Part shown: piece by piece, positions 1-51,802 of the stretch
How the letters are laid out: every line of letters starts with the position of its first letter
Position numbering within the stretch: position 1 is the first letter of the stretch
Source of the DNA: a virus
DNA length: 51,802 bases
Strand: one strand, 5' to 3'
IMG/VR virus record: IMGVR_UViG_3300022928_002119
Location: 1-51,802 of that record
The notes under the pieces: model-generated
The model's input: the letters and a program-made list of their open reading frames with translations, nothing else
The model's database searches: none
What the model was told of the DNA's origin: nothing
Program-made: the position numbers and the translations under genes

Positions 1-2
1 AG

Positions 3-299
3 AAAGAGGACGTAGACTTCTGTGTGAACTGTGGTGAATTGGTGTTCTCAGAAACACTGAACGAGGACCTCAAGAAATGGTTCAAGGACAAATGGGTGCG
101 TTTTGGTCCTGATGGCAAGATCAGGGGAGACTGTGCGAGGGGTTCCAGCAAGGAAGGAAAACCCAAGTGCCTACCAAGATCGAAAGCACACGCACTGGGC
201 AAGAAAGGCAGGAAGTCGGCGGCCAGCAGGAAGAGAAGAGAAGATCCCAACAAGAATAGACGTGGCAAGGCCAAGAACGTGGCCACCAAGAAGAAATAG
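3..299 (+). CDS. DUF5872-type basic protein, 5' end outside the window
   Basis: The frame is open to the left window edge, so the true start is not visible. A GTG at 24 exists but has no convincing ribosome site, and the residues before it read in frame. The visible N-terminus has a CxxC pair (FCVNCGEL) like a small zinc ribbon half. Next comes a segment with KWVRFGPDGKIRGDCA and a very Lys/Arg-rich C-terminus. This pattern matches the small basic DUF5872 proteins common in marine T4-like phages; the function is unknown. The basic tail suggests nucleic-acid binding, which is inference. Confidence 0.65.
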   Translation, partial: KEDVDFCVNCGELVFSETLNEDLKKWFKDKWVRFGPDGKIRGDCARGSSKEGKPKCLPRSKAHALGKKGRKSAASRKRREDPNKNRRGKAKNVATKKK

Positions 300-329
300 T
301 ATCACTGCTGGACCTAATTAAATAGTTCC

Positions 330-1070
330 ATGGACTGGAAATTTTGGTACACCCTCAAGAAACAAATCAACGACAGCCACCATGAAGAGTTAATCAAGGA
401 AGACACCATGTACTTGCCTTACCGATTCGTTGATTACCTATTGTTGAATAAAGTAATGCATAATTTCAAACCAAACAAAGTTGGGTGGATAGGTGGATTT
501 TCAAATCTAGATTTCTTTATATCTCAATATGGAGTGGACAGCATCAAAGAATGCATCAACGTTGACGGATGTCCTGCAAACACATGGCTCAGTAGAAAGC
601 ACAAGCAGTACAAACAACTATACGGATATCAAGGCAAATACACATTCCATAATCATTGGTATGAAAACAAATATTTCGATGGAGTTGATTTGCTAGTTTC
701 AGGCACGGTCCAACATGATCAAATAGATCCCAATATATTAGAAGGGGTGCATACCTTGATTTTCGATCATCACTCAAATCCAGTTCACTTTGATCGACTT
801 AGAGAGTCTTACAACGGACTAGAACGTAGGGTACTCACGGAAAATTTTGCCGTGTTCACATCAAAAGATTGCGATGCGTTGTTTGACGATATCAAGGAGT
901 TTGGTAAAATTATCAATTCAGACTTTCGATACAAATCGAAATCAAGTAGTACCTGGAATAAATTTACCAAAGACGTGGATGACGCCACTATTGCCGAGTG
1001 CTCTATATTTGAATCTAGCACGGATTGGGATGACAAGATCAAACCAATAATGGATCCACAAAGAAAATAG
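330..1070 (+). CDS. Hypothetical protein, methyltransferase-like fold possible
   Basis: This is a 246-residue protein of no family I recognise with confidence. A hydrophobic strand followed by glycines near residues 51-57 (VGWIGGFSN) and later strands (LLVSG near 121-125, LIFDHH near 142-147) give it the rhythm of a Rossmann-type fold such as a SAM-dependent methyltransferase. No complete motif is present. The gene is visibly more A/T-rich than the polymerase gene downstream, so it may be cargo acquired by the phage. It stands between the DUF5872 gene and the promoter at 1071. Confidence 0.55.
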   Translation: MDWKFWYTLKKQINDSHHEELIKEDTMYLPYRFVDYLLLNKVMHNFKPNKVGWIGGFSNLDFFISQYGVDSIKECINVDGCPANTWLSRKHKQYKQLYGYQGKYTFHNHWYENKYFDGVDLLVSGTVQHDQIDPNILEGVHTLIFDHHSNPVHFDRLRESYNGLERRVLTENFAVFTSKDCDALFDDIKEFGKIINSDFRYKSKSSSTWNKFTKDVDDATIAECSIFESSTDWDDKIKPIMDPQRK

Positions 1071-1099
1071 TTTACACAAACGAAAAAGTGTATTATAAT
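1071..1099 (+). promoter_or_regulatory. Sigma70-type promoter for the dsbA-like/DNA polymerase genes
   Basis: TTTACA at 1071-1076 and TATAAT at 1094-1099 are separated by exactly 17 bases. The start codon at 1126 follows after a short leader with AGGAGA at 1115-1120. Position, spacing and a good Shine-Dalgarno together make this a strong early/middle promoter candidate. Confidence 0.8.
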
Positions 1100-1125
1100 A
1101 CTTTCATAAACAACAGGAGAAACAA

Positions 1126-1383
1126 ATGGCAGTAAGAAACTTTAACGACGCTGAAAAGCAGAAATTGATCCAGATCATTTCCCAAGGCTCACAGGTACTA
1201 GGTGAAGTAGAAGATTTGAAGGGTGGATTGAAAGACACAGTAAAAGCAATATCAGAAGAACTAGAATTGAAACCAGCACTGATCAACAAAGCGATATCCG
1301 TTGCACACAAAGGTAACTACCAGAACATCGCAGACGAGATGGACACGCTGGAGAGCATACTTAACACGGCCGGCAAACTTTAA
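1126..1383 (+). CDS. dsbA: DsbA-like double-stranded DNA-binding protein (T4 late-transcription type)
   Basis: This 85-residue protein has length and pattern close to phage T4 DsbA, a small dsDNA-binding protein that binds near late promoters. The shared features are a central helix (DLKGGLKDTVKAISEELE) followed by a segment with AxxVAHKGNYQN, which aligns with the T4 helix ending in ALYHKDNRD, and then an acidic C-terminal helix. The match is made from memory of the T4 sequence, not by a search. It has a strong AGGAGA ribosome site and its own promoter, and it overlaps the next start by one base (TAATG). It is named for its T4 counterpart, not for the disulfide isomerase. Confidence 0.6.
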   Translation: MAVRNFNDAEKQKLIQIISQGSQVLGEVEDLKGGLKDTVKAISEELELKPALINKAISVAHKGNYQNIADEMDTLESILNTAGKL

Positions 1384-1667
1384 TGTTAGCGAAAGTCAGA
1401 TCATTCTGGCTTCGCAGTTTTGAGAGTGACAGGACGGCGTTCTATTTTGAACTCGTCAGTTTCGTTTTCACGGTTGCGGCCAGCATGACCCTAGCCATAT
1501 CCGCCAGAGACCCCAACATGCTCATAGTGTATCCAGCATTCTTCGTTGGTGCGACCACACAGTGTTACGCATCATACAGGAGAGGCGCGGCATGGGTGAT
1601 GATTTTGACTTTCTACTTCAGTTGTGTTAATATATTTGGATACGGCGTGGCCGCAGGATGGTGGTAA
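1383..1667 (+). CDS. Small membrane protein, three hydrophobic segments
   Basis: This 94-residue protein has an N-terminal basic stretch and three hydrophobic segments at about residues 22-40, 46-62 and 70-92. It probably sits in the host inner membrane. It starts at the ATG overlapping the upstream stop (TAATG), so translation is likely coupled to the DsbA-like gene. Its stop lies one base before the polymerase start. I do not recognise a family. The place beside DNA polymerase suggests early expression but does not reveal a role. Confidence 0.75.
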   Translation: MLAKVRSFWLRSFESDRTAFYFELVSFVFTVAASMTLAISARDPNMLIVYPAFFVGATTQCYASYRRGAAWVMILTFYFSCVNIFGYGVAAGWW

Positions 1668-1668
1668 G

Positions 1669-4332
1669 ATGAGTTACATAGATGCATTATACAAGAAGGA
1701 CGAGGACAAGATATACGTCGTAGAACGTGATCCCAAGAAGGGCAGGATATTCACGGAGTATGATGCCAGGTACGTGTTCTACTACGAGGACGCCAGGGGC
1801 AAACACAGGTCAATGACCGGTGCACCATTACAGCGGGTGCAGTGTAGCACACAAAAGGAATTCATAAAGGAACAGCGAATAAGATCCAACAAACAACTGT
1901 ACGAGAATGACATCAATCCCGTGTTCAGGTGCCTGGAAGAGAACTACCTGGGCAAGGAGACGCCCAAATTGAATGTCATGTTCTTCGACATTGAAGTGGA
2001 CTTCGATCCCGATCGGGGTTATTCAACAACAGATGATCCGTTCATGCCCATAACTGCCATAAGTTGTTACATGAGCTGGACGGACCAACTGGTCACATTC
2101 GCTGTGCCTCCCAAGACGATCAGTATGCAGGACGCTAAAGAACTGACGAAAAGATTTGACAACACCATGCTTTTCGAGAAAGAGAAAGACATGCTGGACG
2201 CATTCCTGGAACTGGTGCAGGACGCAGACATCCTGTCGGGTTGGAACAGTGAAGGTTACGATATCCCATACACCGTGGGTAGGATACAGAAAGTATTAAG
2301 TGGTGATGATACGAGACGTTTGTGTTTCTGGGGAGAGAAACCAAAGAAGAGGGTGTTTGAGAAATACGGACGGGAGCAATTGAGTTTTGATCTTGTGGGT
2401 CGTGTACACTTGGACTTGTTGGAACTATACAGGAAATACACATATGAGGAGAGACACAGTTTCAGGCTTGATGCAATAGGCGAACATGAACTAGGTGAGA
2501 GGAAGACAGTTTATGAGGGATCGCTAGATAACCTATACAAGAATGATTTTGGATTGTTCATAGAATACAACAGGCAGGACACAGCACTACTGGCCAAACT
2601 TGAGAAGAAATTGAAGTTCATAGAACTGGCCAATGAGATAGCACACCAGAACACTGTGCTGTTACAGACCACGATGGGTGCAGTTGCAGTCACAGAACAG
2701 GCAATCGTAAATGAAACACACAGACGTGGAATGCAGGTGCCGGCCAGGAAGTACAAGAAAGACGGTGAGGAGAATCAACCTGCGGCAGGAGCCCACGTGG
2801 CGACCCCACAAAAAGGAATACACGACTGGATAGGATCTGTTGACATAAACTCACTGTACCCTAGTGTGATCAGGGCATTGAACATGGGTCCTGAGACCAT
2901 AGTGGGTCAGATAAGACCAGTGATCACTTCAGCAGAGATCAATAGGGCCAAACACGCCAAGAAATCATTCGCGGCGGCATGGGACAGCCAGTTTGGTAGT
3001 TGGGAGTACCAGGCCGTGATGAATCAGGAGAAAGGTACGGAGATAATTGTTGACTGGGAGGACAAAACCAGTGTGCGTATGAGTGCGGCACAACTGTACG
3101 AGATCATATTCGATGGCAACAACAAATGGATGCTGAGTGCTAATGGTACCATATTCACTTACGAACATGAAGCAATTATTCCAGGTCTGTTGAAACGTTG
3201 GTACGCGGAGAGACAGGACATGCAGAAGAAGATGCGTGAGTGTGGAGACAACGAGATCGAGAGGGAATACTGGGACAAGAGACAACTTGTGAAAAAAATT
3301 AACTTGAACAGCCTGTATGGTGCGATACTAAATCCAGGATGTAGATTCTTTGACATCAGGATAGGACAATCAGTAACACTTACAGGCAGATGTATCACAA
3401 AACACATGGCCAGCAAGGTCAATGAGATCGTGGCTGGCAAGTATGACCACAAGGGTGAAAGTGTTGTGTATGGAGACACTGATTCTGTTTACTTCTCGGC
3501 ATACAAGACACTACAGAAAGAGATCAATGAAGGTGTCATACCATGGACCAAAGATTCAGTTGTGGCACTGTATGACAGGATAGCAGATGAGGTTAATGGA
3601 TCGTTCAAAGCGTTCATGACCAAGGGCTTCCATTGTCCCAGCACACGTGGTGAAGTGATCGCCGCGGGCAGAGAACTAGTGGCGTCTAAGGGATTGTTCA
3701 TCACAAAGAAGAGATATGCCGTGCTTTACTATGACAAGGAAGGCAAACGTGCTGATGTAGAAGGTAAGGAGGGCAAGATGAAGGCCATGGGATTGGATCT
3801 CAAACGTTCAGACACACCTGTTTTCGTACAGGACTTCTTGAGTGACCTACTGTACATGGTACTGACAGGAAAAACAGAAGAGCAAGTGCTAGAAAAAATT
3901 AGTGAATTCAGAGCAGAGTTTAAATCTAGGCCAGGGTGGGAGAAAGGTTCTCCCAAGAGGGCAAACAACATGACCAAGTACACAGCGGCAGAAGAGAAGG
4001 CAGGTAAGACTAACATGCCAGGACATGTTAGGGCCAGCATGAACTGGAATAAGTGTAGAGAGATGTATGGCGACAAGTACAGTATGCCAATAACGGATGG
4101 TGCCAAAGTTATTGTGTGTAAACTAAAACAGAATCCGCTGGGTTACACTAGTATTGCGTACCCTGTTGATGAGATGCGTATACCGGAATGGTTCAAAGAA
4201 CTGCCATTTGACGGTGATGCCATGGAGGCCACGATACTTGACCAGAAGATCGACAACCTTATAGGAGTATTGGGTTGGGACGTGCAGTCAACAGAAACCA
4301 CGAACACATTCAACAAACTGTTTGAATTCTAA
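1669..4332 (+). CDS. 43: DNA polymerase, family B (T4 gp43-like)
   Basis: This is the replicative phage polymerase, 887 residues against 898 for T4 gp43. The exonuclease site is visible as FFDIEVD (Asp107, Glu109), followed by SGWNSEGYDIPY. The polymerase palm has motif A DINSLYPSVIR from residue 392, motif B KINLNSLYGA and motif C YGDTDSVYF (Asp603, Asp605). A KKRYAVLYYD segment follows, as in gp43. The C-terminus (NTFNKLFEF) resembles the hydrophobic tail by which gp43 binds the sliding clamp. An upstream in-frame ATG at 1624 lies inside the previous gene; ATG 1669, after GGTGGTAAG, fits the family. The proofreading and polymerase domains both appear intact. Confidence 0.97.
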   Translation: MSYIDALYKKDEDKIYVVERDPKKGRIFTEYDARYVFYYEDARGKHRSMTGAPLQRVQCSTQKEFIKEQRIRSNKQLYENDINPVFRCLEENYLGKETPKLNVMFFDIEVDFDPDRGYSTTDDPFMPITAISCYMSWTDQLVTFAVPPKTISMQDAKELTKRFDNTMLFEKEKDMLDAFLELVQDADILSGWNSEGYDIPYTVGRIQKVLSGDDTRRLCFWGEKPKKRVFEKYGREQLSFDLVGRVHLDLLELYRKYTYEERHSFRLDAIGEHELGERKTVYEGSLDNLYKNDFGLFIEYNRQDTALLAKLEKKLKFIELANEIAHQNTVLLQTTMGAVAVTEQAIVNETHRRGMQVPARKYKKDGEENQPAAGAHVATPQKGIHDWIGSVDINSLYPSVIRALNMGPETIVGQIRPVITSAEINRAKHAKKSFAAAWDSQFGSWEYQAVMNQEKGTEIIVDWEDKTSVRMSAAQLYEIIFDGNNKWMLSANGTIFTYEHEAIIPGLLKRWYAERQDMQKKMRECGDNEIEREYWDKRQLVKKINLNSLYGAILNPGCRFFDIRIGQSVTLTGRCITKHMASKVNEIVAGKYDHKGESVVYGDTDSVYFSAYKTLQKEINEGVIPWTKDSVVALYDRIADEVNGSFKAFMTKGFHCPSTRGEVIAAGRELVASKGLFITKKRYAVLYYDKEGKRADVEGKEGKMKAMGLDLKRSDTPVFVQDFLSDLLYMVLTGKTEEQVLEKISEFRAEFKSRPGWEKGSPKRANNMTKYTAAEEKAGKTNMPGHVRASMNWNKCREMYGDKYSMPITDGAKVIVCKLKQNPLGYTSIAYPVDEMRIPEWFKELPFDGDAMEATILDQKIDNLIGVLGWDVQSTETTNTFNKLFEF

Positions 4333-4337
4333 ATATC
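4329..4337 (+). promoter_or_regulatory. Late-promoter-like motif CTAAATATC
   Basis: CTAAATATC follows the polymerase stop and lies 3 bases before the ATG at 4341. It contains TAAATA, the core of the T4 late promoter TATAAATA. The same nine bases recur at 5142 and 16428, each between genes. No sigma70 -35 element is evident. Late promoter function is inference. Confidence 0.4.
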
Positions 4338-4340
4338 ATT

Positions 4341-5138
4341 ATGTTAAGCATAGAAGAAATAAAATTACTGATCGAAAAACTAGAAAGGGTCAAAAAAGAG
4401 GACCTGCAGGAGTTGATAGATTCCAATCTAAAGATACTGAAGGACATTGAGTTGGCTGTTGATGCCAACAATAAGGAAATGATAGATAGATTGGATAAAA
4501 CCACAGACTGGTTTAGGGCCGATTTAGCGGATAAGTTGATCAAACAGCAAGTTGATAAGATGTTGAAACACGCCATAAGATCAAAAATTTATAGTTTTGG
4601 GCGATCAAATATGTACAACAGCCTCGAAATAGGTCCAGGAAACGGAATGTTTTCTATGGATTTTAGGGCGTGGCGGCTCAATTATTTCTTAGATGTGTTA
4701 GGTGATCGTGAACAAATTATAAGGAAAATGTTTCCTCCGGCACATCAAAAATATCTAAAATTTTACGTGACTGAAGAGGCCGCGTGTTCAAATATTCCAA
4801 CAGGCAGTTGTAATTTTGTTTTCAGTTGGGACACATTTGTTTTTTTATCGCAGAAGCGTATAAGACAATATCTTCATGATATCAACAGGGTACTGATACC
4901 AGGCGGACACTGTTTTATACAGTATGCCGACTGTCACTTTGACAGAGAATTAGCACAGGCCAAATCCGGATATTGGAGTTACAACACCAAAACTAGCATG
5001 ACGGAAATTATAAAAAATGAAGGTTATGAAATAATGGAAATGGGTCAATTCAGACCAGAGGCCAGTTACGCAATATTCAAGAAACCTGGTAAACAAAATC
5101 CAGTTGTGTACAAAGTTAATGAAATAACACTAGACTAA
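4341..5138 (+). CDS. SAM-dependent methyltransferase with N-terminal coiled coil
   Basis: This is a 265-residue class I methyltransferase. The first ~75 residues are charged and helical (IEEIKLLIEKLERVKKEDLQ), probably a coiled coil. The catalytic part starts near residue 93 with LEIGPGNGMFS (SAM-binding motif I). It continues with NFVFSWDTFVFLS (motif IV-like) and INRVLIPGGHCFIQ (post-motif II). This arrangement is typical of methyltransferase type 11/12 enzymes acting on small molecules or sugars; no DNA-methylase DPPY/NPPY motif is seen. The gene is more A/T-rich than the polymerase and clamp genes on either side, so it looks like an insertion between two replication genes. The substrate is unknown. 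Confidence 0.8.
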   Translation: MLSIEEIKLLIEKLERVKKEDLQELIDSNLKILKDIELAVDANNKEMIDRLDKTTDWFRADLADKLIKQQVDKMLKHAIRSKIYSFGRSNMYNSLEIGPGNGMFSMDFRAWRLNYFLDVLGDREQIIRKMFPPAHQKYLKFYVTEEAACSNIPTGSCNFVFSWDTFVFLSQKRIRQYLHDINRVLIPGGHCFIQYADCHFDRELAQAKSGYWSYNTKTSMTEIIKNEGYEIMEMGQFRPEASYAIFKKPGKQNPVVYKVNEITLD

Positions 5139-5141
5139 GAC

Positions 5142-5150
5142 CTAAATATC
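5142..5150 (+). promoter_or_regulatory. Late-promoter-like motif CTAAATATC
   Basis: A second copy of CTAAATATC, followed by ATATACAATT, lies 18 bases before the clamp gene start. The clamp gene has no obvious Shine-Dalgarno. The matching copies at 4329 and 16428 and the T4-late-like TAAATA core argue for a promoter; function is inferred. Confidence 0.45.
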
Positions 5151-5168
5151 ATATACAATTAGAACATT

Positions 5169-5906
5169 ATGATAGACATCTTAAAAGACATCGTTAAACA
5201 TACGCATGGACTGGGATTCTTGGATCTTGTTAAAATCACCGGAGACGATAAGGAAACTTCAATCGACTCCATGGCAGAAGACAGATCCGTGATCCTGCAA
5301 GGGTCTTTCCACAAGCCACAGACAGAAATGTCTGGTACATTTGGTATGCCTCAAATGGGTAAATTAGATATCCACTTGAAGTGTCCGGAGTACAAGGAGA
5401 AGGCAAACATAACTGTGTTGTCCGGTGAGAGAAACGGTGCAACTATTCCCACAGGAATCCATTTCGAGAATGAAAAGGGTGACTTCAAGAATGACTACAG
5501 ATTCATGAACGCTGAGATCATCAACGAGAAACTTAAGACCGTGAAGTTCAAGGGTGTTAAGTGGGACGTGGAGATCGAACCCTCAGTGGCGAGTGTGCAA
5601 AGATTCAACTTCCAGGCAACTGCAAACACTGAACACAACTCCTTTGTTGTGAGAACTGAAGATGGAAACTTGATTTTCACTTTCGGTGATCAGGCATCAC
5701 ATGGTGGTGAGTTTGTATTCGCAACTGACGTTAAGGGCACACTTAACAAAGGTTGGAGTTGGCCTGTAGGACAGGTGCTACAAATACTTAAACTATCTGA
5801 TTCAGCGAAGGTCACGTTACACTTCTCTAACGAGGGTGCGATGCAGGTCTCTGTTGATTCAGGATTGGGCAAGTATCAATACATCATACCAGCACAGGCG
5901 CAATAA
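5169..5906 (+). CDS. 45: Sliding clamp, DNA polymerase processivity factor (T4 gp45-like)
   Basis: This 245-residue protein is slightly longer than T4 gp45 (228). It has the beta-rich, weakly conserved look of a clamp, ending in a typical final domain: KVTLHFSNEGAMQVSV, then GLGKYQYIIPAQ. This C-terminal pattern is characteristic of gp45 homologues in marine T4-like phages. The protein would form a ring on DNA that tethers polymerase and, in T4, activates late transcription. It sits two genes after the polymerase, and its stop overlaps the DpdA-like start (TAATG). The identification rests on the C-terminal pattern and context rather than catalytic residues, because clamps have none. Confidence 0.75.
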   Translation: MIDILKDIVKHTHGLGFLDLVKITGDDKETSIDSMAEDRSVILQGSFHKPQTEMSGTFGMPQMGKLDIHLKCPEYKEKANITVLSGERNGATIPTGIHFENEKGDFKNDYRFMNAEIINEKLKTVKFKGVKWDVEIEPSVASVQRFNFQATANTEHNSFVVRTEDGNLIFTFGDQASHGGEFVFATDVKGTLNKGWSWPVGQVLQILKLSDSAKVTLHFSNEGAMQVSVDSGLGKYQYIIPAQAQ

Positions 5907-7354
5907 TGACGACGGATAATAGTAAGCAGGAACACTTAGGGGAGTTGAGCAGAGACTTCGCGGTGTTCTTGCCTGCTATATCTAACTTCTACAACACGTT
6001 TATCAGCAAACAGAGAGTTTCAGAAGGCAAACACATATCCGAAGACAGGATTCCAAAAGGCTTTGAGAATGGCGTGGAAGGATTGAACTTCATTAATCCA
6101 AAAGAAGGAATGTTCACTTACCCCACAGCACTGTACTCGGCCGGACATGCCTGTTTGGACATGGAAAAGGTTGGCGACAGAGATCACATGTTCGTAAACA
6201 GAGATAGAGAATTTTCTACTATAGTAGGTGACTCAGGCGGATACCAGATAGGTAAAGGTGTAATAAAATTTGATTGGAAGGACTTCGAGGGTAACAAAGC
6301 AAACAAAGTTAGATCTGACATACTTAACTGGCTAGAGCTCACAAGCGATTGGGCCATGACATTGGATGTACCCACGTGGGCGGCAGATGATCTCAACAGA
6401 CCAAAAACAGGATTGAACAGTTTCCAGGACACGCTGGACGGTACCATATACAATAACAAGTTCTTCCAGAAGAACAGGCTAGGACAAACAAAACTATTGA
6501 ACGTGTTACAGGGAGATGACTGGAACACAGCACAGATATGGTATGACGCTGTCAAAGATTTTGAATTTGAAGGATGGGCTATGGGTGGTATCAACATGTG
6601 TGACATGGAAGTGATGCTCAAGCGTCTAATCATAATGAGAGATGAGAAGAAACTGGACGGCAAAGATTGGATGCACGTACTAGGTACGTCACAGATGGAT
6701 TGGGGTTGTTATCTTACACAGGTACAGAGGCAGGTTAGGAAACACATAAACCCGAACTTCACAATAAGTTTTGACAGTGCATCAGCATTCTTATCAACTG
6801 CTAATGGACTTGTATATACACACAACTCATTCACTCCAGACAGGTGGTCGTTCGTGATGGACAAGGCACCGGATGATAAAACACTGAAAGGATCCGATAT
6901 ACAGTTTCCGTTTGACAGTGGTATTGGACGTAGATTGAAAATGAAAGATGTATGTTGGTATGGCGAGCAGGACGTCAACAAGAATGGCAAAATTGGTGCT
7001 ACAAGTTGGGACAGTTTCAGTTATGTATTAATGATGGCCCATAACGTGTACAACCAGATCAGGGCAATACAGATCGCAAACGATCTCAACGACATAGAAT
7101 CAAGGAAATACAGACCAGAAGTAAAACACTGGAGAAAAACAAAAGCAAGTGACAAGACAGACGAACCAAGCATATACGTTCCGAGGAACATACTGTACTT
7201 CAACACTTTGGTTGAAGAGGTGTTTACCAGCGAGAAGCCTATGGAAGTAATTGCAAACGCATCAAGTTATCTAGCAGACATCAGGGGCAACAGATGGGCC
7301 AGAGCAACAGGAGGTGGTAAAGGTACGAACAATTTCAGTTCTTTATTTGAATAG
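5906..7354 (+). CDS. dpdA: DpdA-like tRNA-guanine transglycosylase paralogue, DNA 7-deazaguanine insertion
   Basis: This 482-residue protein has the signature positions of the TGT superfamily. These are DSGGYQIGKG (Asp109, as in DSGGFQ of TGT), LDVP at 153-156, VLQGDDW at 200-206 (VQGG region), WAMGGI at 224-229 (IGGLS region), HVLGTSQ at 257-263 and SFDSASAF with Asp290, the position of the TGT nucleophile. The C-terminal CxCxxC zinc site of bacterial TGT is absent. Phage members of this group (DpdA) exchange guanine in DNA for a 7-deazaguanine. It overlaps the clamp stop by one base. Its last residues (NNFSSLFE) resemble the clamp-binding tail of the polymerase here. FolE and QueE, encoded farther on, would supply precursor. 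Confidence 0.85.
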   Translation: MTTDNSKQEHLGELSRDFAVFLPAISNFYNTFISKQRVSEGKHISEDRIPKGFENGVEGLNFINPKEGMFTYPTALYSAGHACLDMEKVGDRDHMFVNRDREFSTIVGDSGGYQIGKGVIKFDWKDFEGNKANKVRSDILNWLELTSDWAMTLDVPTWAADDLNRPKTGLNSFQDTLDGTIYNNKFFQKNRLGQTKLLNVLQGDDWNTAQIWYDAVKDFEFEGWAMGGINMCDMEVMLKRLIIMRDEKKLDGKDWMHVLGTSQMDWGCYLTQVQRQVRKHINPNFTISFDSASAFLSTANGLVYTHNSFTPDRWSFVMDKAPDDKTLKGSDIQFPFDSGIGRRLKMKDVCWYGEQDVNKNGKIGATSWDSFSYVLMMAHNVYNQIRAIQIANDLNDIESRKYRPEVKHWRKTKASDKTDEPSIYVPRNILYFNTLVEEVFTSEKPMEVIANASSYLADIRGNRWARATGGGKGTNNFSSLFE

Positions 7355-7363
7355 GAGGACAAC

Positions 7364-7567
7364 ATGGTAACAAAAAGAAAAAAAAGCAAAAAACTAAAGA
7401 AACTACAAGACGAGCACCAGTATCTCGATAGGAAGGTGGCACAACTTACCAAAGACAGACTCAAAGACAGGAGTACCGAAAGCAAGGAGGTGCTTACCAG
7501 ATTGAAAAGGACCAAGTTGATGATCAAAGACGCCATCGCAAGGGCAAAAGCGACATTGACAAACTAG
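7364..7567 (+). CDS. Small highly basic coiled-coil protein
   Basis: This 67-residue protein starts with a lysine-rich block (about residues 4-14) and continues as charged helix throughout. A strong AGGAGG ribosome site lies at 7352-7359, partly inside the stop region of the DpdA-like gene. No family is recognised. The composition suggests nucleic-acid binding or a scaffold role, which is inference. Its 3' end contains the -35 element of the promoter for the next gene. Confidence 0.7.
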   Translation: MVTKRKKSKKLKKLQDEHQYLDRKVAQLTKDRLKDRSTESKEVLTRLKRTKLMIKDAIARAKATLTN

Positions 7568-7584
7568 TCAAACAATATTATAAT
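7556..7584 (+). promoter_or_regulatory. Consensus sigma70 promoter directly abutting a start codon
   Basis: TTGACA at 7556-7561 and TATAAT at 7579-7584 have a 17-base spacer, a perfect consensus match. The ATG of the next gene begins at 7590, only five bases after the -10 box, so transcription should begin at or next to the ATG. The -35 box lies within the end of the upstream gene. This implies a leaderless mRNA for the gene at 7590. Confidence 0.8.
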
Positions 7585-7589
7585 AAGAC

Positions 7590-8126
7590 ATGGACAGAGA
7601 TTACAAAACAGGCAAGAGTAATAGTGTAGGTGTATTTTCAGGACTGGAAGTGGAACACACCCCGGCATTTGGAAAACAGACATTGTTCCTTGCGAGGAAT
7701 GACCTCTACTATGACGAAATTGAAGAAATGGCCAAGAAGGTCGGTGCAGAAGCGATATACTTTGGTGCTAACAGGACATTTATGCACAATCACGCAACAC
7801 AGATCAATCAGATGATCAGGTTGCTTAGGAAAGGTTACTACGTGACCATAGACTATCCACACAGCCTACACAAGGAAGTCAAAGCCAGATTCGAGGGCAT
7901 ATGGACACACGAGAAGTTCATACCTTTCTGTTCGATCATATTCCCCAAATCTGAGGATGACGACAACCTATGTATCAAAGTGGATGATGTGGACTTTGAC
8001 AGCACCAATCCAGGTGTGTGGACCATGACAATGGATCACTTCAAACAGAGTGCAGGATTCACTTCCTGGAAAGAATACAAACAGGACGAACCAATAGAGG
8101 AAAGCGATGCCAAAGAAGCAATCTAA
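7590..8126 (+). CDS. Conserved phage protein of unknown function, probably leaderless
   Basis: This 178-residue protein begins with a segment (GVFSGLEVEHTPAFGKQTLF) of the type seen at the start of conserved hypothetical proteins in marine T4-like phages. A central NRTFMHNH and a YYVTIDYPHS segment are notable, and the C-terminus is acidic. No catalytic motif can be assigned. The next in-frame ATG is about 46 codons later and would remove the recognisable start, so ATG 7590 is preferred although it lies only five bases from a perfect TATAAT and has no Shine-Dalgarno. Its 3' end overlaps the next start by 20 bases. Confidence 0.75.
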   Translation: MDRDYKTGKSNSVGVFSGLEVEHTPAFGKQTLFLARNDLYYDEIEEMAKKVGAEAIYFGANRTFMHNHATQINQMIRLLRKGYYVTIDYPHSLHKEVKARFEGIWTHEKFIPFCSIIFPKSEDDDNLCIKVDDVDFDSTNPGVWTMTMDHFKQSAGFTSWKEYKQDEPIEESDAKEAI

Positions 8127-8295
8127 GTACAGAGAAGGTCTAGCCAGTTACAATGCTTGGATCAAAGACAATAAGAAATTAGAAAAGATGGGTATGTATG
8201 GTGCCGATCATTTTGTTAAAAGAGTAGAAGAACTAGAAGCACAAGTTGAATTATTACAAGACATGTTAGAAAAGGAAAGGAAACGAAACAAATGA
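8107..8295 (+). CDS. Small coiled-coil protein
   Basis: This 62-residue protein has a basic N-terminus and a C-terminal heptad-like helix (VKRVEELEAQVELLQDMLEK), so it is probably an oligomeric coiled coil. It overlaps the upstream gene by 20 bases and the downstream start by four (ATGA), typical of translationally coupled phage genes. No family or function is recognised. Confidence 0.7.
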   Translation: MPKKQSKYREGLASYNAWIKDNKKLEKMGMYGADHFVKRVEELEAQVELLQDMLEKERKRNK

Positions 8296-8717
8296 GCACT
8301 GAAGACATGAGAGATCAAGCTCTGAAAGAGCAGGCCAACAAGGCTATCAAGATGATATGGGTCACATTCCGTAAGGAAGGCATCCACAAGTATCCAGCGG
8401 CACTGGACGATCCCAAACTGGCCACTGGCGATGAATATGATGTAAGTTTCCTGGGACACCCTCACAGACACATATTCCATTTCAAGGTTGCCATAGAGGT
8501 TTTCCACGATGACCGAGACATAGAATTCATACAGTTCAAGAGATGGATGGAGAACATGTACGCAGACGGAACGATGAAACTGGATTACAAATCTTGTGAG
8601 ATGATATCAGATGATTTGTACGTTGCAATAGCGAAAAGATATCCAGGTAGGAAGATTGAAATAGACGTAGCGGAGGACGGTGAGAATGGCTCACACGCAG
8701 TATATGAAAGAGATTAA
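8292..8717 (+). CDS. QueD/6-pyruvoyl-tetrahydropterin synthase-like protein (tentative)
   Basis: This 141-residue protein belongs to a conserved marine phage group. Its pattern can be laid over QueD: FRKEGIHKYP (His32, compare the first zinc histidine), GHPHRHIFHFKVAIEV (His58 and His60, compare HGHSF plus strand), DIEFIQFKRW (compare the IDF-ELK segment) and a final VAEDGENGSHAVY (compare the KET-x-Y end). The catalytic cysteine before the HxH pair and the LDHH motif are replaced (GHPH; LDYK), so activity may differ. In the preQ0 pathway QueD acts between FolE and QueE, both encoded here. This is a fold-level suggestion by eye; a plain conserved hypothetical remains possible. Confidence 0.5.
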   Translation: MSTEDMRDQALKEQANKAIKMIWVTFRKEGIHKYPAALDDPKLATGDEYDVSFLGHPHRHIFHFKVAIEVFHDDRDIEFIQFKRWMENMYADGTMKLDYKSCEMISDDLYVAIAKRYPGRKIEIDVAEDGENGSHAVYERD

Positions 8718-9024
8718 ATTCAAAGAATCAAGGGCAACATCTAGGATGGGATACCTACCCATAGAAGGTGGTGGCTTGAACGCTTCATACACAACGGTGG
8801 ACGCAGTGGCGAACATATGCACGACGGCGGGCAACCTGGGAATGAAGTATGGCAAGGATTTCATCTGGTCAGGCACAGACTGGGATGACAATGACGACGA
8901 CTGCATCACTCTGATGGTCAAGGAAGACAAGTACGAATCTTTCCTACACCTAGCCCTACAGAATGACCACAGGATAAAGCACACAAACACGGGCAAGATC
9001 AAACTAATCAAGGAGAGGAAATAG
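8686..9024 (+). CDS. Conserved phage protein of unknown function
   Basis: This 112-residue protein starts at ATG 8686, preceded by GGTGAG. An alternative ATG lies at 8704. It has a glycine-rich segment (LPIEGGGLNASY) and an acidic stretch DWDDNDDD that could bind a metal. The first 32 bases overlap the upstream gene. The stop TAG shares its last base with the GTG start of the peroxiredoxin. No family is recognised. Confidence 0.65.
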   Translation: MAHTQYMKEIKFKESRATSRMGYLPIEGGGLNASYTTVDAVANICTTAGNLGMKYGKDFIWSGTDWDDNDDDCITLMVKEDKYESFLHLALQNDHRIKHTNTGKIKLIKERK

Positions 9025-9560
9025 TGAGAGTACCATATACAAACTTTAAAACAAGAACAGGCGACAACGACGCAGTGGGTGGTTGCACTTTCATAGGTGG
9101 TGAATGGAAAGACGTTGATACTGCGGAAATTTTTGACGATAAAAAAGTTGTTGTGTTTGCCCTACCAGGGGCGTTCACACCCACTTGCAGTTCACAACAA
9201 CTACCAGGATACGAAGAGAAGTATGATCAACTGAAAGCTCTTGGTGTTGACGAAGTATACTGCTTGTCTGTAAATGATGCATTTGTCATGAACGCTTGGT
9301 TCAGAGATGAGAAGATCGAGAAGGTGAAACCAATCGGAGACGGAGAAGGCGTGTTCACACAGGGCATGGGCATGTTGGTCAACAAACCTAAACAGGGGTT
9401 TGGAATGCGATCATGGAGATATTCAATGCTGGTGGACAACGGAGAGGTCGTGAAAACATTCGTTGAAGAAGGCAAGAACAACGCCAGTGACGACAATGAT
9501 CCATTCGAAGTTTCAGATGTGGATACAATGATCAAATACTTGAAGGCAAATGCCGGGTAG
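9024..9560 (+). CDS. Peroxiredoxin, Prx5/AhpE-like family
   Basis: This 178-residue thiol peroxidase reduces hydrogen peroxide and alkyl hydroperoxides. The active-site motif GAFTPTCSSQQLPGY is intact, with the peroxidatic cysteine at Cys55 and the preceding Thr/Pro. It continues with the usual VDEVYCLSVNDAFVMNAW strand-helix and GMGMLVN segments. The family is the Prx5 type, with GTP-independent thiol chemistry fed by host glutaredoxin or thioredoxin. The start is GTG at 9024, preceded by GAGAGGAAA and sharing a base with the upstream stop. It probably protects the infected cell from oxidative stress; that role is inference. Confidence 0.92.
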   Translation: MRVPYTNFKTRTGDNDAVGGCTFIGGEWKDVDTAEIFDDKKVVVFALPGAFTPTCSSQQLPGYEEKYDQLKALGVDEVYCLSVNDAFVMNAWFRDEKIEKVKPIGDGEGVFTQGMGMLVNKPKQGFGMRSWRYSMLVDNGEVVKTFVEEGKNNASDDNDPFEVSDVDTMIKYLKANAG

Positions 9561-9744
9561 TTGGGACGGAAAATCTAGGCCGTCAAACTCCAAATACAGG
9601 GAGAACTATGACGACATATTCAAGAAGAAGGAAACTTGTCCTTGCGGCAGGTCACCTATCGGTAGATGTGTTGGATGGCATGGATTGACAGAAAGCGAAT
9701 ATCAAGTTAAACTACAGGAGTGGAAAGAAAAACATGCTGATTAG
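9550..9744 (+). CDS. Small cysteine-rich protein, possible zinc-binding
   Basis: This 64-residue protein contains a central CPCGRSPIGRCVGWHG: two cysteines in CxC, a third eight residues later, and a histidine, a likely zinc knuckle. The N-terminus is polar and basic and the C-terminus is a charged helix. It overlaps the peroxiredoxin end by 11 bases and the next start by 11. The function is unknown. Confidence 0.65.
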   Translation: MPGSWDGKSRPSNSKYRENYDDIFKKKETCPCGRSPIGRCVGWHGLTESEYQVKLQEWKEKHAD

Positions 9745-10042
9745 AATGATATTTGAACCAGAGGCCAATGTGAACTGTAATCACGATAGGATGTTCGAGT
9801 ACTACAGTGAGAATTATCTGAGTGACTTTGACACCACGTGGGGTGGTACCATAGTCATGGACAACTTCACAAAGAAACACTACAGGCAAGAACCTTGTTA
9901 CCAGAGATACATAGAAAGTTCCAAAGGCAATCAAGAAACTCTAAATAAGATCATGGAGTACGTCACACAGAATCCAATGGCAGGATACACAACACACATA
10001 TACGCAAACCCACAAGGGGGAAATGAGGTCAAACAATTATGA
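9734..10042 (+). CDS. Hypothetical protein
   Basis: This 102-residue protein has no recognised family. The N-terminal strand LIRMIFEPEANVNCNHDRMF resembles the start of small globular phage proteins. The stop overlaps the glycosyltransferase start by four bases (ATGA), so it belongs to the same transcript. No transmembrane segment or catalytic motif is visible. Confidence 0.65.
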   Translation: MLIRMIFEPEANVNCNHDRMFEYYSENYLSDFDTTWGGTIVMDNFTKKHYRQEPCYQRYIESSKGNQETLNKIMEYVTQNPMAGYTTHIYANPQGGNEVKQL

Positions 10043-11208
10043 AGATATTTTACATGGGCCTAGAGCCCTACGAAGGCAGATACACACTACAGTTACAGGA
10101 CTGGACTGAGAGGGCATACAACAAAAGAGGAATTGATTACGTTGTGGTACCAGGCACAACCATAGATGACACAAAAGCGATCAGTGTAGGTCAGGTGTTA
10201 GACGCACACGGCAGAAGTTACTTTGGCATGAGCCAGATGATGAATCTGGTACAGATGATGAGGAACGGTGAGGTGACGAACAAGGATGTGATATTCTTCG
10301 AGGACATGTTCCAACCAGGCATGGAATCACTGCCTTACATCTTACACCAAGTTGAAGAAAAACACAGACCAACGATATATCTGAGATGCTTGGCACAGGC
10401 CATAGATCCTGACGACTTCGTACACGTATGGGGCATGAGCAAGTGGATGAGCATGTATGAGCAGATGTGCAATGAAATTCCCAATGTGAAAATACTAGCG
10501 ACCAATGAAGAGATGGTGGCACACATGAGGATAGCGAATTGGTCGGCACCCATATACAACATATCAGGATTGAGCTTTGGCAAGGAAGAGGTACAAGGCA
10601 GAGTGCCAGACAGGAAGCCCTTCATTGAAAGGAAACAGAGAGTTATATTTGGAGCGAGATGGGATCAAGAGAAGCAACCACAGTTCTACATGACGCTGGC
10701 ATTGAAATACAAAGAGAAACACCCAGACGTTGAATTCGCGATATGTCAAGGTGGCCCTTTAAGATCAAACAACCAATTCTTTGTGGACGAGGCCAAGTAT
10801 CTTGCGAAACAAGGTACAATCACAATTCACGAGAACTTGAAGAAGAACGAATACTACGAACTTCTCGCAGACTCGAGAGTGATGTTCAACTGTGCTTTAC
10901 AGGACTGGGTGTCAAACACAGTCAGTGAAGCAGACGCAATGGGTTGCAACACACTGTTTCCGGCATACAGGTCATTCCCGGAGACTTTCGCAAATGACCA
11001 CACCAGAATGTATGTTCCATGGTCGATGGAAGACGCAATGAACAAACTAGATGTATTATTAAGCAAACCATCCCCTAGTATAGGTAAATTATCTGATTGG
11101 ACCAACGGTACCATAGACAGGATGATAGACATTATGACAGGCAAGGGTGAACAATGGAGAAGAGATGGACAACACTACAGAAACGCAGTATCAGAATCCA
11201 AATATTAA
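10039..11208 (+). CDS. Glycosyltransferase, GT-B fold (GT4-like)
   Basis: This 389-residue protein has a two-domain GT-B organisation. The C-terminal half carries the typical run RVIFGARWDQEKQP (start of the nucleotide-sugar domain), VEFAICQGG, then ITIHENLKKNEYYELLADS and VSNTVSEADAMGC, which corresponds to the GT4 E-x7-E acceptor/donor loop. It would transfer a sugar from a nucleotide donor to an unknown acceptor, possibly phage DNA bases, host glycan or a structural protein. It is directly coupled to the GalE-like epimerase that follows, so UDP-galactose or UDP-glucose is a reasonable donor. The assignment to family is good; substrate is inference. Confidence 0.78.
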   Translation: MKIFYMGLEPYEGRYTLQLQDWTERAYNKRGIDYVVVPGTTIDDTKAISVGQVLDAHGRSYFGMSQMMNLVQMMRNGEVTNKDVIFFEDMFQPGMESLPYILHQVEEKHRPTIYLRCLAQAIDPDDFVHVWGMSKWMSMYEQMCNEIPNVKILATNEEMVAHMRIANWSAPIYNISGLSFGKEEVQGRVPDRKPFIERKQRVIFGARWDQEKQPQFYMTLALKYKEKHPDVEFAICQGGPLRSNNQFFVDEAKYLAKQGTITIHENLKKNEYYELLADSRVMFNCALQDWVSNTVSEADAMGCNTLFPAYRSFPETFANDHTRMYVPWSMEDAMNKLDVLLSKPSPSIGKLSDWTNGTIDRMIDIMTGKGEQWRRDGQHYRNAVSESKY

Positions 11209-12196
11209 AGGTTCCAGCAAGGCCGTACTGGTCACAGGCGGAGCAGGCTATGTGGGTTCACACACCTGCAAACTGTTGGCCAAGAACGGATACACACCAA
11301 TCACAGTGGACAGACACTACAGGGAAGGGTTGAAATCATTTGGACCAAACTACAATTTAAATCTCCCACAGGAGATAGACAGGATTGACGAGATAATCAA
11401 CAGGTACAACATAACCAGTTGTATACATTTCGCAGGTAGCACCAGTGTGCCTGAGAGCGTTGCCAATCCATCTTTGTATTACAAAAATAATTTAATCACT
11501 ACTATATCGTTGTTAGACAAACTTATCGAGTGTGATGTTAAGACATTCGTTTACAGTTCCAGTGCGGCCACATACGGTGATCCCGGAATGCAGTTGGCCA
11601 TGGAGACAGACGTCGCCAATCCGATCAGTGCATACGGTGGTAGCAAACTGATGATAGAGATGGTGTGTCGAGATTACTTGAGGGCATACGGTTTGAGCAG
11701 TGTAGGTCTGAGATACTTCAATGCCGCTGGTGCAGATCCAGAAGGTGAGATTGGAGAACTAAGGGAAAAAGAAACACACATCATACCACTGGCCATAGAG
11801 GCCGCCAAGCAAGGCAAGACGTTCAAGATATTTGGTGACAAGTATCCAACAGATGACGGAACATGTGTGAGGGATTACGTGCATGTGATGGACCTAGCGG
11901 ACGCACACGTCAAAGCGTTGAACTACGCTTCAGAAAATCCTGTTTCAGAAGTTTTCAATCTAGGTTCAGGTGCTCCTGCTTCCAACAAAGAACTTCTAAA
12001 TACAGTGCAAAAACACGCAGGCGAAATGAAAATAGAGATACATGACAACAGACCAGGCGACCCAGCCTACTTGGTTGCAGACATAGACAAAGTAAAAACA
12101 ATATTAGGATGGGAACCTACACAAAGTTCCATTGACAACGTGGTGGCTACTGCTGTACAATGGTATAACAAGACACACAAAAAGGAAATACAATAA
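11165..12196 (+). CDS. galE: UDP-glucose 4-epimerase (GalE-like)
   Basis: This 343-residue extended short-chain dehydrogenase interconverts UDP-glucose and UDP-galactose. Near the N-terminus VLVTGGAGYVGSHT gives the NAD-binding glycine motif. YSSSAATYGDP holds the catalytic Ser/Thr and YGGSKLMIE the YxxxK pair. LRYFNAAGADPEGEIGE and a C-terminal FNLGSG are classic for GalE. A GTG at 11147 is possible, but ATG 11165 has GGAGAAGAG just upstream. It overlaps the glycosyltransferase end by 44 bases, and the stop overlaps the GTP cyclohydrolase start (TAATG). Confidence 0.92.
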   Translation: MDNTTETQYQNPNIKGSSKAVLVTGGAGYVGSHTCKLLAKNGYTPITVDRHYREGLKSFGPNYNLNLPQEIDRIDEIINRYNITSCIHFAGSTSVPESVANPSLYYKNNLITTISLLDKLIECDVKTFVYSSSAATYGDPGMQLAMETDVANPISAYGGSKLMIEMVCRDYLRAYGLSSVGLRYFNAAGADPEGEIGELREKETHIIPLAIEAAKQGKTFKIFGDKYPTDDGTCVRDYVHVMDLADAHVKALNYASENPVSEVFNLGSGAPASNKELLNTVQKHAGEMKIEIHDNRPGDPAYLVADIDKVKTILGWEPTQSSIDNVVATAVQWYNKTHKKEIQ

Positions 12197-12909
12197 TGAG
12201 CGAGGACATTTTGAAAGACAGTTGGATGCCTGAAACACCAATCAGTAAAAAGATAAAAGAGAGAATCAAGAAGGCAGGCAAGAGATTCCATTCCAATGAC
12301 AACATCTCTGAATTCATAGAAGACGGCGAGATGGAGTTATTACAGGCAGAAGTACAAGAAAAATTACAAGGTGTATTAGACAGTCTTGTCATTGACACAG
12401 AAAACGATCACAACACACAGGAAACTGCGAAACGTGTGGCCAAGATGTACATCAGAGAAACATTTGGTGGTAGGTTCAAGCCAGCACCGAGAATAACAAG
12501 TTTTCCTAACATGGGTTACAAGAGCATGTACACCAGTGGTCCAATATCGATCAAGTCCACGTGTGCCCATCACCTACAGAACATTGTGGGTAACGCATGG
12601 GTAGGTATAATCCCCAACGGCGAGGTGATAGGATTGAGCAAATTCAATAGGATCGTACATCACATAGTAGAACGTCCACAGATACAAGAAGAGATGACCA
12701 CACAGATCGCAGAAGAATTAAAGAAGTATGCTAAGACTGACAACATAGCAGTTGTTGTAAAGGCAGAACATCATTGCATGACACACAGAGGTGTCAGAGA
12801 ACACGAATCAGATATGACTACTGCAATCATGTTGGGAGCATTCAAAGATGATCCAGCAACCAGAGACGAATTCTACAAAATCTGTATGAGCATGAAGGGT
12901 CATGGCTAA
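12196..12909 (+). CDS. folE: GTP cyclohydrolase I
   Basis: This 237-residue enzyme converts GTP to 7,8-dihydroneopterin triphosphate, the first step to folate and to 7-deazaguanines (preQ0). The zinc ligands and active site are intact: STCAHHL (Cys123, His125, His126) and EHHCMTHRGV (Cys194). Other family landmarks are ETAKRVAKMY, IGLSKFNRIVHHIVERPQIQE and the final segment before RDEF. In this window it accompanies QueE and DpdA-like proteins, so its product most likely feeds deazaguanine synthesis. It overlaps genes on both sides (1 base upstream, 8 downstream). Confidence 0.96.
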   Translation: MSEDILKDSWMPETPISKKIKERIKKAGKRFHSNDNISEFIEDGEMELLQAEVQEKLQGVLDSLVIDTENDHNTQETAKRVAKMYIRETFGGRFKPAPRITSFPNMGYKSMYTSGPISIKSTCAHHLQNIVGNAWVGIIPNGEVIGLSKFNRIVHHIVERPQIQEEMTTQIAEELKKYAKTDNIAVVVKAEHHCMTHRGVREHESDMTTAIMLGAFKDDPATRDEFYKICMSMKGHG

Positions 12910-13207
12910 AAAAACAAAAAAACAATTAAAGATTGAACAGGCCAACATGCAATCGGACAACATAGAAATGGGTTATTCAGACGGAATACAGAACACCGGA
13001 GATTTCACATACTCCTTCGCTGACCTAGATGACGACTTTGACAATCTCAATGTCAACACAGTTTCAACAGGTTTCACAGTGGACGGTTTGACATTCGACA
13101 ACGAAGAAGAATTAAGGAACAAATACCCTGCACTACAGGACGCATGGGATCACTACAAGAACGTGAAACACATGTGTGAACAAAAGGAAAAAGAGAATGA
13201 GGATTAA
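12902..13207 (+). CDS. Acidic hypothetical protein with basic N-terminus
   Basis: This 101-residue protein starts with a lysine-rich block (AKKTKKQLKIE), followed by an acidic, Asp-rich middle (FADLDDDFDNLN) and a charged C-terminal helix. It overlaps the folE end by 8 bases and the GMP reductase start by 11. No family is recognised. Its position suggests co-expression with the nucleotide genes. Confidence 0.65.
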   Translation: MAKKTKKQLKIEQANMQSDNIEMGYSDGIQNTGDFTYSFADLDDDFDNLNVNTVSTGFTVDGLTFDNEEELRNKYPALQDAWDHYKNVKHMCEQKEKENED

Positions 13208-14246
13208 AGAAGACATCAAGTTGAATTTTGATGATGTGCTAATGGAACCAAAACGTTCTACGTTAAGTTCGAGGCGTGATGTTGACATGACACGTAAGTT
13301 CACTTTCAGGAATTCAGGCAAGGTAATGAACTTCACTCCAATATTTGCAAGTAACATGGACGGGGTTGGTACTTTTAGTATGGCAAAGGTCTTACAAAAA
13401 CATCAGATGATGACCGTGATCACAAAAAGCACCACAGTTGAGCAATGGAGAGAAGCAGTTGGTACAGGACTTAGGCTACAGAGTGTCAGCGTATGCACAG
13501 GCACAAACAAGATATGGGATCCAGAAGCGGCAGACTACAAGAATATGCAAGACGTTTTATCTAATTTCCCTGATGTCAAGATGATCACCATTGACGTGGC
13601 AAACGCATACCATCAAAACTTCGTTGATTTCATCAAACAAGTAAGGGACGAGTACCCAGAGAAAGTCATAGTAGCAGGCAATGTGGTCACACCCGAGATG
13701 GTTGAAGAATTAATCATCAACGGTGCAGACATGGTCAAGATTGGTATAGGACCTGGTTCAGTGTGTACAACAAGGACAATGACCGGCATAGGTGTTCCAC
13801 AGTTCTCAGCGATAGTGGAATGTGCTGACGCGGCCAATGGTGTCGATGGACACATAATGGCTGACGGAGGATGTGTGTGGCCTGGAGACATAGCAAAAGC
13901 ATTCGGTGGCGGGGCACACGCTGTCATGATAGGTGGAATGTTGGCGGGACACGACGAATCAGAACAACCAGTGGTGGACGGCAAAGTAGAATTTTACGGT
14001 ATGAGTTCGGACAGGGCACGTGAGAAACACGGCAAGAGAAAGGACGGATACAGGGGAAATGAGGGAAGATGGATCAGCCTACCACACAGAGGACCTGTTG
14101 AGCCAACAGTGGAAGACATATTAGGTGGCGTGAGATCCTCTGCCACTTACATAGGGGCAAGACGATTGAAGGATATGCCCAAGTGTGCAACATTCGTGAG
14201 AGTAGAGAACAACATAAACAGGGTATATGAACAATACACCAAATAG
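13197..14246 (+). CDS. guaC: GMP reductase / IMP dehydrogenase family
   Basis: This 349-residue TIM-barrel enzyme most likely catalyses NADPH-dependent GMP to IMP conversion. Motifs are NFDDVLMEPKRS at the N-terminus, ASNMDGVGTFSMA, the catalytic loop KIGIGPGSVCTTR with Cys190, GHIMADGGC-type phosphate binding and a long C-terminal flap segment with RGPVEPTVEDILGGVRS. There is no CBS domain, and the length (about 350) fits GMP reductase rather than IMP dehydrogenase. ATG 13197 has GGAAAAAGAGA upstream and is preferred over an in-frame upstream start. It overlaps the upstream gene by 11 bases. Confidence 0.9.
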   Translation: MRIKEDIKLNFDDVLMEPKRSTLSSRRDVDMTRKFTFRNSGKVMNFTPIFASNMDGVGTFSMAKVLQKHQMMTVITKSTTVEQWREAVGTGLRLQSVSVCTGTNKIWDPEAADYKNMQDVLSNFPDVKMITIDVANAYHQNFVDFIKQVRDEYPEKVIVAGNVVTPEMVEELIINGADMVKIGIGPGSVCTTRTMTGIGVPQFSAIVECADAANGVDGHIMADGGCVWPGDIAKAFGGGAHAVMIGGMLAGHDESEQPVVDGKVEFYGMSSDRAREKHGKRKDGYRGNEGRWISLPHRGPVEPTVEDILGGVRSSATYIGARRLKDMPKCATFVRVENNINRVYEQYTK

Positions 14247-14559
14247 CATAGAACCAATCAAAGAGAAACTAGATGACAAGATCAAGAAGTTGAATTCTTC
14301 CAGGGTGATTAAGAAGGTCACACCCAAGGGAGACCTATCTTGGTACGTGAAATGGGTTTCCGTATTTTTTATATTGGTGGCGACAGCGGCCAGGAGTGTG
14401 GGCACAATACCACACATAGACATGTGGTTCGGACTGGTTGGCACAATAGGGTGGGCCTGGGTAGGATACCTATGGCATGACAGGGCACTGCTGTTTCTCA
14501 ACGCAATACTTGTCACACTATTAATAATAGGATTAATGAATTTTTATTTTGGAATATGA
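14227..14559 (+). CDS. Small membrane protein, DUF6552-like
   Basis: This 110-residue protein has a charged N-terminal ~35 residues, then three hydrophobic segments at about 39-58, 66-83 and 87-108. The middle carries WFGLVGTIGWAWVGYLWHDRALL, resembling small DUF6552-type membrane proteins known from marine bacteria; I hold this match with modest confidence. It overlaps the GMP reductase by 20 bases and the phosphoribosyltransferase by 4. Location in the inner membrane is likely. Confidence 0.65.
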   Translation: MNNTPNSIEPIKEKLDDKIKKLNSSRVIKKVTPKGDLSWYVKWVSVFFILVATAARSVGTIPHIDMWFGLVGTIGWAWVGYLWHDRALLFLNAILVTLLIIGLMNFYFGI

Positions 14560-15020
14560 GTGAAGAAGTAAAAAAAAGTTATTTCACCACAGGTCAGATG
14601 CGTAACGCACTGATACAGATAGAGGACAAGATGGTTCACTCCAACTGGATGCCATCGATCATACTTGGAATCAACCGGGGTGGTTGTATTCCTGGAGTTT
14701 ACCTGTCACACAGGATAAAGGTTCCACACGAGGCACTCGATATAAGACTACGAGATCACACTGCCAAACCTGACCTACGTGCTTTGGAAAAAGCATTCGC
14801 ATGGCAAAAAAAAATTCTGATCGTTGACGATATCAACGACACAGGAGAGACATTTCAATACATACTTGACAACTTCGGTAAGCGTGAAGATCGGATTAGG
14901 TTCGCCGCGTTGATCAACAACAAACCCAGCAAGGTAAAAGTAGATTACCACGGGTATGAGATCAACAAGGACGAAGCACCCGCTTGGATCGTTTTCCCAT
15001 GGGAAGAATGGGACAAGTAG
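14556..15020 (+). CDS. Purine-type phosphoribosyltransferase
   Basis: This 154-residue protein has the type I PRTase fold. The PRPP-binding loop KILIVDDINDTGET is at residues 86-99. An N-terminal IILGINRGGCIPGVYLS is the hallmark of xanthine/guanine or hypoxanthine PRTases (Gpt-like), and the C-terminus ends with WIVFPWEEWD, as in Gpt proteins. It would convert a free purine base and PRPP to the nucleotide. Together with the AzgA-type permease just downstream and GMP reductase upstream it forms a purine salvage set. It starts in an ATGA overlap. Confidence 0.88.
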   Translation: MSEEVKKSYFTTGQMRNALIQIEDKMVHSNWMPSIILGINRGGCIPGVYLSHRIKVPHEALDIRLRDHTAKPDLRALEKAFAWQKKILIVDDINDTGETFQYILDNFGKREDRIRFAALINNKPSKVKVDYHGYEINKDEAPAWIVFPWEEWDK

Positions 15021-15033
15021 CGTAAAAGTTGTA

Positions 15034-15063
15034 TTGACTTACAGGTACAAATCACTTTAAAAT
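15034..15063 (+). promoter_or_regulatory. Sigma70-type promoter for the purine permease
   Basis: TTGACT at 15034-15039 and TAAAAT at 15058-15063 are spaced by 18 bases, in the gap between the phosphoribosyltransferase stop and the permease start. An AGGAG ribosome site at 15083-15087 precedes ATG 15094. Confidence 0.6.
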
Positions 15064-15093
15064 AACGTTTAACAAAAAACAAAGGAGAAACAT

Positions 15094-16386
15094 ATGTTAG
15101 ATAAACTCTTTGGTTTGACAAAAGCCAAGACATCAGTAAAGACTGAGATCATGGCCGGAGTCGCCACGTTCCTAACGATGGCCTACATCACGGTGGTCAA
15201 TCCTGCGATACTTTCTACGGAAGGATCAGGAATGGACTTCGGTGCTGTTTTCACAGCAACGATCATCGCCGCTGTGGTTGGAACATTGATAATGGGACTA
15301 TGGGCGAATTGGCCCGTGGCACTGGCACCAGGTATGGGACTTAATGCGTTCTTTACTTTTGGTGTGGTGTTTGGAATGGGTTACACCTTCCAACAGGCAC
15401 TGGCCGCCGTATTCGTGGCGGGATTGGTGTTCATCGTGCTATCGGTCACACCCGCTAGGAGATACATCATTAATTCAATTCCGAGAAGTATGAAACTTGG
15501 GGTCGGGGCCGGTATAGGATTATTCCTTGCCATAATTGGCTTCAAGAACGCAGGCATAGTCGTAGACAATCCTGCCACCCTAGTTGGACTTGGAGACATC
15601 TCGAGTTGGCCTGTTTTATTAGCAGGTTTGGGTTTTGCCATAATGGCGATCCTAGACAAGAGAAAGATCCCAGGTGCGATCATCATTGGAATATTGGCAG
15701 TCAGCATTATTGCTTGGGTGTTCGGAGTATCCGACCTCAACGGTGTTGCTGGTGCTATACCAAGTCCTGCCCATGCTTTTAGCCTAGACTTTAGTCTAAT
15801 CGCTACAGCAGGTTTCATTGGAACTGCGTTTGCATTCTTGTTCGTGGATTTTATGGACACGGCAGGAACTTTGACTTCAGTTGCTAACCTTACAGGCAAG
15901 GTGAACAAGAACGGCGAAGTCGAGGGTATTGACAAAGCGTTGCTATCAGATTCTGTGGCAACATCTGTTGGTGCACTTGCAGGTACATCAAATACCACTT
16001 CATACATCGAGAGTGGTGCTGGTATCAAAGAAGGTGGAAAGACTGGTTTGACGGCGGTCACAGTGGCGGTGCTATTTTTAGCCTGCTTGTTCTTTGCTCC
16101 GTTGGCCCAGAGTATCCCGGCCTTTGCTACGGCACCTGCGTTGATATTCATCGCAACCTACTTCTTGAGAAACCTCAAGGACATCGATTGGGATGATGTG
16201 AGTGAATACGCACCTGCGGTGTTGGCGGCTGTGATCATGCCACTGACATTCAGTATCGCATACGGTATCGCACTAGGCTTCATTGCCTATGTTGTTATCA
16301 AGGCGGCGAGTGGTAAACACGCAGAACTCAACGGCGGCAGTCTGGCGATTGCGGCAGTTAGTTTATTATACTTCATAGCAGTATAA
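15094..16386 (+). CDS. Purine permease, NCS2 AzgA-type
   Basis: This 430-residue polytopic inner-membrane protein is a proton-coupled purine uptake system. The N-terminus matches the AzgA branch (adenine/guanine/hypoxanthine) of the NCS2/xanthine-uracil permease superfamily: KTEIMAGVATFLTMAYI, then NPAIL, and WPVALAPGMGLNAFFTF. Later come FLFVDFMDTAGTL and SNTTSYIESGAGIKEGGKTG, all hallmark AzgA segments. About 12-14 hydrophobic segments can be counted, consistent with the family. It has its own promoter and a good Shine-Dalgarno. A complete nucleobase transporter in a phage is unusual. It would import host-exterior purines for nucleotide or deazaguanine synthesis during infection. Confidence 0.94.
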   Translation: MLDKLFGLTKAKTSVKTEIMAGVATFLTMAYITVVNPAILSTEGSGMDFGAVFTATIIAAVVGTLIMGLWANWPVALAPGMGLNAFFTFGVVFGMGYTFQQALAAVFVAGLVFIVLSVTPARRYIINSIPRSMKLGVGAGIGLFLAIIGFKNAGIVVDNPATLVGLGDISSWPVLLAGLGFAIMAILDKRKIPGAIIIGILAVSIIAWVFGVSDLNGVAGAIPSPAHAFSLDFSLIATAGFIGTAFAFLFVDFMDTAGTLTSVANLTGKVNKNGEVEGIDKALLSDSVATSVGALAGTSNTTSYIESGAGIKEGGKTGLTAVTVAVLFLACLFFAPLAQSIPAFATAPALIFIATYFLRNLKDIDWDDVSEYAPAVLAAVIMPLTFSIAYGIALGFIAYVVIKAASGKHAELNGGSLAIAAVSLLYFIAV

Positions 16387-16391
16387 CCAGG

Positions 16392-16416
16392 ATGGGGGAG
16401 TTTTTTGCTCCCCCAT
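16392..16416 (+). terminator. GC-rich hairpin after the permease gene
   Basis: Nine base pairs (ATGGGGGAG with CTCCCCCAT) enclose a seven-base loop TTTTTTG. It lies five bases after the permease stop and directly against the -35 box of the next promoter. There is no T tract after the stem; the T run is in the loop. It could be a terminator acting by structure or an mRNA 3'-end stabiliser. Confidence 0.55.
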
Positions 16417-16445
16417 TGACAACTCATCTAAATATCCTATATAAT
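16416..16445 (+). promoter_or_regulatory. Sigma70 promoter for cupin-queE genes, with embedded CTAAATATC
   Basis: TTGACA at 16416-16421 and TATAAT at 16440-16445 have an 18-base spacer (TATATA at 16438 gives 16). The spacer holds CTAAATATC (16428-16436), the late-promoter-like nonamer also found at 4329 and 5142. The site could therefore be read by both host and phage-modified polymerase. GGAAGG precedes the ATG at 16470. Confidence 0.75.
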
Positions 16446-16469
16446 ATTGAATAGGAAGGTACAAAATTT

Positions 16470-16865
16470 ATGTCAAACAAAGCAGGAAAAATCTGGGGCG
16501 AAACAGAACTCATACTAGCAAACAACTCACTGGAGTTCCACAGGATCGACTACAAGAAGGGCGGAGTGTGTAGTAAACACCTACACGAATGGAAGTGGAA
16601 TGGTTTCTATGTCATGAGCGGACAGATGAAGATCAGGGTGTGGCAGAAAGACTACGATCTAGTAGACGAGACAATATTGAACCCAGGTGACTTCACAGCA
16701 GTAAAACCGGGACTATATCATTCATTCGAGGGACTAGAGGATGGTGTGGCATTCGAACTGTACTGGGCGAATTTTTCAGTTCATGACATCCAGAGAGAAA
16801 GTGTAGGACATCTTAAAGACACAGACGGTAAAATCGTAAGATTAGACAAAAACAAGAAGAAATAA
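16470..16865 (+). CDS. Cupin-domain protein
   Basis: This 131-residue single cupin barrel shows the first conserved motif as KHLHEWKWNGFYVMSGQMKI, with the HxH metal ligands and the downstream G. The second appears as NPGDFTAVKPGLYHSFEG, with the final His. This is a complete metal-binding site of the type found in sugar epimerases/isomerases and small dioxygenases. The substrate is unknown. It has its own strong promoter and starts the transcript leading to QueE. Confidence 0.85.
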   Translation: MSNKAGKIWGETELILANNSLEFHRIDYKKGGVCSKHLHEWKWNGFYVMSGQMKIRVWQKDYDLVDETILNPGDFTAVKPGLYHSFEGLEDGVAFELYWANFSVHDIQRESVGHLKDTDGKIVRLDKNKKK

Positions 16866-16866
16866 G

Positions 16867-17286
16867 GTGAACATATACACCATATACGCAGATCATAAGG
16901 ATAATATAACTGCACAGGACTTTGTGGCCAAGATGAGCCTTTTCCTAGACAAGTTAGTCGAACATGGAAAAATGGACAATTACAGAATCACAAGGATGAA
17001 GTTGGGCTTCAGATCTATGGATTTACCAGAATTCAGGATAGATATGGAGTTTGAAAACATGCAACAACTAGATGACGCCATGACCATAACCATCGCTGAC
17101 AAAGATGTTGATAAAGTACACGTGGGATTCAACCAATATGTAGATGTTGACACAATACAGCATTTCCTTTACAGAGATTATCCTGATCTAAATAACCAGA
17201 CATTGACAAAAAAGCAAGAACAATATACAATAAAAGGCATAGTCGAAGCAACAAAAAACATAGATCCAAAAATATGGAAAAAATAA
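16867..17286 (+). CDS. DUF6614-type protein (ferredoxin-like fold)
   Basis: This 139-residue protein starts at GTG 16867, one base after the cupin stop. Its N-terminus (NIYTIYADHKDNITAQDFVAK) and the later RITRMKLGFRSMDLPEFRIDM, DDAMTITIADKDVDKVH and LYRDYPD match the pattern I associate with DUF6614, small proteins of alpha-proteobacteria with a Dabb-like ferredoxin fold. The function of the family is unknown. It overlaps QueE by 13 bases. It could be a partner of the cupin or the radical SAM enzyme. Confidence 0.65.
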   Translation: MNIYTIYADHKDNITAQDFVAKMSLFLDKLVEHGKMDNYRITRMKLGFRSMDLPEFRIDMEFENMQQLDDAMTITIADKDVDKVHVGFNQYVDVDTIQHFLYRDYPDLNNQTLTKKQEQYTIKGIVEATKNIDPKIWKK

Positions 17287-18161
17287 GATACTCAGAGATA
17301 TTTTACAGTGTACAAGGTGAGGGCAGATTCGTTGGAGTGCCTAGTGTGTTCTTCAGGACGTTTGGTTGCAACTTCCACTGTCACGGATTTGGACAGGGCA
17401 GAGATAGATCAAAATGGCTCAAGCCAGAGGACATGCCCTACAACAAACAGGACATATCTAATTTGAAACACATTTCGGATCTACCCGTAGTGAATATAGG
17501 TTGTGATGCCAGTGCCAGTTGGAGTTCGAGATACAAGCATCTGGTTGACTGGGATCCTGTTGATGAGATTGCAAAGAAGGTCACAGCATTCACTCCGGAG
17601 AACAAATGGACCTGTTCTAATGGTCAAGACGTACACTTCATAATCACAGGTGGTGAACCCATGATGTGGCAGAGACAGATCGAGGCATTGATAAGATCGC
17701 CGGAATTCCAGGATCTAAAAAACATAACAATAGAGACCAACTGCACACAGAGTTGGAAAGACAACTTTGACAAGTTCATGCATGGACTGACGGCGGGCGA
17801 CTACACAAAAGATCCAGTACACGTGACTTGGTCAACGAGTCCTAAGTTGAGCATATCAGGTGAGGTATGGGAGAAGGCCATACGAGCAGATGTTGCCAGA
17901 CAGTATGCATCTATACCAAACACACATTTATATTTCAAATTTGTAGTACAGGATGAACAGGATCTCAAAGAAGTAGATGCGGCCAGAGAGGCATATGCTC
18001 GAGCAGGAGTAACGGGTGACATATACTTGATGGCTGTAGGAGCCACACAAGAAGGACAGGCAAAAACGGCATCGCAGGTGGCGGACATGGCTATGAAGAA
18101 CGGCTACAAATACACTCCAAGATTGCATGTTGATTTATTTGGTAATCAATGGGGGACATAG
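17274..18161 (+). CDS. queE: 7-carboxy-7-deazaguanine synthase (QueE), radical SAM, atypical cysteines
   Basis: This 295-residue enzyme would convert 6-carboxytetrahydropterin to 7-carboxy-7-deazaguanine, en route to preQ0. The QueE N-terminus is clear (YSEIFYSVQGEGRFVGVPS, RTFGCNFHC) and FIITGGEPMMWQ is the SAM-binding GGE motif; IETNCTQ and WSTSPKL also fit. The iron-sulfur ligands are odd: Cys32 and Cys36 are followed not by CxxC but by GFGQGRD, and the next cysteine is Cys77 in VNIGCDASASW. This gives CX3C-X40-C, as I recall in other marine phage QueE-like proteins. NrdG-type activase is the main alternative, but the start and size favour QueE. Confidence 0.88.
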   Translation: MEKIRYSEIFYSVQGEGRFVGVPSVFFRTFGCNFHCHGFGQGRDRSKWLKPEDMPYNKQDISNLKHISDLPVVNIGCDASASWSSRYKHLVDWDPVDEIAKKVTAFTPENKWTCSNGQDVHFIITGGEPMMWQRQIEALIRSPEFQDLKNITIETNCTQSWKDNFDKFMHGLTAGDYTKDPVHVTWSTSPKLSISGEVWEKAIRADVARQYASIPNTHLYFKFVVQDEQDLKEVDAAREAYARAGVTGDIYLMAVGATQEGQAKTASQVADMAMKNGYKYTPRLHVDLFGNQWGT

Positions 18162-18162
18162 G

Positions 18163-18191
18163 TAGACTAAAAGGTAAAAATAAGGTATAAT
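18163..18191 (+). promoter_or_regulatory. Sigma70-type promoter abutting a start codon
   Basis: TAGACT at 18163-18168 and TATAAT at 18186-18191 have a 17-base spacer. The ATG at 18198 begins six bases after the -10 box, so the transcript probably starts at the ATG itself. No Shine-Dalgarno fits between them. This is the second case of this layout in the window. Confidence 0.65.
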
Positions 18192-18197
18192 AATATT

Positions 18198-18533
18198 ATG
18201 AAGGTAAAGAAAACAGCAAAGACAACTATCAAAAAGAAGAATCTTAAAGACAAAAAAGGCAAGAAGAAAAGTGAAGAGCCAATTGTAAAAGTTCTTAACT
18301 TAAATGTTAATCCTGAGAATCCAAGGAACGGTTTCTTTGAGCTGGATTGGAATGACGAGTTTGTGAACATGCTGAAGCAGTCGGGATACGAAGGTGCTAG
18401 TGAGGAAGAGATCGTTGACAGATGGTTCCAAACACTTTGTAGGACTATCGGCAATGAACAAGGCATAGACGTTACTGGATCTGGATATGTACAGATCAAC
18501 AGAAGAGATGACGGCAAAACAGAGGTGTCGTAA
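18198..18533 (+). CDS. Conserved phage protein with lysine-rich N-terminus
   Basis: This 111-residue protein has about the first 28 residues made largely of lysine (KKKNLKDKKGKKK). An acidic globular part with FELDWNDEFVNMLKQSGYEG and IVDRWFQTLCRTIG follows. The pattern recurs beside nuclease genes in marine T4-like phages, as I recall. The function is unknown; the basic tail suggests contact with DNA. Its stop overlaps the RNase H start (TAATG). Confidence 0.7.
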   Translation: MKVKKTAKTTIKKKNLKDKKGKKKSEEPIVKVLNLNVNPENPRNGFFELDWNDEFVNMLKQSGYEGASEEEIVDRWFQTLCRTIGNEQGIDVTGSGYVQINRRDDGKTEVS

Positions 18534-19525
18534 TGGCACACATCTTAGTAGACACAGCAAACACTTTTTTTAGGGCAAAACATGTGATCAGAGGTGATAC
18601 TTCTGAGAAGGTGGGAATGGCCATACACATCATGATGAATTCAATAAAAAAAGCCTGGCAGGACTTTGGCGGAACCCATGTGGTGTTCTGTTTAGAGGGT
18701 AGATCATTCAGGAAAGACATGTATGCACCCTACAAACGTAATCGTAAGGAAATGGCAGACGCCATGACTGAAAAGGAAAAAGAAGAGAATGAAGTGTTCT
18801 GGGAGGTGTACGATGACTTCGTTGATTTCGTAAAGACCAAGACAAACGCAACTGTGCTGAGGAACGGCAGGACAGAAGCAGATGATCTCATCGCAAGATG
18901 GATAGACAAACATCCTGACCAGGAACATGTTATCATAAGCACTGACAAAGATCTAAATCAGTTAATCACACCACGTGTGAAACAGTACAACGGTGTCAAC
19001 GAGACCACACTCACACACGAAGGATGGTTTGACGCCAAGACAGGCAAGCCTGTGATAGACAAGAAATTGAAAGCACCCAAACCTGCACCGGACACAGAGT
19101 GGTTGATATTCGAGAAAGCCATGAGGGGTGATCCCAGTGACAACATATTCTCAGCATACCCAGGTGTGCGTACCAAGGGCACAAAGAACAAGATAGGCCT
19201 GCAGGAAGCATATGCGGATCGTAAGGAAAAAGGCTACACTTGGAACAATCTCATGTTGAGCAAGTGGGTTGATCACGACGGCAACGAACACAGGGTATTA
19301 GAAGACTACGAAAGGAACAGGGCATTGGTTGACCTACACGCACAACCAGAAGACATCATAGAAGAACTTGATCAAACGATTGCACAGGCCAAGGCAGAGA
19401 ACAAAAGCATCGATCAGGTTGGAATCAGATTCATGAGGTTCTGTGGCAAGTATGATTTAAATAGAATTAGTGAGCAGGCGCAATTATACGTTGAGCCCTT
19501 TAATGCGAGATTAAATGATATATAA
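18533..19525 (+). CDS. rnh: RNase H / 5'-3' exonuclease (T4 RNase H-type)
   Basis: This 330-residue FEN-family nuclease would remove RNA primers and flaps during lagging-strand synthesis; T4 RNase H is 305 residues. Metal-binding motifs are in order: HILVDTANTFFR (Asp7), a lysine/arginine arch YAPYKRNRKEM, RTEADDLIARW with acidic pair, STDKDLNQL and GDPSDNIF. A C-terminal helical region follows. It belongs with the polymerase and clamp as the replication core. It overlaps genes on both sides. Confidence 0.93.
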   Translation: MAHILVDTANTFFRAKHVIRGDTSEKVGMAIHIMMNSIKKAWQDFGGTHVVFCLEGRSFRKDMYAPYKRNRKEMADAMTEKEKEENEVFWEVYDDFVDFVKTKTNATVLRNGRTEADDLIARWIDKHPDQEHVIISTDKDLNQLITPRVKQYNGVNETTLTHEGWFDAKTGKPVIDKKLKAPKPAPDTEWLIFEKAMRGDPSDNIFSAYPGVRTKGTKNKIGLQEAYADRKEKGYTWNNLMLSKWVDHDGNEHRVLEDYERNRALVDLHAQPEDIIEELDQTIAQAKAENKSIDQVGIRFMRFCGKYDLNRISEQAQLYVEPFNARLNDI

Positions 19526-20615
19526 TGCCAAATTCAACGACATAATATATAAAAGTTTCAAAAATTCTCCACAATCATACACGTATGATTTGATATTTAA
19601 ATTACATTTTGAAAACTTTGTAGAGGACGATTTAAAAACAATAAAAACACAATCAAACGATCGCAAGAAGTGTTTCATCATAAATGGAGCAGTTGAACCA
19701 CACTGGTACGATCATGGTGGCATGGTGAGCAGGCAGTTCCGAGAATTTTTAACTTTACTCAAGAAACACCAAATTTTTAATGCTGATTTTTTTATCCCAT
19801 CTTTTGGAGACATGTACCAACATGATTTTGAAATAATGAACAATAATCATGACGGGTGGAATTTCATTAGGTTTGACATGGATATACCATATTGTACAAA
19901 TGATGTTTTTGATATTGTACACGAGGAAGAGGACGATCTACATGTAGAACGGATATGTTTTAATTTCCATCACATGAACTTCACCCACAGGATGCATAGA
20001 CAACTATTCAGTAAATTTATTTTAAACAAGGAACTGCATAAAAAAAACTGTGTGGCTATTAACATAGGATCATATGGGGATTTTTTGACCTCCCAGACAT
20101 CAGATGATAGGAAGGAAAACATTTACACTGGATGCATCGGTGTGGATGCAAATGACGATTGGGAATTGAATCACAATCTAAAGAAACTGTGGAGAAACGT
20201 TGAGTTGGACAAAGTAATTCATCCAGATATTGACCAGACACCGTCTGGAAAAAACGACTTTGTGAAAAAATCAGCAGTGACAATAGTTTCGGAATCGGTA
20301 TTCAATCATCCGTATCCTTACTTTACAGAAAAGACGGTAAGTGCTCTCATGACTCAAAGGCCTTTTGTGATAATTGGACCACAGGGCAGTTTGAACACAC
20401 TACGGCAAAAAGGTTTCAAGACCTTTGATGATATTTTTGACGAATCATACGATAAAATAAAGGATCCTAGTGCTAGATTAGAGGCAGTATTTGAATTAGT
20501 GGAACAAATTCACAGAAGACCACTAGACCAAATTAAGGAAAATGTGTTACAATGCAGAGATAAATTAAACCATAATAGGAAATTAATAATCAAAAGGATT
20601 CAAGCATACGCATGA
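19515..20615 (+). CDS. Putative glycosyltransferase-like protein of marine viruses
   Basis: This 366-residue protein has a distinctive C-terminal segment (SAVTIVSESVFN, then YFTEKTVSALMTQRPFVIIGP, LNTLRQKGFKTFDDIFDESYD). It is common in uncharacterised proteins of large marine viruses and resembles the donor-binding half of fucosyltransferase-like GT-B enzymes. The N-terminal half is unremarkable (FIINGAVEPHWYDHGG). The gene is clearly more A/T-rich than rnh before it, a sign of separate origin. The function call is tentative; sugar transfer fits the other glycan genes here. Confidence 0.55.
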   Translation: MIYNAKFNDIIYKSFKNSPQSYTYDLIFKLHFENFVEDDLKTIKTQSNDRKKCFIINGAVEPHWYDHGGMVSRQFREFLTLLKKHQIFNADFFIPSFGDMYQHDFEIMNNNHDGWNFIRFDMDIPYCTNDVFDIVHEEEDDLHVERICFNFHHMNFTHRMHRQLFSKFILNKELHKKNCVAINIGSYGDFLTSQTSDDRKENIYTGCIGVDANDDWELNHNLKKLWRNVELDKVIHPDIDQTPSGKNDFVKKSAVTIVSESVFNHPYPYFTEKTVSALMTQRPFVIIGPQGSLNTLRQKGFKTFDDIFDESYDKIKDPSARLEAVFELVEQIHRRPLDQIKENVLQCRDKLNHNRKLIIKRIQAYA

Positions 20616-21115
20616 CAATTAGAGCAAAGACCCTAGTCAAGGACAAGTTCTGGATAGTGGAGCAAAACGGCCAGAAGTTGGGCACCCTACAGAAGCAGGA
20701 ACACAACGGATGGATATTCCTCAGCAAACAGAAAAATAGAGAAGTGTTCCACACACAGGATAGCCTGTTCACAAAGTTTGGTTTTGGCATGTTTGATGAA
20801 TCCAATGTTAAGAAGCCGGAAGAAGAAATACAAACGGATAACTTTGACGTGCATGGCTACCCTTGTAGCCAACATCCTTACAATCCGATGTTCGATGTGC
20901 AGAAACAACTGCCCGTATACACGAAGACACCAAAATCAAAGAGCCAGTTCTGTGCTGGTTACTACATAATCTGTTTTGAAAAGGGTTGGCGTAAGGCCTA
21001 CTGTCCCAAGATGATTACACTATCGAGATACGAATACAAAGGTCCGATAAAAACCAAACTAGAGATGCAACAGGTATTAAATGACGCAGTCAAACAGTTC
21101 CAAGATTCAGACTAG
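20612..21115 (+). CDS. Conserved T4-like marine phage protein, unknown function
   Basis: This 167-residue protein has an N-terminus (RAKTLVKDKFWIVEQNGQKL) and segments such as DSLFTKFGFGMF and YPCSQHPYNPMFDVQKQLP that I associate with a conserved hypothetical of marine T4-like phages. It ends with a C-terminal helix. Cys at HGYPC, FCAGYY, ICFEKG and AYCPK may matter structurally. It starts in an ATGA overlap with the upstream gene. The role is unknown. Confidence 0.75.
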   Translation: MTIRAKTLVKDKFWIVEQNGQKLGTLQKQEHNGWIFLSKQKNREVFHTQDSLFTKFGFGMFDESNVKKPEEEIQTDNFDVHGYPCSQHPYNPMFDVQKQLPVYTKTPKSKSQFCAGYYIICFEKGWRKAYCPKMITLSRYEYKGPIKTKLEMQQVLNDAVKQFQDSD

Positions 21116-21341
21116 GCCCATTGAGGACCTCATAGGTAGGATCAGGACGCTACGCCAGAAGGGCGAGAGGCAGATAGTGATACCTGCCAAGGAAGCGGAT
21201 CAACTGGCTGACAGCCTAACACAGGTAATGACACGTATGGTCACAATCCAGGAAGAGATTATAGAAGCATTGAAGACCGCTCGAGAGGCACAGACCATTG
21301 ACATAGAAATGGATGGTGGTGATTTTCGTGCCGATGAGTAA
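21081..21341 (+). CDS. Small helical conserved phage protein
   Basis: This 86-residue protein is mostly helix, with RPIEDLIGRIRTLRQKGERQIVIPAKEADQLADSL and an acidic tail. It overlaps the upstream gene by 35 bases; no internal ATG gives a better start. It also overlaps the next gene by 8. Function is not recognised. Confidence 0.65.
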   Translation: MTQSNSSKIQTRPIEDLIGRIRTLRQKGERQIVIPAKEADQLADSLTQVMTRMVTIQEEIIEALKTAREAQTIDIEMDGGDFRADE

Positions 21342-22134
21342 CAAGTTCAAAATTTTTTTCACTTTTGAAGACAATAAAACACATGCCGTTGACTACAGGC
21401 TCAACGACACTTTAATTGCCAAAAAATGGTTTGGAAAAATTAAACATCTGCGTAATGTTGCTGTTGATAAAACAATATCCGATCTTGATGATGTGTCTGA
21501 CCTAGCCGGTCTGTACAAACAATTCTGCGAATTCGCCGGTATAGAACATTTTCCTTTTGAAACTATTGATCAAGAGTTGTGTAACAGGTTACATGAAATC
21601 TACGAAAAGGAACACGATAGGATTTCGAGGATGGCAGACAATGCCATACTATACAAATTCCATCAAGCGATACATCACAGTGAAGACAAAAAAAGTAACA
21701 AACCTAAGAAATATATCACAGTGGGTTGGGGAGTGAAAGAAGGACCTATAACACATAGGTTTAATTGCGGCGATTTCAATGAGCGATCAATCATAAGGAA
21801 TAATTTGTATCTGGAATGGTCTGAATTGGGCAAAACTCCCTTGAGATATTGGCGTGATAAGGAACCTAATGATCAGTCTCGTTTTAACGAATTGGCCAGG
21901 CCGCACATAACCTTCCGAGCAAAATTTGCCATTGCACTACAGGATAGCCAACCGAGTGAACTAGATCCAGCGTTTATTGAATGGTTTGACCAGTATAAAC
22001 AAAATTGGTTGGAACACCATGGTGTGCAAAAATGGGATGAAATAGATGAATATTGCTCACCTCTACTAGCATCAACAGACGACAGAATAGACCTTACAAC
22101 CGCACGTTTCCACAGCATAACATTAGCAGATTAA
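21334..22134 (+). CDS. Hypothetical protein
   Basis: This is a 266-residue protein when started at ATG 21334, which overlaps the upstream stop; an upstream in-frame start at 21313 is less likely. It is a soluble protein with many charged residues and a HITFRAKFAIALQDSQPSELDPAF segment. No family or catalytic motif is recognised. The base composition is lower in G/C than neighbouring core genes, and it is followed by a short non-coding gap with a possible late promoter. Confidence 0.65.
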   Translation: MSNKFKIFFTFEDNKTHAVDYRLNDTLIAKKWFGKIKHLRNVAVDKTISDLDDVSDLAGLYKQFCEFAGIEHFPFETIDQELCNRLHEIYEKEHDRISRMADNAILYKFHQAIHHSEDKKSNKPKKYITVGWGVKEGPITHRFNCGDFNERSIIRNNLYLEWSELGKTPLRYWRDKEPNDQSRFNELARPHITFRAKFAIALQDSQPSELDPAFIEWFDQYKQNWLEHHGVQKWDEIDEYCSPLLASTDDRIDLTTARFHSITLAD

Positions 22135-22141
22135 TTTTTTG

Positions 22142-22151
22142 GTAAATACAC
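22142..22151 (+). promoter_or_regulatory. Late-promoter-like motif GTAAATACAC
   Basis: GTAAATACAC lies in the gap eight bases after a stop and 18 bases before the next start. The identical ten bases occur on the other strand at 50559-50568, also directly before a small phage gene. It contains a TAAATA core like T4 late promoters. No -35 box is evident. Confidence 0.4.
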
Positions 22152-22169
22152 TTAGTAAAGAGTGAATTT

Positions 22170-22457
22170 ATGAGTAGACCCAAACCCACAGTGTTGTTGC
22201 AACACAGCAATAAATCTACCTTCAAAATGGACGAGGTACTTGCGGCCGAGGGCATCTGGGCGGTGTTCTATGACGGTAAACCCATCAACTTGAAGAGTTC
22301 TAGTTTGGTGGCCAACTACCCTGGTCCAAAATACAAGAAAGTGTCGTTCTCTAACCCAGGACACGCGGAGAACCTGGCCAAGAAATTAAACACACAACAC
22401 GCCACTGACAAGTTTGGTGTTTACCTTTTAAAATCCGGCGACAAATTCACTAGATAA
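22170..22457 (+). CDS. Conserved T4-like marine phage protein, unknown function
   Basis: This 95-residue protein resembles one widespread in cyanophages and related marine myoviruses: RPKPTVLLQHSNKSTFK at the start, IWAVFYDGKPINLKSS and PGPKYKKVSFSNPGHAENLAKKLN in the middle. Conservation suggests a core role, but none is known to me. It has a possible late promoter upstream and its own ATG after AAAGAGTG. No membrane segment is seen. Confidence 0.8.
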   Translation: MSRPKPTVLLQHSNKSTFKMDEVLAAEGIWAVFYDGKPINLKSSSLVANYPGPKYKKVSFSNPGHAENLAKKLNTQHATDKFGVYLLKSGDKFTR

Positions 22458-22468
22458 TTAACTACACA

Positions 22469-22867
22469 ATGGATCGCAAGACAGCCTACACCCGGACCTT
22501 CCTTGAACTCTTAGAACAACCTACACACGACGAAAGCATAAAGACCAACTACTACACTTGGTGGCAGAATGTACGTGAAAGTTACCAGGCAAGATCCTTA
22601 CGTTTGACCAAACCTGGTTTGGAGATGCTGGAGAAATTGGATCTCAAGACCTATGACATCAAATTCCCTGCAAAAGTCATATTCACGCCACAGACATACC
22701 TTTGGTTAGACGAGTTCGTTGACTGCCCCTACTACGTGGACAAGAAGAAGATCATTGTTACCATGGAGAAAATGGCCCTACAATTGATGCTTTTCGCTGG
22801 AGATATCACAAAATACGGACTTGCACGTGCAATGAGCAAAGCCGATGGATCACGAGATGATGAATAA
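22469..22867 (+). CDS. Conserved phage protein, unknown function
   Basis: This 132-residue protein has a largely helical first half (YTWWQNVRESYQARSLRLTKPGLEMLEKL) and a strand-rich second half (KVIFTPQTYLWLDEFVDCPYYVDKKKIIVTM). It is typical of small conserved hypothetical proteins of marine T4-like phages. No catalytic motif is found. It overlaps the radical SAM gene by 23 bases if that gene starts at 22845. Confidence 0.75.
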   Translation: MDRKTAYTRTFLELLEQPTHDESIKTNYYTWWQNVRESYQARSLRLTKPGLEMLEKLDLKTYDIKFPAKVIFTPQTYLWLDEFVDCPYYVDKKKIIVTMEKMALQLMLFAGDITKYGLARAMSKADGSRDDE

Positions 22868-24776
22868 CATCATACTTGTCCAAACACACGATCTGATTGT
22901 TAATAGATACTTGCCGCTGGCCATTAGTAACGTATGGTTATACGCACACGAAAGTAGTTGGGTCAAAGCAAATTACAAAGTCAGAGACGTAATAATAGAC
23001 AAAATAGATCCCGACGAGTACTTAGACAGCATAAGTTTCAATCCAGATGTGTTTGCCTTTAGCGTCTATCTATGGAACAACAAACACACAAAAATATTTG
23101 CAACAGCAATCAAAGAGAGGTTTCCTGCTTGTAAAATCATTGTGGGTGGTCCACAGATACCAAAAAATGACAAAAAGTTTTTTGTAAAAAATCCTCACTA
23201 TGACATTGCCGTATTAGGTGAAGGGGAAATTGCCTTTCGCGAAATATTGGAAAACAAGTGTGAGCCAAAGGATTTGCCTAATGTATTTTTCAAAGGCAAA
23301 AAATTTCCCAAAGTGATCAACAGGACCGAAGATTTGGCCAGGATTCCATCGCCTATCCAAACAGGCTTTTACGATCGTGTCATGGACAAATATAACAAAA
23401 AATACAAGGACATCAAATGGGGGCTGATCTATGAGACCGTGCGAGGTTGTCCATATCACTGTTCGTTCTGTGATATAGGACAAAGTTATCATAACAAAAC
23501 AAAACAGTTCGACATCGAAAGGGTATACAAGGACATAGATTGGATGAGCAAAAACAAGATAGAATATGTTTCAGTGGCCGATTCCAATTGGGGTATATTT
23601 GAAAGAGACCTAGACATATCAAAATATGTTATATACAACAAACTCAAACATGGTTATCCCAGACACTGGGACGTTTCTTTCGCAAAAAACAACTATGATC
23701 GTATATTCAAGATAGCACTGCATGACAAACTAAAACAGACAAACATCTTTAAAGGTGTGACATTCGCGTATCAAAGCACAGATAAAAATGTACTCAGTGC
23801 GATAGATAGGTTCAATATAGATCCAGTAAAATCAAAATATCTTATGTCAATGTTTAAAAAGAATGAAATACCAATGTATTCCGAATTAGTTTTTCCTTTG
23901 CCCAACGACACAGTAGACACCTTGAAAAACAGCATAGAAGATGTAATAAGTTATGGTCAAAAAGATTTTCTTCAAATACACCCAACCTCTGTGCAACCAA
24001 ATGCTCCCTTGAGCAGTAAAGAAATGCGTAAGAAATACAAGTTGAAAACAAAACGCCTTGCTGTTGCCACACACTCTCTAGATGTAGGCAACAAAAAAAA
24101 TTTCCTGGACGAACAAGAAATACTCATTTCAACAAACACACTGGATTTGAAAGGACATGTCGAGGCCTATTGTTTTAGTTGGGCCACTATCACTTTGATG
24201 TATTACGGTTGGGCACACAGTATCATAGAATATCTTTCTGCCAACAAAAATAAAAAATACACCAAAGTCATACAAGATATCATAGACTACAGTTTGTCTC
24301 ACAAAAAAAATATTTTTTACCAAGAATATCAAACAACAAAAAAACATTTCAAAAAAATATTACAGAACAAGGAAGTGTGGGGCAGAAATGTATTCGGGGG
24401 CAAAGGCATTTTTTTTGAATTAAAGGCGGCTTCTTCCTGTGTATTCCACATGAATAGGAAAAATTTGAATAGTTTTCTTGAACAATTTTTGATACAGCAT
24501 CAAAAAATTGATCCAAATTTGGCTAAACAACTGGTAATATTTAATTCTTCTTGTTGCTTTGATCCAGATAGATCATATCCCATACAAGAAACATTTGACC
24601 AAGAATTGATTGCTGACCTTACAGATATCGACTCTAACACTGTAACATTCGATCATTATGACAAAGATAGCAAATTATCATCTTATGAATTCTGTCAAAA
24701 AGCCTATCACTGGCAAAGAAAAAATGCCTATTGGCGATGTGAGGTTAAAAAAGTAAATAAAACCGCGACTTTTTAG
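22845..24776 (+). CDS. B12-binding-type radical SAM protein
   Basis: This is a 643-residue protein. Residues about 8-140 form a cobalamin-type Rossmann domain (VFAFSVYLWN, KIIVGGPQIP, DIAVLGEGE); the DxHxxG lower-ligand motif is missing, as in many members. Residues about 195-400 hold the radical SAM core with RGCPYHCSFCD (Cys202, Cys206, Cys209). A C-terminal extension of some 240 residues is unassigned. Such enzymes methylate unactivated carbons or modify lipids, sugars or natural products; the substrate here is unknown. The gene is very A/T-rich compared with its neighbours, so transfer is likely. Starts at 22857 and 22860 (ATGATG) are equally possible. Confidence 0.88.
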   Translation: MDHEMMNNIILVQTHDLIVNRYLPLAISNVWLYAHESSWVKANYKVRDVIIDKIDPDEYLDSISFNPDVFAFSVYLWNNKHTKIFATAIKERFPACKIIVGGPQIPKNDKKFFVKNPHYDIAVLGEGEIAFREILENKCEPKDLPNVFFKGKKFPKVINRTEDLARIPSPIQTGFYDRVMDKYNKKYKDIKWGLIYETVRGCPYHCSFCDIGQSYHNKTKQFDIERVYKDIDWMSKNKIEYVSVADSNWGIFERDLDISKYVIYNKLKHGYPRHWDVSFAKNNYDRIFKIALHDKLKQTNIFKGVTFAYQSTDKNVLSAIDRFNIDPVKSKYLMSMFKKNEIPMYSELVFPLPNDTVDTLKNSIEDVISYGQKDFLQIHPTSVQPNAPLSSKEMRKKYKLKTKRLAVATHSLDVGNKKNFLDEQEILISTNTLDLKGHVEAYCFSWATITLMYYGWAHSIIEYLSANKNKKYTKVIQDIIDYSLSHKKNIFYQEYQTTKKHFKKILQNKEVWGRNVFGGKGIFFELKAASSCVFHMNRKNLNSFLEQFLIQHQKIDPNLAKQLVIFNSSCCFDPDRSYPIQETFDQELIADLTDIDSNTVTFDHYDKDSKLSSYEFCQKAYHWQRKNAYWRCEVKKVNKTATF

Positions 24777-24790
24777 CCACATTTACCAGG

Positions 24791-24818
24791 TTGACGCATT
24801 ACACATTCCTGCTATAAT
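24791..24818 (+). promoter_or_regulatory. Sigma70 promoter for the MoxR-VWA genes
   Basis: TTGACG at 24791-24796 and TATAAT at 24813-24818 have a 16-base spacer, in the gap after the radical SAM gene. AGGAG follows at 24840-24844, nine bases before ATG 24853. Confidence 0.78.
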
Positions 24819-24852
24819 CGTAATATAAACATTTTAAACAGGAGTGTACAAA

Positions 24853-25959
24853 ATGGCAAGAGCTAACAAAAACAAAGAGGCGGCAGTAGGCAGTCAAAAC
24901 AGAACAGTTTCACCCAACGAGGCGAAATCTGCATTAACACATTGTATCAAATTACAGAGACCCATAATGATGTGGGGTGCACCAGGTATTGGTAAGTCAG
25001 ACATCGTTAAACAGATCGCGGATGCAGAAGGCAGAGAAGTGATCGACATCAGACTTCCATTGTGGGAGCCTACAGACATCAAGGGTATTCCTTATTACAA
25101 TTCAAAAGAGAACAACATGGTATGGGCGAGCCCGGCAGAACTGCCAACTGATCCCAAGTCTAAGGCAATAGTTTTCTTAGACGAGTTGAACTCGGCGGCA
25201 CCGGCTGTACAGGCGGCGGCGTATCAATTAATCCTAAACAGAAGAGTAGGACAGTATCACCTACCAGAAGGCGTTTCGATCGTGGCGGCAGGTAACAGAG
25301 ACAGTGACAAAGGTGTCACTTACAGAATGCCGGCTCCATTGGCAAACAGATTCGTCCACGTAGAGTTAAGAGTGGACTTCGAAGACTGGATGGAATGGGC
25401 GACCAACCAACACGTACACGCAGATGTGGTAGGTTACTGCACATTCGCCAAACAAGATTTATACGATTTTGATCCTAGAGGCAGTTCTAGATCATTCGCA
25501 ACTCCTAGATCATGGAGTTTCGTATCCCAACTTCTATCAGATGACCTGCCAGAAAGTACGCTCACTGACCTCGTAGCAGGTTGCGTAGGAGAAGGACTGG
25601 CCGTTAAGTTTATGAATCATCGTAAGATTAGCGGTCAGTTACCTAACCCATCTGATATATTGAGCGGTAAGGTCAGAGACCTTAAGACAAAGGAGATATC
25701 AGCGATGTACTCCCTAACAGTTTCTTTATGCTATGAACTACAACAGGCACACGAGAAGAAAGACAAGACTTGGAATGAACAAGCGGACAGGTTCTTCAAC
25801 TACATGATGGACAACTTCGAGACGGAGTTGGTGGTTATGGGTGCGAAGATCGCCTTAACGAACTACAAACTTCCGTTCGATCCTAGCAAGTTGAAATCAT
25901 TTGATAGGTTCCATAAGAAGTTTGGCAAGTACGTCATAACTGCTATGGAGTCTAAATAA
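24853..25959 (+). CDS. MoxR-type AAA+ ATPase
   Basis: This 368-residue protein has a single AAA_5/MoxR domain. Walker A is GAPGIGKSD (residues 42-50) and Walker B IVFLDELNSA (Asp110, Glu111). A sensor-like IVAAGNRDSD and the arginine-rich ANRFVHVELR follow. MoxR ATPases act with von Willebrand factor A proteins as chaperones that load metals or open partner complexes, and exactly such a partner follows with a one-base overlap (TAATG). A GTG at 24844 is possible, but ATG 24853 has the better ribosome-site spacing. Target in the infected cell is unknown. Confidence 0.93.
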   Translation: MARANKNKEAAVGSQNRTVSPNEAKSALTHCIKLQRPIMMWGAPGIGKSDIVKQIADAEGREVIDIRLPLWEPTDIKGIPYYNSKENNMVWASPAELPTDPKSKAIVFLDELNSAAPAVQAAAYQLILNRRVGQYHLPEGVSIVAAGNRDSDKGVTYRMPAPLANRFVHVELRVDFEDWMEWATNQHVHADVVGYCTFAKQDLYDFDPRGSSRSFATPRSWSFVSQLLSDDLPESTLTDLVAGCVGEGLAVKFMNHRKISGQLPNPSDILSGKVRDLKTKEISAMYSLTVSLCYELQQAHEKKDKTWNEQADRFFNYMMDNFETELVVMGAKIALTNYKLPFDPSKLKSFDRFHKKFGKYVITAMESK

Positions 25960-27197
25960 TGGTTGATTATCACGATCAGAAAATCATAGATAAATTGGTT
26001 ACTGCAAGGATCGCCTTACTACTGAAGCATCCGTTCTTTGGCAACCTTGCAACTAGATTGAAACTGGTGAATGCAGACGACTGGTGTCCTACTGCTGGCA
26101 CAGATGGCAGACACTTCTTCTACAACACCAAATTCATAGATTCACTGACTCCAAAAGAGGCGGAGTTCTTGTTTGGACATGAAGTACTACACAATGTATT
26201 CGAACACATGCTGGTGAGGATTGGTGACAGAGATCCACAACTTTGGAACATCGCGGCGGACTATGCCGTCAACCAGATATTGAAAGACAGCAACATTGGT
26301 GAGATGCCCAAGGGTAAGAAAGGTGAGAACAAAGGCTTCCAGGATGACAAGTACAAGGACTGGGCAAGTGAAAGAATATACGATGACATCTACAAGCAGG
26401 CCAAGAAGAACGGCAAGAAGATGTTGGAGAAACTGGGCGAGCTGATGGACGATCACCAGGAGTGGGGCAAAGGTGATGGTCAAGGCAAGGACGGCAAAGA
26501 TGGCAAGAAGGGTGGCAAAGGCAAGCCTGTTTACACCAAAGAAGAACTTAAGAAGATCAGAGATGAAGTCAAAGAGGCAATGGTGAGTGCGGCACAGAGC
26601 ACGGGTGCAAGTAACCTACCAGGTGCTTTACAAAGACTGGTCAAGGATCTCACAGAGCCCAAGATGGACTGGAGAGAAATACTGCAACAACAGATAATGA
26701 GCACATTGAAGTCTGACTACACTTGGATGAGACCCAGCAGAAAGTCATGGCACACATCTGCAATACTTCCAGGACAGAACAATGATGAAATGATTGATAT
26801 ATGTTTGGCTCTTGATGCATCTGGTAGTATCAGCAACGAACAATGCAGAGAGTTCCTTACTGAGGTAAAGAACATAATGGATCAATACAAGGACTTCAGA
26901 ATTCATTTATGGTCATTTGATACTGCGGTATTCAATCCTAAAGTGTTCACACCAGATAACGCAGACGAGTTGTTGGACTATGAATTAGGTTCAGGTGGTG
27001 GTACGGAGTTTGAATGTAATTGGGACTACATGAAGGAACAGGGCATAGAGCCTAAGAAGTTTGTGATGTTCACAGATGGTTGGCCTTTCGAGACGTGGGG
27101 TGACGAACACTACTGTGACACAATATTCTTGATCAACAATCCATACGAGAGAGACATAGAGGCTCCGTTTGGACTTACGGTGCAGTACAATGATTAG
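25959..27197 (+). CDS. VWA-domain protein with N-terminal metallopeptidase-like domain (DUF2201)
   Basis: This is a 412-residue protein. The N-terminal domain has FGHEVLHNVFEH, an HExxH zinc site (His74, Glu75, His78), followed by IAADYAVNQIL, as in DUF2201_N proteins. A lysine/glycine-rich linker (DGQGKDGKDGKKGGKGK) leads to a C-terminal VWA fold with the MIDAS start DASGSIS, then WSFDT and MFTDGWP. Proteins of this layout pair with MoxR ATPases. The pair probably forms one functional unit. Whether the HExxH site cuts peptide bonds is not known for the family. Confidence 0.9.
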   Translation: MVDYHDQKIIDKLVTARIALLLKHPFFGNLATRLKLVNADDWCPTAGTDGRHFFYNTKFIDSLTPKEAEFLFGHEVLHNVFEHMLVRIGDRDPQLWNIAADYAVNQILKDSNIGEMPKGKKGENKGFQDDKYKDWASERIYDDIYKQAKKNGKKMLEKLGELMDDHQEWGKGDGQGKDGKDGKKGGKGKPVYTKEELKKIRDEVKEAMVSAAQSTGASNLPGALQRLVKDLTEPKMDWREILQQQIMSTLKSDYTWMRPSRKSWHTSAILPGQNNDEMIDICLALDASGSISNEQCREFLTEVKNIMDQYKDFRIHLWSFDTAVFNPKVFTPDNADELLDYELGSGGGTEFECNWDYMKEQGIEPKKFVMFTDGWPFETWGDEHYCDTIFLINNPYERDIEAPFGLTVQYND

Positions 27198-27300
27198 ATT
27201 ACTATGGGAGACTTTCAAAGACTGGTTCTTCAATGAGGTATCTATATCCATAATGAGTTTTGGATTACTACTGATAGCACTGTGGAGTTACCTGTCATGA
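27190..27300 (+). CDS. 36-residue single-pass membrane peptide
   Basis: ATG 27190 opens a 36-residue frame that overlaps the VWA stop by 8 bases. A charged N-terminus (RLLWETFKDWFFNE) precedes one hydrophobic segment (VSISIMSFGLLLIALWSYL). It ends in an ATGA overlap with the next small frame. Length, coupling and hydrophobicity suggest a real membrane peptide. It could be a holin-like or inhibitor peptide; no family is known to me. Confidence 0.55.
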   Translation: MIRLLWETFKDWFFNEVSISIMSFGLLLIALWSYLS

Positions 27301-27368
27301 TAGGTCCAATAATAAAGGCTACGATGATAATGGCGATCATATTAATTATTTTAAACTGGATGTTATAA
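27297..27368 (+). CDS. 23-residue hydrophobic peptide
   Basis: ATG 27297 overlaps the previous stop (ATGA), and its own stop TAA overlaps the next start (TAATG). The 23 residues are almost all hydrophobic (TMIMAIILIILNWML). It fills the only gap between coupled genes. Such a short frame could be chance, but tight overlap on both sides supports translation. Confidence 0.4.
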   Translation: MIGPIIKATMIMAIILIILNWML

Positions 27369-27724
27369 TGATGTTATTTCCGAACACAAACCCATACACG
27401 GGCAAACTTGAAAAGGTGAAGAACCTACGCAACTGGATGATAGATGCGGCCACAATACTGTTTGACGACAGCAAGAATGATCTACGGGCACTGCCAAAGA
27501 CTGTTAGACTACAGATATTATTAACTTTAAGTTTCCTATGGAGCACCGCATTCACGATCTATTTTTGGGGCATAAGAACTGACATATGGTTGAGTTGGTT
27601 CCTAGGACACCTAGCAGTGATATTCGTGGCCTACTACACGTTCAAACAGTTCCATGGCAAGGCACACACAATGAAACCTTCGAAAGAGGAACCGCCAATG
27701 TACGATGACGTTTGGGGTGCCTGA
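27368..27724 (+). CDS. Membrane protein, two hydrophobic segments
   Basis: This 118-residue protein starts with one of two adjacent ATGs (27368 or 27371). The N-terminal half is soluble (NPYTGKLEKVKNLRNWMIDAA). Hydrophobic segments lie at about 50-67 and 77-92. The C-terminus is soluble and carries Pro/Glu. The stop TGA overlaps the next ATG by one base. No family is recognised; location would be the inner membrane. Confidence 0.7.
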   Translation: MMLFPNTNPYTGKLEKVKNLRNWMIDAATILFDDSKNDLRALPKTVRLQILLTLSFLWSTAFTIYFWGIRTDIWLSWFLGHLAVIFVAYYTFKQFHGKAHTMKPSKEEPPMYDDVWGA

Positions 27725-27990
27725 TGAAAGTGAATCCCAACAACTTCTTCAAAAGAGAACTAGACATATTACCACCACACTTCGTGAACACAGTGGTAAA
27801 GGCACACGAGTCTGACATAGAGAAGATGCGTAAATGGATCTACGAGAACTGTTCAGGCAGGTATTCAATTACCAAAGATGTCGTCTACAACGGTGATCAA
27901 TCAAGATCGGTCACAGTACTTGGTTTTGAGAATCCCGGAGACCTAACCCTGTTCGCATTGAGTGGTATTGCCCAAATCAATCAAAACTAA
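27724..27990 (+). CDS. Small hypothetical protein
   Basis: This 88-residue protein starts at ATG 27724, overlapping the upstream stop (TGATG). The pattern PPHFVNTVVKAHESDIEKMRKWIYENC, followed by strands (SVTVLGFENPGDLTLFALS), suggests a compact alpha/beta fold. No family match is recognised. It ends before the promoter at 27994. Confidence 0.7.
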   Translation: MKVNPNNFFKRELDILPPHFVNTVVKAHESDIEKMRKWIYENCSGRYSITKDVVYNGDQSRSVTVLGFENPGDLTLFALSGIAQINQN

Positions 27991-27993
27991 TCG

Positions 27994-28022
27994 TTGCACT
28001 CCATAACTAATTTTAGTATAAT
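27994..28022 (+). promoter_or_regulatory. Sigma70 promoter for the 28.06-29.26 kb genes
   Basis: TTGCAC at 27994-27999 and TATAAT at 28017-28022 have a 17-base spacer. A roughly 35-base leader with AGGAG leads to the ATG at 28064. It is a strong promoter candidate in the gap after a stop codon. Confidence 0.75.
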
Positions 28023-28063
28023 ATACGTACATTAATACCAATTGCAATTAGGAGAAAAAACAA

Positions 28064-28399
28064 ATGGCAACAAAAAAGAAAAACTTAAAGAAGTCTGCCA
28101 AGACTGCTACTGCACCTAAGGAAACAGCGACGGCTCAACCACAGGCGGCACAGGCACAGGCACAGGCTCCACAACCGGATCCGAATGCCTTGACAATCGC
28201 AGATCTTAAGAATCTTGCAACCATACTTGATGTGGCATCCACGAGGGGTGCATTCAAGGCCAACGAGATGGCGGGTGTAGGATTCCTATACAACAAACTA
28301 CAGGCGTTCTTGGCCAAGATGGCACCAGAACAGAAACCTGAAGGTACAGCAGAAACAACAGCACCAACAACGGCGCCGGCAACTGCGGAAGGAAAATAA
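28064..28399 (+). CDS. Ala/Gln/Thr-rich phage protein with small helical domain
   Basis: This is a 111-residue protein. The N-terminus is lysine-rich, then a low-complexity Ala/Gln/Pro stretch (AAQAQAQAPQPDP), then a conserved-looking helical domain (DLKNLATILDVASTRGAFKANEMAGVGFLYNKLQAFL), and a Thr/Ala/Pro tail. This domain type recurs in marine T4-like phages without known function. It has its own promoter and a strong AGGAG site. Its TAATG joins it to the next gene. Confidence 0.75.
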   Translation: MATKKKNLKKSAKTATAPKETATAQPQAAQAQAQAPQPDPNALTIADLKNLATILDVASTRGAFKANEMAGVGFLYNKLQAFLAKMAPEQKPEGTAETTAPTTAPATAEGK

Positions 28400-28941
28400 T
28401 GGCAAACTTAATGAACGTTAACGATCAAGCCATGCCAATGGGTGCAGACTCAGGGGCAGGTGAAGGTCAGACAGGTCCAAAGAGACACTTCAAACACATC
28501 GGAGAACTCGTGGACGGTGGAGCGAAGGTAGTAATCATGTACAGGACTGTGCCTGGTGAACCCAACAACTGTCTAGTAGTAGGAACAAAGTTCTTGCCGG
28601 ACATGTACCACAATGCATTGATGAAGGCCGTTGAATCAGAGGGCGGACAGGATGCAGACGAGTTTGCGGACTTCGCCAGCAGGCAGACATTCCCAGACGG
28701 GACCAACATGTTGGCCATGATGCACAACGACAACTACATCAAGAAGTTTAAGACCAACGAGATAATGGTCACGTTCGGCAATACCGCTGAAGGTAGGATA
28801 CTTCTCAACAAGTTGAACGAGATGGTTGCTAAAGAGAAAGGCACGACCGTGAAAGATATGGCCGCAGATCCTGATGCACCAGCACCAGCCAAGAAGACCA
28901 CTAAGAAAGCGGATGCCAAAAAGACAACCGCCAAAGAATAA
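28399..28941 (+). CDS. Conserved phage protein with Lys/Ala-rich tail
   Basis: This is a 180-residue protein. The central part (HFKHIGELVDGGAKVVIMYRTVP, then LPDMYHNALMKAVESEGGQDADEFADF) looks conserved among marine myoviruses. The C-terminus is an Ala/Lys/Pro/Thr repeat-like tail, similar in style to the N-terminus of the previous gene. It would be soluble and could bind DNA or RNA via the tail. Function unknown. It shares its start with the upstream stop. Confidence 0.75.
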   Translation: MANLMNVNDQAMPMGADSGAGEGQTGPKRHFKHIGELVDGGAKVVIMYRTVPGEPNNCLVVGTKFLPDMYHNALMKAVESEGGQDADEFADFASRQTFPDGTNMLAMMHNDNYIKKFKTNEIMVTFGNTAEGRILLNKLNEMVAKEKGTTVKDMAADPDAPAPAKKTTKKADAKKTTAKE

Positions 28942-29257
28942 GACATGGGTACAGTTGACGCAGGATTTCGTCAAGGAATGGCCGGAGGTTCTAGAAGGAT
29001 TACAGTTCCAGAACATGCCGGTCAAGTACCTGCTCTACATAGACATCATCCTAAAAAATAATCTCACAATACACTACGACATAGCCAAAGAGTTAAAGAC
29101 CAAGAAACAAGAGACCATCGCTAGGTTCCTAAGGAAAACAATAGAACAGAACTACGTCAAGATCAGGAGCGTGGACATGAAATTTGACATACCCGCTTTG
29201 AAGAGAGACATGCAATCTCGTACTTCTTTGATCATGGCGAAGACATTTAAAAGATGA
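28913..29257 (+). CDS. Hypothetical protein, start uncertain
   Basis: The coding part from TWVQLTQDFVKEWPEVLEGLQ to the end reads as a genuine protein, with ILKNNLTIHYDIAKELKTKK, KIRSVDMKFDIPALKRDM and a basic C-terminus. The frame is displaced from the upstream stop, and the obvious ATG at 28945 is in another frame. ATG 28913, after AAGAAAGC and 29 bases inside the previous gene, gives 114 residues; TTG 28955 is an alternative. The fold and function are unknown. Confidence 0.55.
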   Translation: MPKRQPPKNKTWVQLTQDFVKEWPEVLEGLQFQNMPVKYLLYIDIILKNNLTIHYDIAKELKTKKQETIARFLRKTIEQNYVKIRSVDMKFDIPALKRDMQSRTSLIMAKTFKR

Positions 29258-29895
29258 TTTTCAGCAAAAAGTTTTTTATTATTACTGCACATCCTGACGA
29301 TCTGGAAGTGGGTTGTGGAGGACTAGTACAAAAAATCAAAGCAAGTGGAGGATCAGTGACAAACCTGATCATGGTCAAACCATCAGCAGAACATCATACA
29401 AAAAGAAACAAAGAAATTGTGGAACAGGAATTGCAAAACAGCAAGGACATACTTGGTTATGATACAGTAATACATGACACCCCATTGCATGATAATGGAC
29501 GCCCAAACCTTACACTGACCAACAATGTCGTATCTTTTGTAGAGTCCGTTGCACAGGGACATGATATTTTGATCACGCACTGGAGGGAAGATTATCATCA
29601 AGATCATCGTGTATGTTTTGATGTTGCTATGAGTATTGCACGTAAGAATTTTGAACAATTTTGGTGTATGGATCAACCTCCCTATAACCTACACTACAAA
29701 AATTTCAATTGTAATAGGTATGTTGACATCAGTGATTACAAAGATAGCAAAATAAAAAGTCTTCAAGCCTATGCCAGTTATTTTAACAACCACTCCATAG
29801 ACACCATAATTAATTACAACAGGTACAGAGGAAGTTTCCTAGGACATGAAAAACTAGCAGAAACTTTCAATGTGATGTACAACAGGGAAACATGA
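29254..29895 (+). CDS. PIG-L/LmbE-type N-acetylglucosaminyl deacetylase
   Basis: This 213-residue zinc-dependent deacetylase has AHPDDLEVGCGG at residues 12-23, the hallmark of PIG-L/LmbE. It continues with the GSVTNLIMV strand, a TxxR-like segment and THWREDYHQDHR, which has the second zinc histidine. Family members remove acetyl groups from GlcNAc-containing sugars or related amides. Next to a sugar epimerase it likely handles an N-acetylated sugar or glycan. It starts in ATGA overlap with the preceding gene. Confidence 0.88.
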   Translation: MIFSKKFFIITAHPDDLEVGCGGLVQKIKASGGSVTNLIMVKPSAEHHTKRNKEIVEQELQNSKDILGYDTVIHDTPLHDNGRPNLTLTNNVVSFVESVAQGHDILITHWREDYHQDHRVCFDVAMSIARKNFEQFWCMDQPPYNLHYKNFNCNRYVDISDYKDSKIKSLQAYASYFNNHSIDTIINYNRYRGSFLGHEKLAETFNVMYNRET

Positions 29896-30893
29896 AAATA
29901 CTAATACTAGGCGGATATGGTTTTATAGGAAGCCACATATCAAACTATCTTAAAAAAGACAATCACACCGTAGGAATTGTAGATTGTTATCACCAATACT
30001 ACACATTTCCAAATTGGGAGTATGAACCAATTCTAAGTCAGAGAAAAGCAATAACCAATGCTGACAAGGAATACATTGGAAAAATAGAAAATCTACAATT
30101 CATGGAACGTGCATTTGAGGATTTCAAACCAGACAGGGTCATACATGTTGCTACCTATCCAAATGCAAAAATGGTCAAACGTAATGTGCAAGACGCCACC
30201 AACAACATGGTGACTGCTACTGCTTACGTGCTCGACCTTTGTGTAAAACACAAAGTTGAAAAAATCACATTCGCCAGCAGTAGCATGGTGTATGGAGATT
30301 TTGATAATCAAATACCAGATGAGAATGTTGTGCCAAAGCCCAACACCTTGTATGGCTCGTATAAAAGGCAAGGTGAATTAATGTGTAAAATTTGGCACAG
30401 AGAATTTGGCCTAGATTATGTGATTATGAGACCATCCGCTTTATATGGCGAGAAGGATGCCATAACAAGAGTGATCAGTCAACTATTAAAAAATGTATTG
30501 ACCACAGGAAAAATGACAGTACAGGGGCCAGACAACAAATTAGATTTCAGTAACGTCTTAGATGTGGCAAAGTATTTTGCTTTGGCCACTGTGAAAGATA
30601 TCAAGAACGAAACTTTTAACTGTACACGTGGTTATGGTAGGAAAATAATAGACGCCGCTGAAATGATTAGAGACACACTCGGCACCGGTGAAATAGTGAC
30701 ACAACCACATGATCCTTTCTATCCCAACAGAGACACCCTGGACAGTGATAAAGCAAAATCCCTTTTGAATTTTAATCCCGGTATTGACATAGAACAGGGC
30801 ATACCAAAATACATCAATTGGTTTTTACAACAGCCATTTTACTTTAAAAATTTAGATATCAATAAAAAGTTTCCGTTGGGTACAACGCTTTAA
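29892..30893 (+). CDS. NAD-dependent sugar epimerase/dehydratase
   Basis: This 333-residue extended short-chain dehydrogenase has ILILGGYGFIGSHIS (NAD-binding glycines) at the start. Ser motif FASSSMVYGDF, catalytic YGSYK, then VIMRPSALYGEKD and LDFSNVLDVAKYF complete the fold. It resembles nucleotide-sugar 4-epimerases of the GalE/WbpP group. It shares HVATYP and SSSMVYGDF with the epimerase at 33243, so the two are probably paralogues. It starts in an ATGA overlap with the deacetylase. Its 3' end overlaps, tail to tail, the gene on the other strand by 35 bases. Confidence 0.88.
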   Translation: MKILILGGYGFIGSHISNYLKKDNHTVGIVDCYHQYYTFPNWEYEPILSQRKAITNADKEYIGKIENLQFMERAFEDFKPDRVIHVATYPNAKMVKRNVQDATNNMVTATAYVLDLCVKHKVEKITFASSSMVYGDFDNQIPDENVVPKPNTLYGSYKRQGELMCKIWHREFGLDYVIMRPSALYGEKDAITRVISQLLKNVLTTGKMTVQGPDNKLDFSNVLDVAKYFALATVKDIKNETFNCTRGYGRKIIDAAEMIRDTLGTGEIVTQPHDPFYPNRDTLDSDKAKSLLNFNPGIDIEQGIPKYINWFLQQPFYFKNLDINKKFPLGTTL

Positions 30894-32184
30894 ACTTCTC
30901 CCTACAAAAATCCCAGGCATAACTTTGCAAAATTTTGCCCTCGTCATACTCACAGTCTTCGGTGAATTTCTTACCGTCATAAGCACCTTTGGACAACCAT
31001 TCGTTGCCGGTCGATAACCATTTCTTAAGTCTATGCCTAGTTTCTACAGTGGGTTTTTTGTTCTGCCATAAGACCAACTTTGATACTTCCCTGAAAGCAT
31101 TTTTCCAGGCTGTATAGTTGTCCGGAGCAAGTAATGCCTCACTTGCCACTATTGGAATCACTTCATGAGGTTGTGACAAAGTGAAGTCTAATATGTTCTC
31201 ATCAGCAGTTTGTGTGCATAGTTTTTTACTGTATAAATTGATATTAAAAGTACCGTACTCTAACTGTAGTTCTTTTAGAAGAGCATGAAATATCCTATGT
31301 CTTTTAGATAATCCTCTGTCCACAGTGTAATCAAACATAAAGTCATTGTGGACCATACTCTTGGCAAACACCGCATAGAAATATTCTGTCTCAGAAGTTT
31401 GTGCGGCTTTTTTGTAGGCTTTCGTACGTCCGTCCACACCTTTAATCCAAAACAACCTGTTTTTTAGTTTGTTCTTTTTTAAATGATCCTGTAATCTTCC
31501 GTAGTTTTCATTTTCAAATGGTTCACCATTTGATATAAATGCAATATCAAAACAATCTTTTTTCTCCTCCTCATCAAGTGTTAGCAAAAAAGGATAATCA
31601 TATATCTGTGTTTTAATAAATTGGAGTGCTTTGACTGGAATATAAAAAGTATTCTTGTCCTGGTAAATTTTAAGATCTTCCCAATACGAAGGATAGAAAG
31701 TGGAGTCAATTTTGTTTTCATGGTACCTGATATATCTTGCACCCGATGAATCCACCTGTGGTATGTTATCTATTACGTTTTCTAGATTGTATTGTAAGTC
31801 AAAAAAATCAAAATCGTATTTGGCCTCGAAGGTGTGATAATTCACGTCTTTGAAGTCTCTTAAAAACCTAATCTGCTGATCAGAAAAATTATCAGGAAAC
31901 AAAAATGTGTCACCTTCTTTTTGTCCTGGATTGTTCCATACGTGTAACTGAGTTGCCTCATGCTGTTCAGGAATGTAATTAAAATCAAAATCAGAATAGT
32001 TAACTTTTGTACTAAGCATCCATGTATAAGTTGTTCTGGACCCGCCAATCAAAGATTTTATAATATCGTGATATCCTGATACAAAAGGTACGATAGTTGC
32101 ATATGGAAATTTTGTTAGGATTGTTCTAAGATTTTCATCACGGCATTTGTTGTTAAAATCAATTACTATACAATCATAGGCCAT
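30859..32184 (-). CDS. Uncharacterised protein, possible glycosyltransferase
   Basis: This is a 441-residue protein. ATG 32184 is preceded by GGAGAG, a good ribosome site, and is preferred to an upstream in-frame start. The segment RLFWIKGVDGRTKAYKKAAQTSETEYFYAVFAKS resembles the GT-A-type pattern in which a cell-surface or sugar-handling enzyme positions its nucleotide sugar, but no DxD is clearly in place. Lysine/aspartate-rich, low G/C. It is the last gene of the long leftward operon and its tail overlaps the epimerase on the other strand. Confidence 0.55.
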   Translation of the reverse strand: MAYDCIVIDFNNKCRDENLRTILTKFPYATIVPFVSGYHDIIKSLIGGSRTTYTWMLSTKVNYSDFDFNYIPEQHEATQLHVWNNPGQKEGDTFLFPDNFSDQQIRFLRDFKDVNYHTFEAKYDFDFFDLQYNLENVIDNIPQVDSSGARYIRYHENKIDSTFYPSYWEDLKIYQDKNTFYIPVKALQFIKTQIYDYPFLLTLDEEEKKDCFDIAFISNGEPFENENYGRLQDHLKKNKLKNRLFWIKGVDGRTKAYKKAAQTSETEYFYAVFAKSMVHNDFMFDYTVDRGLSKRHRIFHALLKELQLEYGTFNINLYSKKLCTQTADENILDFTLSQPHEVIPIVASEALLAPDNYTAWKNAFREVSKLVLWQNKKPTVETRHRLKKWLSTGNEWLSKGAYDGKKFTEDCEYDEGKILQSYAWDFCREKFKALYPTETFY

Positions 32185-33268
32185 AGTACTCTCCAATGCA
32201 TTTGCAAACATAAATGACTTCTGCTTTTTTCAAAAAAGGATGGATTGGCAATGACAACACATTCATGCAAAATTTTTCGGCATTTGGCATCTCTTGTCCA
32301 GTGTCAAACATTTTCATTTTGGACATAGGTCGTTGATAATGTATTTGTGTCTGTATTCCTTTTTTCTCTAAAAATTTCTTTAACCCATCTCTATCTTGTG
32401 TTTTTATCACTAACTTGTGATTGTTTGATGTAGTGCCTGTGCCGGTCTGTATTGAACTAATACCGAGATCCAACAATTTATCTTCATACCATTGTCTGAC
32501 TTTTTTAGTATTTCCAAGCAGTCCTTTATATTTTGATAAAAGAAAATTCAAAATGTTTGCATGATCATTGCTGAGACATGAGTTGTAACCATATTCTAAC
32601 TTTCCTGTACCCACGGCATGATATCTCAGGCTTCTGATCATTTCTGCTTCTTGTTCACTGTCAGTTAGAACCATGCCGCCGTTGCCAAAGCAAGGCAATG
32701 GTTTGCTAGGGGCGAAACTCAAAGTGCTGATGTCTCCTAACTTACCACTTGGCACATTGTTATAATAACTTCCCAGACTCTGTGCCGCGTCCTCTATAAG
32801 AGGTATTTTTCTTTTCGCACAATATTCTTTCAGTGCTGAATAGTCCGCTAGGTTGCCAAAAAGATTTACATATACCACAGCATTGGGTAATCCAAAATTA
32901 GGTATTTTAGAAATTAACCCCTTGTTGTCTACATCTACAAAATGTATCATGGCTCCTGTGCGTTTTATTGCTTCCGCGGTGGCTAGATAACTGACCGCGG
33001 GACACAACACAGTGCTTCCTGGTCCTATTCCTTTGGCCTTCAAAGAAAAGTATAATGCATCAGTACCGCTTCCAACAGCAATACCATATTTTCTTTTTGT
33101 AAATTTTGCGACTGACCTTTCAAAAATATCAAGAAAACTTTTTTTAGTGTGTCGACTGGTCACCATACTGCCCGACTTCCACACTTCCTTAGCCTTACCA
33201 GTGATTCTCCAACTGTATGAATCGTAGATACGATCTGTACCGTTAAATTTGATTTTGTAACCAGTCAT
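32174..33268 (-). CDS. DegT/DnrJ/EryC1-type sugar aminotransferase
   Basis: This 364-residue PLP-dependent enzyme would transfer an amino group to a nucleotide-linked keto sugar. Clear features are AVGSGTDALYFSLKAKGIGPG, VLCPAVSYLATAEAI, PLIEDAAQSLGSYY and the lysine motif FAPSKPLPCFGNGGM, where the Lys forms the PLP Schiff base. The C-terminal part with NNHKLVIK and IHYQRPM is normal. ATG 33268 is chosen; TTG 33280 is possible. It overlaps the epimerase upstream by 26 bases and the next gene by 11. Confidence 0.92.
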   Translation of the reverse strand: MTGYKIKFNGTDRIYDSYSWRITGKAKEVWKSGSMVTSRHTKKSFLDIFERSVAKFTKRKYGIAVGSGTDALYFSLKAKGIGPGSTVLCPAVSYLATAEAIKRTGAMIHFVDVDNKGLISKIPNFGLPNAVVYVNLFGNLADYSALKEYCAKRKIPLIEDAAQSLGSYYNNVPSGKLGDISTLSFAPSKPLPCFGNGGMVLTDSEQEAEMIRSLRYHAVGTGKLEYGYNSCLSNDHANILNFLLSKYKGLLGNTKKVRQWYEDKLLDLGISSIQTGTGTTSNNHKLVIKTQDRDGLKKFLEKKGIQTQIHYQRPMSKMKMFDTGQEMPNAEKFCMNVLSLPIHPFLKKAEVIYVCKCIGEYYGL

Positions 33269-34193
33269 AATAACTTTCAAGTCCTTGTCTCAGTGAATAT
33301 TGTGGTTCGTACCCGAGTAGATCCTTTGCTCTGCTGATGTCTAATGTGCCACGCATTGGATACAGTTTTTGCATACCTATGTCCTTTATTTCAGAGTTAC
33401 TGCCTGTGATCTCTATTATGGTCTCCGCCAGATCCCTAAGGCTGGTTGCATTGCCGGCGGTTATGTTAAAACTTGTGTTGGCTACCTCGGAGTTGGCCGC
33501 TTGTATTATTCCATATGCGGCATCCTGCCTGTATGTGAAATCAACTTTATTTTGTCCGTTATGCAATTCAATGGTTTCATTGTTCATCGCTTGGTGAAAG
33601 AATTTAGAGACCACCCTATCTGGAAGATCGCCGGGACCGTACACACCACTGGGCCTCACTATCGTGTAGTTCAAACCATCACGCTTGGCGAACAGTTTCG
33701 TTAACCTCTCGCCAGTCAGTTTGGCCTCACCGTATATGTTCTGTGGTTTGGTGTTTGACTCCTCCCGTGTTCCGTCAATGAAATCTCCGTAAACCATGCT
33801 ACTGCTGATGTAAACAAATTTCTTTGTGTTGAATTCAGCGGCATGCCATAGTAGGTTGGTTGTCGTGCCAATCACCTTGGGTATGCCATTTATTGGATCC
33901 TGTTCTACTATCTTAGCCCTAGGATAGGTGGCCAGATGTATCACAACGTCAGGACGATGACTAAAGGCTTTAAGGCATACCATCCTATCAAGTATGTCAC
34001 CCTTGATCACGTTCACGTTCCTGTTTATCCAATTACGTGTCCTCCATGCAACAAGTTTGTTCAACTCCACCTTTGTCAGTATGTCGTATGTGTCCTCGTT
34101 GTCCACACAAGTTATGCTGTGTCCTTCATTGGAAAGTTTCTCAATTATTTTTGACCCAATGAATCCCAGTCCGCCTGTTATTAAATATTTCAT
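33243..34193 (-). CDS. NAD-dependent nucleotide-sugar epimerase/dehydratase
   Basis: This 316-residue enzyme opens with KYLITGGLGFIGSKI, has YISSSMVYGDF, catalytic YGEAK, VRPSGVYGPGD and FNITAGN. It matches GalE/RmlB-type extended SDRs. ATG 34193 shares a base with the stop of the lipoprotein gene (TGATG). Its product could supply the keto-sugar for the DegT-like aminotransferase encoded next. It is similar to the epimerase at 29892 in the HLATYP and SSSMVYGDF segments, so one probably arose from the other or from a common source. Confidence 0.9.
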   Translation of the reverse strand: MKYLITGGLGFIGSKIIEKLSNEGHSITCVDNEDTYDILTKVELNKLVAWRTRNWINRNVNVIKGDILDRMVCLKAFSHRPDVVIHLATYPRAKIVEQDPINGIPKVIGTTTNLLWHAAEFNTKKFVYISSSMVYGDFIDGTREESNTKPQNIYGEAKLTGERLTKLFAKRDGLNYTIVRPSGVYGPGDLPDRVVSKFFHQAMNNETIELHNGQNKVDFTYRQDAAYGIIQAANSEVANTSFNITAGNATSLRDLAETIIEITGSNSEIKDIGMQKLYPMRGTLDISRAKDLLGYEPQYSLRQGLESYYDWLQNQI

Positions 34194-34342
34194 CAAAACT
34201 CCTTCTTTATTTCGACCTGTGGATTCTCAACACAACTGTCTTTGATCTCTTTCATTGTTTCTTTGTTAAAATCTACGTCACAACTGGCACTGGGTTTGAT
34301 CCCGCACCCTACCACTAATAATAACACGATTAAATATTTCAT
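34193..34342 (-). CDS. Small lipoprotein
   Basis: This 49-residue protein starts at ATG 34342, which overlaps the carbamoyltransferase stop (ATGA). The N-terminus KYLIVLLLVVGC has a positively charged start, a hydrophobic core and a lipobox ending in GC at Cys13. The mature part is about 36 residues, polar, with two more Cys. It would be secreted by the general pathway and lipid-anchored. Rz1-like spanin or a surface protein are options, but it lacks the proline-rich body of Rz1. No family is recognised. Confidence 0.72.
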   Translation of the reverse strand: MKYLIVLLLVVGCGIKPSASCDVDFNKETMKEIKDSCVENPQVEIKKEF

Positions 34343-35811
34343 CCTAGTACTTTCACTCCGTATTTGTTGGTAAACGCTTTACCATCGTCTCTATCATTCA
34401 CTATCGGTTGTCCTTTTATGTTCAAACTTGTGTTTAAAAGTATTGGGCAACCAGTCTGTTTTTTCCATTCTGTTAACAACGCATGAAACCCTGGATTATC
34501 CGTCTTACGCACCGTTTGAACCCTACTTGTGTGATCATGATGTATTATGGCAGGGAAGTCTTTACCATGCGTACACGCCGCTGTAAATTGCATATAAGGT
34601 GTGTTTTGAACTGCTTTAGGTAGGGTGAAATACTCGTTTACATCCTCCTCTAATATGGCCGGAGCAAACGGTCTGAACTTCTGCCTTTTCTTAATCGAGT
34701 TTACCAAATCCTTGATGTCCTCACCCCTGGGGTCTGCCAGCAGTGATCTATTACCAAGTGCTCTCGGACCAAACTCCGCCCTACCACTTGCTACTCCCAC
34801 CATCTTGTTTTCTTTCAATTCTTTTATGAGTGCATCCACGGGATACTCCCCATCTATGTTGTGTCCAAGGAATGGGTGTTGCCAATCAAGATGCTTTTTC
34901 TCATGTGCGGCTATACAGCCCAGGCTGGATCCTGCATCTCCAGGATTTGGTATGATCCATATGTTGTCAAACAATTCCATGTTGGCCAATACCCTGTTCG
35001 CGGCACAATTGAGTGCCACTCCGCCTGCATACACCAAGTTCCTACTGCCATACTTGGATGCCCTAGCCCAAAGGTCAGCAAGTAGTTCTTCTGTGACTGC
35101 CTGTATGCTGGCCGCTATGTCCATCACGTCTGCGTTTGGTTCCCAGTCTCTCAGTCCCCTGTGTAAATTTTTTTTAAGTTTGAACGGTGACTGCTCTACG
35201 AAGTCGTCATATATCTTTTGTTTGTACTTGGGTGTTCCATACGCCGCCATGCCCATCAGAATGTATTCCTCTTCCGCAGGCTTGAGTCCACAACGATGTG
35301 TGAATGCACTGTACAGTATTCCTACACTGTGTGGATACTGTATGGTTTCTTTTCTTTCTATGTGATTGTTATATGCTGTTGATATGGAAACGGTGTCCCA
35401 TTCTCCTATCGCATCCACTGTCAGTATGGTCGCACCCTCGTCCTTGAACGGTGATGTGAAGTACCCTGCCGCGGCGTGTGAGTCGTGGTGTTTGACGTAC
35501 TCGTCTATCTTAATGCCAAAGTGATCCAGATGCCATTGTGGCATCTCCGTGTAACTCATGGCCATGCCATACTGTCCTGCGTAGAACTGTCTCGTTTTTT
35601 TAAGCAAGGGTTTCTCGTAGTACACCACTTTGTCGAAAGGACCAAACGTGTTGGCCTCGTCCACTATCTTCTGATTCAGGTAGTGATCGTTCTTGACTTT
35701 GCTGTATCTCTCACTATGAGCCGCCCATAATATTTCTCCCGTGCCCGAACTGTAGTCCACTACAGCCATGGCGGCATCATGGTTCATGCAGTTGATTCCT
35801 AGTATTCTCAT
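34339..35811 (-). CDS. Carbamoyltransferase, NodU/CmcH family
   Basis: This 490-residue enzyme transfers a carbamoyl group from carbamoyl phosphate to a hydroxyl, via carbamoyl-AMP. The N-terminal kinase-like domain has ILGINCMNHDAAMA (His11) and VKHHDSHAAAGYF (His109, His110, His113). The C-terminal YrdC-like half includes AEFGPRALGNRSLLADPR and LNTSLNIKGQPIVN. Known relatives decorate Nod factors, antibiotics and sugars. ATG 35811 overlaps the upstream stop (ATGA) and is preferred to an in-frame start five codons earlier. It probably adds carbamoyl to the sugar made by its operon partners. Confidence 0.95.
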   Translation of the reverse strand: MRILGINCMNHDAAMAVVDYSSGTGEILWAAHSERYSKVKNDHYLNQKIVDEANTFGPFDKVVYYEKPLLKKTRQFYAGQYGMAMSYTEMPQWHLDHFGIKIDEYVKHHDSHAAAGYFTSPFKDEGATILTVDAIGEWDTVSISTAYNNHIERKETIQYPHSVGILYSAFTHRCGLKPAEEEYILMGMAAYGTPKYKQKIYDDFVEQSPFKLKKNLHRGLRDWEPNADVMDIAASIQAVTEELLADLWARASKYGSRNLVYAGGVALNCAANRVLANMELFDNIWIIPNPGDAGSSLGCIAAHEKKHLDWQHPFLGHNIDGEYPVDALIKELKENKMVGVASGRAEFGPRALGNRSLLADPRGEDIKDLVNSIKKRQKFRPFAPAILEEDVNEYFTLPKAVQNTPYMQFTAACTHGKDFPAIIHHDHTSRVQTVRKTDNPGFHALLTEWKKQTGCPILLNTSLNIKGQPIVNDRDDGKAFTNKYGVKVLG

Positions 35812-36143
35812 TTGCCGATCTCCCAACCTATCACTACACCGTAATTCTCTTCGCCGTTGTGCTTCTCGTATGCTGGAGAGATAAACAATCCTCCTGCCTT
35901 GTATCTTATCATTGGCATTATGTCCTCCGACTTGTATCCAGTGACCAATCCAAGTTCCAGTGTCCAGTGTTCGTCCAACTCAAACTCCCTGCCAACATAT
36001 GTGCTGATCCTGTCCTCGGAGTTGTAATACACACCGGCTATCTTGTTGTCCACTGTGCACCTTGCGTGTGGATGAATGTTGTTGTAATCCGCCTCCAGAC
36101 CAACATGCATTGACAGTGCCAAGAACAGTCCTAAACAGTTCAT
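35808..36143 (-). CDS. Small exported protein, putative
   Basis: This 111-residue protein starts at ATG 36143 (ATGA overlap with the GNAT gene). The first ~15 residues (NCLGLFLALSMHVGLEA) are hydrophobic and look like a signal peptide. The rest is beta-rich (YVGREFELDEHWTLELGLVTGY, GGLFISPAYEKHNGEENYGVVIGWEIG), which suggests a small beta-barrel or periplasmic protein. No family is recognised. Its stop overlaps the carbamoyltransferase start. Confidence 0.65.
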   Translation of the reverse strand: MNCLGLFLALSMHVGLEADYNNIHPHARCTVDNKIAGVYYNSEDRISTYVGREFELDEHWTLELGLVTGYKSEDIMPMIRYKAGGLFISPAYEKHNGEENYGVVIGWEIGK

Positions 36144-36697
36144 TTGATATTGAACCATCCTTTCGCCCTGTCCCTCAACTTCTCCCAATCATTCAACTCT
36201 ACGTCGTACTCGAAATTCTGTGTTGTGAGGTTGACCTGCACTTCCTTGGCTCCGTTCTTGAGATGAAACTTACGTGCCATGTCCGTGAGAGGACTCAATG
36301 TGATCAATCTGTTGAGATGGTTTGATTGTTTGATCATCTTGTACACCTCATTGACCATGTGCTTTCCACCACCTTTCTTCTTGGCCCACACCGTGTAGGC
36401 TATCGCTATAGAACCCTGTTGTCCTGCCCTGTGTATGGCCTGCATGGCGGCGTCCTTGCTCATGGTGTCCATCTCCTCCACGCTCTTGGGGATACCGTGT
36501 GTGAATGCGAAACACATGACGGCCGCTATGTCGCCCTCCTCGTCCTTGATGCCATATATCTTCCTGCCGTAGGCCTGTCTGAACTCCAGGCTCAGTTCAG
36601 GTCGCACAGGATCTTCCGTGACATCTATGTACGGCAGTTCGATCAGTTCGAACTGGGGCGTCTTTTCCAACGCTTTCTTGATTTTTTTGAGCACCAT
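36140..36697 (-). CDS. GNAT-like acetyltransferase domain protein
   Basis: This 185-residue protein shows a GNAT-like pattern: the DIAAVMCFAFTHGIP strand, a GSIAIAYTVWAKKKGGGKHMVNEVYKMIK region like the acetyl-CoA pyrophosphate loop and helix, and the closing SPLTDMARKFHLKNGAKEVQ, which matches the last beta-strand/helix pair. It would acetylate an amino group; the substrate is unknown. ATG 36697 is one base after the small upstream gene. Its stop overlaps the next gene. This is a pattern match by eye. Confidence 0.6.
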   Translation of the reverse strand: MVLKKIKKALEKTPQFELIELPYIDVTEDPVRPELSLEFRQAYGRKIYGIKDEEGDIAAVMCFAFTHGIPKSVEEMDTMSKDAAMQAIHRAGQQGSIAIAYTVWAKKKGGGKHMVNEVYKMIKQSNHLNRLITLSPLTDMARKFHLKNGAKEVQVNLTTQNFEYDVELNDWEKLRDRAKGWFNIK

Positions 36698-36698
36698 C

Positions 36699-36803
36699 CT
36701 ATTTGTATATGAATGGGTCTTTCTTCTTTAACTCTTTGAGTCTCTTCCTGTACTTGATCTCTTGTTTGATCTTGTTGATCAGGTTCTTTATCCAAGTGAA
36801 CAT
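36699..36803 (-). CDS. 34-residue basic peptide, conserved in marine phages
   Basis: The frame runs from ATG 36803 to TAG at 36699: FTWIKNLINKIKQEIKYRKR, then LKELKKKDPFIYK. It is an amphipathic helix, charged, ending in DPFIYK. Tiny proteins of this kind, ending in the same motif, occur in cyanophages as I recall. The start overlaps the hydrolase stop (TAATG), and its own stop is one base before the next ATG. It could be a membrane-associated regulatory peptide. Confidence 0.65.
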   Translation of the reverse strand: MFTWIKNLINKIKQEIKYRKRLKELKKKDPFIYK

Positions 36804-37597
36804 TATCTGTCTCCTATCAGTTTGTTAAAAGTTGGTAACATTAATTTTACAGCATCTTGGTGTGCCTCGTCAAGTGGATGTGTGGTGCCACGTGGATAGT
36901 CATTCAATAATGCCCATTGATTGAAACCCATCATCCTCTCTCCAAAACTATACCATTTGGTAAAGTCTATCTCGTTGTGGAGACCCATCAAAAGACTGTC
37001 TTGATCTTTATGGTGTTTCAACTCGTCATAGAAGAGGCTATTGTCGGCCATCGTGAACATGTATGGTATTTTTTTCTTCTCTAGGATGTTCTGCAACCAG
37101 ATAATGCTCTTCCAACTGAGGTAGGTCTCATGGTACTGGTTGGCCGCATATTTGTATATGGCCTCGGCAAAAGGTTTTACCCCAGATTCTAGCATGTTGT
37201 TTTGTCTGGTTTTCCATTGCTCCTGCTGTGTTTCTGATCCCTGCATTGTCCTAAATGCTTCCACGTTTCCGCCTGTTGTGTCCCATGGAGAGATACTTGT
37301 CCACCTTGTGTCCTCTAACATTTCATTCCTGGGCATGGCCCAATCATAACGAGAGAGAAAACTCCACATGACCAGCACACAATCAACGTCACTGTTCTGT
37401 GACACGGCCTTGAATGTCCTACGTGCTATAGCACTGTTGCCTGCTCCACCAGACGCAGTGCATATGTAGTCATCGTATGTTGCTTCTGTCAGCCTATAGG
37501 CCCATGTCTTCTTGGATGGTGTCTTGCCGTCCACATCATCCGAGAGTTCATTCCCTAGCGTGAAACTGCAACCTCCTATAATTACTTTCTTACTCAT
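36803..37597 (-). CDS. SGNH/GDSL-like hydrolase
   Basis: This 264-residue protein has the block layout of an SGNH hydrolase. Block I is VIIGGCSFTLGNEL with the likely nucleophile Ser in GCSFT. A glycine/asparagine block GGAGNSAIARR follows, and the last block HPLDEAHQDAVKLML carries the Asp/His pair. Such enzymes remove acyl groups from sugars or polysaccharides. It overlaps the radical SAM gene (37590) by 8 bases. A second one lies at 42626. Confidence 0.7.
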   Translation of the reverse strand: MSKKVIIGGCSFTLGNELSDDVDGKTPSKKTWAYRLTEATYDDYICTASGGAGNSAIARRTFKAVSQNSDVDCVLVMWSFLSRYDWAMPRNEMLEDTRWTSISPWDTTGGNVEAFRTMQGSETQQEQWKTRQNNMLESGVKPFAEAIYKYAANQYHETYLSWKSIIWLQNILEKKKIPYMFTMADNSLFYDELKHHKDQDSLLMGLHNEIDFTKWYSFGERMMGFNQWALLNDYPRGTTHPLDEAHQDAVKLMLPTFNKLIGDR

Positions 37598-38768
37598 ATA
37601 TCTTCAGTATGTTATTTAAAAGTGGAAACATGTCTCCAAAATTTTCTTTCCTGTATGCATCTGTTTGTAATATTCTTCTTTTCCTTTCTGCTCGTATCTC
37701 TGGTGTATCCCTGTCCGCGGCATTCATGAACCTGATGCTGGGCTGGTAGTCAGTCAGCATGTGATACCTGTCCACCACTATGTCCTTGACCTGCCTGGGC
37801 AATGTCTGTATGTTGAACACAACTGGATCAAAGCAGGTGTTCACATAGAAGAACTTGGGTTGGAACTGTGCCACCCACAGTGCCATCTTGGCCCAGTTGA
37901 ACACGTTGAAAATACTCACCGTAGAACATATCTGGAAGTCCATGTTTGCCGTCTTCATTTCCTTGAACTTGATCAGATTCTGATTCACTTCCCTCCACTT
38001 GGCAGGATGTCTCTGGTATTCGAAAGGTTCTCCCACGTCATCAATGCTGAAGGCCACTTCAACGTGCTTGAAGTAACTCCACAGGTCGAATATGTCCTTA
38101 GGTGGCAACTGTGTGCCGTTGGTGTTGTAGTGTATGTCTATGTTCTTGGCATAACCCTTCTCCACACAGTGCATCAGAATCTTGAAATGATCTCGGATCA
38201 TGAACGGCTCGCCGCCTGTGAACTCGAAGTACTCCACGTGTTTTAGATCCTCCTGCAACTCCTCAAAAAATTGTGGGTTACGTTTTGGCCAGCCGCCTTC
38301 CTTGAGTTGCATCCTTGCCAGTGGGTTGTCTCCGCCTTTGGCCGTCTCGTAATCTATTTCTTCCTGGGCCCACTTCGAGGAACTCCATGATCCACATATC
38401 CTACACTTAAGATTGCACACATTTCCCAACTTAAAGTCAATAAATTTTAGGGTTGGCTCGCTATTGGGGGTCCAGTTTTGTAGACTGCTACGCATTTTGT
38501 AAATAGAATTTTGTCTCTTCGAAGTCTTGCCTGCATCTTCCTCCTGCCAACAGCTCTGGCAACCAGCAGGGCGTTCACCATTCCTGAACTGTTCACGTAG
38601 TCCCGCCATGTATTCTGTGTCTTGTATGGATTTCAAACTCTGTTTGTAAACTTTCACACCAGGCACACTGCCCTTGTACAGACAACAAGGCGAGGCACCA
38701 CCGTTAACATCAACTTCTAGGTGCGTCCATGGCAACGGGCACACATTTGATTTTATATACTTGTCCAC
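37590..38768 (-). CDS. Radical SAM protein with N-terminal SPASM/twitch-like domain (first of five)
   Basis: This is a 392-residue protein. The N-terminus has CPLPWTHLEVDVNGGASPCC (Cys10, 28, 29) and GCQSCWQEE (Cys70, 73), like the auxiliary-cluster domain normally found at the C-terminus of SPASM enzymes. Then comes the radical SAM core with CNLKCRIC (Cys118, 122, 125) and FTGGEPF. It ends FGDMFPLL. This is the N-terminal-twitch type (N_twi_rSAM), known from marine phages without known reaction. The start is GTG 38768 or TTG 38771, overlapping the previous gene. Confidence 0.88.
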   Translation of the reverse strand: MDKYIKSNVCPLPWTHLEVDVNGGASPCCLYKGSVPGVKVYKQSLKSIQDTEYMAGLREQFRNGERPAGCQSCWQEEDAGKTSKRQNSIYKMRSSLQNWTPNSEPTLKFIDFKLGNVCNLKCRICGSWSSSKWAQEEIDYETAKGGDNPLARMQLKEGGWPKRNPQFFEELQEDLKHVEYFEFTGGEPFMIRDHFKILMHCVEKGYAKNIDIHYNTNGTQLPPKDIFDLWSYFKHVEVAFSIDDVGEPFEYQRHPAKWREVNQNLIKFKEMKTANMDFQICSTVSIFNVFNWAKMALWVAQFQPKFFYVNTCFDPVVFNIQTLPRQVKDIVVDRYHMLTDYQPSIRFMNAADRDTPEIRAERKRRILQTDAYRKENFGDMFPLLNNILKIYE

Positions 38769-40036
38769 CAATCCAACACCCTTTCGTCTCTGCTCAATAT
38801 CTTTGTTATATCTTGTCTCCTGATCTTGTCAATGCGTTCTTGTCTTTGTTTGCCTTTTTTTGTAGGAACGAATGTTTGTCTCTGTCTCAGATTCTTTAAA
38901 ACATCTATCAATGATCTTTGCTTTCGCGTGGTAAGTGGTTCCATGTAGTCTAGTGCTTCGTCTATTAGTGTTTCCAATAGGTGTTTTGGTAGAGAAAGTG
39001 GACTCAAAATCTCATCATTGCTAAAAGTAAACATGACTTTTGTCAGTATCTCTGTGTCCAGCTCTCTGCTTAGATCAAACATTTTTTTAAGTTCCAGTAA
39101 ACCAGGCATTGTTATAGTGTAGTCCAATCTCATTTCCCTAGATGTTTTTGCAACTGCAAGTCCTTCTTTAAAATTTTCTAACCACTGTTCGTAGTTCAAT
39201 CCGTCCCTGATGTACTCCCCTACTTCTCCCGTTCCATCCAGTGATGAACATATCTGCCAGTCCTGAAACTGTGGCAGTAGGTCAAACAATTTGATTCCTT
39301 TGAAGGAAGTCCTGCTTAGATTCGTGTTGTATCTCACATACACTTCTTTGGCGAATCCCAGTTCTATTATCCTCTGCATGGCCTTCCAATGCATATCCCA
39401 CATCAGAGGTTCTCCACCACACCAGTATATTTCTTTTATGGTTTTTGTTTCTACCGCTTCAACGAACTCTTGCACAACCTGTGTGTCCTGGAACTTCGTT
39501 ATCTGTTCTCGCAATGGTGACGCCATCCATGGCTGTGATTCTTTCGTCCATGTTTTGTGTTTCCTTGACTCCGCTTCCCAACTCGAACTCAACATGTCTC
39601 CACACATCCTACATTTGAAGTTGCATAGGTTATTGAACCTGTAATCAAAACTGATGGTTGGCATAGTGGTCGCCCCTGTTCCGTCTGTACTGTCAAACGC
39701 TTCGTCTATTTTGTGTTTGAATAACTGATTCCAGTATGACCTATACACATCTGTGTTCAACAGTTTATGATCACACACTTCACATTCAGATAATTCATCA
39801 CCTGCCATCATACGCAGTCTGACAGATCGCATGTGATCTGAATTCCAATGTTCCTTCAGTGTCAGTGGTTTGTATTCTTTGGCGTCATTGCCTGTGTCTA
39901 TGTACTGCCTGAAACTCTGTGCAGGCTCTCTGGATGCACAGCACATACGTCTTTCTGTCTGCGGTGAAAGGTACGTGTGTGTCCAAGGAGCCATGCAGAA
40001 GGTTTTATTTCCTTCACTCGGTTTAATCCGTTTCAT
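38753..40036 (-). CDS. Radical SAM protein with N-terminal SPASM/twitch-like domain (second of five)
   Basis: This is a 427-residue protein. Auxiliary Cys14, Cys32-33 (MCC), Cys85 and Cys88 lie in the N-terminal domain. The radical SAM site is CNFKCRMC (Cys138, 142, 145) with CGGEPLMWD as the SAM-binding glycine motif. The C-terminus has RRQDITKILS, similar to the closing segments of its neighbours. ATG 40036, which overlaps the upstream gene by 14 bases and follows GCGGAAC, is chosen over TTG 40048. The chemistry is unknown; it is homologous to the next three genes. Confidence 0.88.
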   Translation of the reverse strand: MKRIKPSEGNKTFCMAPWTHTYLSPQTERRMCCASREPAQSFRQYIDTGNDAKEYKPLTLKEHWNSDHMRSVRLRMMAGDELSECEVCDHKLLNTDVYRSYWNQLFKHKIDEAFDSTDGTGATTMPTISFDYRFNNLCNFKCRMCGDMLSSSWEAESRKHKTWTKESQPWMASPLREQITKFQDTQVVQEFVEAVETKTIKEIYWCGGEPLMWDMHWKAMQRIIELGFAKEVYVRYNTNLSRTSFKGIKLFDLLPQFQDWQICSSLDGTGEVGEYIRDGLNYEQWLENFKEGLAVAKTSREMRLDYTITMPGLLELKKMFDLSRELDTEILTKVMFTFSNDEILSPLSLPKHLLETLIDEALDYMEPLTTRKQRSLIDVLKNLRQRQTFVPTKKGKQRQERIDKIRRQDITKILSRDERVLDWWTSI

Positions 40037-41306
40037 AGAGTTCCGCAAGTTCTGGGAAAGTTTTGACTATGTCTTCATTCCTAATGACGTCCATCCTCTG
40101 CATTGTTTCTTTGAACTGATTTATATCTTTAGAATTATTTCTTCTCATCATGTAATCTAACCCTGCCTCAAAGCCCTTTGTGGCCCTTGTTAGATTGTCC
40201 AACGGACGTAACCATTCTATGTGTTTCTCGTATTTCTCTTTGACTTTTTGTTTGAAACTATCTGGTAAAAGATCAATCCTCTGTGCAAACGGATACTGTA
40301 ACAAATTAAAATTGAAGTCCTGTGGTTTCAACAATCCTTGGTCCACCCAACTTCTATGGAAATCAACAATGTGCAATGAGTTGATAAGCCCTACCGTGCT
40401 TGATATGTAGAAATCAACCTGGGAACATACTTCTAGCATACGTTTCCTGTTGGCCACCACATCTTTCCACACTGTTCCTTTACGCATGTATTCTGCTCTG
40501 TCGCCTTCTGCATCTAGGCTGGCTCCTATGGACACTGAGTCAAACTTGTTCCAGAGTTCCAACACATCCATGTCTTTGAATTTAAGTCTAGTAAAGTTTG
40601 TGTTGTAGATCAATCTCACGTGATACATCTTACGTTTGTCTAGCTCTTTCAATATCCTGTAGTGTTCTTCCATTATAAGTGGTTCGCCTCCCGCAAAGTA
40701 GAACTGCTCAACATGATCGAACTGTTCTAACATCTGCTCCCATATGTCGTCTGCTGTTCTACCCACTCTTATGATTTTTGCATGTCCGGGAGGGCCTCCA
40801 TTCAATTTTTTATGATCTTCATACCAATTTGAACTGAACCATGTACCACAACTTCTACACGCTAGGTTACACAAGTTGCTGAACCTTATATCCCAGTACT
40901 TGATGACAAAGTCTGCTGTGCCATCTGCTTTTGTGTTCTCTGTCATACCTATGTTGTGTCCAAAATGCTTGTTAGAGCTCAAACGCAGTGAGAAGAAACC
41001 CGACTTCTCCTGGTCATAACACTTGACACACTGTTTGCTCTTCTTGTTGTTCAGCATGTTGACACGCATCTCTTTCATGTCGGGTCCATTGAACACAGTC
41101 TCCATGGAATCCTTGTTCAAGTTTCCTACGGGATGGTTGTCTAGACCAAAACAGCAAGGGAATGCCCTACCATCTGGAAAGGCGTGCAAGTGAAGCCACG
41201 GCATCATGCAGAATGTGTCACTTTCTATCAGCAACTCCTTTTCCCTGGGAGTCATGTCGTTAATCTTTAGTTTTTCGGGCTCTTTGGCTCCGTACTCATA
41301 TGCCAC
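40023..41306 (-). CDS. Radical SAM protein with N-terminal SPASM/twitch-like domain (third of five)
   Basis: This 427-residue protein starts at GTG 41306 with GGAG upstream. N-terminal cysteines: FCMMPWLHL (Cys33), FPCCFG (Cys51-52), QCVKC (Cys93, 96). The radical SAM motif is CNLACRSC (Cys146, 150, 153); AGGEPLIME follows. The C-terminus is EDIVKTFPELAELY, the same closing motif as in three of the other copies. It overlaps both neighbours. Sequence divergence from the other copies suggests different substrates or different sites on one substrate. Confidence 0.88.
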   Translation of the reverse strand: MAYEYGAKEPEKLKINDMTPREKELLIESDTFCMMPWLHLHAFPDGRAFPCCFGLDNHPVGNLNKDSMETVFNGPDMKEMRVNMLNNKKSKQCVKCYDQEKSGFFSLRLSSNKHFGHNIGMTENTKADGTADFVIKYWDIRFSNLCNLACRSCGTWFSSNWYEDHKKLNGGPPGHAKIIRVGRTADDIWEQMLEQFDHVEQFYFAGGEPLIMEEHYRILKELDKRKMYHVRLIYNTNFTRLKFKDMDVLELWNKFDSVSIGASLDAEGDRAEYMRKGTVWKDVVANRKRMLEVCSQVDFYISSTVGLINSLHIVDFHRSWVDQGLLKPQDFNFNLLQYPFAQRIDLLPDSFKQKVKEKYEKHIEWLRPLDNLTRATKGFEAGLDYMMRRNNSKDINQFKETMQRMDVIRNEDIVKTFPELAELYETD

Positions 41307-42639
41307 GATACCATTCTCCTATTATTGGGAAAGTCTTTTCAAAATCCTTTCCTGATCTTTTGTCGTATTGACTGTAAAATGCTTTAAAATCTCGTTGTAG
41401 TTTACTCTGCTCGGCCGCACCCGCATGCGGTGTTTTCACAACATCCAAGTAATCGATTAATCTTTGTGTGTGATCTATTTCCATGCTCTCCAGCCATTTA
41501 CTGTTATTAGTTAAGAACTTTTCAAGGTCGCTCTTGAATTTATTCCTGAGATCATCTGGTAGTACTAGGGGCGACTGGAAACTAGGAAACCTAAGTATGT
41601 TCAATGTGAAGTTGATGCTAGGACCATACACTTTGCCGGCGTTTTTGAACCAGATTATCTTTTCCAAGAACTGTGGCAGTGATTCAAGACACAATGCATT
41701 TATTGTGGCCATGTTGTGTATGGCACGTGGTACCTTGTCTACCATCATGTGCAACATGTTTGAATGCCATGCACCGTAGTCTAATCCGTCACGGATGTAT
41801 TCCGCCTGTGTGAATGTGGCCTCACAACTAGTGTAGAGTTCAAACTTATCAAATTTTTTAAGTTTGTATTTGAATCTGTCAATTATGCTCTGCTTTGCAC
41901 CTAGGTTGCTGTTGATCGCTATCACCATGTTGGGATTCATCTTGTCACCTTGTGTTTCTATCCAGTCCAATAGGCGCCAAAGATTAGGAGACATCATTGG
42001 TTCTCCTCCTGTGATCCTCAGTTCGTCAAGTGTTCTATGCAGGTCGGATTCCCACCATTTGTAAAACGCTTCAACATAAGGATTTACCTCGTCTTTCTTG
42101 TATGGTTCGGCAGAATCGTGTGTGTGAGTGAAATGATTCCTGCCATCTGTCTCAAGTCCTGTGTATGGCCCTTTTTGCTTTATGTTGTTTGCCCATGTTG
42201 AACTGAATGCTGGATTGCAGTATGTACAAGCGAAATTGCAGGTCCTGTCAAATGCTATCTCTAATGTTTTCAAATTCACGTTGTCGTTGTGGTCATTTTT
42301 GAATGCCTTGTTTAAGTCATCATTTGTGAATATCTTTGATTTATAAACCCTATCGCTGATGTTGTCTCTGCCCACATCCTCTATCTTCCAACAGTACTCG
42401 CAACCTGCGGGTCTTTCTCCACACTGCATCTGCCTTCGTTGTTCTTTTTTCTGTTGTGTGTTGTGTATTGCACTTGGATTGTTTTTTATTTCTTCTAGGT
42501 CAATCCTGTGCGGCAACGGATGGTGACAACTGGTAGTCATTCCTGAACCTAACCAAATTGTGGCGTTGTACCATTTTGCTCCACAAAAACTGGCGCTCTT
42601 TGTGTCTAGTATCTTTTTCTTATATTCAAGATCGTTCAT
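41296..42639 (-). CDS. Radical SAM protein with N-terminal SPASM/twitch-like domain (fourth of five)
   Basis: This is a 447-residue protein of a distinct sub-type. Cys19 (FCGAKWYNA), Cys38 (TSCHHPLPHRID), Cys80 and Cys83 (GCEYCWKIED) form the N-terminal domain; the CC pair of the others is replaced by C-H-H. The core is CNFACTYC (Cys134, 138, 141) with ITGGEPMMS. A KDFEKTFPIIGEWYRGI tail closes it. ATG 42639 follows GAGGAACC and overlaps the SGNH gene stop. It is most similar to the fifth copy at 43356. Confidence 0.88.
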   Translation of the reverse strand: MNDLEYKKKILDTKSASFCGAKWYNATIWLGSGMTTSCHHPLPHRIDLEEIKNNPSAIHNTQQKKEQRRQMQCGERPAGCEYCWKIEDVGRDNISDRVYKSKIFTNDDLNKAFKNDHNDNVNLKTLEIAFDRTCNFACTYCNPAFSSTWANNIKQKGPYTGLETDGRNHFTHTHDSAEPYKKDEVNPYVEAFYKWWESDLHRTLDELRITGGEPMMSPNLWRLLDWIETQGDKMNPNMVIAINSNLGAKQSIIDRFKYKLKKFDKFELYTSCEATFTQAEYIRDGLDYGAWHSNMLHMMVDKVPRAIHNMATINALCLESLPQFLEKIIWFKNAGKVYGPSINFTLNILRFPSFQSPLVLPDDLRNKFKSDLEKFLTNNSKWLESMEIDHTQRLIDYLDVVKTPHAGAAEQSKLQRDFKAFYSQYDKRSGKDFEKTFPIIGEWYRGI

Positions 42640-43363
42640 CTGGTTCCTCAAAGTAATTTTTCAGTTTGTCGTATTCGTCTTGTGGGCAGAGCATGTTGCT
42701 CTGGAACATTATGTCTTTCACCCAGTGATAGTGTGCTATGGGTGGAGGATGTGTATCTCCAGGCATGTAGTATTCCTTGTAATTATCCTCTGCAAATTCC
42801 CATAGGCCTTTTCTATCCTTATAGAAAAGGAACTTACTCCAATCTATCATGTTGTACAATGCTTTTTCACTTTCACTGTAAAAGTTATCACGTAACACGT
42901 CCTTGTTGAATAACATCATTGTGTAATGGATTTTTTTGTTGTCTAGGAACATCTGTGTCCTGTGTATGTGTTCCAATGTCCTGTAATATTGGTGTTCTTC
43001 ATTCCAGAAATAGCGCCTGTAGTACTCGTGCTTGTCCTGTTCAGGATGTCCGCCATACCAGGTACTCCACCTAAAATCCTCATTCCATACATTATAGGTC
43101 ATATTTTCTTTTAGTTCATATTCGCTTTTATCTTTCGTTATTATTTCATACCTGTCTGTGCCAGACCACATTATGTACATGTGTCTTATGTTTTTGTATT
43201 TCATGGCGCTGTTGATGACCGCACGTGATATTGTTTCATTTCCGCTACCTGACCTGCCTTCGTTTTTCATTATTGTTCCGCTATTAAACCATGTCACGAA
43301 CTTAGGCCAGCAAGGCCACTTGTACCTTGTGAAACTGCAACCGTGAGCGATAATATTATGCAT
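42626..43363 (-). CDS. SGNH/GDSL-like hydrolase
   Basis: This is a 245-residue protein. HGCSFTRYKW has the nucleophile serine, GRSGSGNETISRAV the Gly/Asn block, and DTHPPPIAHYHWVKD the Asp/His pair. It is related to the one at 36803 (both GCSFT, then SGSGN/GGAGN). It sits between the fourth and fifth radical SAM genes and overlaps both, which suggests that hydrolase and radical SAM act on the same substrate. Reaction, perhaps removal of acyl groups, is inference. Confidence 0.7.
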   Translation of the reverse strand: MHNIIAHGCSFTRYKWPCWPKFVTWFNSGTIMKNEGRSGSGNETISRAVINSAMKYKNIRHMYIMWSGTDRYEIITKDKSEYELKENMTYNVWNEDFRWSTWYGGHPEQDKHEYYRRYFWNEEHQYYRTLEHIHRTQMFLDNKKIHYTMMLFNKDVLRDNFYSESEKALYNMIDWSKFLFYKDRKGLWEFAEDNYKEYYMPGDTHPPPIAHYHWVKDIMFQSNMLCPQDEYDKLKNYFEEPDERS

Positions 43364-44726
43364 TCTTGCACTCCTCCCAGAACTCCTCCATCTCGGGGAA
43401 TGTGTTCAAGAACCTTGTGAGACGTCTGCGGTCGTGCTCGTTAAAGAAAGCGTAAAAGTTTTTTTTGTTTTGCGTACTTGCGTCAGCGTTTTCGCGCCAA
43501 TATGCGAGGTTCCTCTGCATCTTCTGGATCTCAAAATCCTTGAATATGTGTAGACCATTGTCTTCACCGGAATTATCCTGCATGTACTTTATGTTGTCCT
43601 CATGTATACTCTGATATGACTCTGGTAACAAGGTGATTTGTTGCCATGCGGGTTGCCTCAGCAATGGCACGTCGAACCACACCCTCTGATAGGTCTTTGA
43701 GTACTTGGTACGCAGTTCCAGTATCTTCTCCAGCAGTTTGTCCATACTTGTTATGCTGAGGTTGTTGTATGTGCATATGAATGTGATAGAGTTACGGCCA
43801 GGTATCCTATCCAGGAACTCCTCCACGTTGTCCATCATGTAGTTGAAGTCCAACCCGTCCCTGATGTACTCCGCACGTTTACCGTATGCATCAACACTCA
43901 CGAACTGCATCATGTGTTCCACCTTTTCCTGCATACATATCTCCTGTGCCATGTTGAAGTACTTCTCCTTGAGTTTCTTTTCTGGAGGACACATGTTGCT
44001 GGTTACATTGAGATGTAGGTCCTGTTTGGGATTATCGATTATGTACTGGAACACCTTGTAGGTGTTCTTGTCCATCATGGGTTCACCACCGGTCATACGG
44101 AAGTGCTTGAGGTTCTTGTACAGCGTAGGCCACCATCGCCAGAAAGCGGTCACGTATGGGTTGTCATCCCTGTGCGGGATAGGCCTTCGCCTGCCCTGGA
44201 AATGCTCTGGTGCGTTGTGGGGCGGAGATGTGGGATATTCTCCGTACCTGTCCACCTCCTTGCCCCACGTGGTCGAGAACTGTGGACTACAATAACTGCA
44301 CTTGAAGTTGCAGGCGTTGTTGAAGTTGACCTCTACGTACCTGGGTGTCCACTTTTCATCTATGGGGTTCTTCCTTATGTCATCGAAGTCCTGCATTGCC
44401 CATGGTTCCCCCGAACGGTAGTGCCTGTCCGACATCTCGCCGGTCTTCTCTATGTTCCAGCAGTAACTACAGCCACCTGGCTTGTCGCCGTCCAGCATCA
44501 TGGCACGTTCCTGCAGTTTCTCGTGTGTGTTGTGCAGTGCGGCCGGGTTGTCCTTCAGCATGCCTTCGTCTATCCTGTGCAATGGTGGATGATAACAACT
44601 GTTGGTCAGTCCTGTTGGCAAGTGCAGTGACGTCTGGTTCCATTTGGCCAGGCACATGGTGGGCGATACTGTGGACAACTTGTCCTTGGCCCTCAGTGCG
44701 TCTGCCTTGTAATCACTTGTACTCAC
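43356..44726 (-). CDS. Radical SAM protein with N-terminal SPASM/twitch-like domain (fifth of five)
   Basis: This is a 456-residue protein when begun at GTG 44726, 14 bases before the upstream stop ends and after GGGGGTGC. A longer frame from 44858 would lie over 145 bases of the previous gene and has no homologous sequence in the other copies. Cys25 (MCLAKWNQ), Cys44 (NSCYHPPLHRID), Cys86 and Cys89 (GCSYCWNIE) match the fourth copy. The core has CNFKCSYC (Cys139, 143, 146) and MTGGEPMMD. The tail LTRFLNTFPEMEEFW is the shared closing motif. Confidence 0.88.
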   Translation of the reverse strand: MSTSDYKADALRAKDKLSTVSPTMCLAKWNQTSLHLPTGLTNSCYHPPLHRIDEGMLKDNPAALHNTHEKLQERAMMLDGDKPGGCSYCWNIEKTGEMSDRHYRSGEPWAMQDFDDIRKNPIDEKWTPRYVEVNFNNACNFKCSYCSPQFSTTWGKEVDRYGEYPTSPPHNAPEHFQGRRRPIPHRDDNPYVTAFWRWWPTLYKNLKHFRMTGGEPMMDKNTYKVFQYIIDNPKQDLHLNVTSNMCPPEKKLKEKYFNMAQEICMQEKVEHMMQFVSVDAYGKRAEYIRDGLDFNYMMDNVEEFLDRIPGRNSITFICTYNNLSITSMDKLLEKILELRTKYSKTYQRVWFDVPLLRQPAWQQITLLPESYQSIHEDNIKYMQDNSGEDNGLHIFKDFEIQKMQRNLAYWRENADASTQNKKNFYAFFNEHDRRRLTRFLNTFPEMEEFWEECKNA

Positions 44727-45615
44727 GATCTTGCACCCCCTTGTTGATGTGTTGTGGCATGCAAAATTTGAAGAACCTACTTTGTTCTGCTCCCAACTCC
44801 GCCACTGGTATGTCCAACTGGTTGCGTAGGCTTTCGCCGTACAATCGTATATCCTCATCCAAATCGAACATGTGATCTTCCAGGTGTTTTTGATACACCT
44901 GCTTCATGCCCCGGAGGTCAGATATCTGCTCAACGTCATTCTTATCCAGTGTTGTGGCATAACAGCCGATCCTTGCACCCAACATGGCGTATTTGCCATT
45001 ATCCACGTCTGCCCCGACCGACATCCATGTCACTAAATTCTTAAGATTGGATGGCCAGATCTTCTTGCTGAAATCACCTGGTTCTATCCTCATACCCTGT
45101 TCGAGACTCATCTTTACACCCTCCCTGTAGCCGGCCACGAATGCCTGTCTCGGTGTTGCATTCATCACTGTCTCGGAATAGCAGTTGTGTAGGTTCTCGT
45201 GTTTGACCGTCCAACAGAAATCCAATTTGGCACGTGGATCTTTGGCATTTTCGTGCGTATGCATGGTCAAGCAAGTTTCTTTATCCCATCCTACAAGTCC
45301 ACCGTTACCATAGACAAGGCCGTTGATGCTGTTTTTTGCCCTCCACCTGTGTACTGCTTTCCTGTCTGTCTTGGTCCAGTCCAGTGTTTGTAGCAAGAAA
45401 CTTTCGTCTATGATGTTGTCTCCGTCAACACTGATGAAAAAATCTGTTTCTGCTATCTCTGCCGCGGCCTTGTGTGCGGAGTCAAATCCCACCACGCCAT
45501 CCACACGCTTGGCCCAAGGCACCTTGTTCACCAGGTCAGCGTAGTTGTAGTCCTTGTTGGGTTCATCGAAACTGATGAACACAAAATCCAAATCTGTTAT
45601 TCTGATCTTTTCCAT
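44713..45615 (-). CDS. Putative glycosyltransferase, GT-A-like
   Basis: This is a 300-residue protein. FVFISFDEPNKDYNYADLVNKVPWAKRVDGVVGFDSAHKAA leads to DFFISVDGDNIIDESF, a DxD-type nucleotide-sugar/metal motif (DGD). Further on, RWRAKNSINGLVYGNGGLVGW is typical of GT-A donor-sugar regions of marine phage proteins. Substrate unknown. The start codon overlaps the previous gene. It directly precedes the first radical SAM gene in transcription order, so it may share its substrate. Confidence 0.65.
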   Translation of the reverse strand: MEKIRITDLDFVFISFDEPNKDYNYADLVNKVPWAKRVDGVVGFDSAHKAAAEIAETDFFISVDGDNIIDESFLLQTLDWTKTDRKAVHRWRAKNSINGLVYGNGGLVGWDKETCLTMHTHENAKDPRAKLDFCWTVKHENLHNCYSETVMNATPRQAFVAGYREGVKMSLEQGMRIEPGDFSKKIWPSNLKNLVTWMSVGADVDNGKYAMLGARIGCYATTLDKNDVEQISDLRGMKQVYQKHLEDHMFDLDEDIRLYGESLRNQLDIPVAELGAEQSRFFKFCMPQHINKGVQDREYK

Positions 45616-45863
45616 GTAAAACTCTCTTTTGGCCAGAACGGATCTGATTTCAAATTTTCAATTTCAGGAAACACGTTCCTATCTATCTTTCTTTCCACCT
45701 TGACGGGCTTTCCCCCCTGAAGGACGTAATTGTTCTCTCCGTTGTTTATAATCTCCAATTTTTCATTCAGCGACACTTCCACTTCCTTGCCCTGTATCTT
45801 TACCAAATGTCTTTTCACGGACCGTTTTGGTAGATCTGCGAATGCCTTAAACAGTTCTTGCAT
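45597..45863 (-). CDS. Small hypothetical protein
   Basis: This 88-residue protein overlaps the gene before by 17 bases and the one after by 19. The composition is basic; it has an amphipathic start (QELFKAFADLPKRSVKRHLVKIQGKEVEVSL) and a repeat of short strands. No family is recognised. Because it lies between two sugar-transfer-type genes, it may be an accessory subunit, but nothing in the sequence proves this. Confidence 0.6.
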   Translation of the reverse strand: MQELFKAFADLPKRSVKRHLVKIQGKEVEVSLNEKLEIINNGENNYVLQGGKPVKVERKIDRNVFPEIENLKSDPFWPKESFTWKRSE

Positions 45864-46653
45864 CTAACACCTCCAAGAAATTTTTGTAGAAGTAATGAAG
45901 TGGTGCAGTTACCTTTCTTTCTCCAAAGAACAAAGCATCATCTATCCTCATTGGATAGTAGTAGTTGCTAGGATCGTAGTTGAATGTGCCCTGATGGACA
46001 GCCGGCTTGTTGTGTATGAACTTGAACCATGGGTAGTCAAGCAGTTGTTCACAGGCGGGATCAATAATCCTGTACGCAAGAGCATACACCACGTCTGTAG
46101 TTGGCAACTGGTCGAAACAATTTACTAGAAGATTTTGCCTTACAAAATTCCAATTTTTTACAATCGCTCCGCACGTATCATAAAATTTTTTTGCAAACAT
46201 GCTTCTACGGAAATATGTCATTCCATTGTACAAGTTTGGCAGGAAATTTTTTGCATGAAAAGGCCTGTATTCTTTGTCCTTCACTCTCTTCTCTTTGTAA
46301 TCAAAACAATCAATCGAGAACACTAGATCATGTTGCCACAGATAGTACCACCACCAATCGGTATTGGTGTTCCATAACATGTCCGCTTCAAGTTTTATGG
46401 TGTGTGTAAATGGCGTGAGTTGAAAAACTTGATATTCGTTTGCGAACTTTTTCACATGATCCTGTGCATCGTCGTTGGTCAAGACTTTGACTACATCAAC
46501 GTGTTCGCTCTTGAACACGCTGTCTTTGTCCACTATCACACACACATTATTTTCCTTGTTGTGTTTTTTCAACGTCCTTGCCAATTCACATGATAATTTT
46601 GAATAGTCTGTTTCAGTGCTGTTCTGGCAGAACCAGACAAATCCCTTAGACAT
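45847..46653 (-). CDS. Putative glycosyltransferase, GT8/GT-A-like
   Basis: This is a 268-residue protein. An N-terminal GFVWFCQNSTETDYSKLSCELARTL is followed by NVCVIVDKDSV, and IKLEADMLWNTNTDWWWYYL carries the ExDxx pattern of a GT-A nucleotide-sugar site. It is similar in layout to its neighbour at 46646 (VVMDVDYF). Possible transfer of a sugar to a phage or host surface glycan is inference. ATG 46653 overlaps the upstream stop. Confidence 0.65.
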   Translation of the reverse strand: MSKGFVWFCQNSTETDYSKLSCELARTLKKHNKENNVCVIVDKDSVFKSEHVDVVKVLTNDDAQDHVKKFANEYQVFQLTPFTHTIKLEADMLWNTNTDWWWYYLWQHDLVFSIDCFDYKEKRVKDKEYRPFHAKNFLPNLYNGMTYFRRSMFAKKFYDTCGAIVKNWNFVRQNLLVNCFDQLPTTDVVYALAYRIIDPACEQLLDYPWFKFIHNKPAVHQGTFNYDPSNYYYPMRIDDALFFGERKVTAPLHYFYKNFLEVLDARTV

Positions 46654-47395
46654 TGGCCACCTCCTTGGTTAAAAAATGCAGATCTTGATCACACAGTTTG
46701 ACTGTTATGTCTTTCCATCTCACAACCGCACCGTTTTCCTCTAGGTTCAAAATTTCGGCATCAGCAGGGACGGTGGCGATGCTGTCGGGTATGATGTCAT
46801 AATCACCGTGACCAGATATCTGATTCAAGGCGATTGCGAATGCGTAATCATTACGGAAATTTGGATATGTGATCCTGTATAGATTACAGTAATGCACATA
46901 ATTTTGTTTGACCAATCTGACCGTATCAAATATGGCCTTGGTCCTTGGTGTTTTTCTGAAAATCAAGACCGTGGCCCATACAAGATCGAGCATCGCATCT
47001 CTGTGGTATTCCATTTTCTCACTTTTGATCACATCGTGTGCATCCTTGTGTACTAGGAAATCACTTTCTGTGTTTGCTAATCTCAACAACTTATCCGAGT
47101 AACAGAAATAATCCACATCCATGACCACCGTGAGGTCGTATGGTGAGTGATCATAGGCCATGTGCCTTTCGAGGTTGTACCATGGTTTGCCCAACTTGGT
47201 GTTGTTTGTTTCGTTGTCCATGATCTTGTAATTGATCATTCCCATGGGACCAAAGTTCTTATAGGTGTCCCAGTTTGTCACGACAGTGATGGGCAATTTC
47301 AAATGCTTTTTGATCAGTGCAACACAGCGTTCAGTTATTTTGCTGTATGCCACCTGACTGGTATCAAAACAGTAAAGCAGTACTCCTGTAGTCAT
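46646..47395 (-). CDS. Putative glycosyltransferase, GT-A-like
   Basis: This is a 249-residue protein. GVLLYCFDTSQVAYSKITERC, LPITVVTNWDTY and LTVVMDVDYFCYSDKL give the Rossmann-like fold and a DVD metal/nucleotide motif, as in GT8-type enzymes. YNLERHMAYDH and FLVHKDAHDVIKSE follow. ATG 47395 shares a base with the preceding stop (TGATG). It is the second gene of the long operon. Confidence 0.65.
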   Translation of the reverse strand: MTTGVLLYCFDTSQVAYSKITERCVALIKKHLKLPITVVTNWDTYKNFGPMGMINYKIMDNETNNTKLGKPWYNLERHMAYDHSPYDLTVVMDVDYFCYSDKLLRLANTESDFLVHKDAHDVIKSEKMEYHRDAMLDLVWATVLIFRKTPRTKAIFDTVRLVKQNYVHYCNLYRITYPNFRNDYAFAIALNQISGHGDYDIIPDSIATVPADAEILNLEENGAVVRWKDITVKLCDQDLHFLTKEVANV

Positions 47396-47712
47396 CACAC
47401 CTTTCTGTTTCTGATGTCTTGGTATAGTTGGTGATAGGCGTTGAGTGCTGATTGGTTTTTCTTCAATAAAAGGTCAAGGAACTCAGTTGGCTCTTTGATC
47501 TCCACAGGGTTTGAGTTTGAGTCGAGAATGAAAAAACTTTTCCCACCCTCCGACGCCGTCTTCACAAGACATATGGTCTCGGGATCAGCACGGAAGATGT
47601 GGTTCTGATACACAAGTACCTGATCGGATTGTGCTTTCCTGAGGGCGTTGGCCTTCTGTGTGTTGAAGTCGAAACTCTGTCTGGATAGCTCTTTCAATTG
47701 ATCTATGTTCAT
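47395..47712 (-). CDS. Hypothetical protein, first gene of the long leftward operon
   Basis: This 105-residue protein is soluble, with IDQLKELSRQSFDFNTQKANALRK at the N-terminus and EFLDLLLKKNQSALNAYHQLYQDI near the end. The ATG at 47712 is only six bases after a TATAAT on the same strand, so its mRNA is probably leaderless, as for the genes at 7590 and 18198. No family is recognised. Confidence 0.65.
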   Translation of the reverse strand: MNIDQLKELSRQSFDFNTQKANALRKAQSDQVLVYQNHIFRADPETICLVKTASEGGKSFFILDSNSNPVEIKEPTEFLDLLLKKNQSALNAYHQLYQDIRNRKV

Positions 47713-47718
47713 ACCACA

Positions 47719-47747
47719 ATTATAACATAATTATGGTCCAAAATCAA
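47719..47747 (-). promoter_or_regulatory. Sigma70-type promoter abutting the start of the radical SAM/sugar operon
   Basis: On the minus strand TTGATT (47747-47742) and TATAAT (47724-47719) have a 17-base spacer. The ATG at 47712 follows six bases after the -10 box. It is the only convincing promoter upstream of the 17-kb chain of coupled genes. Confidence 0.68.
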
Positions 47748-47765
47748 TTGGAGTAAAAAAATATC

Positions 47766-48728
47766 TTAAGTGGTACCGTTTTGTTCCGTGGCCGTAGTGC
47801 TTGGTGTGTAAACCACGCTAAGACCTTCCGCGGTGGTTGGATTTATGGTAAACAGTGTGGTCACCATTTTTGGTGTGTCCTTGATACCGACCGGAATGCT
47901 TGATGTGTTACCACTTGTGAACTGTGTGTCCGCCGCCGCATCCGAGGCTGTCATCTTGACGAATATCTTCGTGGCTGATCCTGGAGCCGCGTCCAACTTG
48001 GCTTCAATTTTAAGGGTGTTTGCGTTGTAGGCCGCGTAACTGCTCTGTGTCAGTAGGAGCAGTGTGGTGTAACCTGTTCCTAGGTCATAGAAACCGTTGG
48101 CGAGACCGTTGGTGGTGGTCGTGTGTCCTGAACCTGATCTCGTTGTGGACTGTGATCCTATGTCAAGGTTGCCAGTAGCATTACCCAGTCCTACGAAGGC
48201 CGTGTCCTTGGCACTCGTTGATGCCGCTGTGGCCCCAACCGTGATCCTTACCTTGCCGCCAGCGTTGAAGAACCATCTCATCTGATTGGCATTGGAGAAA
48301 CTCACTGAAACTTCCTGGAAGGCCGTGTTGTCCCAACCCTCCGAACCTGTGGTCACCGTCTGCAGTGCCGAAGATGTGGTTTTTGCAGTTGCGCCTGTTG
48401 ATCCTGCCGCGACCGCCGTGGCAAGCGTTGACAGGTCCGTCGCTATGGCCGACGCTATATTGATATTGTCACCGGCTGATACTGCTCTTCCCACGAAGGT
48501 TGATTGATTTGTGTGATTGGCAATGTTGTCCAACCCTGTGAATAGACTGTTCCACTGAGATGCATTGATGGTATTGCCTGGGGAAACTGTTGTAATCTCT
48601 GTCTGTCCCAGTCCATAATTTAGGCTTCCTGTGCCTGCGATATGATTGTATCCGAATGGACTTGAACTGTTGTTGACGAAAGCGTTGTACTCGTCGTCTA
48701 AAATTGTATCACCTGCTACGTATGCCAT
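47766..48728 (-). CDS. Tail-fibre or tail-structure-like protein
   Basis: This 320-residue protein is rich in Ala, Ser, Thr, Gly and Asn. The N-terminus (AYVAGDTILDDEYNAFVN) and LNYGLGQTEITTVSPGNTINASQWNSLF are typical of tail-fibre or adhesin-linked phage proteins. The middle holds strand/loop repeats (GKVRITVGATAAST) as in a beta-rich domain. It lies five bases after the stop of the 48733 gene and has GGAG before its ATG. Specific place in the virion is not known. Confidence 0.72.
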   Translation of the reverse strand: MAYVAGDTILDDEYNAFVNNSSSPFGYNHIAGTGSLNYGLGQTEITTVSPGNTINASQWNSLFTGLDNIANHTNQSTFVGRAVSAGDNINIASAIATDLSTLATAVAAGSTGATAKTTSSALQTVTTGSEGWDNTAFQEVSVSFSNANQMRWFFNAGGKVRITVGATAASTSAKDTAFVGLGNATGNLDIGSQSTTRSGSGHTTTTNGLANGFYDLGTGYTTLLLLTQSSYAAYNANTLKIEAKLDAAPGSATKIFVKMTASDAAADTQFTSGNTSSIPVGIKDTPKMVTTLFTINPTTAEGLSVVYTPSTTATEQNGTT

Positions 48729-48732
48729 AAAA

Positions 48733-50367
48733 TTATTTAACTCCTATAACGCATTCTGTTAGTGCTGTTTCTTTGTTGTATTTATCCTTAAGCAGTCTGC
48801 CCAGAGTGTTAAAAGCGGTACATTCTTCCAGGTCGGCCACACGTGCCTCGCCGTTGCCTGCTGAAACCACACGATCTCCCGCCTTTCCTGTACCTCGCAA
48901 TTTCACCATCACACGTCCTTTCAGTGCCACCATGGGGTGTGAATCGTTGTTTCCCGCCTGTGCATTCATCAAAAACGCCGGTGATTCTGAAATCACACCA
49001 AATACAGCATCTGAAAGTTCATCATCGCACTTGGTTATCTCCTCTTGACCGCCTAAAATCACCACATCTCCCACTTCCAGTTGCATGTCTGCCTTGTATC
49101 TTTCCGCCAGGTCTGCATATCTGGCCGCTGTTGATGTGGCATGGATTATGTTGGCCCTGATGTCCACCAGTGTGGGTGCTTCCAATTCCGTGTCTGTGTC
49201 AGATGACCTGAACGCTGTCCAGGCACCTCCAGCGGGACCAGTATCATCACCTGTTGACTCATCGTTTGCGTAGGTCTCGTCCCACACCCAGTACAGGTTC
49301 TGTTCCGTTGACACCGAAGTCTCTCCCCTGTTGACTTTTAGTCCAGTGTAGTTTGGCATTCCGGCGTTGGATGATATGTTCCTGTTCAATTCTATTATGT
49401 TGTCCTCGACACTCAATGTGCTTGTGTTGATCACCGTGCTGGTGCCGTCAACTGTGAGATCACCTACCCTAAGATGTTCTATCCTACCCGTTGATCCTGT
49501 GATCCTTAATGCCTCTTTCGTGGTACCGCCATCGTTGACCGTGAATATAATGTCCTTGTCCTGTGTGGTCTGTGCTATGGTAAAATCATCACTTGACAAT
49601 GTCATTGTTACATCATTACCTGCACCAAGTCTTATACCGTCATCTGTCTGCACTGTCAATCTACCTGTTGTGGTGTCCGATTGGTCTGACCTCAAGAAAC
49701 TGGATGCCGCTACACCACCCAATCCGTCTGCATCTGTTGCCGTTCCTCTGAACTTGGCACTCGACACTGTGCTTGAAAGTTGTATACCTTGTGCCACTGT
49801 GGCAAAACCCGCTGATATCAATGCGGCAGATGTTGTGTCAGTTGAACTAGGAGTGAATGCAAGGTCGGATACCACACCCACTACCGAGTCATTGGAAACC
49901 AATTTGAGTATCGATCTGTTGACACCTGTGCTGTCCTTTACTGTTTCTGGTATCACAGCAGTGACACCTGAACCCGCCACCGTTGTTGGACCAATAAGTG
50001 TCCAAGCAGAACCTGTGTACACGTAAAGTTGATTATTTGTTGTGTCGAACCATAGGTCGCCTTGTACCGCGTTAGTTGGTGCGGTGGTTGAATTGGCAGG
50101 ACCTCCTGCTGGTTTCCATTTGTCACCTGTCCACACGTTGATTCGTTTATTGGTTTGATCGAACCAAAGTTGTCCCTGTATCTTGTTAGAAGGTGCCGTG
50201 GTGTTGTTGAAGTTCTCTAGGAGTTTGACAAGGTTCTCATTCAGCCTCTCTCCGAAACCCGCATATCCTTTCCCAAACAATGCGAGGTCAGTGGTCGCTA
50301 CGTCAATTGTTCCGTCCGCCAGCGTGACCAACAAGGTTCCAAATGTGTTGTTAATCTTGTATGCCAT
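48733..50367 (-). CDS. Tail-fibre-like structural protein
   Basis: This is a 544-residue protein. N-terminal repeats QGQLWFDQTNKRINVWTG and QGDLWFDTTNNQLYVYTG are of the WF-x-x-x-x-N type found in marine myovirus tail proteins. A long beta-helix-like middle follows (GTATDADGLGG, TLSVEDNIIELNRN), and the closing part has RYADLAERYKADMQLEVGDVV, a motif of marine phage fibre proteins. It probably forms the distal tail or host-recognition fibre. It is translated next to the small 50370 gene. Confidence 0.85.
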   Translation of the reverse strand: MAYKINNTFGTLLVTLADGTIDVATTDLALFGKGYAGFGERLNENLVKLLENFNNTTAPSNKIQGQLWFDQTNKRINVWTGDKWKPAGGPANSTTAPTNAVQGDLWFDTTNNQLYVYTGSAWTLIGPTTVAGSGVTAVIPETVKDSTGVNRSILKLVSNDSVVGVVSDLAFTPSSTDTTSAALISAGFATVAQGIQLSSTVSSAKFRGTATDADGLGGVAASSFLRSDQSDTTTGRLTVQTDDGIRLGAGNDVTMTLSSDDFTIAQTTQDKDIIFTVNDGGTTKEALRITGSTGRIEHLRVGDLTVDGTSTVINTSTLSVEDNIIELNRNISSNAGMPNYTGLKVNRGETSVSTEQNLYWVWDETYANDESTGDDTGPAGGAWTAFRSSDTDTELEAPTLVDIRANIIHATSTAARYADLAERYKADMQLEVGDVVILGGQEEITKCDDELSDAVFGVISESPAFLMNAQAGNNDSHPMVALKGRVMVKLRGTGKAGDRVVSAGNGEARVADLEECTAFNTLGRLLKDKYNKETALTECVIGVK

Positions 50368-50369
50368 TT

Positions 50370-50546
50370 CTAGTTAGATTTATTGTCCCTTACTTCGACC
50401 AAAAAACTCACGTCTCCCAGTAATTTTATCAGTATCTCTGCCACTTCGGGGTTCATCTTCTCGTCTATCTTTGCGATTTCTTCCGCAGTTAGTGTGCCGA
50501 GATTGCTGTTTATGTAATCTGCTACGTCCTGTTTTGTTGTTGCCAT
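50370..50546 (-). CDS. 58-residue acidic phage protein, adjacent to tail fibre genes
   Basis: ATG 50546 is preceded by AGGAGG, one of the strongest ribosome sites in the window. The frame reads ATTKQDVADYINSNLGTLTA, then EEIAKIDEKMNPEVAEILIK and a short tail, ending TAG at 50370, two bases before the next ATG. It is helical and acidic. It lies under a possible late promoter (50559). It may be a chaperone or minor structural protein of the tail; no family is recognised. Confidence 0.8.
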   Translation of the reverse strand: MATTKQDVADYINSNLGTLTAEEIAKIDEKMNPEVAEILIKLLGDVSFLVEVRDNKSN

Positions 50547-50558
50547 TTTGTCCTCCTT

Positions 50559-50568
50559 GTGTATTTAC
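50559..50568 (-). promoter_or_regulatory. Late-promoter-like motif GTAAATACAC
   Basis: On the minus strand GTAAATACAC overlaps the stop of the glycine-rich gene and precedes the start of the small tail gene by 12 bases. It is the same ten bases as at 22142 on the plus strand. The TAAATA core is like that of T4 late promoters, and tail genes are expected to be late. Confidence 0.45.
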
Positions 50569-51802
50569 TACCAATCCATTTTACGTGGATCAGTCTCTTC
50601 CAACCATCGTGTGTATCTCTGTTTTATGAACGGTTTGAGCACAAATCCCAGTGCTGTACACAGATTTTCACCTATAAATCTTGTGGTTTTGCCTAGGTAG
50701 TCATGATCATGCACATATCCCATTTCACGTTTGATCTCGTTGGTACGAGATTGTGCTAATGCTTTTGAGAATCTCACCAAATATCTTGAAAATTTTGTAT
50801 CTTTCCTATGTTGATTGTCCATGAATCTCACGTATGGCACCGCCCAGAACCAGTAACCAATTTTTGTGCTTTCAGAGACATGTTTCACAGAATAGATGTT
50901 GTCTATCAGCAGGTCCTCTTCGGACATCAGACCATTTCTGGTCAGCCAAGTGCATATGACCCTCGAATCCGGTTCGGGACCAACGTATGGATGATCTGCT
51001 CCTCCTCCTGATGGTGGTGGAGCCGGTGTTGAGCCAGTTGAGCCCGAAGTGGTATTACCCGTCGAGTCTCCAAATCCTGCCGCTGTCTCTGTAAAATTTA
51101 CTCCTGAGTTGTATAGAGCTTTCCATGTGCCACCTACTTTGTAGTATGCCGCGGTGATGTCTTTCCATGCACCTAAAACTTTGTATTTTATGTCTGATAT
51201 GTCCTTCCATACCCCTGAAACTTTGTATTTGGCATTGACTTCGATGTTGAACAGCAGTACCGCTTTACCGTTGCCGCCTGACTGGCCCGCTGAACCTCCC
51301 ACTGCAACTCCCGAAGTGTAGTACTGCACACCAGTGCCTCCAGGTGTCACACCTGATCCTGCGTCTGCCGTGCCGCCTGCCGCGTTGTCAGATCCTGAAC
51401 GTCCGCCAGTACCCCCGTTGTCGGCCGTTGCACCGGAACCACCTGTTCCGCCATCTGCACCTCCACCGCCGGCACCACCCGCACCACCGTCTCCGGAATG
51501 TCCTGCTCCGTTCTCTCCCAGCGTGCCTGGTGATCTCGCTGTGGCCGAGTTTGCGTTGATTCCCACTGCGCCTGCGGAGTTAAGTCCGCCACCGCCGCCG
51601 CCACCGCCGCCACCTGCGACCACTGCCTCTGCTCCGTTAATGAATATCACTGTGGCTCCTCCGCCACCTCCTCCGGCACCTGATGATCCTGATGGTCCTG
51701 AATTCCCTCCTGTGCCTCCTGAATACTGTGTCCTGCTCTTGCCGTTCGTTCCTCCCGGAGCACTACCTCCAGAACTTCCACCCTCACCACCGCCACCTAC
51801 GG
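50568..51802 (-). CDS. Glycine-rich tail-fibre-like protein, N-terminus outside the window
   Basis: The frame stays open to the right edge, so at least 410 residues of the C-terminus are seen. The first part is glycine-rich (blocks of Gly with Ala, Ser and Asn) over about 170 residues, of the type seen in tail adhesins of marine phages. Then follow three YKVxGxWK repeats and a proline/glycine linker (STPAPPPSGGGADHPYVGPEP). A final ~150-residue charged domain with YWFWAVPYVRFMDNQHRK is unassigned. It probably recognises the host surface. A GTG at 51650 lies inside the open frame and is not likely the real start. Confidence 0.82.
   Translation of the reverse strand, partial: VGGGGEGGSSGGSAPGGTNGKSRTQYSGGTGGNSGPSGSSGAGGGGGGATVIFINGAEAVVAGGGGGGGGGGLNSAGAVGINANSATARSPGTLGENGAGHSGDGGAGGAGGGGADGGTGGSGATADNGGTGGRSGSDNAAGGTADAGSGVTPGGTGVQYYTSGVAVGGSAGQSGGNGKAVLLFNIEVNAKYKVSGVWKDISDIKYKVLGAWKDITAAYYKVGGTWKALYNSGVNFTETAAGFGDSTGNTTSGSTGSTPAPPPSGGGADHPYVGPEPDSRVICTWLTRNGLMSEEDLLIDNIYSVKHVSESTKIGYWFWAVPYVRFMDNQHRKDTKFSRYLVRFSKALAQSRTNEIKREMGYVHDHDYLGKTTRFIGENLCTALGFVLKPFIKQRYTRWLEETDPRKMDW
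51105..51230 (-). repeat. Three tandem 14-residue YKVxGxWK repeats
   Basis: Inside the glycine-rich protein three units of 42 bases follow each other: KYKVSGVWKDISDI, KYKVLGAWKDITAA and YYKVGGTWKALYNS. The repeated aromatic/lysine pattern is a common element of phage tail proteins and may bind sugar or form a beta-structure. Confidence 0.8.

Follow-up and report, generated by a model that had tools for sequence, protein, structure and literature searches.

What reaction do five consecutive radical SAM (rSAM) enzymes of one family carry out in a virus, and on which substrate? The question is raised by a stretch of 51,802 nt from a large aquatic bacterial virus (hereafter the window), in which five intact rSAM genes, rA to rE, adjoin tail-fibre genes (Table 1). 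As the initial annotation had stated, with correct coordinates and reading frames, the five paralogues follow one another at 37590-44726, S1 being the sole interruption, and they belong to a known family that has been assigned no reaction. All five fall in the subfamily model NF033640 (N_Twi_rSAM), which they match over their full length at 297-415 bits (curated cut-off 170) with E-values of 2e-88 to 3e-124. No paper on the function of this family was found, and the literature searched contained neither an N-twitch reaction nor a modification of fibres by rSAM enzymes; we know of no N-twitch enzyme with a known reaction. We hypothesize, with a probability of roughly 0.4, that the five enzymes constitute a five-step radical pathway tailoring a glycan, for which the virion is the favoured but unproven carrier.

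Table 1. Genes of the window discussed in the text, from the fibre genes to the sugar-nucleotide genes.
Gene	Description	Position	Strand	Evidence and remarks
	putative adhesin, glycine-rich	50568..51800	-	open at contig end
str544	virion/tail-fibre-type structural protein	48733..50367	-	PHROG tail fibre and virion structural matches
str320	fibre-like by composition and position	47766..48728	-	upstream in nearly all loci; no PHROG match
h105	small conserved protein	47395..47712	-	co-diversifies with str320, GTa, GTb
GTa	relative of GTb	46646..47398	-	hhalign 99.5% with GTb
GTb	GT8/glycogenin-like glycosyltransferase	45847..46653	-	profile vs glycogenin E 6e-6
h88	small partner protein, 88 aa	45597..45863	-	no conserved core-peptide pattern
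GTc	conserved 300-aa protein	44713..45615	-	glycosyltransferase-like solely on account of an invariant DGDN motif
rA	N-twitch rSAM, 456 aa, C-Y-H type	43356..44726	-	GTG start at 44726; NF033640 E 6.6e-96; clade support 100
S1	GCSFT-motif, SGNH-like, 245 aa	42626..43363	-	no Pfam match; frequently missing in relatives
rB	N-twitch rSAM, C-H-H type, sister of rA	41296..42651	-	NF033640 E 2.4e-88; clade support 100
rC	N-twitch rSAM, CC type	40023..41306	-	NF033640 E 2.9e-124; SPASM 6e-11 at residues 33-97
rD	N-twitch rSAM, CC type, without FP ending	38753..40048	-	NF033640 E 2.3e-95; clade support 100
rE	N-twitch rSAM, CC type	37590..38771	-	NF033640 E 3.3e-107; clade support 100
S2	GCSFT-motif, SGNH-like	36803..37597	-	no Pfam match; after rE in most marine loci
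	185-aa protein	36140..36697	-	no convincing Pfam match; often between S2 and Carb in marine relatives
Carb	carbamoyltransferase, NodU/CmcH type	34339..35826	-	Pfam Carbam_trans_C 1.5e-54, Carbam_trans_N 2.8e-42
	NDP-sugar epimerase/dehydratase	33243-34196	-	Pfam; less conserved among loci
	DegT aminotransferase	32174-33280	-	Pfam; less conserved among loci

In all five proteins the auxiliary cysteines precede the SAM-binding CX3CX2C motif and no conserved set follows it, as had been noticed at the outset; the classical SPASM/twitch order, with the auxiliary domain C-terminal to the core, is seen in none of them. The cysteines of rC are C33, C51, C52, C93 and C96, with the core at 146-153, and those of rA are C69, C88, C130 and C133, with the core at 183-190, numbered on an alternative, longer ORF (500 aa, reaching up to 44858) whose additional N-terminus is disordered. 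The core motif is present in the five window proteins and in every orthologue counted, and a scan of orthologues found the twitch motif C-x9-16-G-x4-C ... CxxC in rA, rB, rC and rE; in rD the twitch glycine is mostly lost and the cysteines are retained, the CxxC-before-core pattern occurring in 118 of 119 orthologues. The division into three proteins with a CC pair and two with a histidine-containing variant was borne out, the C-(H/Y)-H arrangement being kept in 131/131 and 132/134 orthologues of rA and rB, respectively. Since this variant changes only the second cysteine of the pair and leaves the four twitch cysteines in place, a different ligand set is not required. The FP-type ending ascribed to four of the proteins likewise closes all except rD. 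The genes are not degenerate, with intact ORFs and cluster motifs kept in nearly all orthologues, and from these motifs rA to rE are predicted to bind an auxiliary cluster.

The predicted structures agree with this assignment. AF2 models of rC (pLDDT 94.6, pTM 0.90) and of the longer ORF of rA (pLDDT 88.1) show the rSAM fold, with a partial (beta/alpha)6 barrel core and Foldseek matches to rSAM structures in both cases; taken together, the NF033640 E-values and the pLDDT of the predicted folds rule out chance for the five rSAM assignments. Searches for solved relatives by sequence returned weak rSAM-core matches only. AprD4 and BlsE are among the Foldseek matches and, like the twitch/SPASM rSAM enzymes BtrN and NeoN, act on sugars or aminocyclitols, although in these four enzymes the auxiliary domain, if any, is C-terminal, and a sugar is only the presumed substrate of the window proteins. 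Against a glycan substrate, enzymes that modify peptides are numerous among the closest solved folds, the best matches including CteB, anSME and SkfB for rC and SuiB and SkfB for rA. Such matches would be expected if the five enzymes modified a protein directly, most likely one of the tail fibre, in the manner of SPASM peptide maturases, with the glycosyltransferases then acting on the altered side chains. The presence of fibre genes immediately upstream in nearly all loci fits this explanation too, as do the rSAM genes that directly follow a str544 homologue in phages Atu_ph07 and Phosso, some of which are weakly similar to the maturases PapB, DynA and DarE. However, the Foldseek TM-scores are low and mainly reflect the common rSAM core, h105 and h88 lack a conserved core-peptide pattern, and the association with a carbamoyltransferase points to sugars; we consider direct protein modification rather unlikely. 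Likewise, among neighbouring ORFs above a lower limit of 60-75 aa, the alignments of h105 and h88 gave no sign of a RiPP precursor.

The glycan pathway that we favour would require the five enzymes to work together, and their distribution is consistent with this. They form five ancient orthologous families, each a clade with 99-100 support and about one member per phage, and nearly 100 further uncultivated viruses hold the same five together. The expectation that a conserved set would behave as a pathway, rather than occur in random combinations, was supported: the set is near all-or-none, with all five genes in 84 of the 86 non-redundant loci bracketed by GTc and Carb, arranged as ABCDE in 35 and as ABCED in 32. 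Among 125 viral loci carrying the GTc core the complete set is present in 91, and rE is accompanied by rA, rB and rC in 92/92 cases and by rD in 91/92. Purifying selection acts on the five genes (dN/dS 0.02-0.08 vs nearest relatives, with dS near saturation). The ORFs from h105 through S2 overlap in a single run on one strand; the late-promoter motif ATAAATA (1 copy vs 7.1 expected) did not delimit a transcript, and sigma-70 and terminator scans gave results at chance level. We regard an obligate five-step set as highly probable. Could the five instead be accumulated mobile, moron-like copies with no common pathway? Large relatives carry 8-21 N-twitch genes (16 of 17 contigs), many of them extra copies scattered genome-wide, and rC, rD and rE have diverged separately from the other genes, as such copies might. 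However, near all-or-none, ordered clusters of orthologues with intact motifs and low dN/dS are not expected of independent morons, and the rarity of arbitrary subsets speaks against the absence of a shared pathway, an explanation to which we give very little weight.

The neighbouring genes suggest what the substrate of the obligate set may be. The rSAM genes follow a constant core of genes of the tail-fibre and glycosyltransferase-like kinds, which is also found without them; since 21 of 38 GTc-centred loci carry the glycosyltransferase-like genes and str320 without the five orthologues, the rSAM genes must be seen as added to this core, to which they do not belong invariably. GTa, GTb, GTc (the last in 74 of 85 divergent loci), Carb and the fibre-like genes are the partners that stay constant. 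The synteny with sugar genes proposed in the initial annotation holds for GTb, through its glycogenin match, and for Carb, present in 80 of 91 full-set loci vs 4 of 32 others, but is weaker for the epimerases and DegT, which vary among loci. The interrupting gene, described as an SGNH hydrolase, does have a GCSFT-type motif, but neither SGNH-like gene of the window matches Pfam; another SGNH-like family in related loci matches GDSL lipase. GTc has no PDB match and no recognisable relative of known structure, and comparison of GTa, GTc and C3 with solved structures yielded nothing convincing. The two adjoining GT8-like glycosyltransferases, GTc, the carbamoyltransferase and the variable sugar-nucleotide genes together suggest a glycan as the substrate, and we put the chance that the five enzymes act on one at slightly better than even. 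In such a pathway rA to rE, whose predicted cofactors are a core 4Fe-4S cluster that binds SAM and a second, auxiliary cluster, would act sequentially on one substrate, oxidising, epimerising or deoxygenating the glycan at unactivated C-H bonds; the original idea of several modified positions on a single complex substrate is a plausible one.

The glycan would most likely be carried by the phage's own fibre. Distance matrices resolved two separate blocks of co-diversifying genes, str320-h105-GTa-GTb (r 0.60-0.84) and str544-GTc-rA-rB-Carb (r 0.57-0.81), with rC, rD and rE showing no co-diversification with fibre genes. The fibre is suggested as carrier by the location of the genes within the tail-fibre locus and by the co-diversification of GTa and GTb with str320 and h105, although a place among fibre genes is no proof that the substrate belongs to the virion. 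Bearing on a putative virion glycosylation, glycosyltransferases, among them the GT8-like GTb, are linked to and co-diverge with a fibre-like gene. That the glycan sits on the virion we propose tentatively, and in the same measure that an ancient, obligate five-step rSAM pathway of reversed auxiliary-domain architecture, widespread in uncultivated T4-like and jumbo phages, makes a glycan of new chemistry, or a glycosylated modification of a protein, on their own receptor-binding fibres.

The same enzymes might be directed at the host, altering its surface polysaccharide during infection and, for example, blocking superinfection. The combination of GT8-type enzymes, epimerases, an aminotransferase, a carbamoyltransferase and SGNH-like genes is reminiscent of O-antigen tailoring, and the pelagimyophage host recognition cluster, a variable island among the structural genes that contains rSAM cassettes together with glycosyltransferases and tail fibres, is an island of the same type whose glycosyltransferases are proposed to alter host surface polysaccharide through O-chain modification (PMC7029224). 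However, the window genes lie in a structural locus downstream of fibre genes, whereas genes for superinfection exclusion would presumably be expressed early, and co-diversification of GTa and GTb with str320 is unexpected for purely host-directed enzymes; we judge a host-surface target to be improbable. T4-like phages glycosylate DNA, and production of a hypermodified base or nucleotide might be supposed from this, from the GTP cyclohydrolase I encoded in the window and from a putative QueE-like gene at 17274-18161 (not confirmed by Pfam). Nevertheless, in nearly all loci it is fibre genes and not replication genes to which the module is tied, and the window yielded no recognisable hydroxymethylase or TET/JBP gene, leaving DNA modification a very unlikely role.

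Modules of five rSAM genes are already known from phages. Campylobacter phages CP220/CPt10 carry an interchangeable one (PMC2853527), which resembles the window in its grouping of five rSAM genes, here close to the baseplate genes of a T4-like phage; in CP220 they are accompanied by an amidinotransferase and by two genes with nucleotide-diphospho-sugar transferase domains. This cultured phage, pairing five other rSAM enzymes with two sugar transferase-domain genes, lends support to a glycan substrate. In contrast to the window, the CX3CX2C core of the CP220 proteins is N-terminal with extra cysteines after it, these proteins resemble the N-twitch profile only marginally (best 1.4e-7 among the five clustered proteins), and none of the GTa, GTb and GTc profiles is matched by the transferases. 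Some N-twitch clusters, too, are flanked by relatives of the amidinotransferase. A T4-like marine TARA genome is described with 12 rSAM genes, many Fe-S enzymes and Fe-S assembly genes (PMC5332604). The view that five rSAM genes in a row are striking in a phage thus needs narrowing: the set is real, but modules of ordinary orientation (CP220/CPt10) and the 12-rSAM genome have precedence, and what is new is the N-twitch orthologous set, which the available portions of PMC7029224 and PMC5332604 do not describe and for which no description was found in the literature. Cultured jumbo phages Atu_ph07 and Phosso, which with PA5oct encode str544 homologues, also have several rSAM genes in one run after this virion-type protein, but with the core near the N-terminus and not of the N-twitch type (best profile E 2.8e-8), and without a recognisable homologue of GTa, GTb or GTc.

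Deposited phages contain only distant N-twitch relatives. With rC, only Vibrio phages K566/K567 and one single-cell marine contig were recovered from them, whereas GTb, GTc, str320 and rA had no match; rC had none in plasmids. Among the deposited isolates, N-twitch clusters turned up in these two Vibrio phages alone. Cellular homologues were tried as a guide to function and set aside, being mostly orphan singletons (Flavobacteriales, Marinifilaceae, Bacteriovoracia) with no constant neighbour; two natural-product-like contexts remain as leads.

If the five-step fibre pathway is correct, it would be the first function for an N-twitch enzyme and, to our knowledge, the first tailoring of a virion by radical chemistry. 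N-twitch proteins are a large family, and five co-kept orthologues beside candidate substrates and glycosyltransferases offer a compact, expressible system for finding the reaction. A product on the virion would add radical chemistry to the means by which phages vary receptor-binding structures. The result is also relevant to the question why certain large phages have 8-21 copies of a single rSAM family and, in one case, IscU-like and IscA-like proteins of their own. In the large relatives sampled (L427-L431), further N-twitch copies are spread across the genomes. A search for Fe-S assembly motifs gave no candidate in the window.

All five radical SAM (rSAM) proteins of the window, rA–rE, match the NCBIfam model N_Twi_rSAM far over its cut-off (E 2e-88 to 3e-124) and, as the initial annotation had proposed, lie in a row with one hydrolase-type interruption, a single GCSFT-motif gene between rA and rB. 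The claim that their auxiliary cysteines precede the core is borne out as well: in each sequence these cysteines are N-terminal to CX3CX2C, and no comparable set is C-terminal to it in any of the five. Pfam places SPASM at the N-terminus, followed by the radical SAM domain, in rC, rD and rE; rA and rB score under the cut-off of the Pfam radical SAM model. The window, a 51.8-kb genome fragment, is assigned to a T4-like phage because its DNA polymerase has its nearest counterparts in the jumbo phages Phosso (51% identity) and Atu_ph07. The whole window contains one copy of the T4-type late motif ATAAATA vs. 7.1 copies expected from shuffles.

Coordinates of the rSAM cluster and other window features
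Feature	Position	Strand or location
Five radical SAM proteins (rA, rB, rC, rD, rE)	44726-37590	minus
Glycine-rich putative adhesin	50568-51800	upstream, same direction as rSAM genes
PagP-like PHROG match	35808-36188	near cluster
Sixth rSAM gene, B12-binding type	22845-24776	outside cluster
Peroxiredoxin	9024-9560	
GTP cyclohydrolase I	12196-12909	
DUF6614 protein	16867-17286	

The "C-H-H variant" of rA and rB, sister families in the tree, is not read as evidence for a different cluster, because both retain the four twitch-motif cysteines, including CxxC, and the sole change lies in the CC pair, after its first cysteine. AlphaFold2 models were built for rC (pLDDT 94.6, pTM 0.90; 52-sequence alignment) and rA (pLDDT 88.1, pTM 0.85; 44-sequence alignment). 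Their top Foldseek PDB matches were of rSAM type, with low TM-scores: for rC, CteB, anSME, SkfB, BlsE and viperin; for rA, viperin, SuiB and SkfB.

The same genes in the same order recur in dozens of IMG/VR contigs, locus counts being lower bounds (the profile search returned at least ~600 stretches) and gene counts coming from simple ORF calling. Among the matches listed, all five orthologues (the full set) occur in 84 of the 86 non-redundant loci bracketed by the glycosyltransferase-like gene GTc and the carbamoyltransferase gene, so that the set sought in other viruses was indeed found, and in 91 of the 125 loci with the GTc core (the conserved fibre and glycosyltransferase-like genes upstream of rA) and sufficient downstream sequence. 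Family presence in the 125 was A 99, B 95, C 97, D 93 and E 92; retrieval mostly via rC or rA inflates A and C and leaves B/D/E co-occurrence unaffected. When retrieval was centred on GTc, 7 of 38 loci held the full set and 21 lacked all five orthologues, with other N-twitch genes present in some of these 21. The five-gene set is thus a discrete cassette joined to a core able to exist alone. In the maximum-likelihood tree each family forms one clade (support 99–100) with about one copy per phage, a few long-branched N-twitch copies falling outside the five, and dN/dS vs. the nearest relatives, where computable, was 0.02–0.08 with synonymous sites close to saturation. The genes behave as five required steps; accumulation of independent genes is one rival account of the row. 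Beside rD, 61 of 85 divergent loci, mostly full-set, encode a further family, C3 (e.g. L258:13737-14810; 350 aa), which has no Pfam or PDB matches and is absent from the window.

Upstream and co-directional lie the putative adhesin, str544 (PHROG matches to tail-fibre and virion-structural families), the fibre-like str320, h105, GTa, GTb, h88 and GTc, with overlapping ORFs from the small protein h105 through S2. GTb resembles glycogenin in profile comparison (E 6e-6) and GTa matches GTb; GTc appears glycosyltransferase-like by motif only, the labels of h105 and the GCSFT-motif genes S1 and S2 being likewise motif-based. Downstream of the rSAM genes follow S2, the carbamoyltransferase and variable sugar-nucleotide genes. 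The proposed link to adjacent sugar genes holds in part: the carbamoyltransferase accompanies 80 of 91 full-set loci vs. 4 of 32 others among the matches listed, an association rather than an independent test since the loci are related, but the sugar-nucleotide genes vary. A PagP-like PHROG match lies near the window cluster, and Vibrio phage K566 (L006) has a PagP gene close to its own N-twitch genes.

Correlation of pairwise distances across 32 marine loci groups str320, h105, GTa and GTb (r 0.60–0.84), which correlate less with other genes, and, in a second block, str544, GTc, rA, rB and the carbamoyltransferase (0.57–0.81); rC, rD and rE track neither. This fits GTa/GTb matched to str320/h105 and rSAM alleles swapped singly yet always kept, and could alternatively reflect recombination of adjacent genes. 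We favour, because of the constant partner genes, a putative glycan on which the five enzymes would act as successive required steps, rather than direct protein modification or DNA modification; the fibre-locus position and the GTa/GTb–str320 block favour a glycan that would be carried on the virion over modification of the host surface, the view published for similar islands (PMC7029224).

Interchangeable modules of five rSAM genes plus an amidinotransferase are present in the Campylobacter phages CP220 and CPt10 (PMC2853527). CP220 additionally has two sugar-transferase-domain genes; its rSAM cores are N-terminal, whereas in rA–rE the auxiliary cysteines come before the core. In the cultured jumbo phages Phosso (Sinorhizobium; L425) and Atu_ph07 (Agrobacterium; L426), a str544 homologue is directly followed by several other rSAM genes whose cores lie close to the N-terminus, and PMC5332604 describes 12 rSAM genes in a T4-like genome of marine origin. 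A search of 50,697 deposited phages gave no match for GTb, GTc, str320 or rA, and the matches of rC were confined to two Vibrio phages and a single-cell marine contig.

Sixteen of 17 large viral relatives (139–347 kb, G001–G017; the contigs behind L133, L136, L062, L245, L229 and others) hold 8–21 N_Twi_rSAM genes each, the maximum in a 347-kb contig, and the seventeenth holds one; none of 14 control genomes passed the cut-off. Sampled extra copies in one 347-kb contig are scattered among other phage genes, and IscU/NifU-type scaffold and IscA-type Fe-S protein genes lie one gene from an N-twitch gene (L430, G004:291500-296000). Two dispersed copies (G004:318146-319294, G016:61858-63048) have one in-frame TAG apiece. 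Near copies of the phage genes in cellular MAGs (L145–L148; Rickettsiales, Pelagibacter, Verrucomicrobia, Flavobacterium) are probably misbinned phage DNA. In Halobacteriovoraceae and Oligoflexia (L161, L162), five cellular N-twitch genes flank a short glycosyltransferase-like gene. Other cellular N-twitch genes (L174:10004-11293, Paenibacillus; L217, Bacillota) adjoin ORFs that look carrier-protein-like and ketosynthase-like, a possible lead to carrier-bound substrates.
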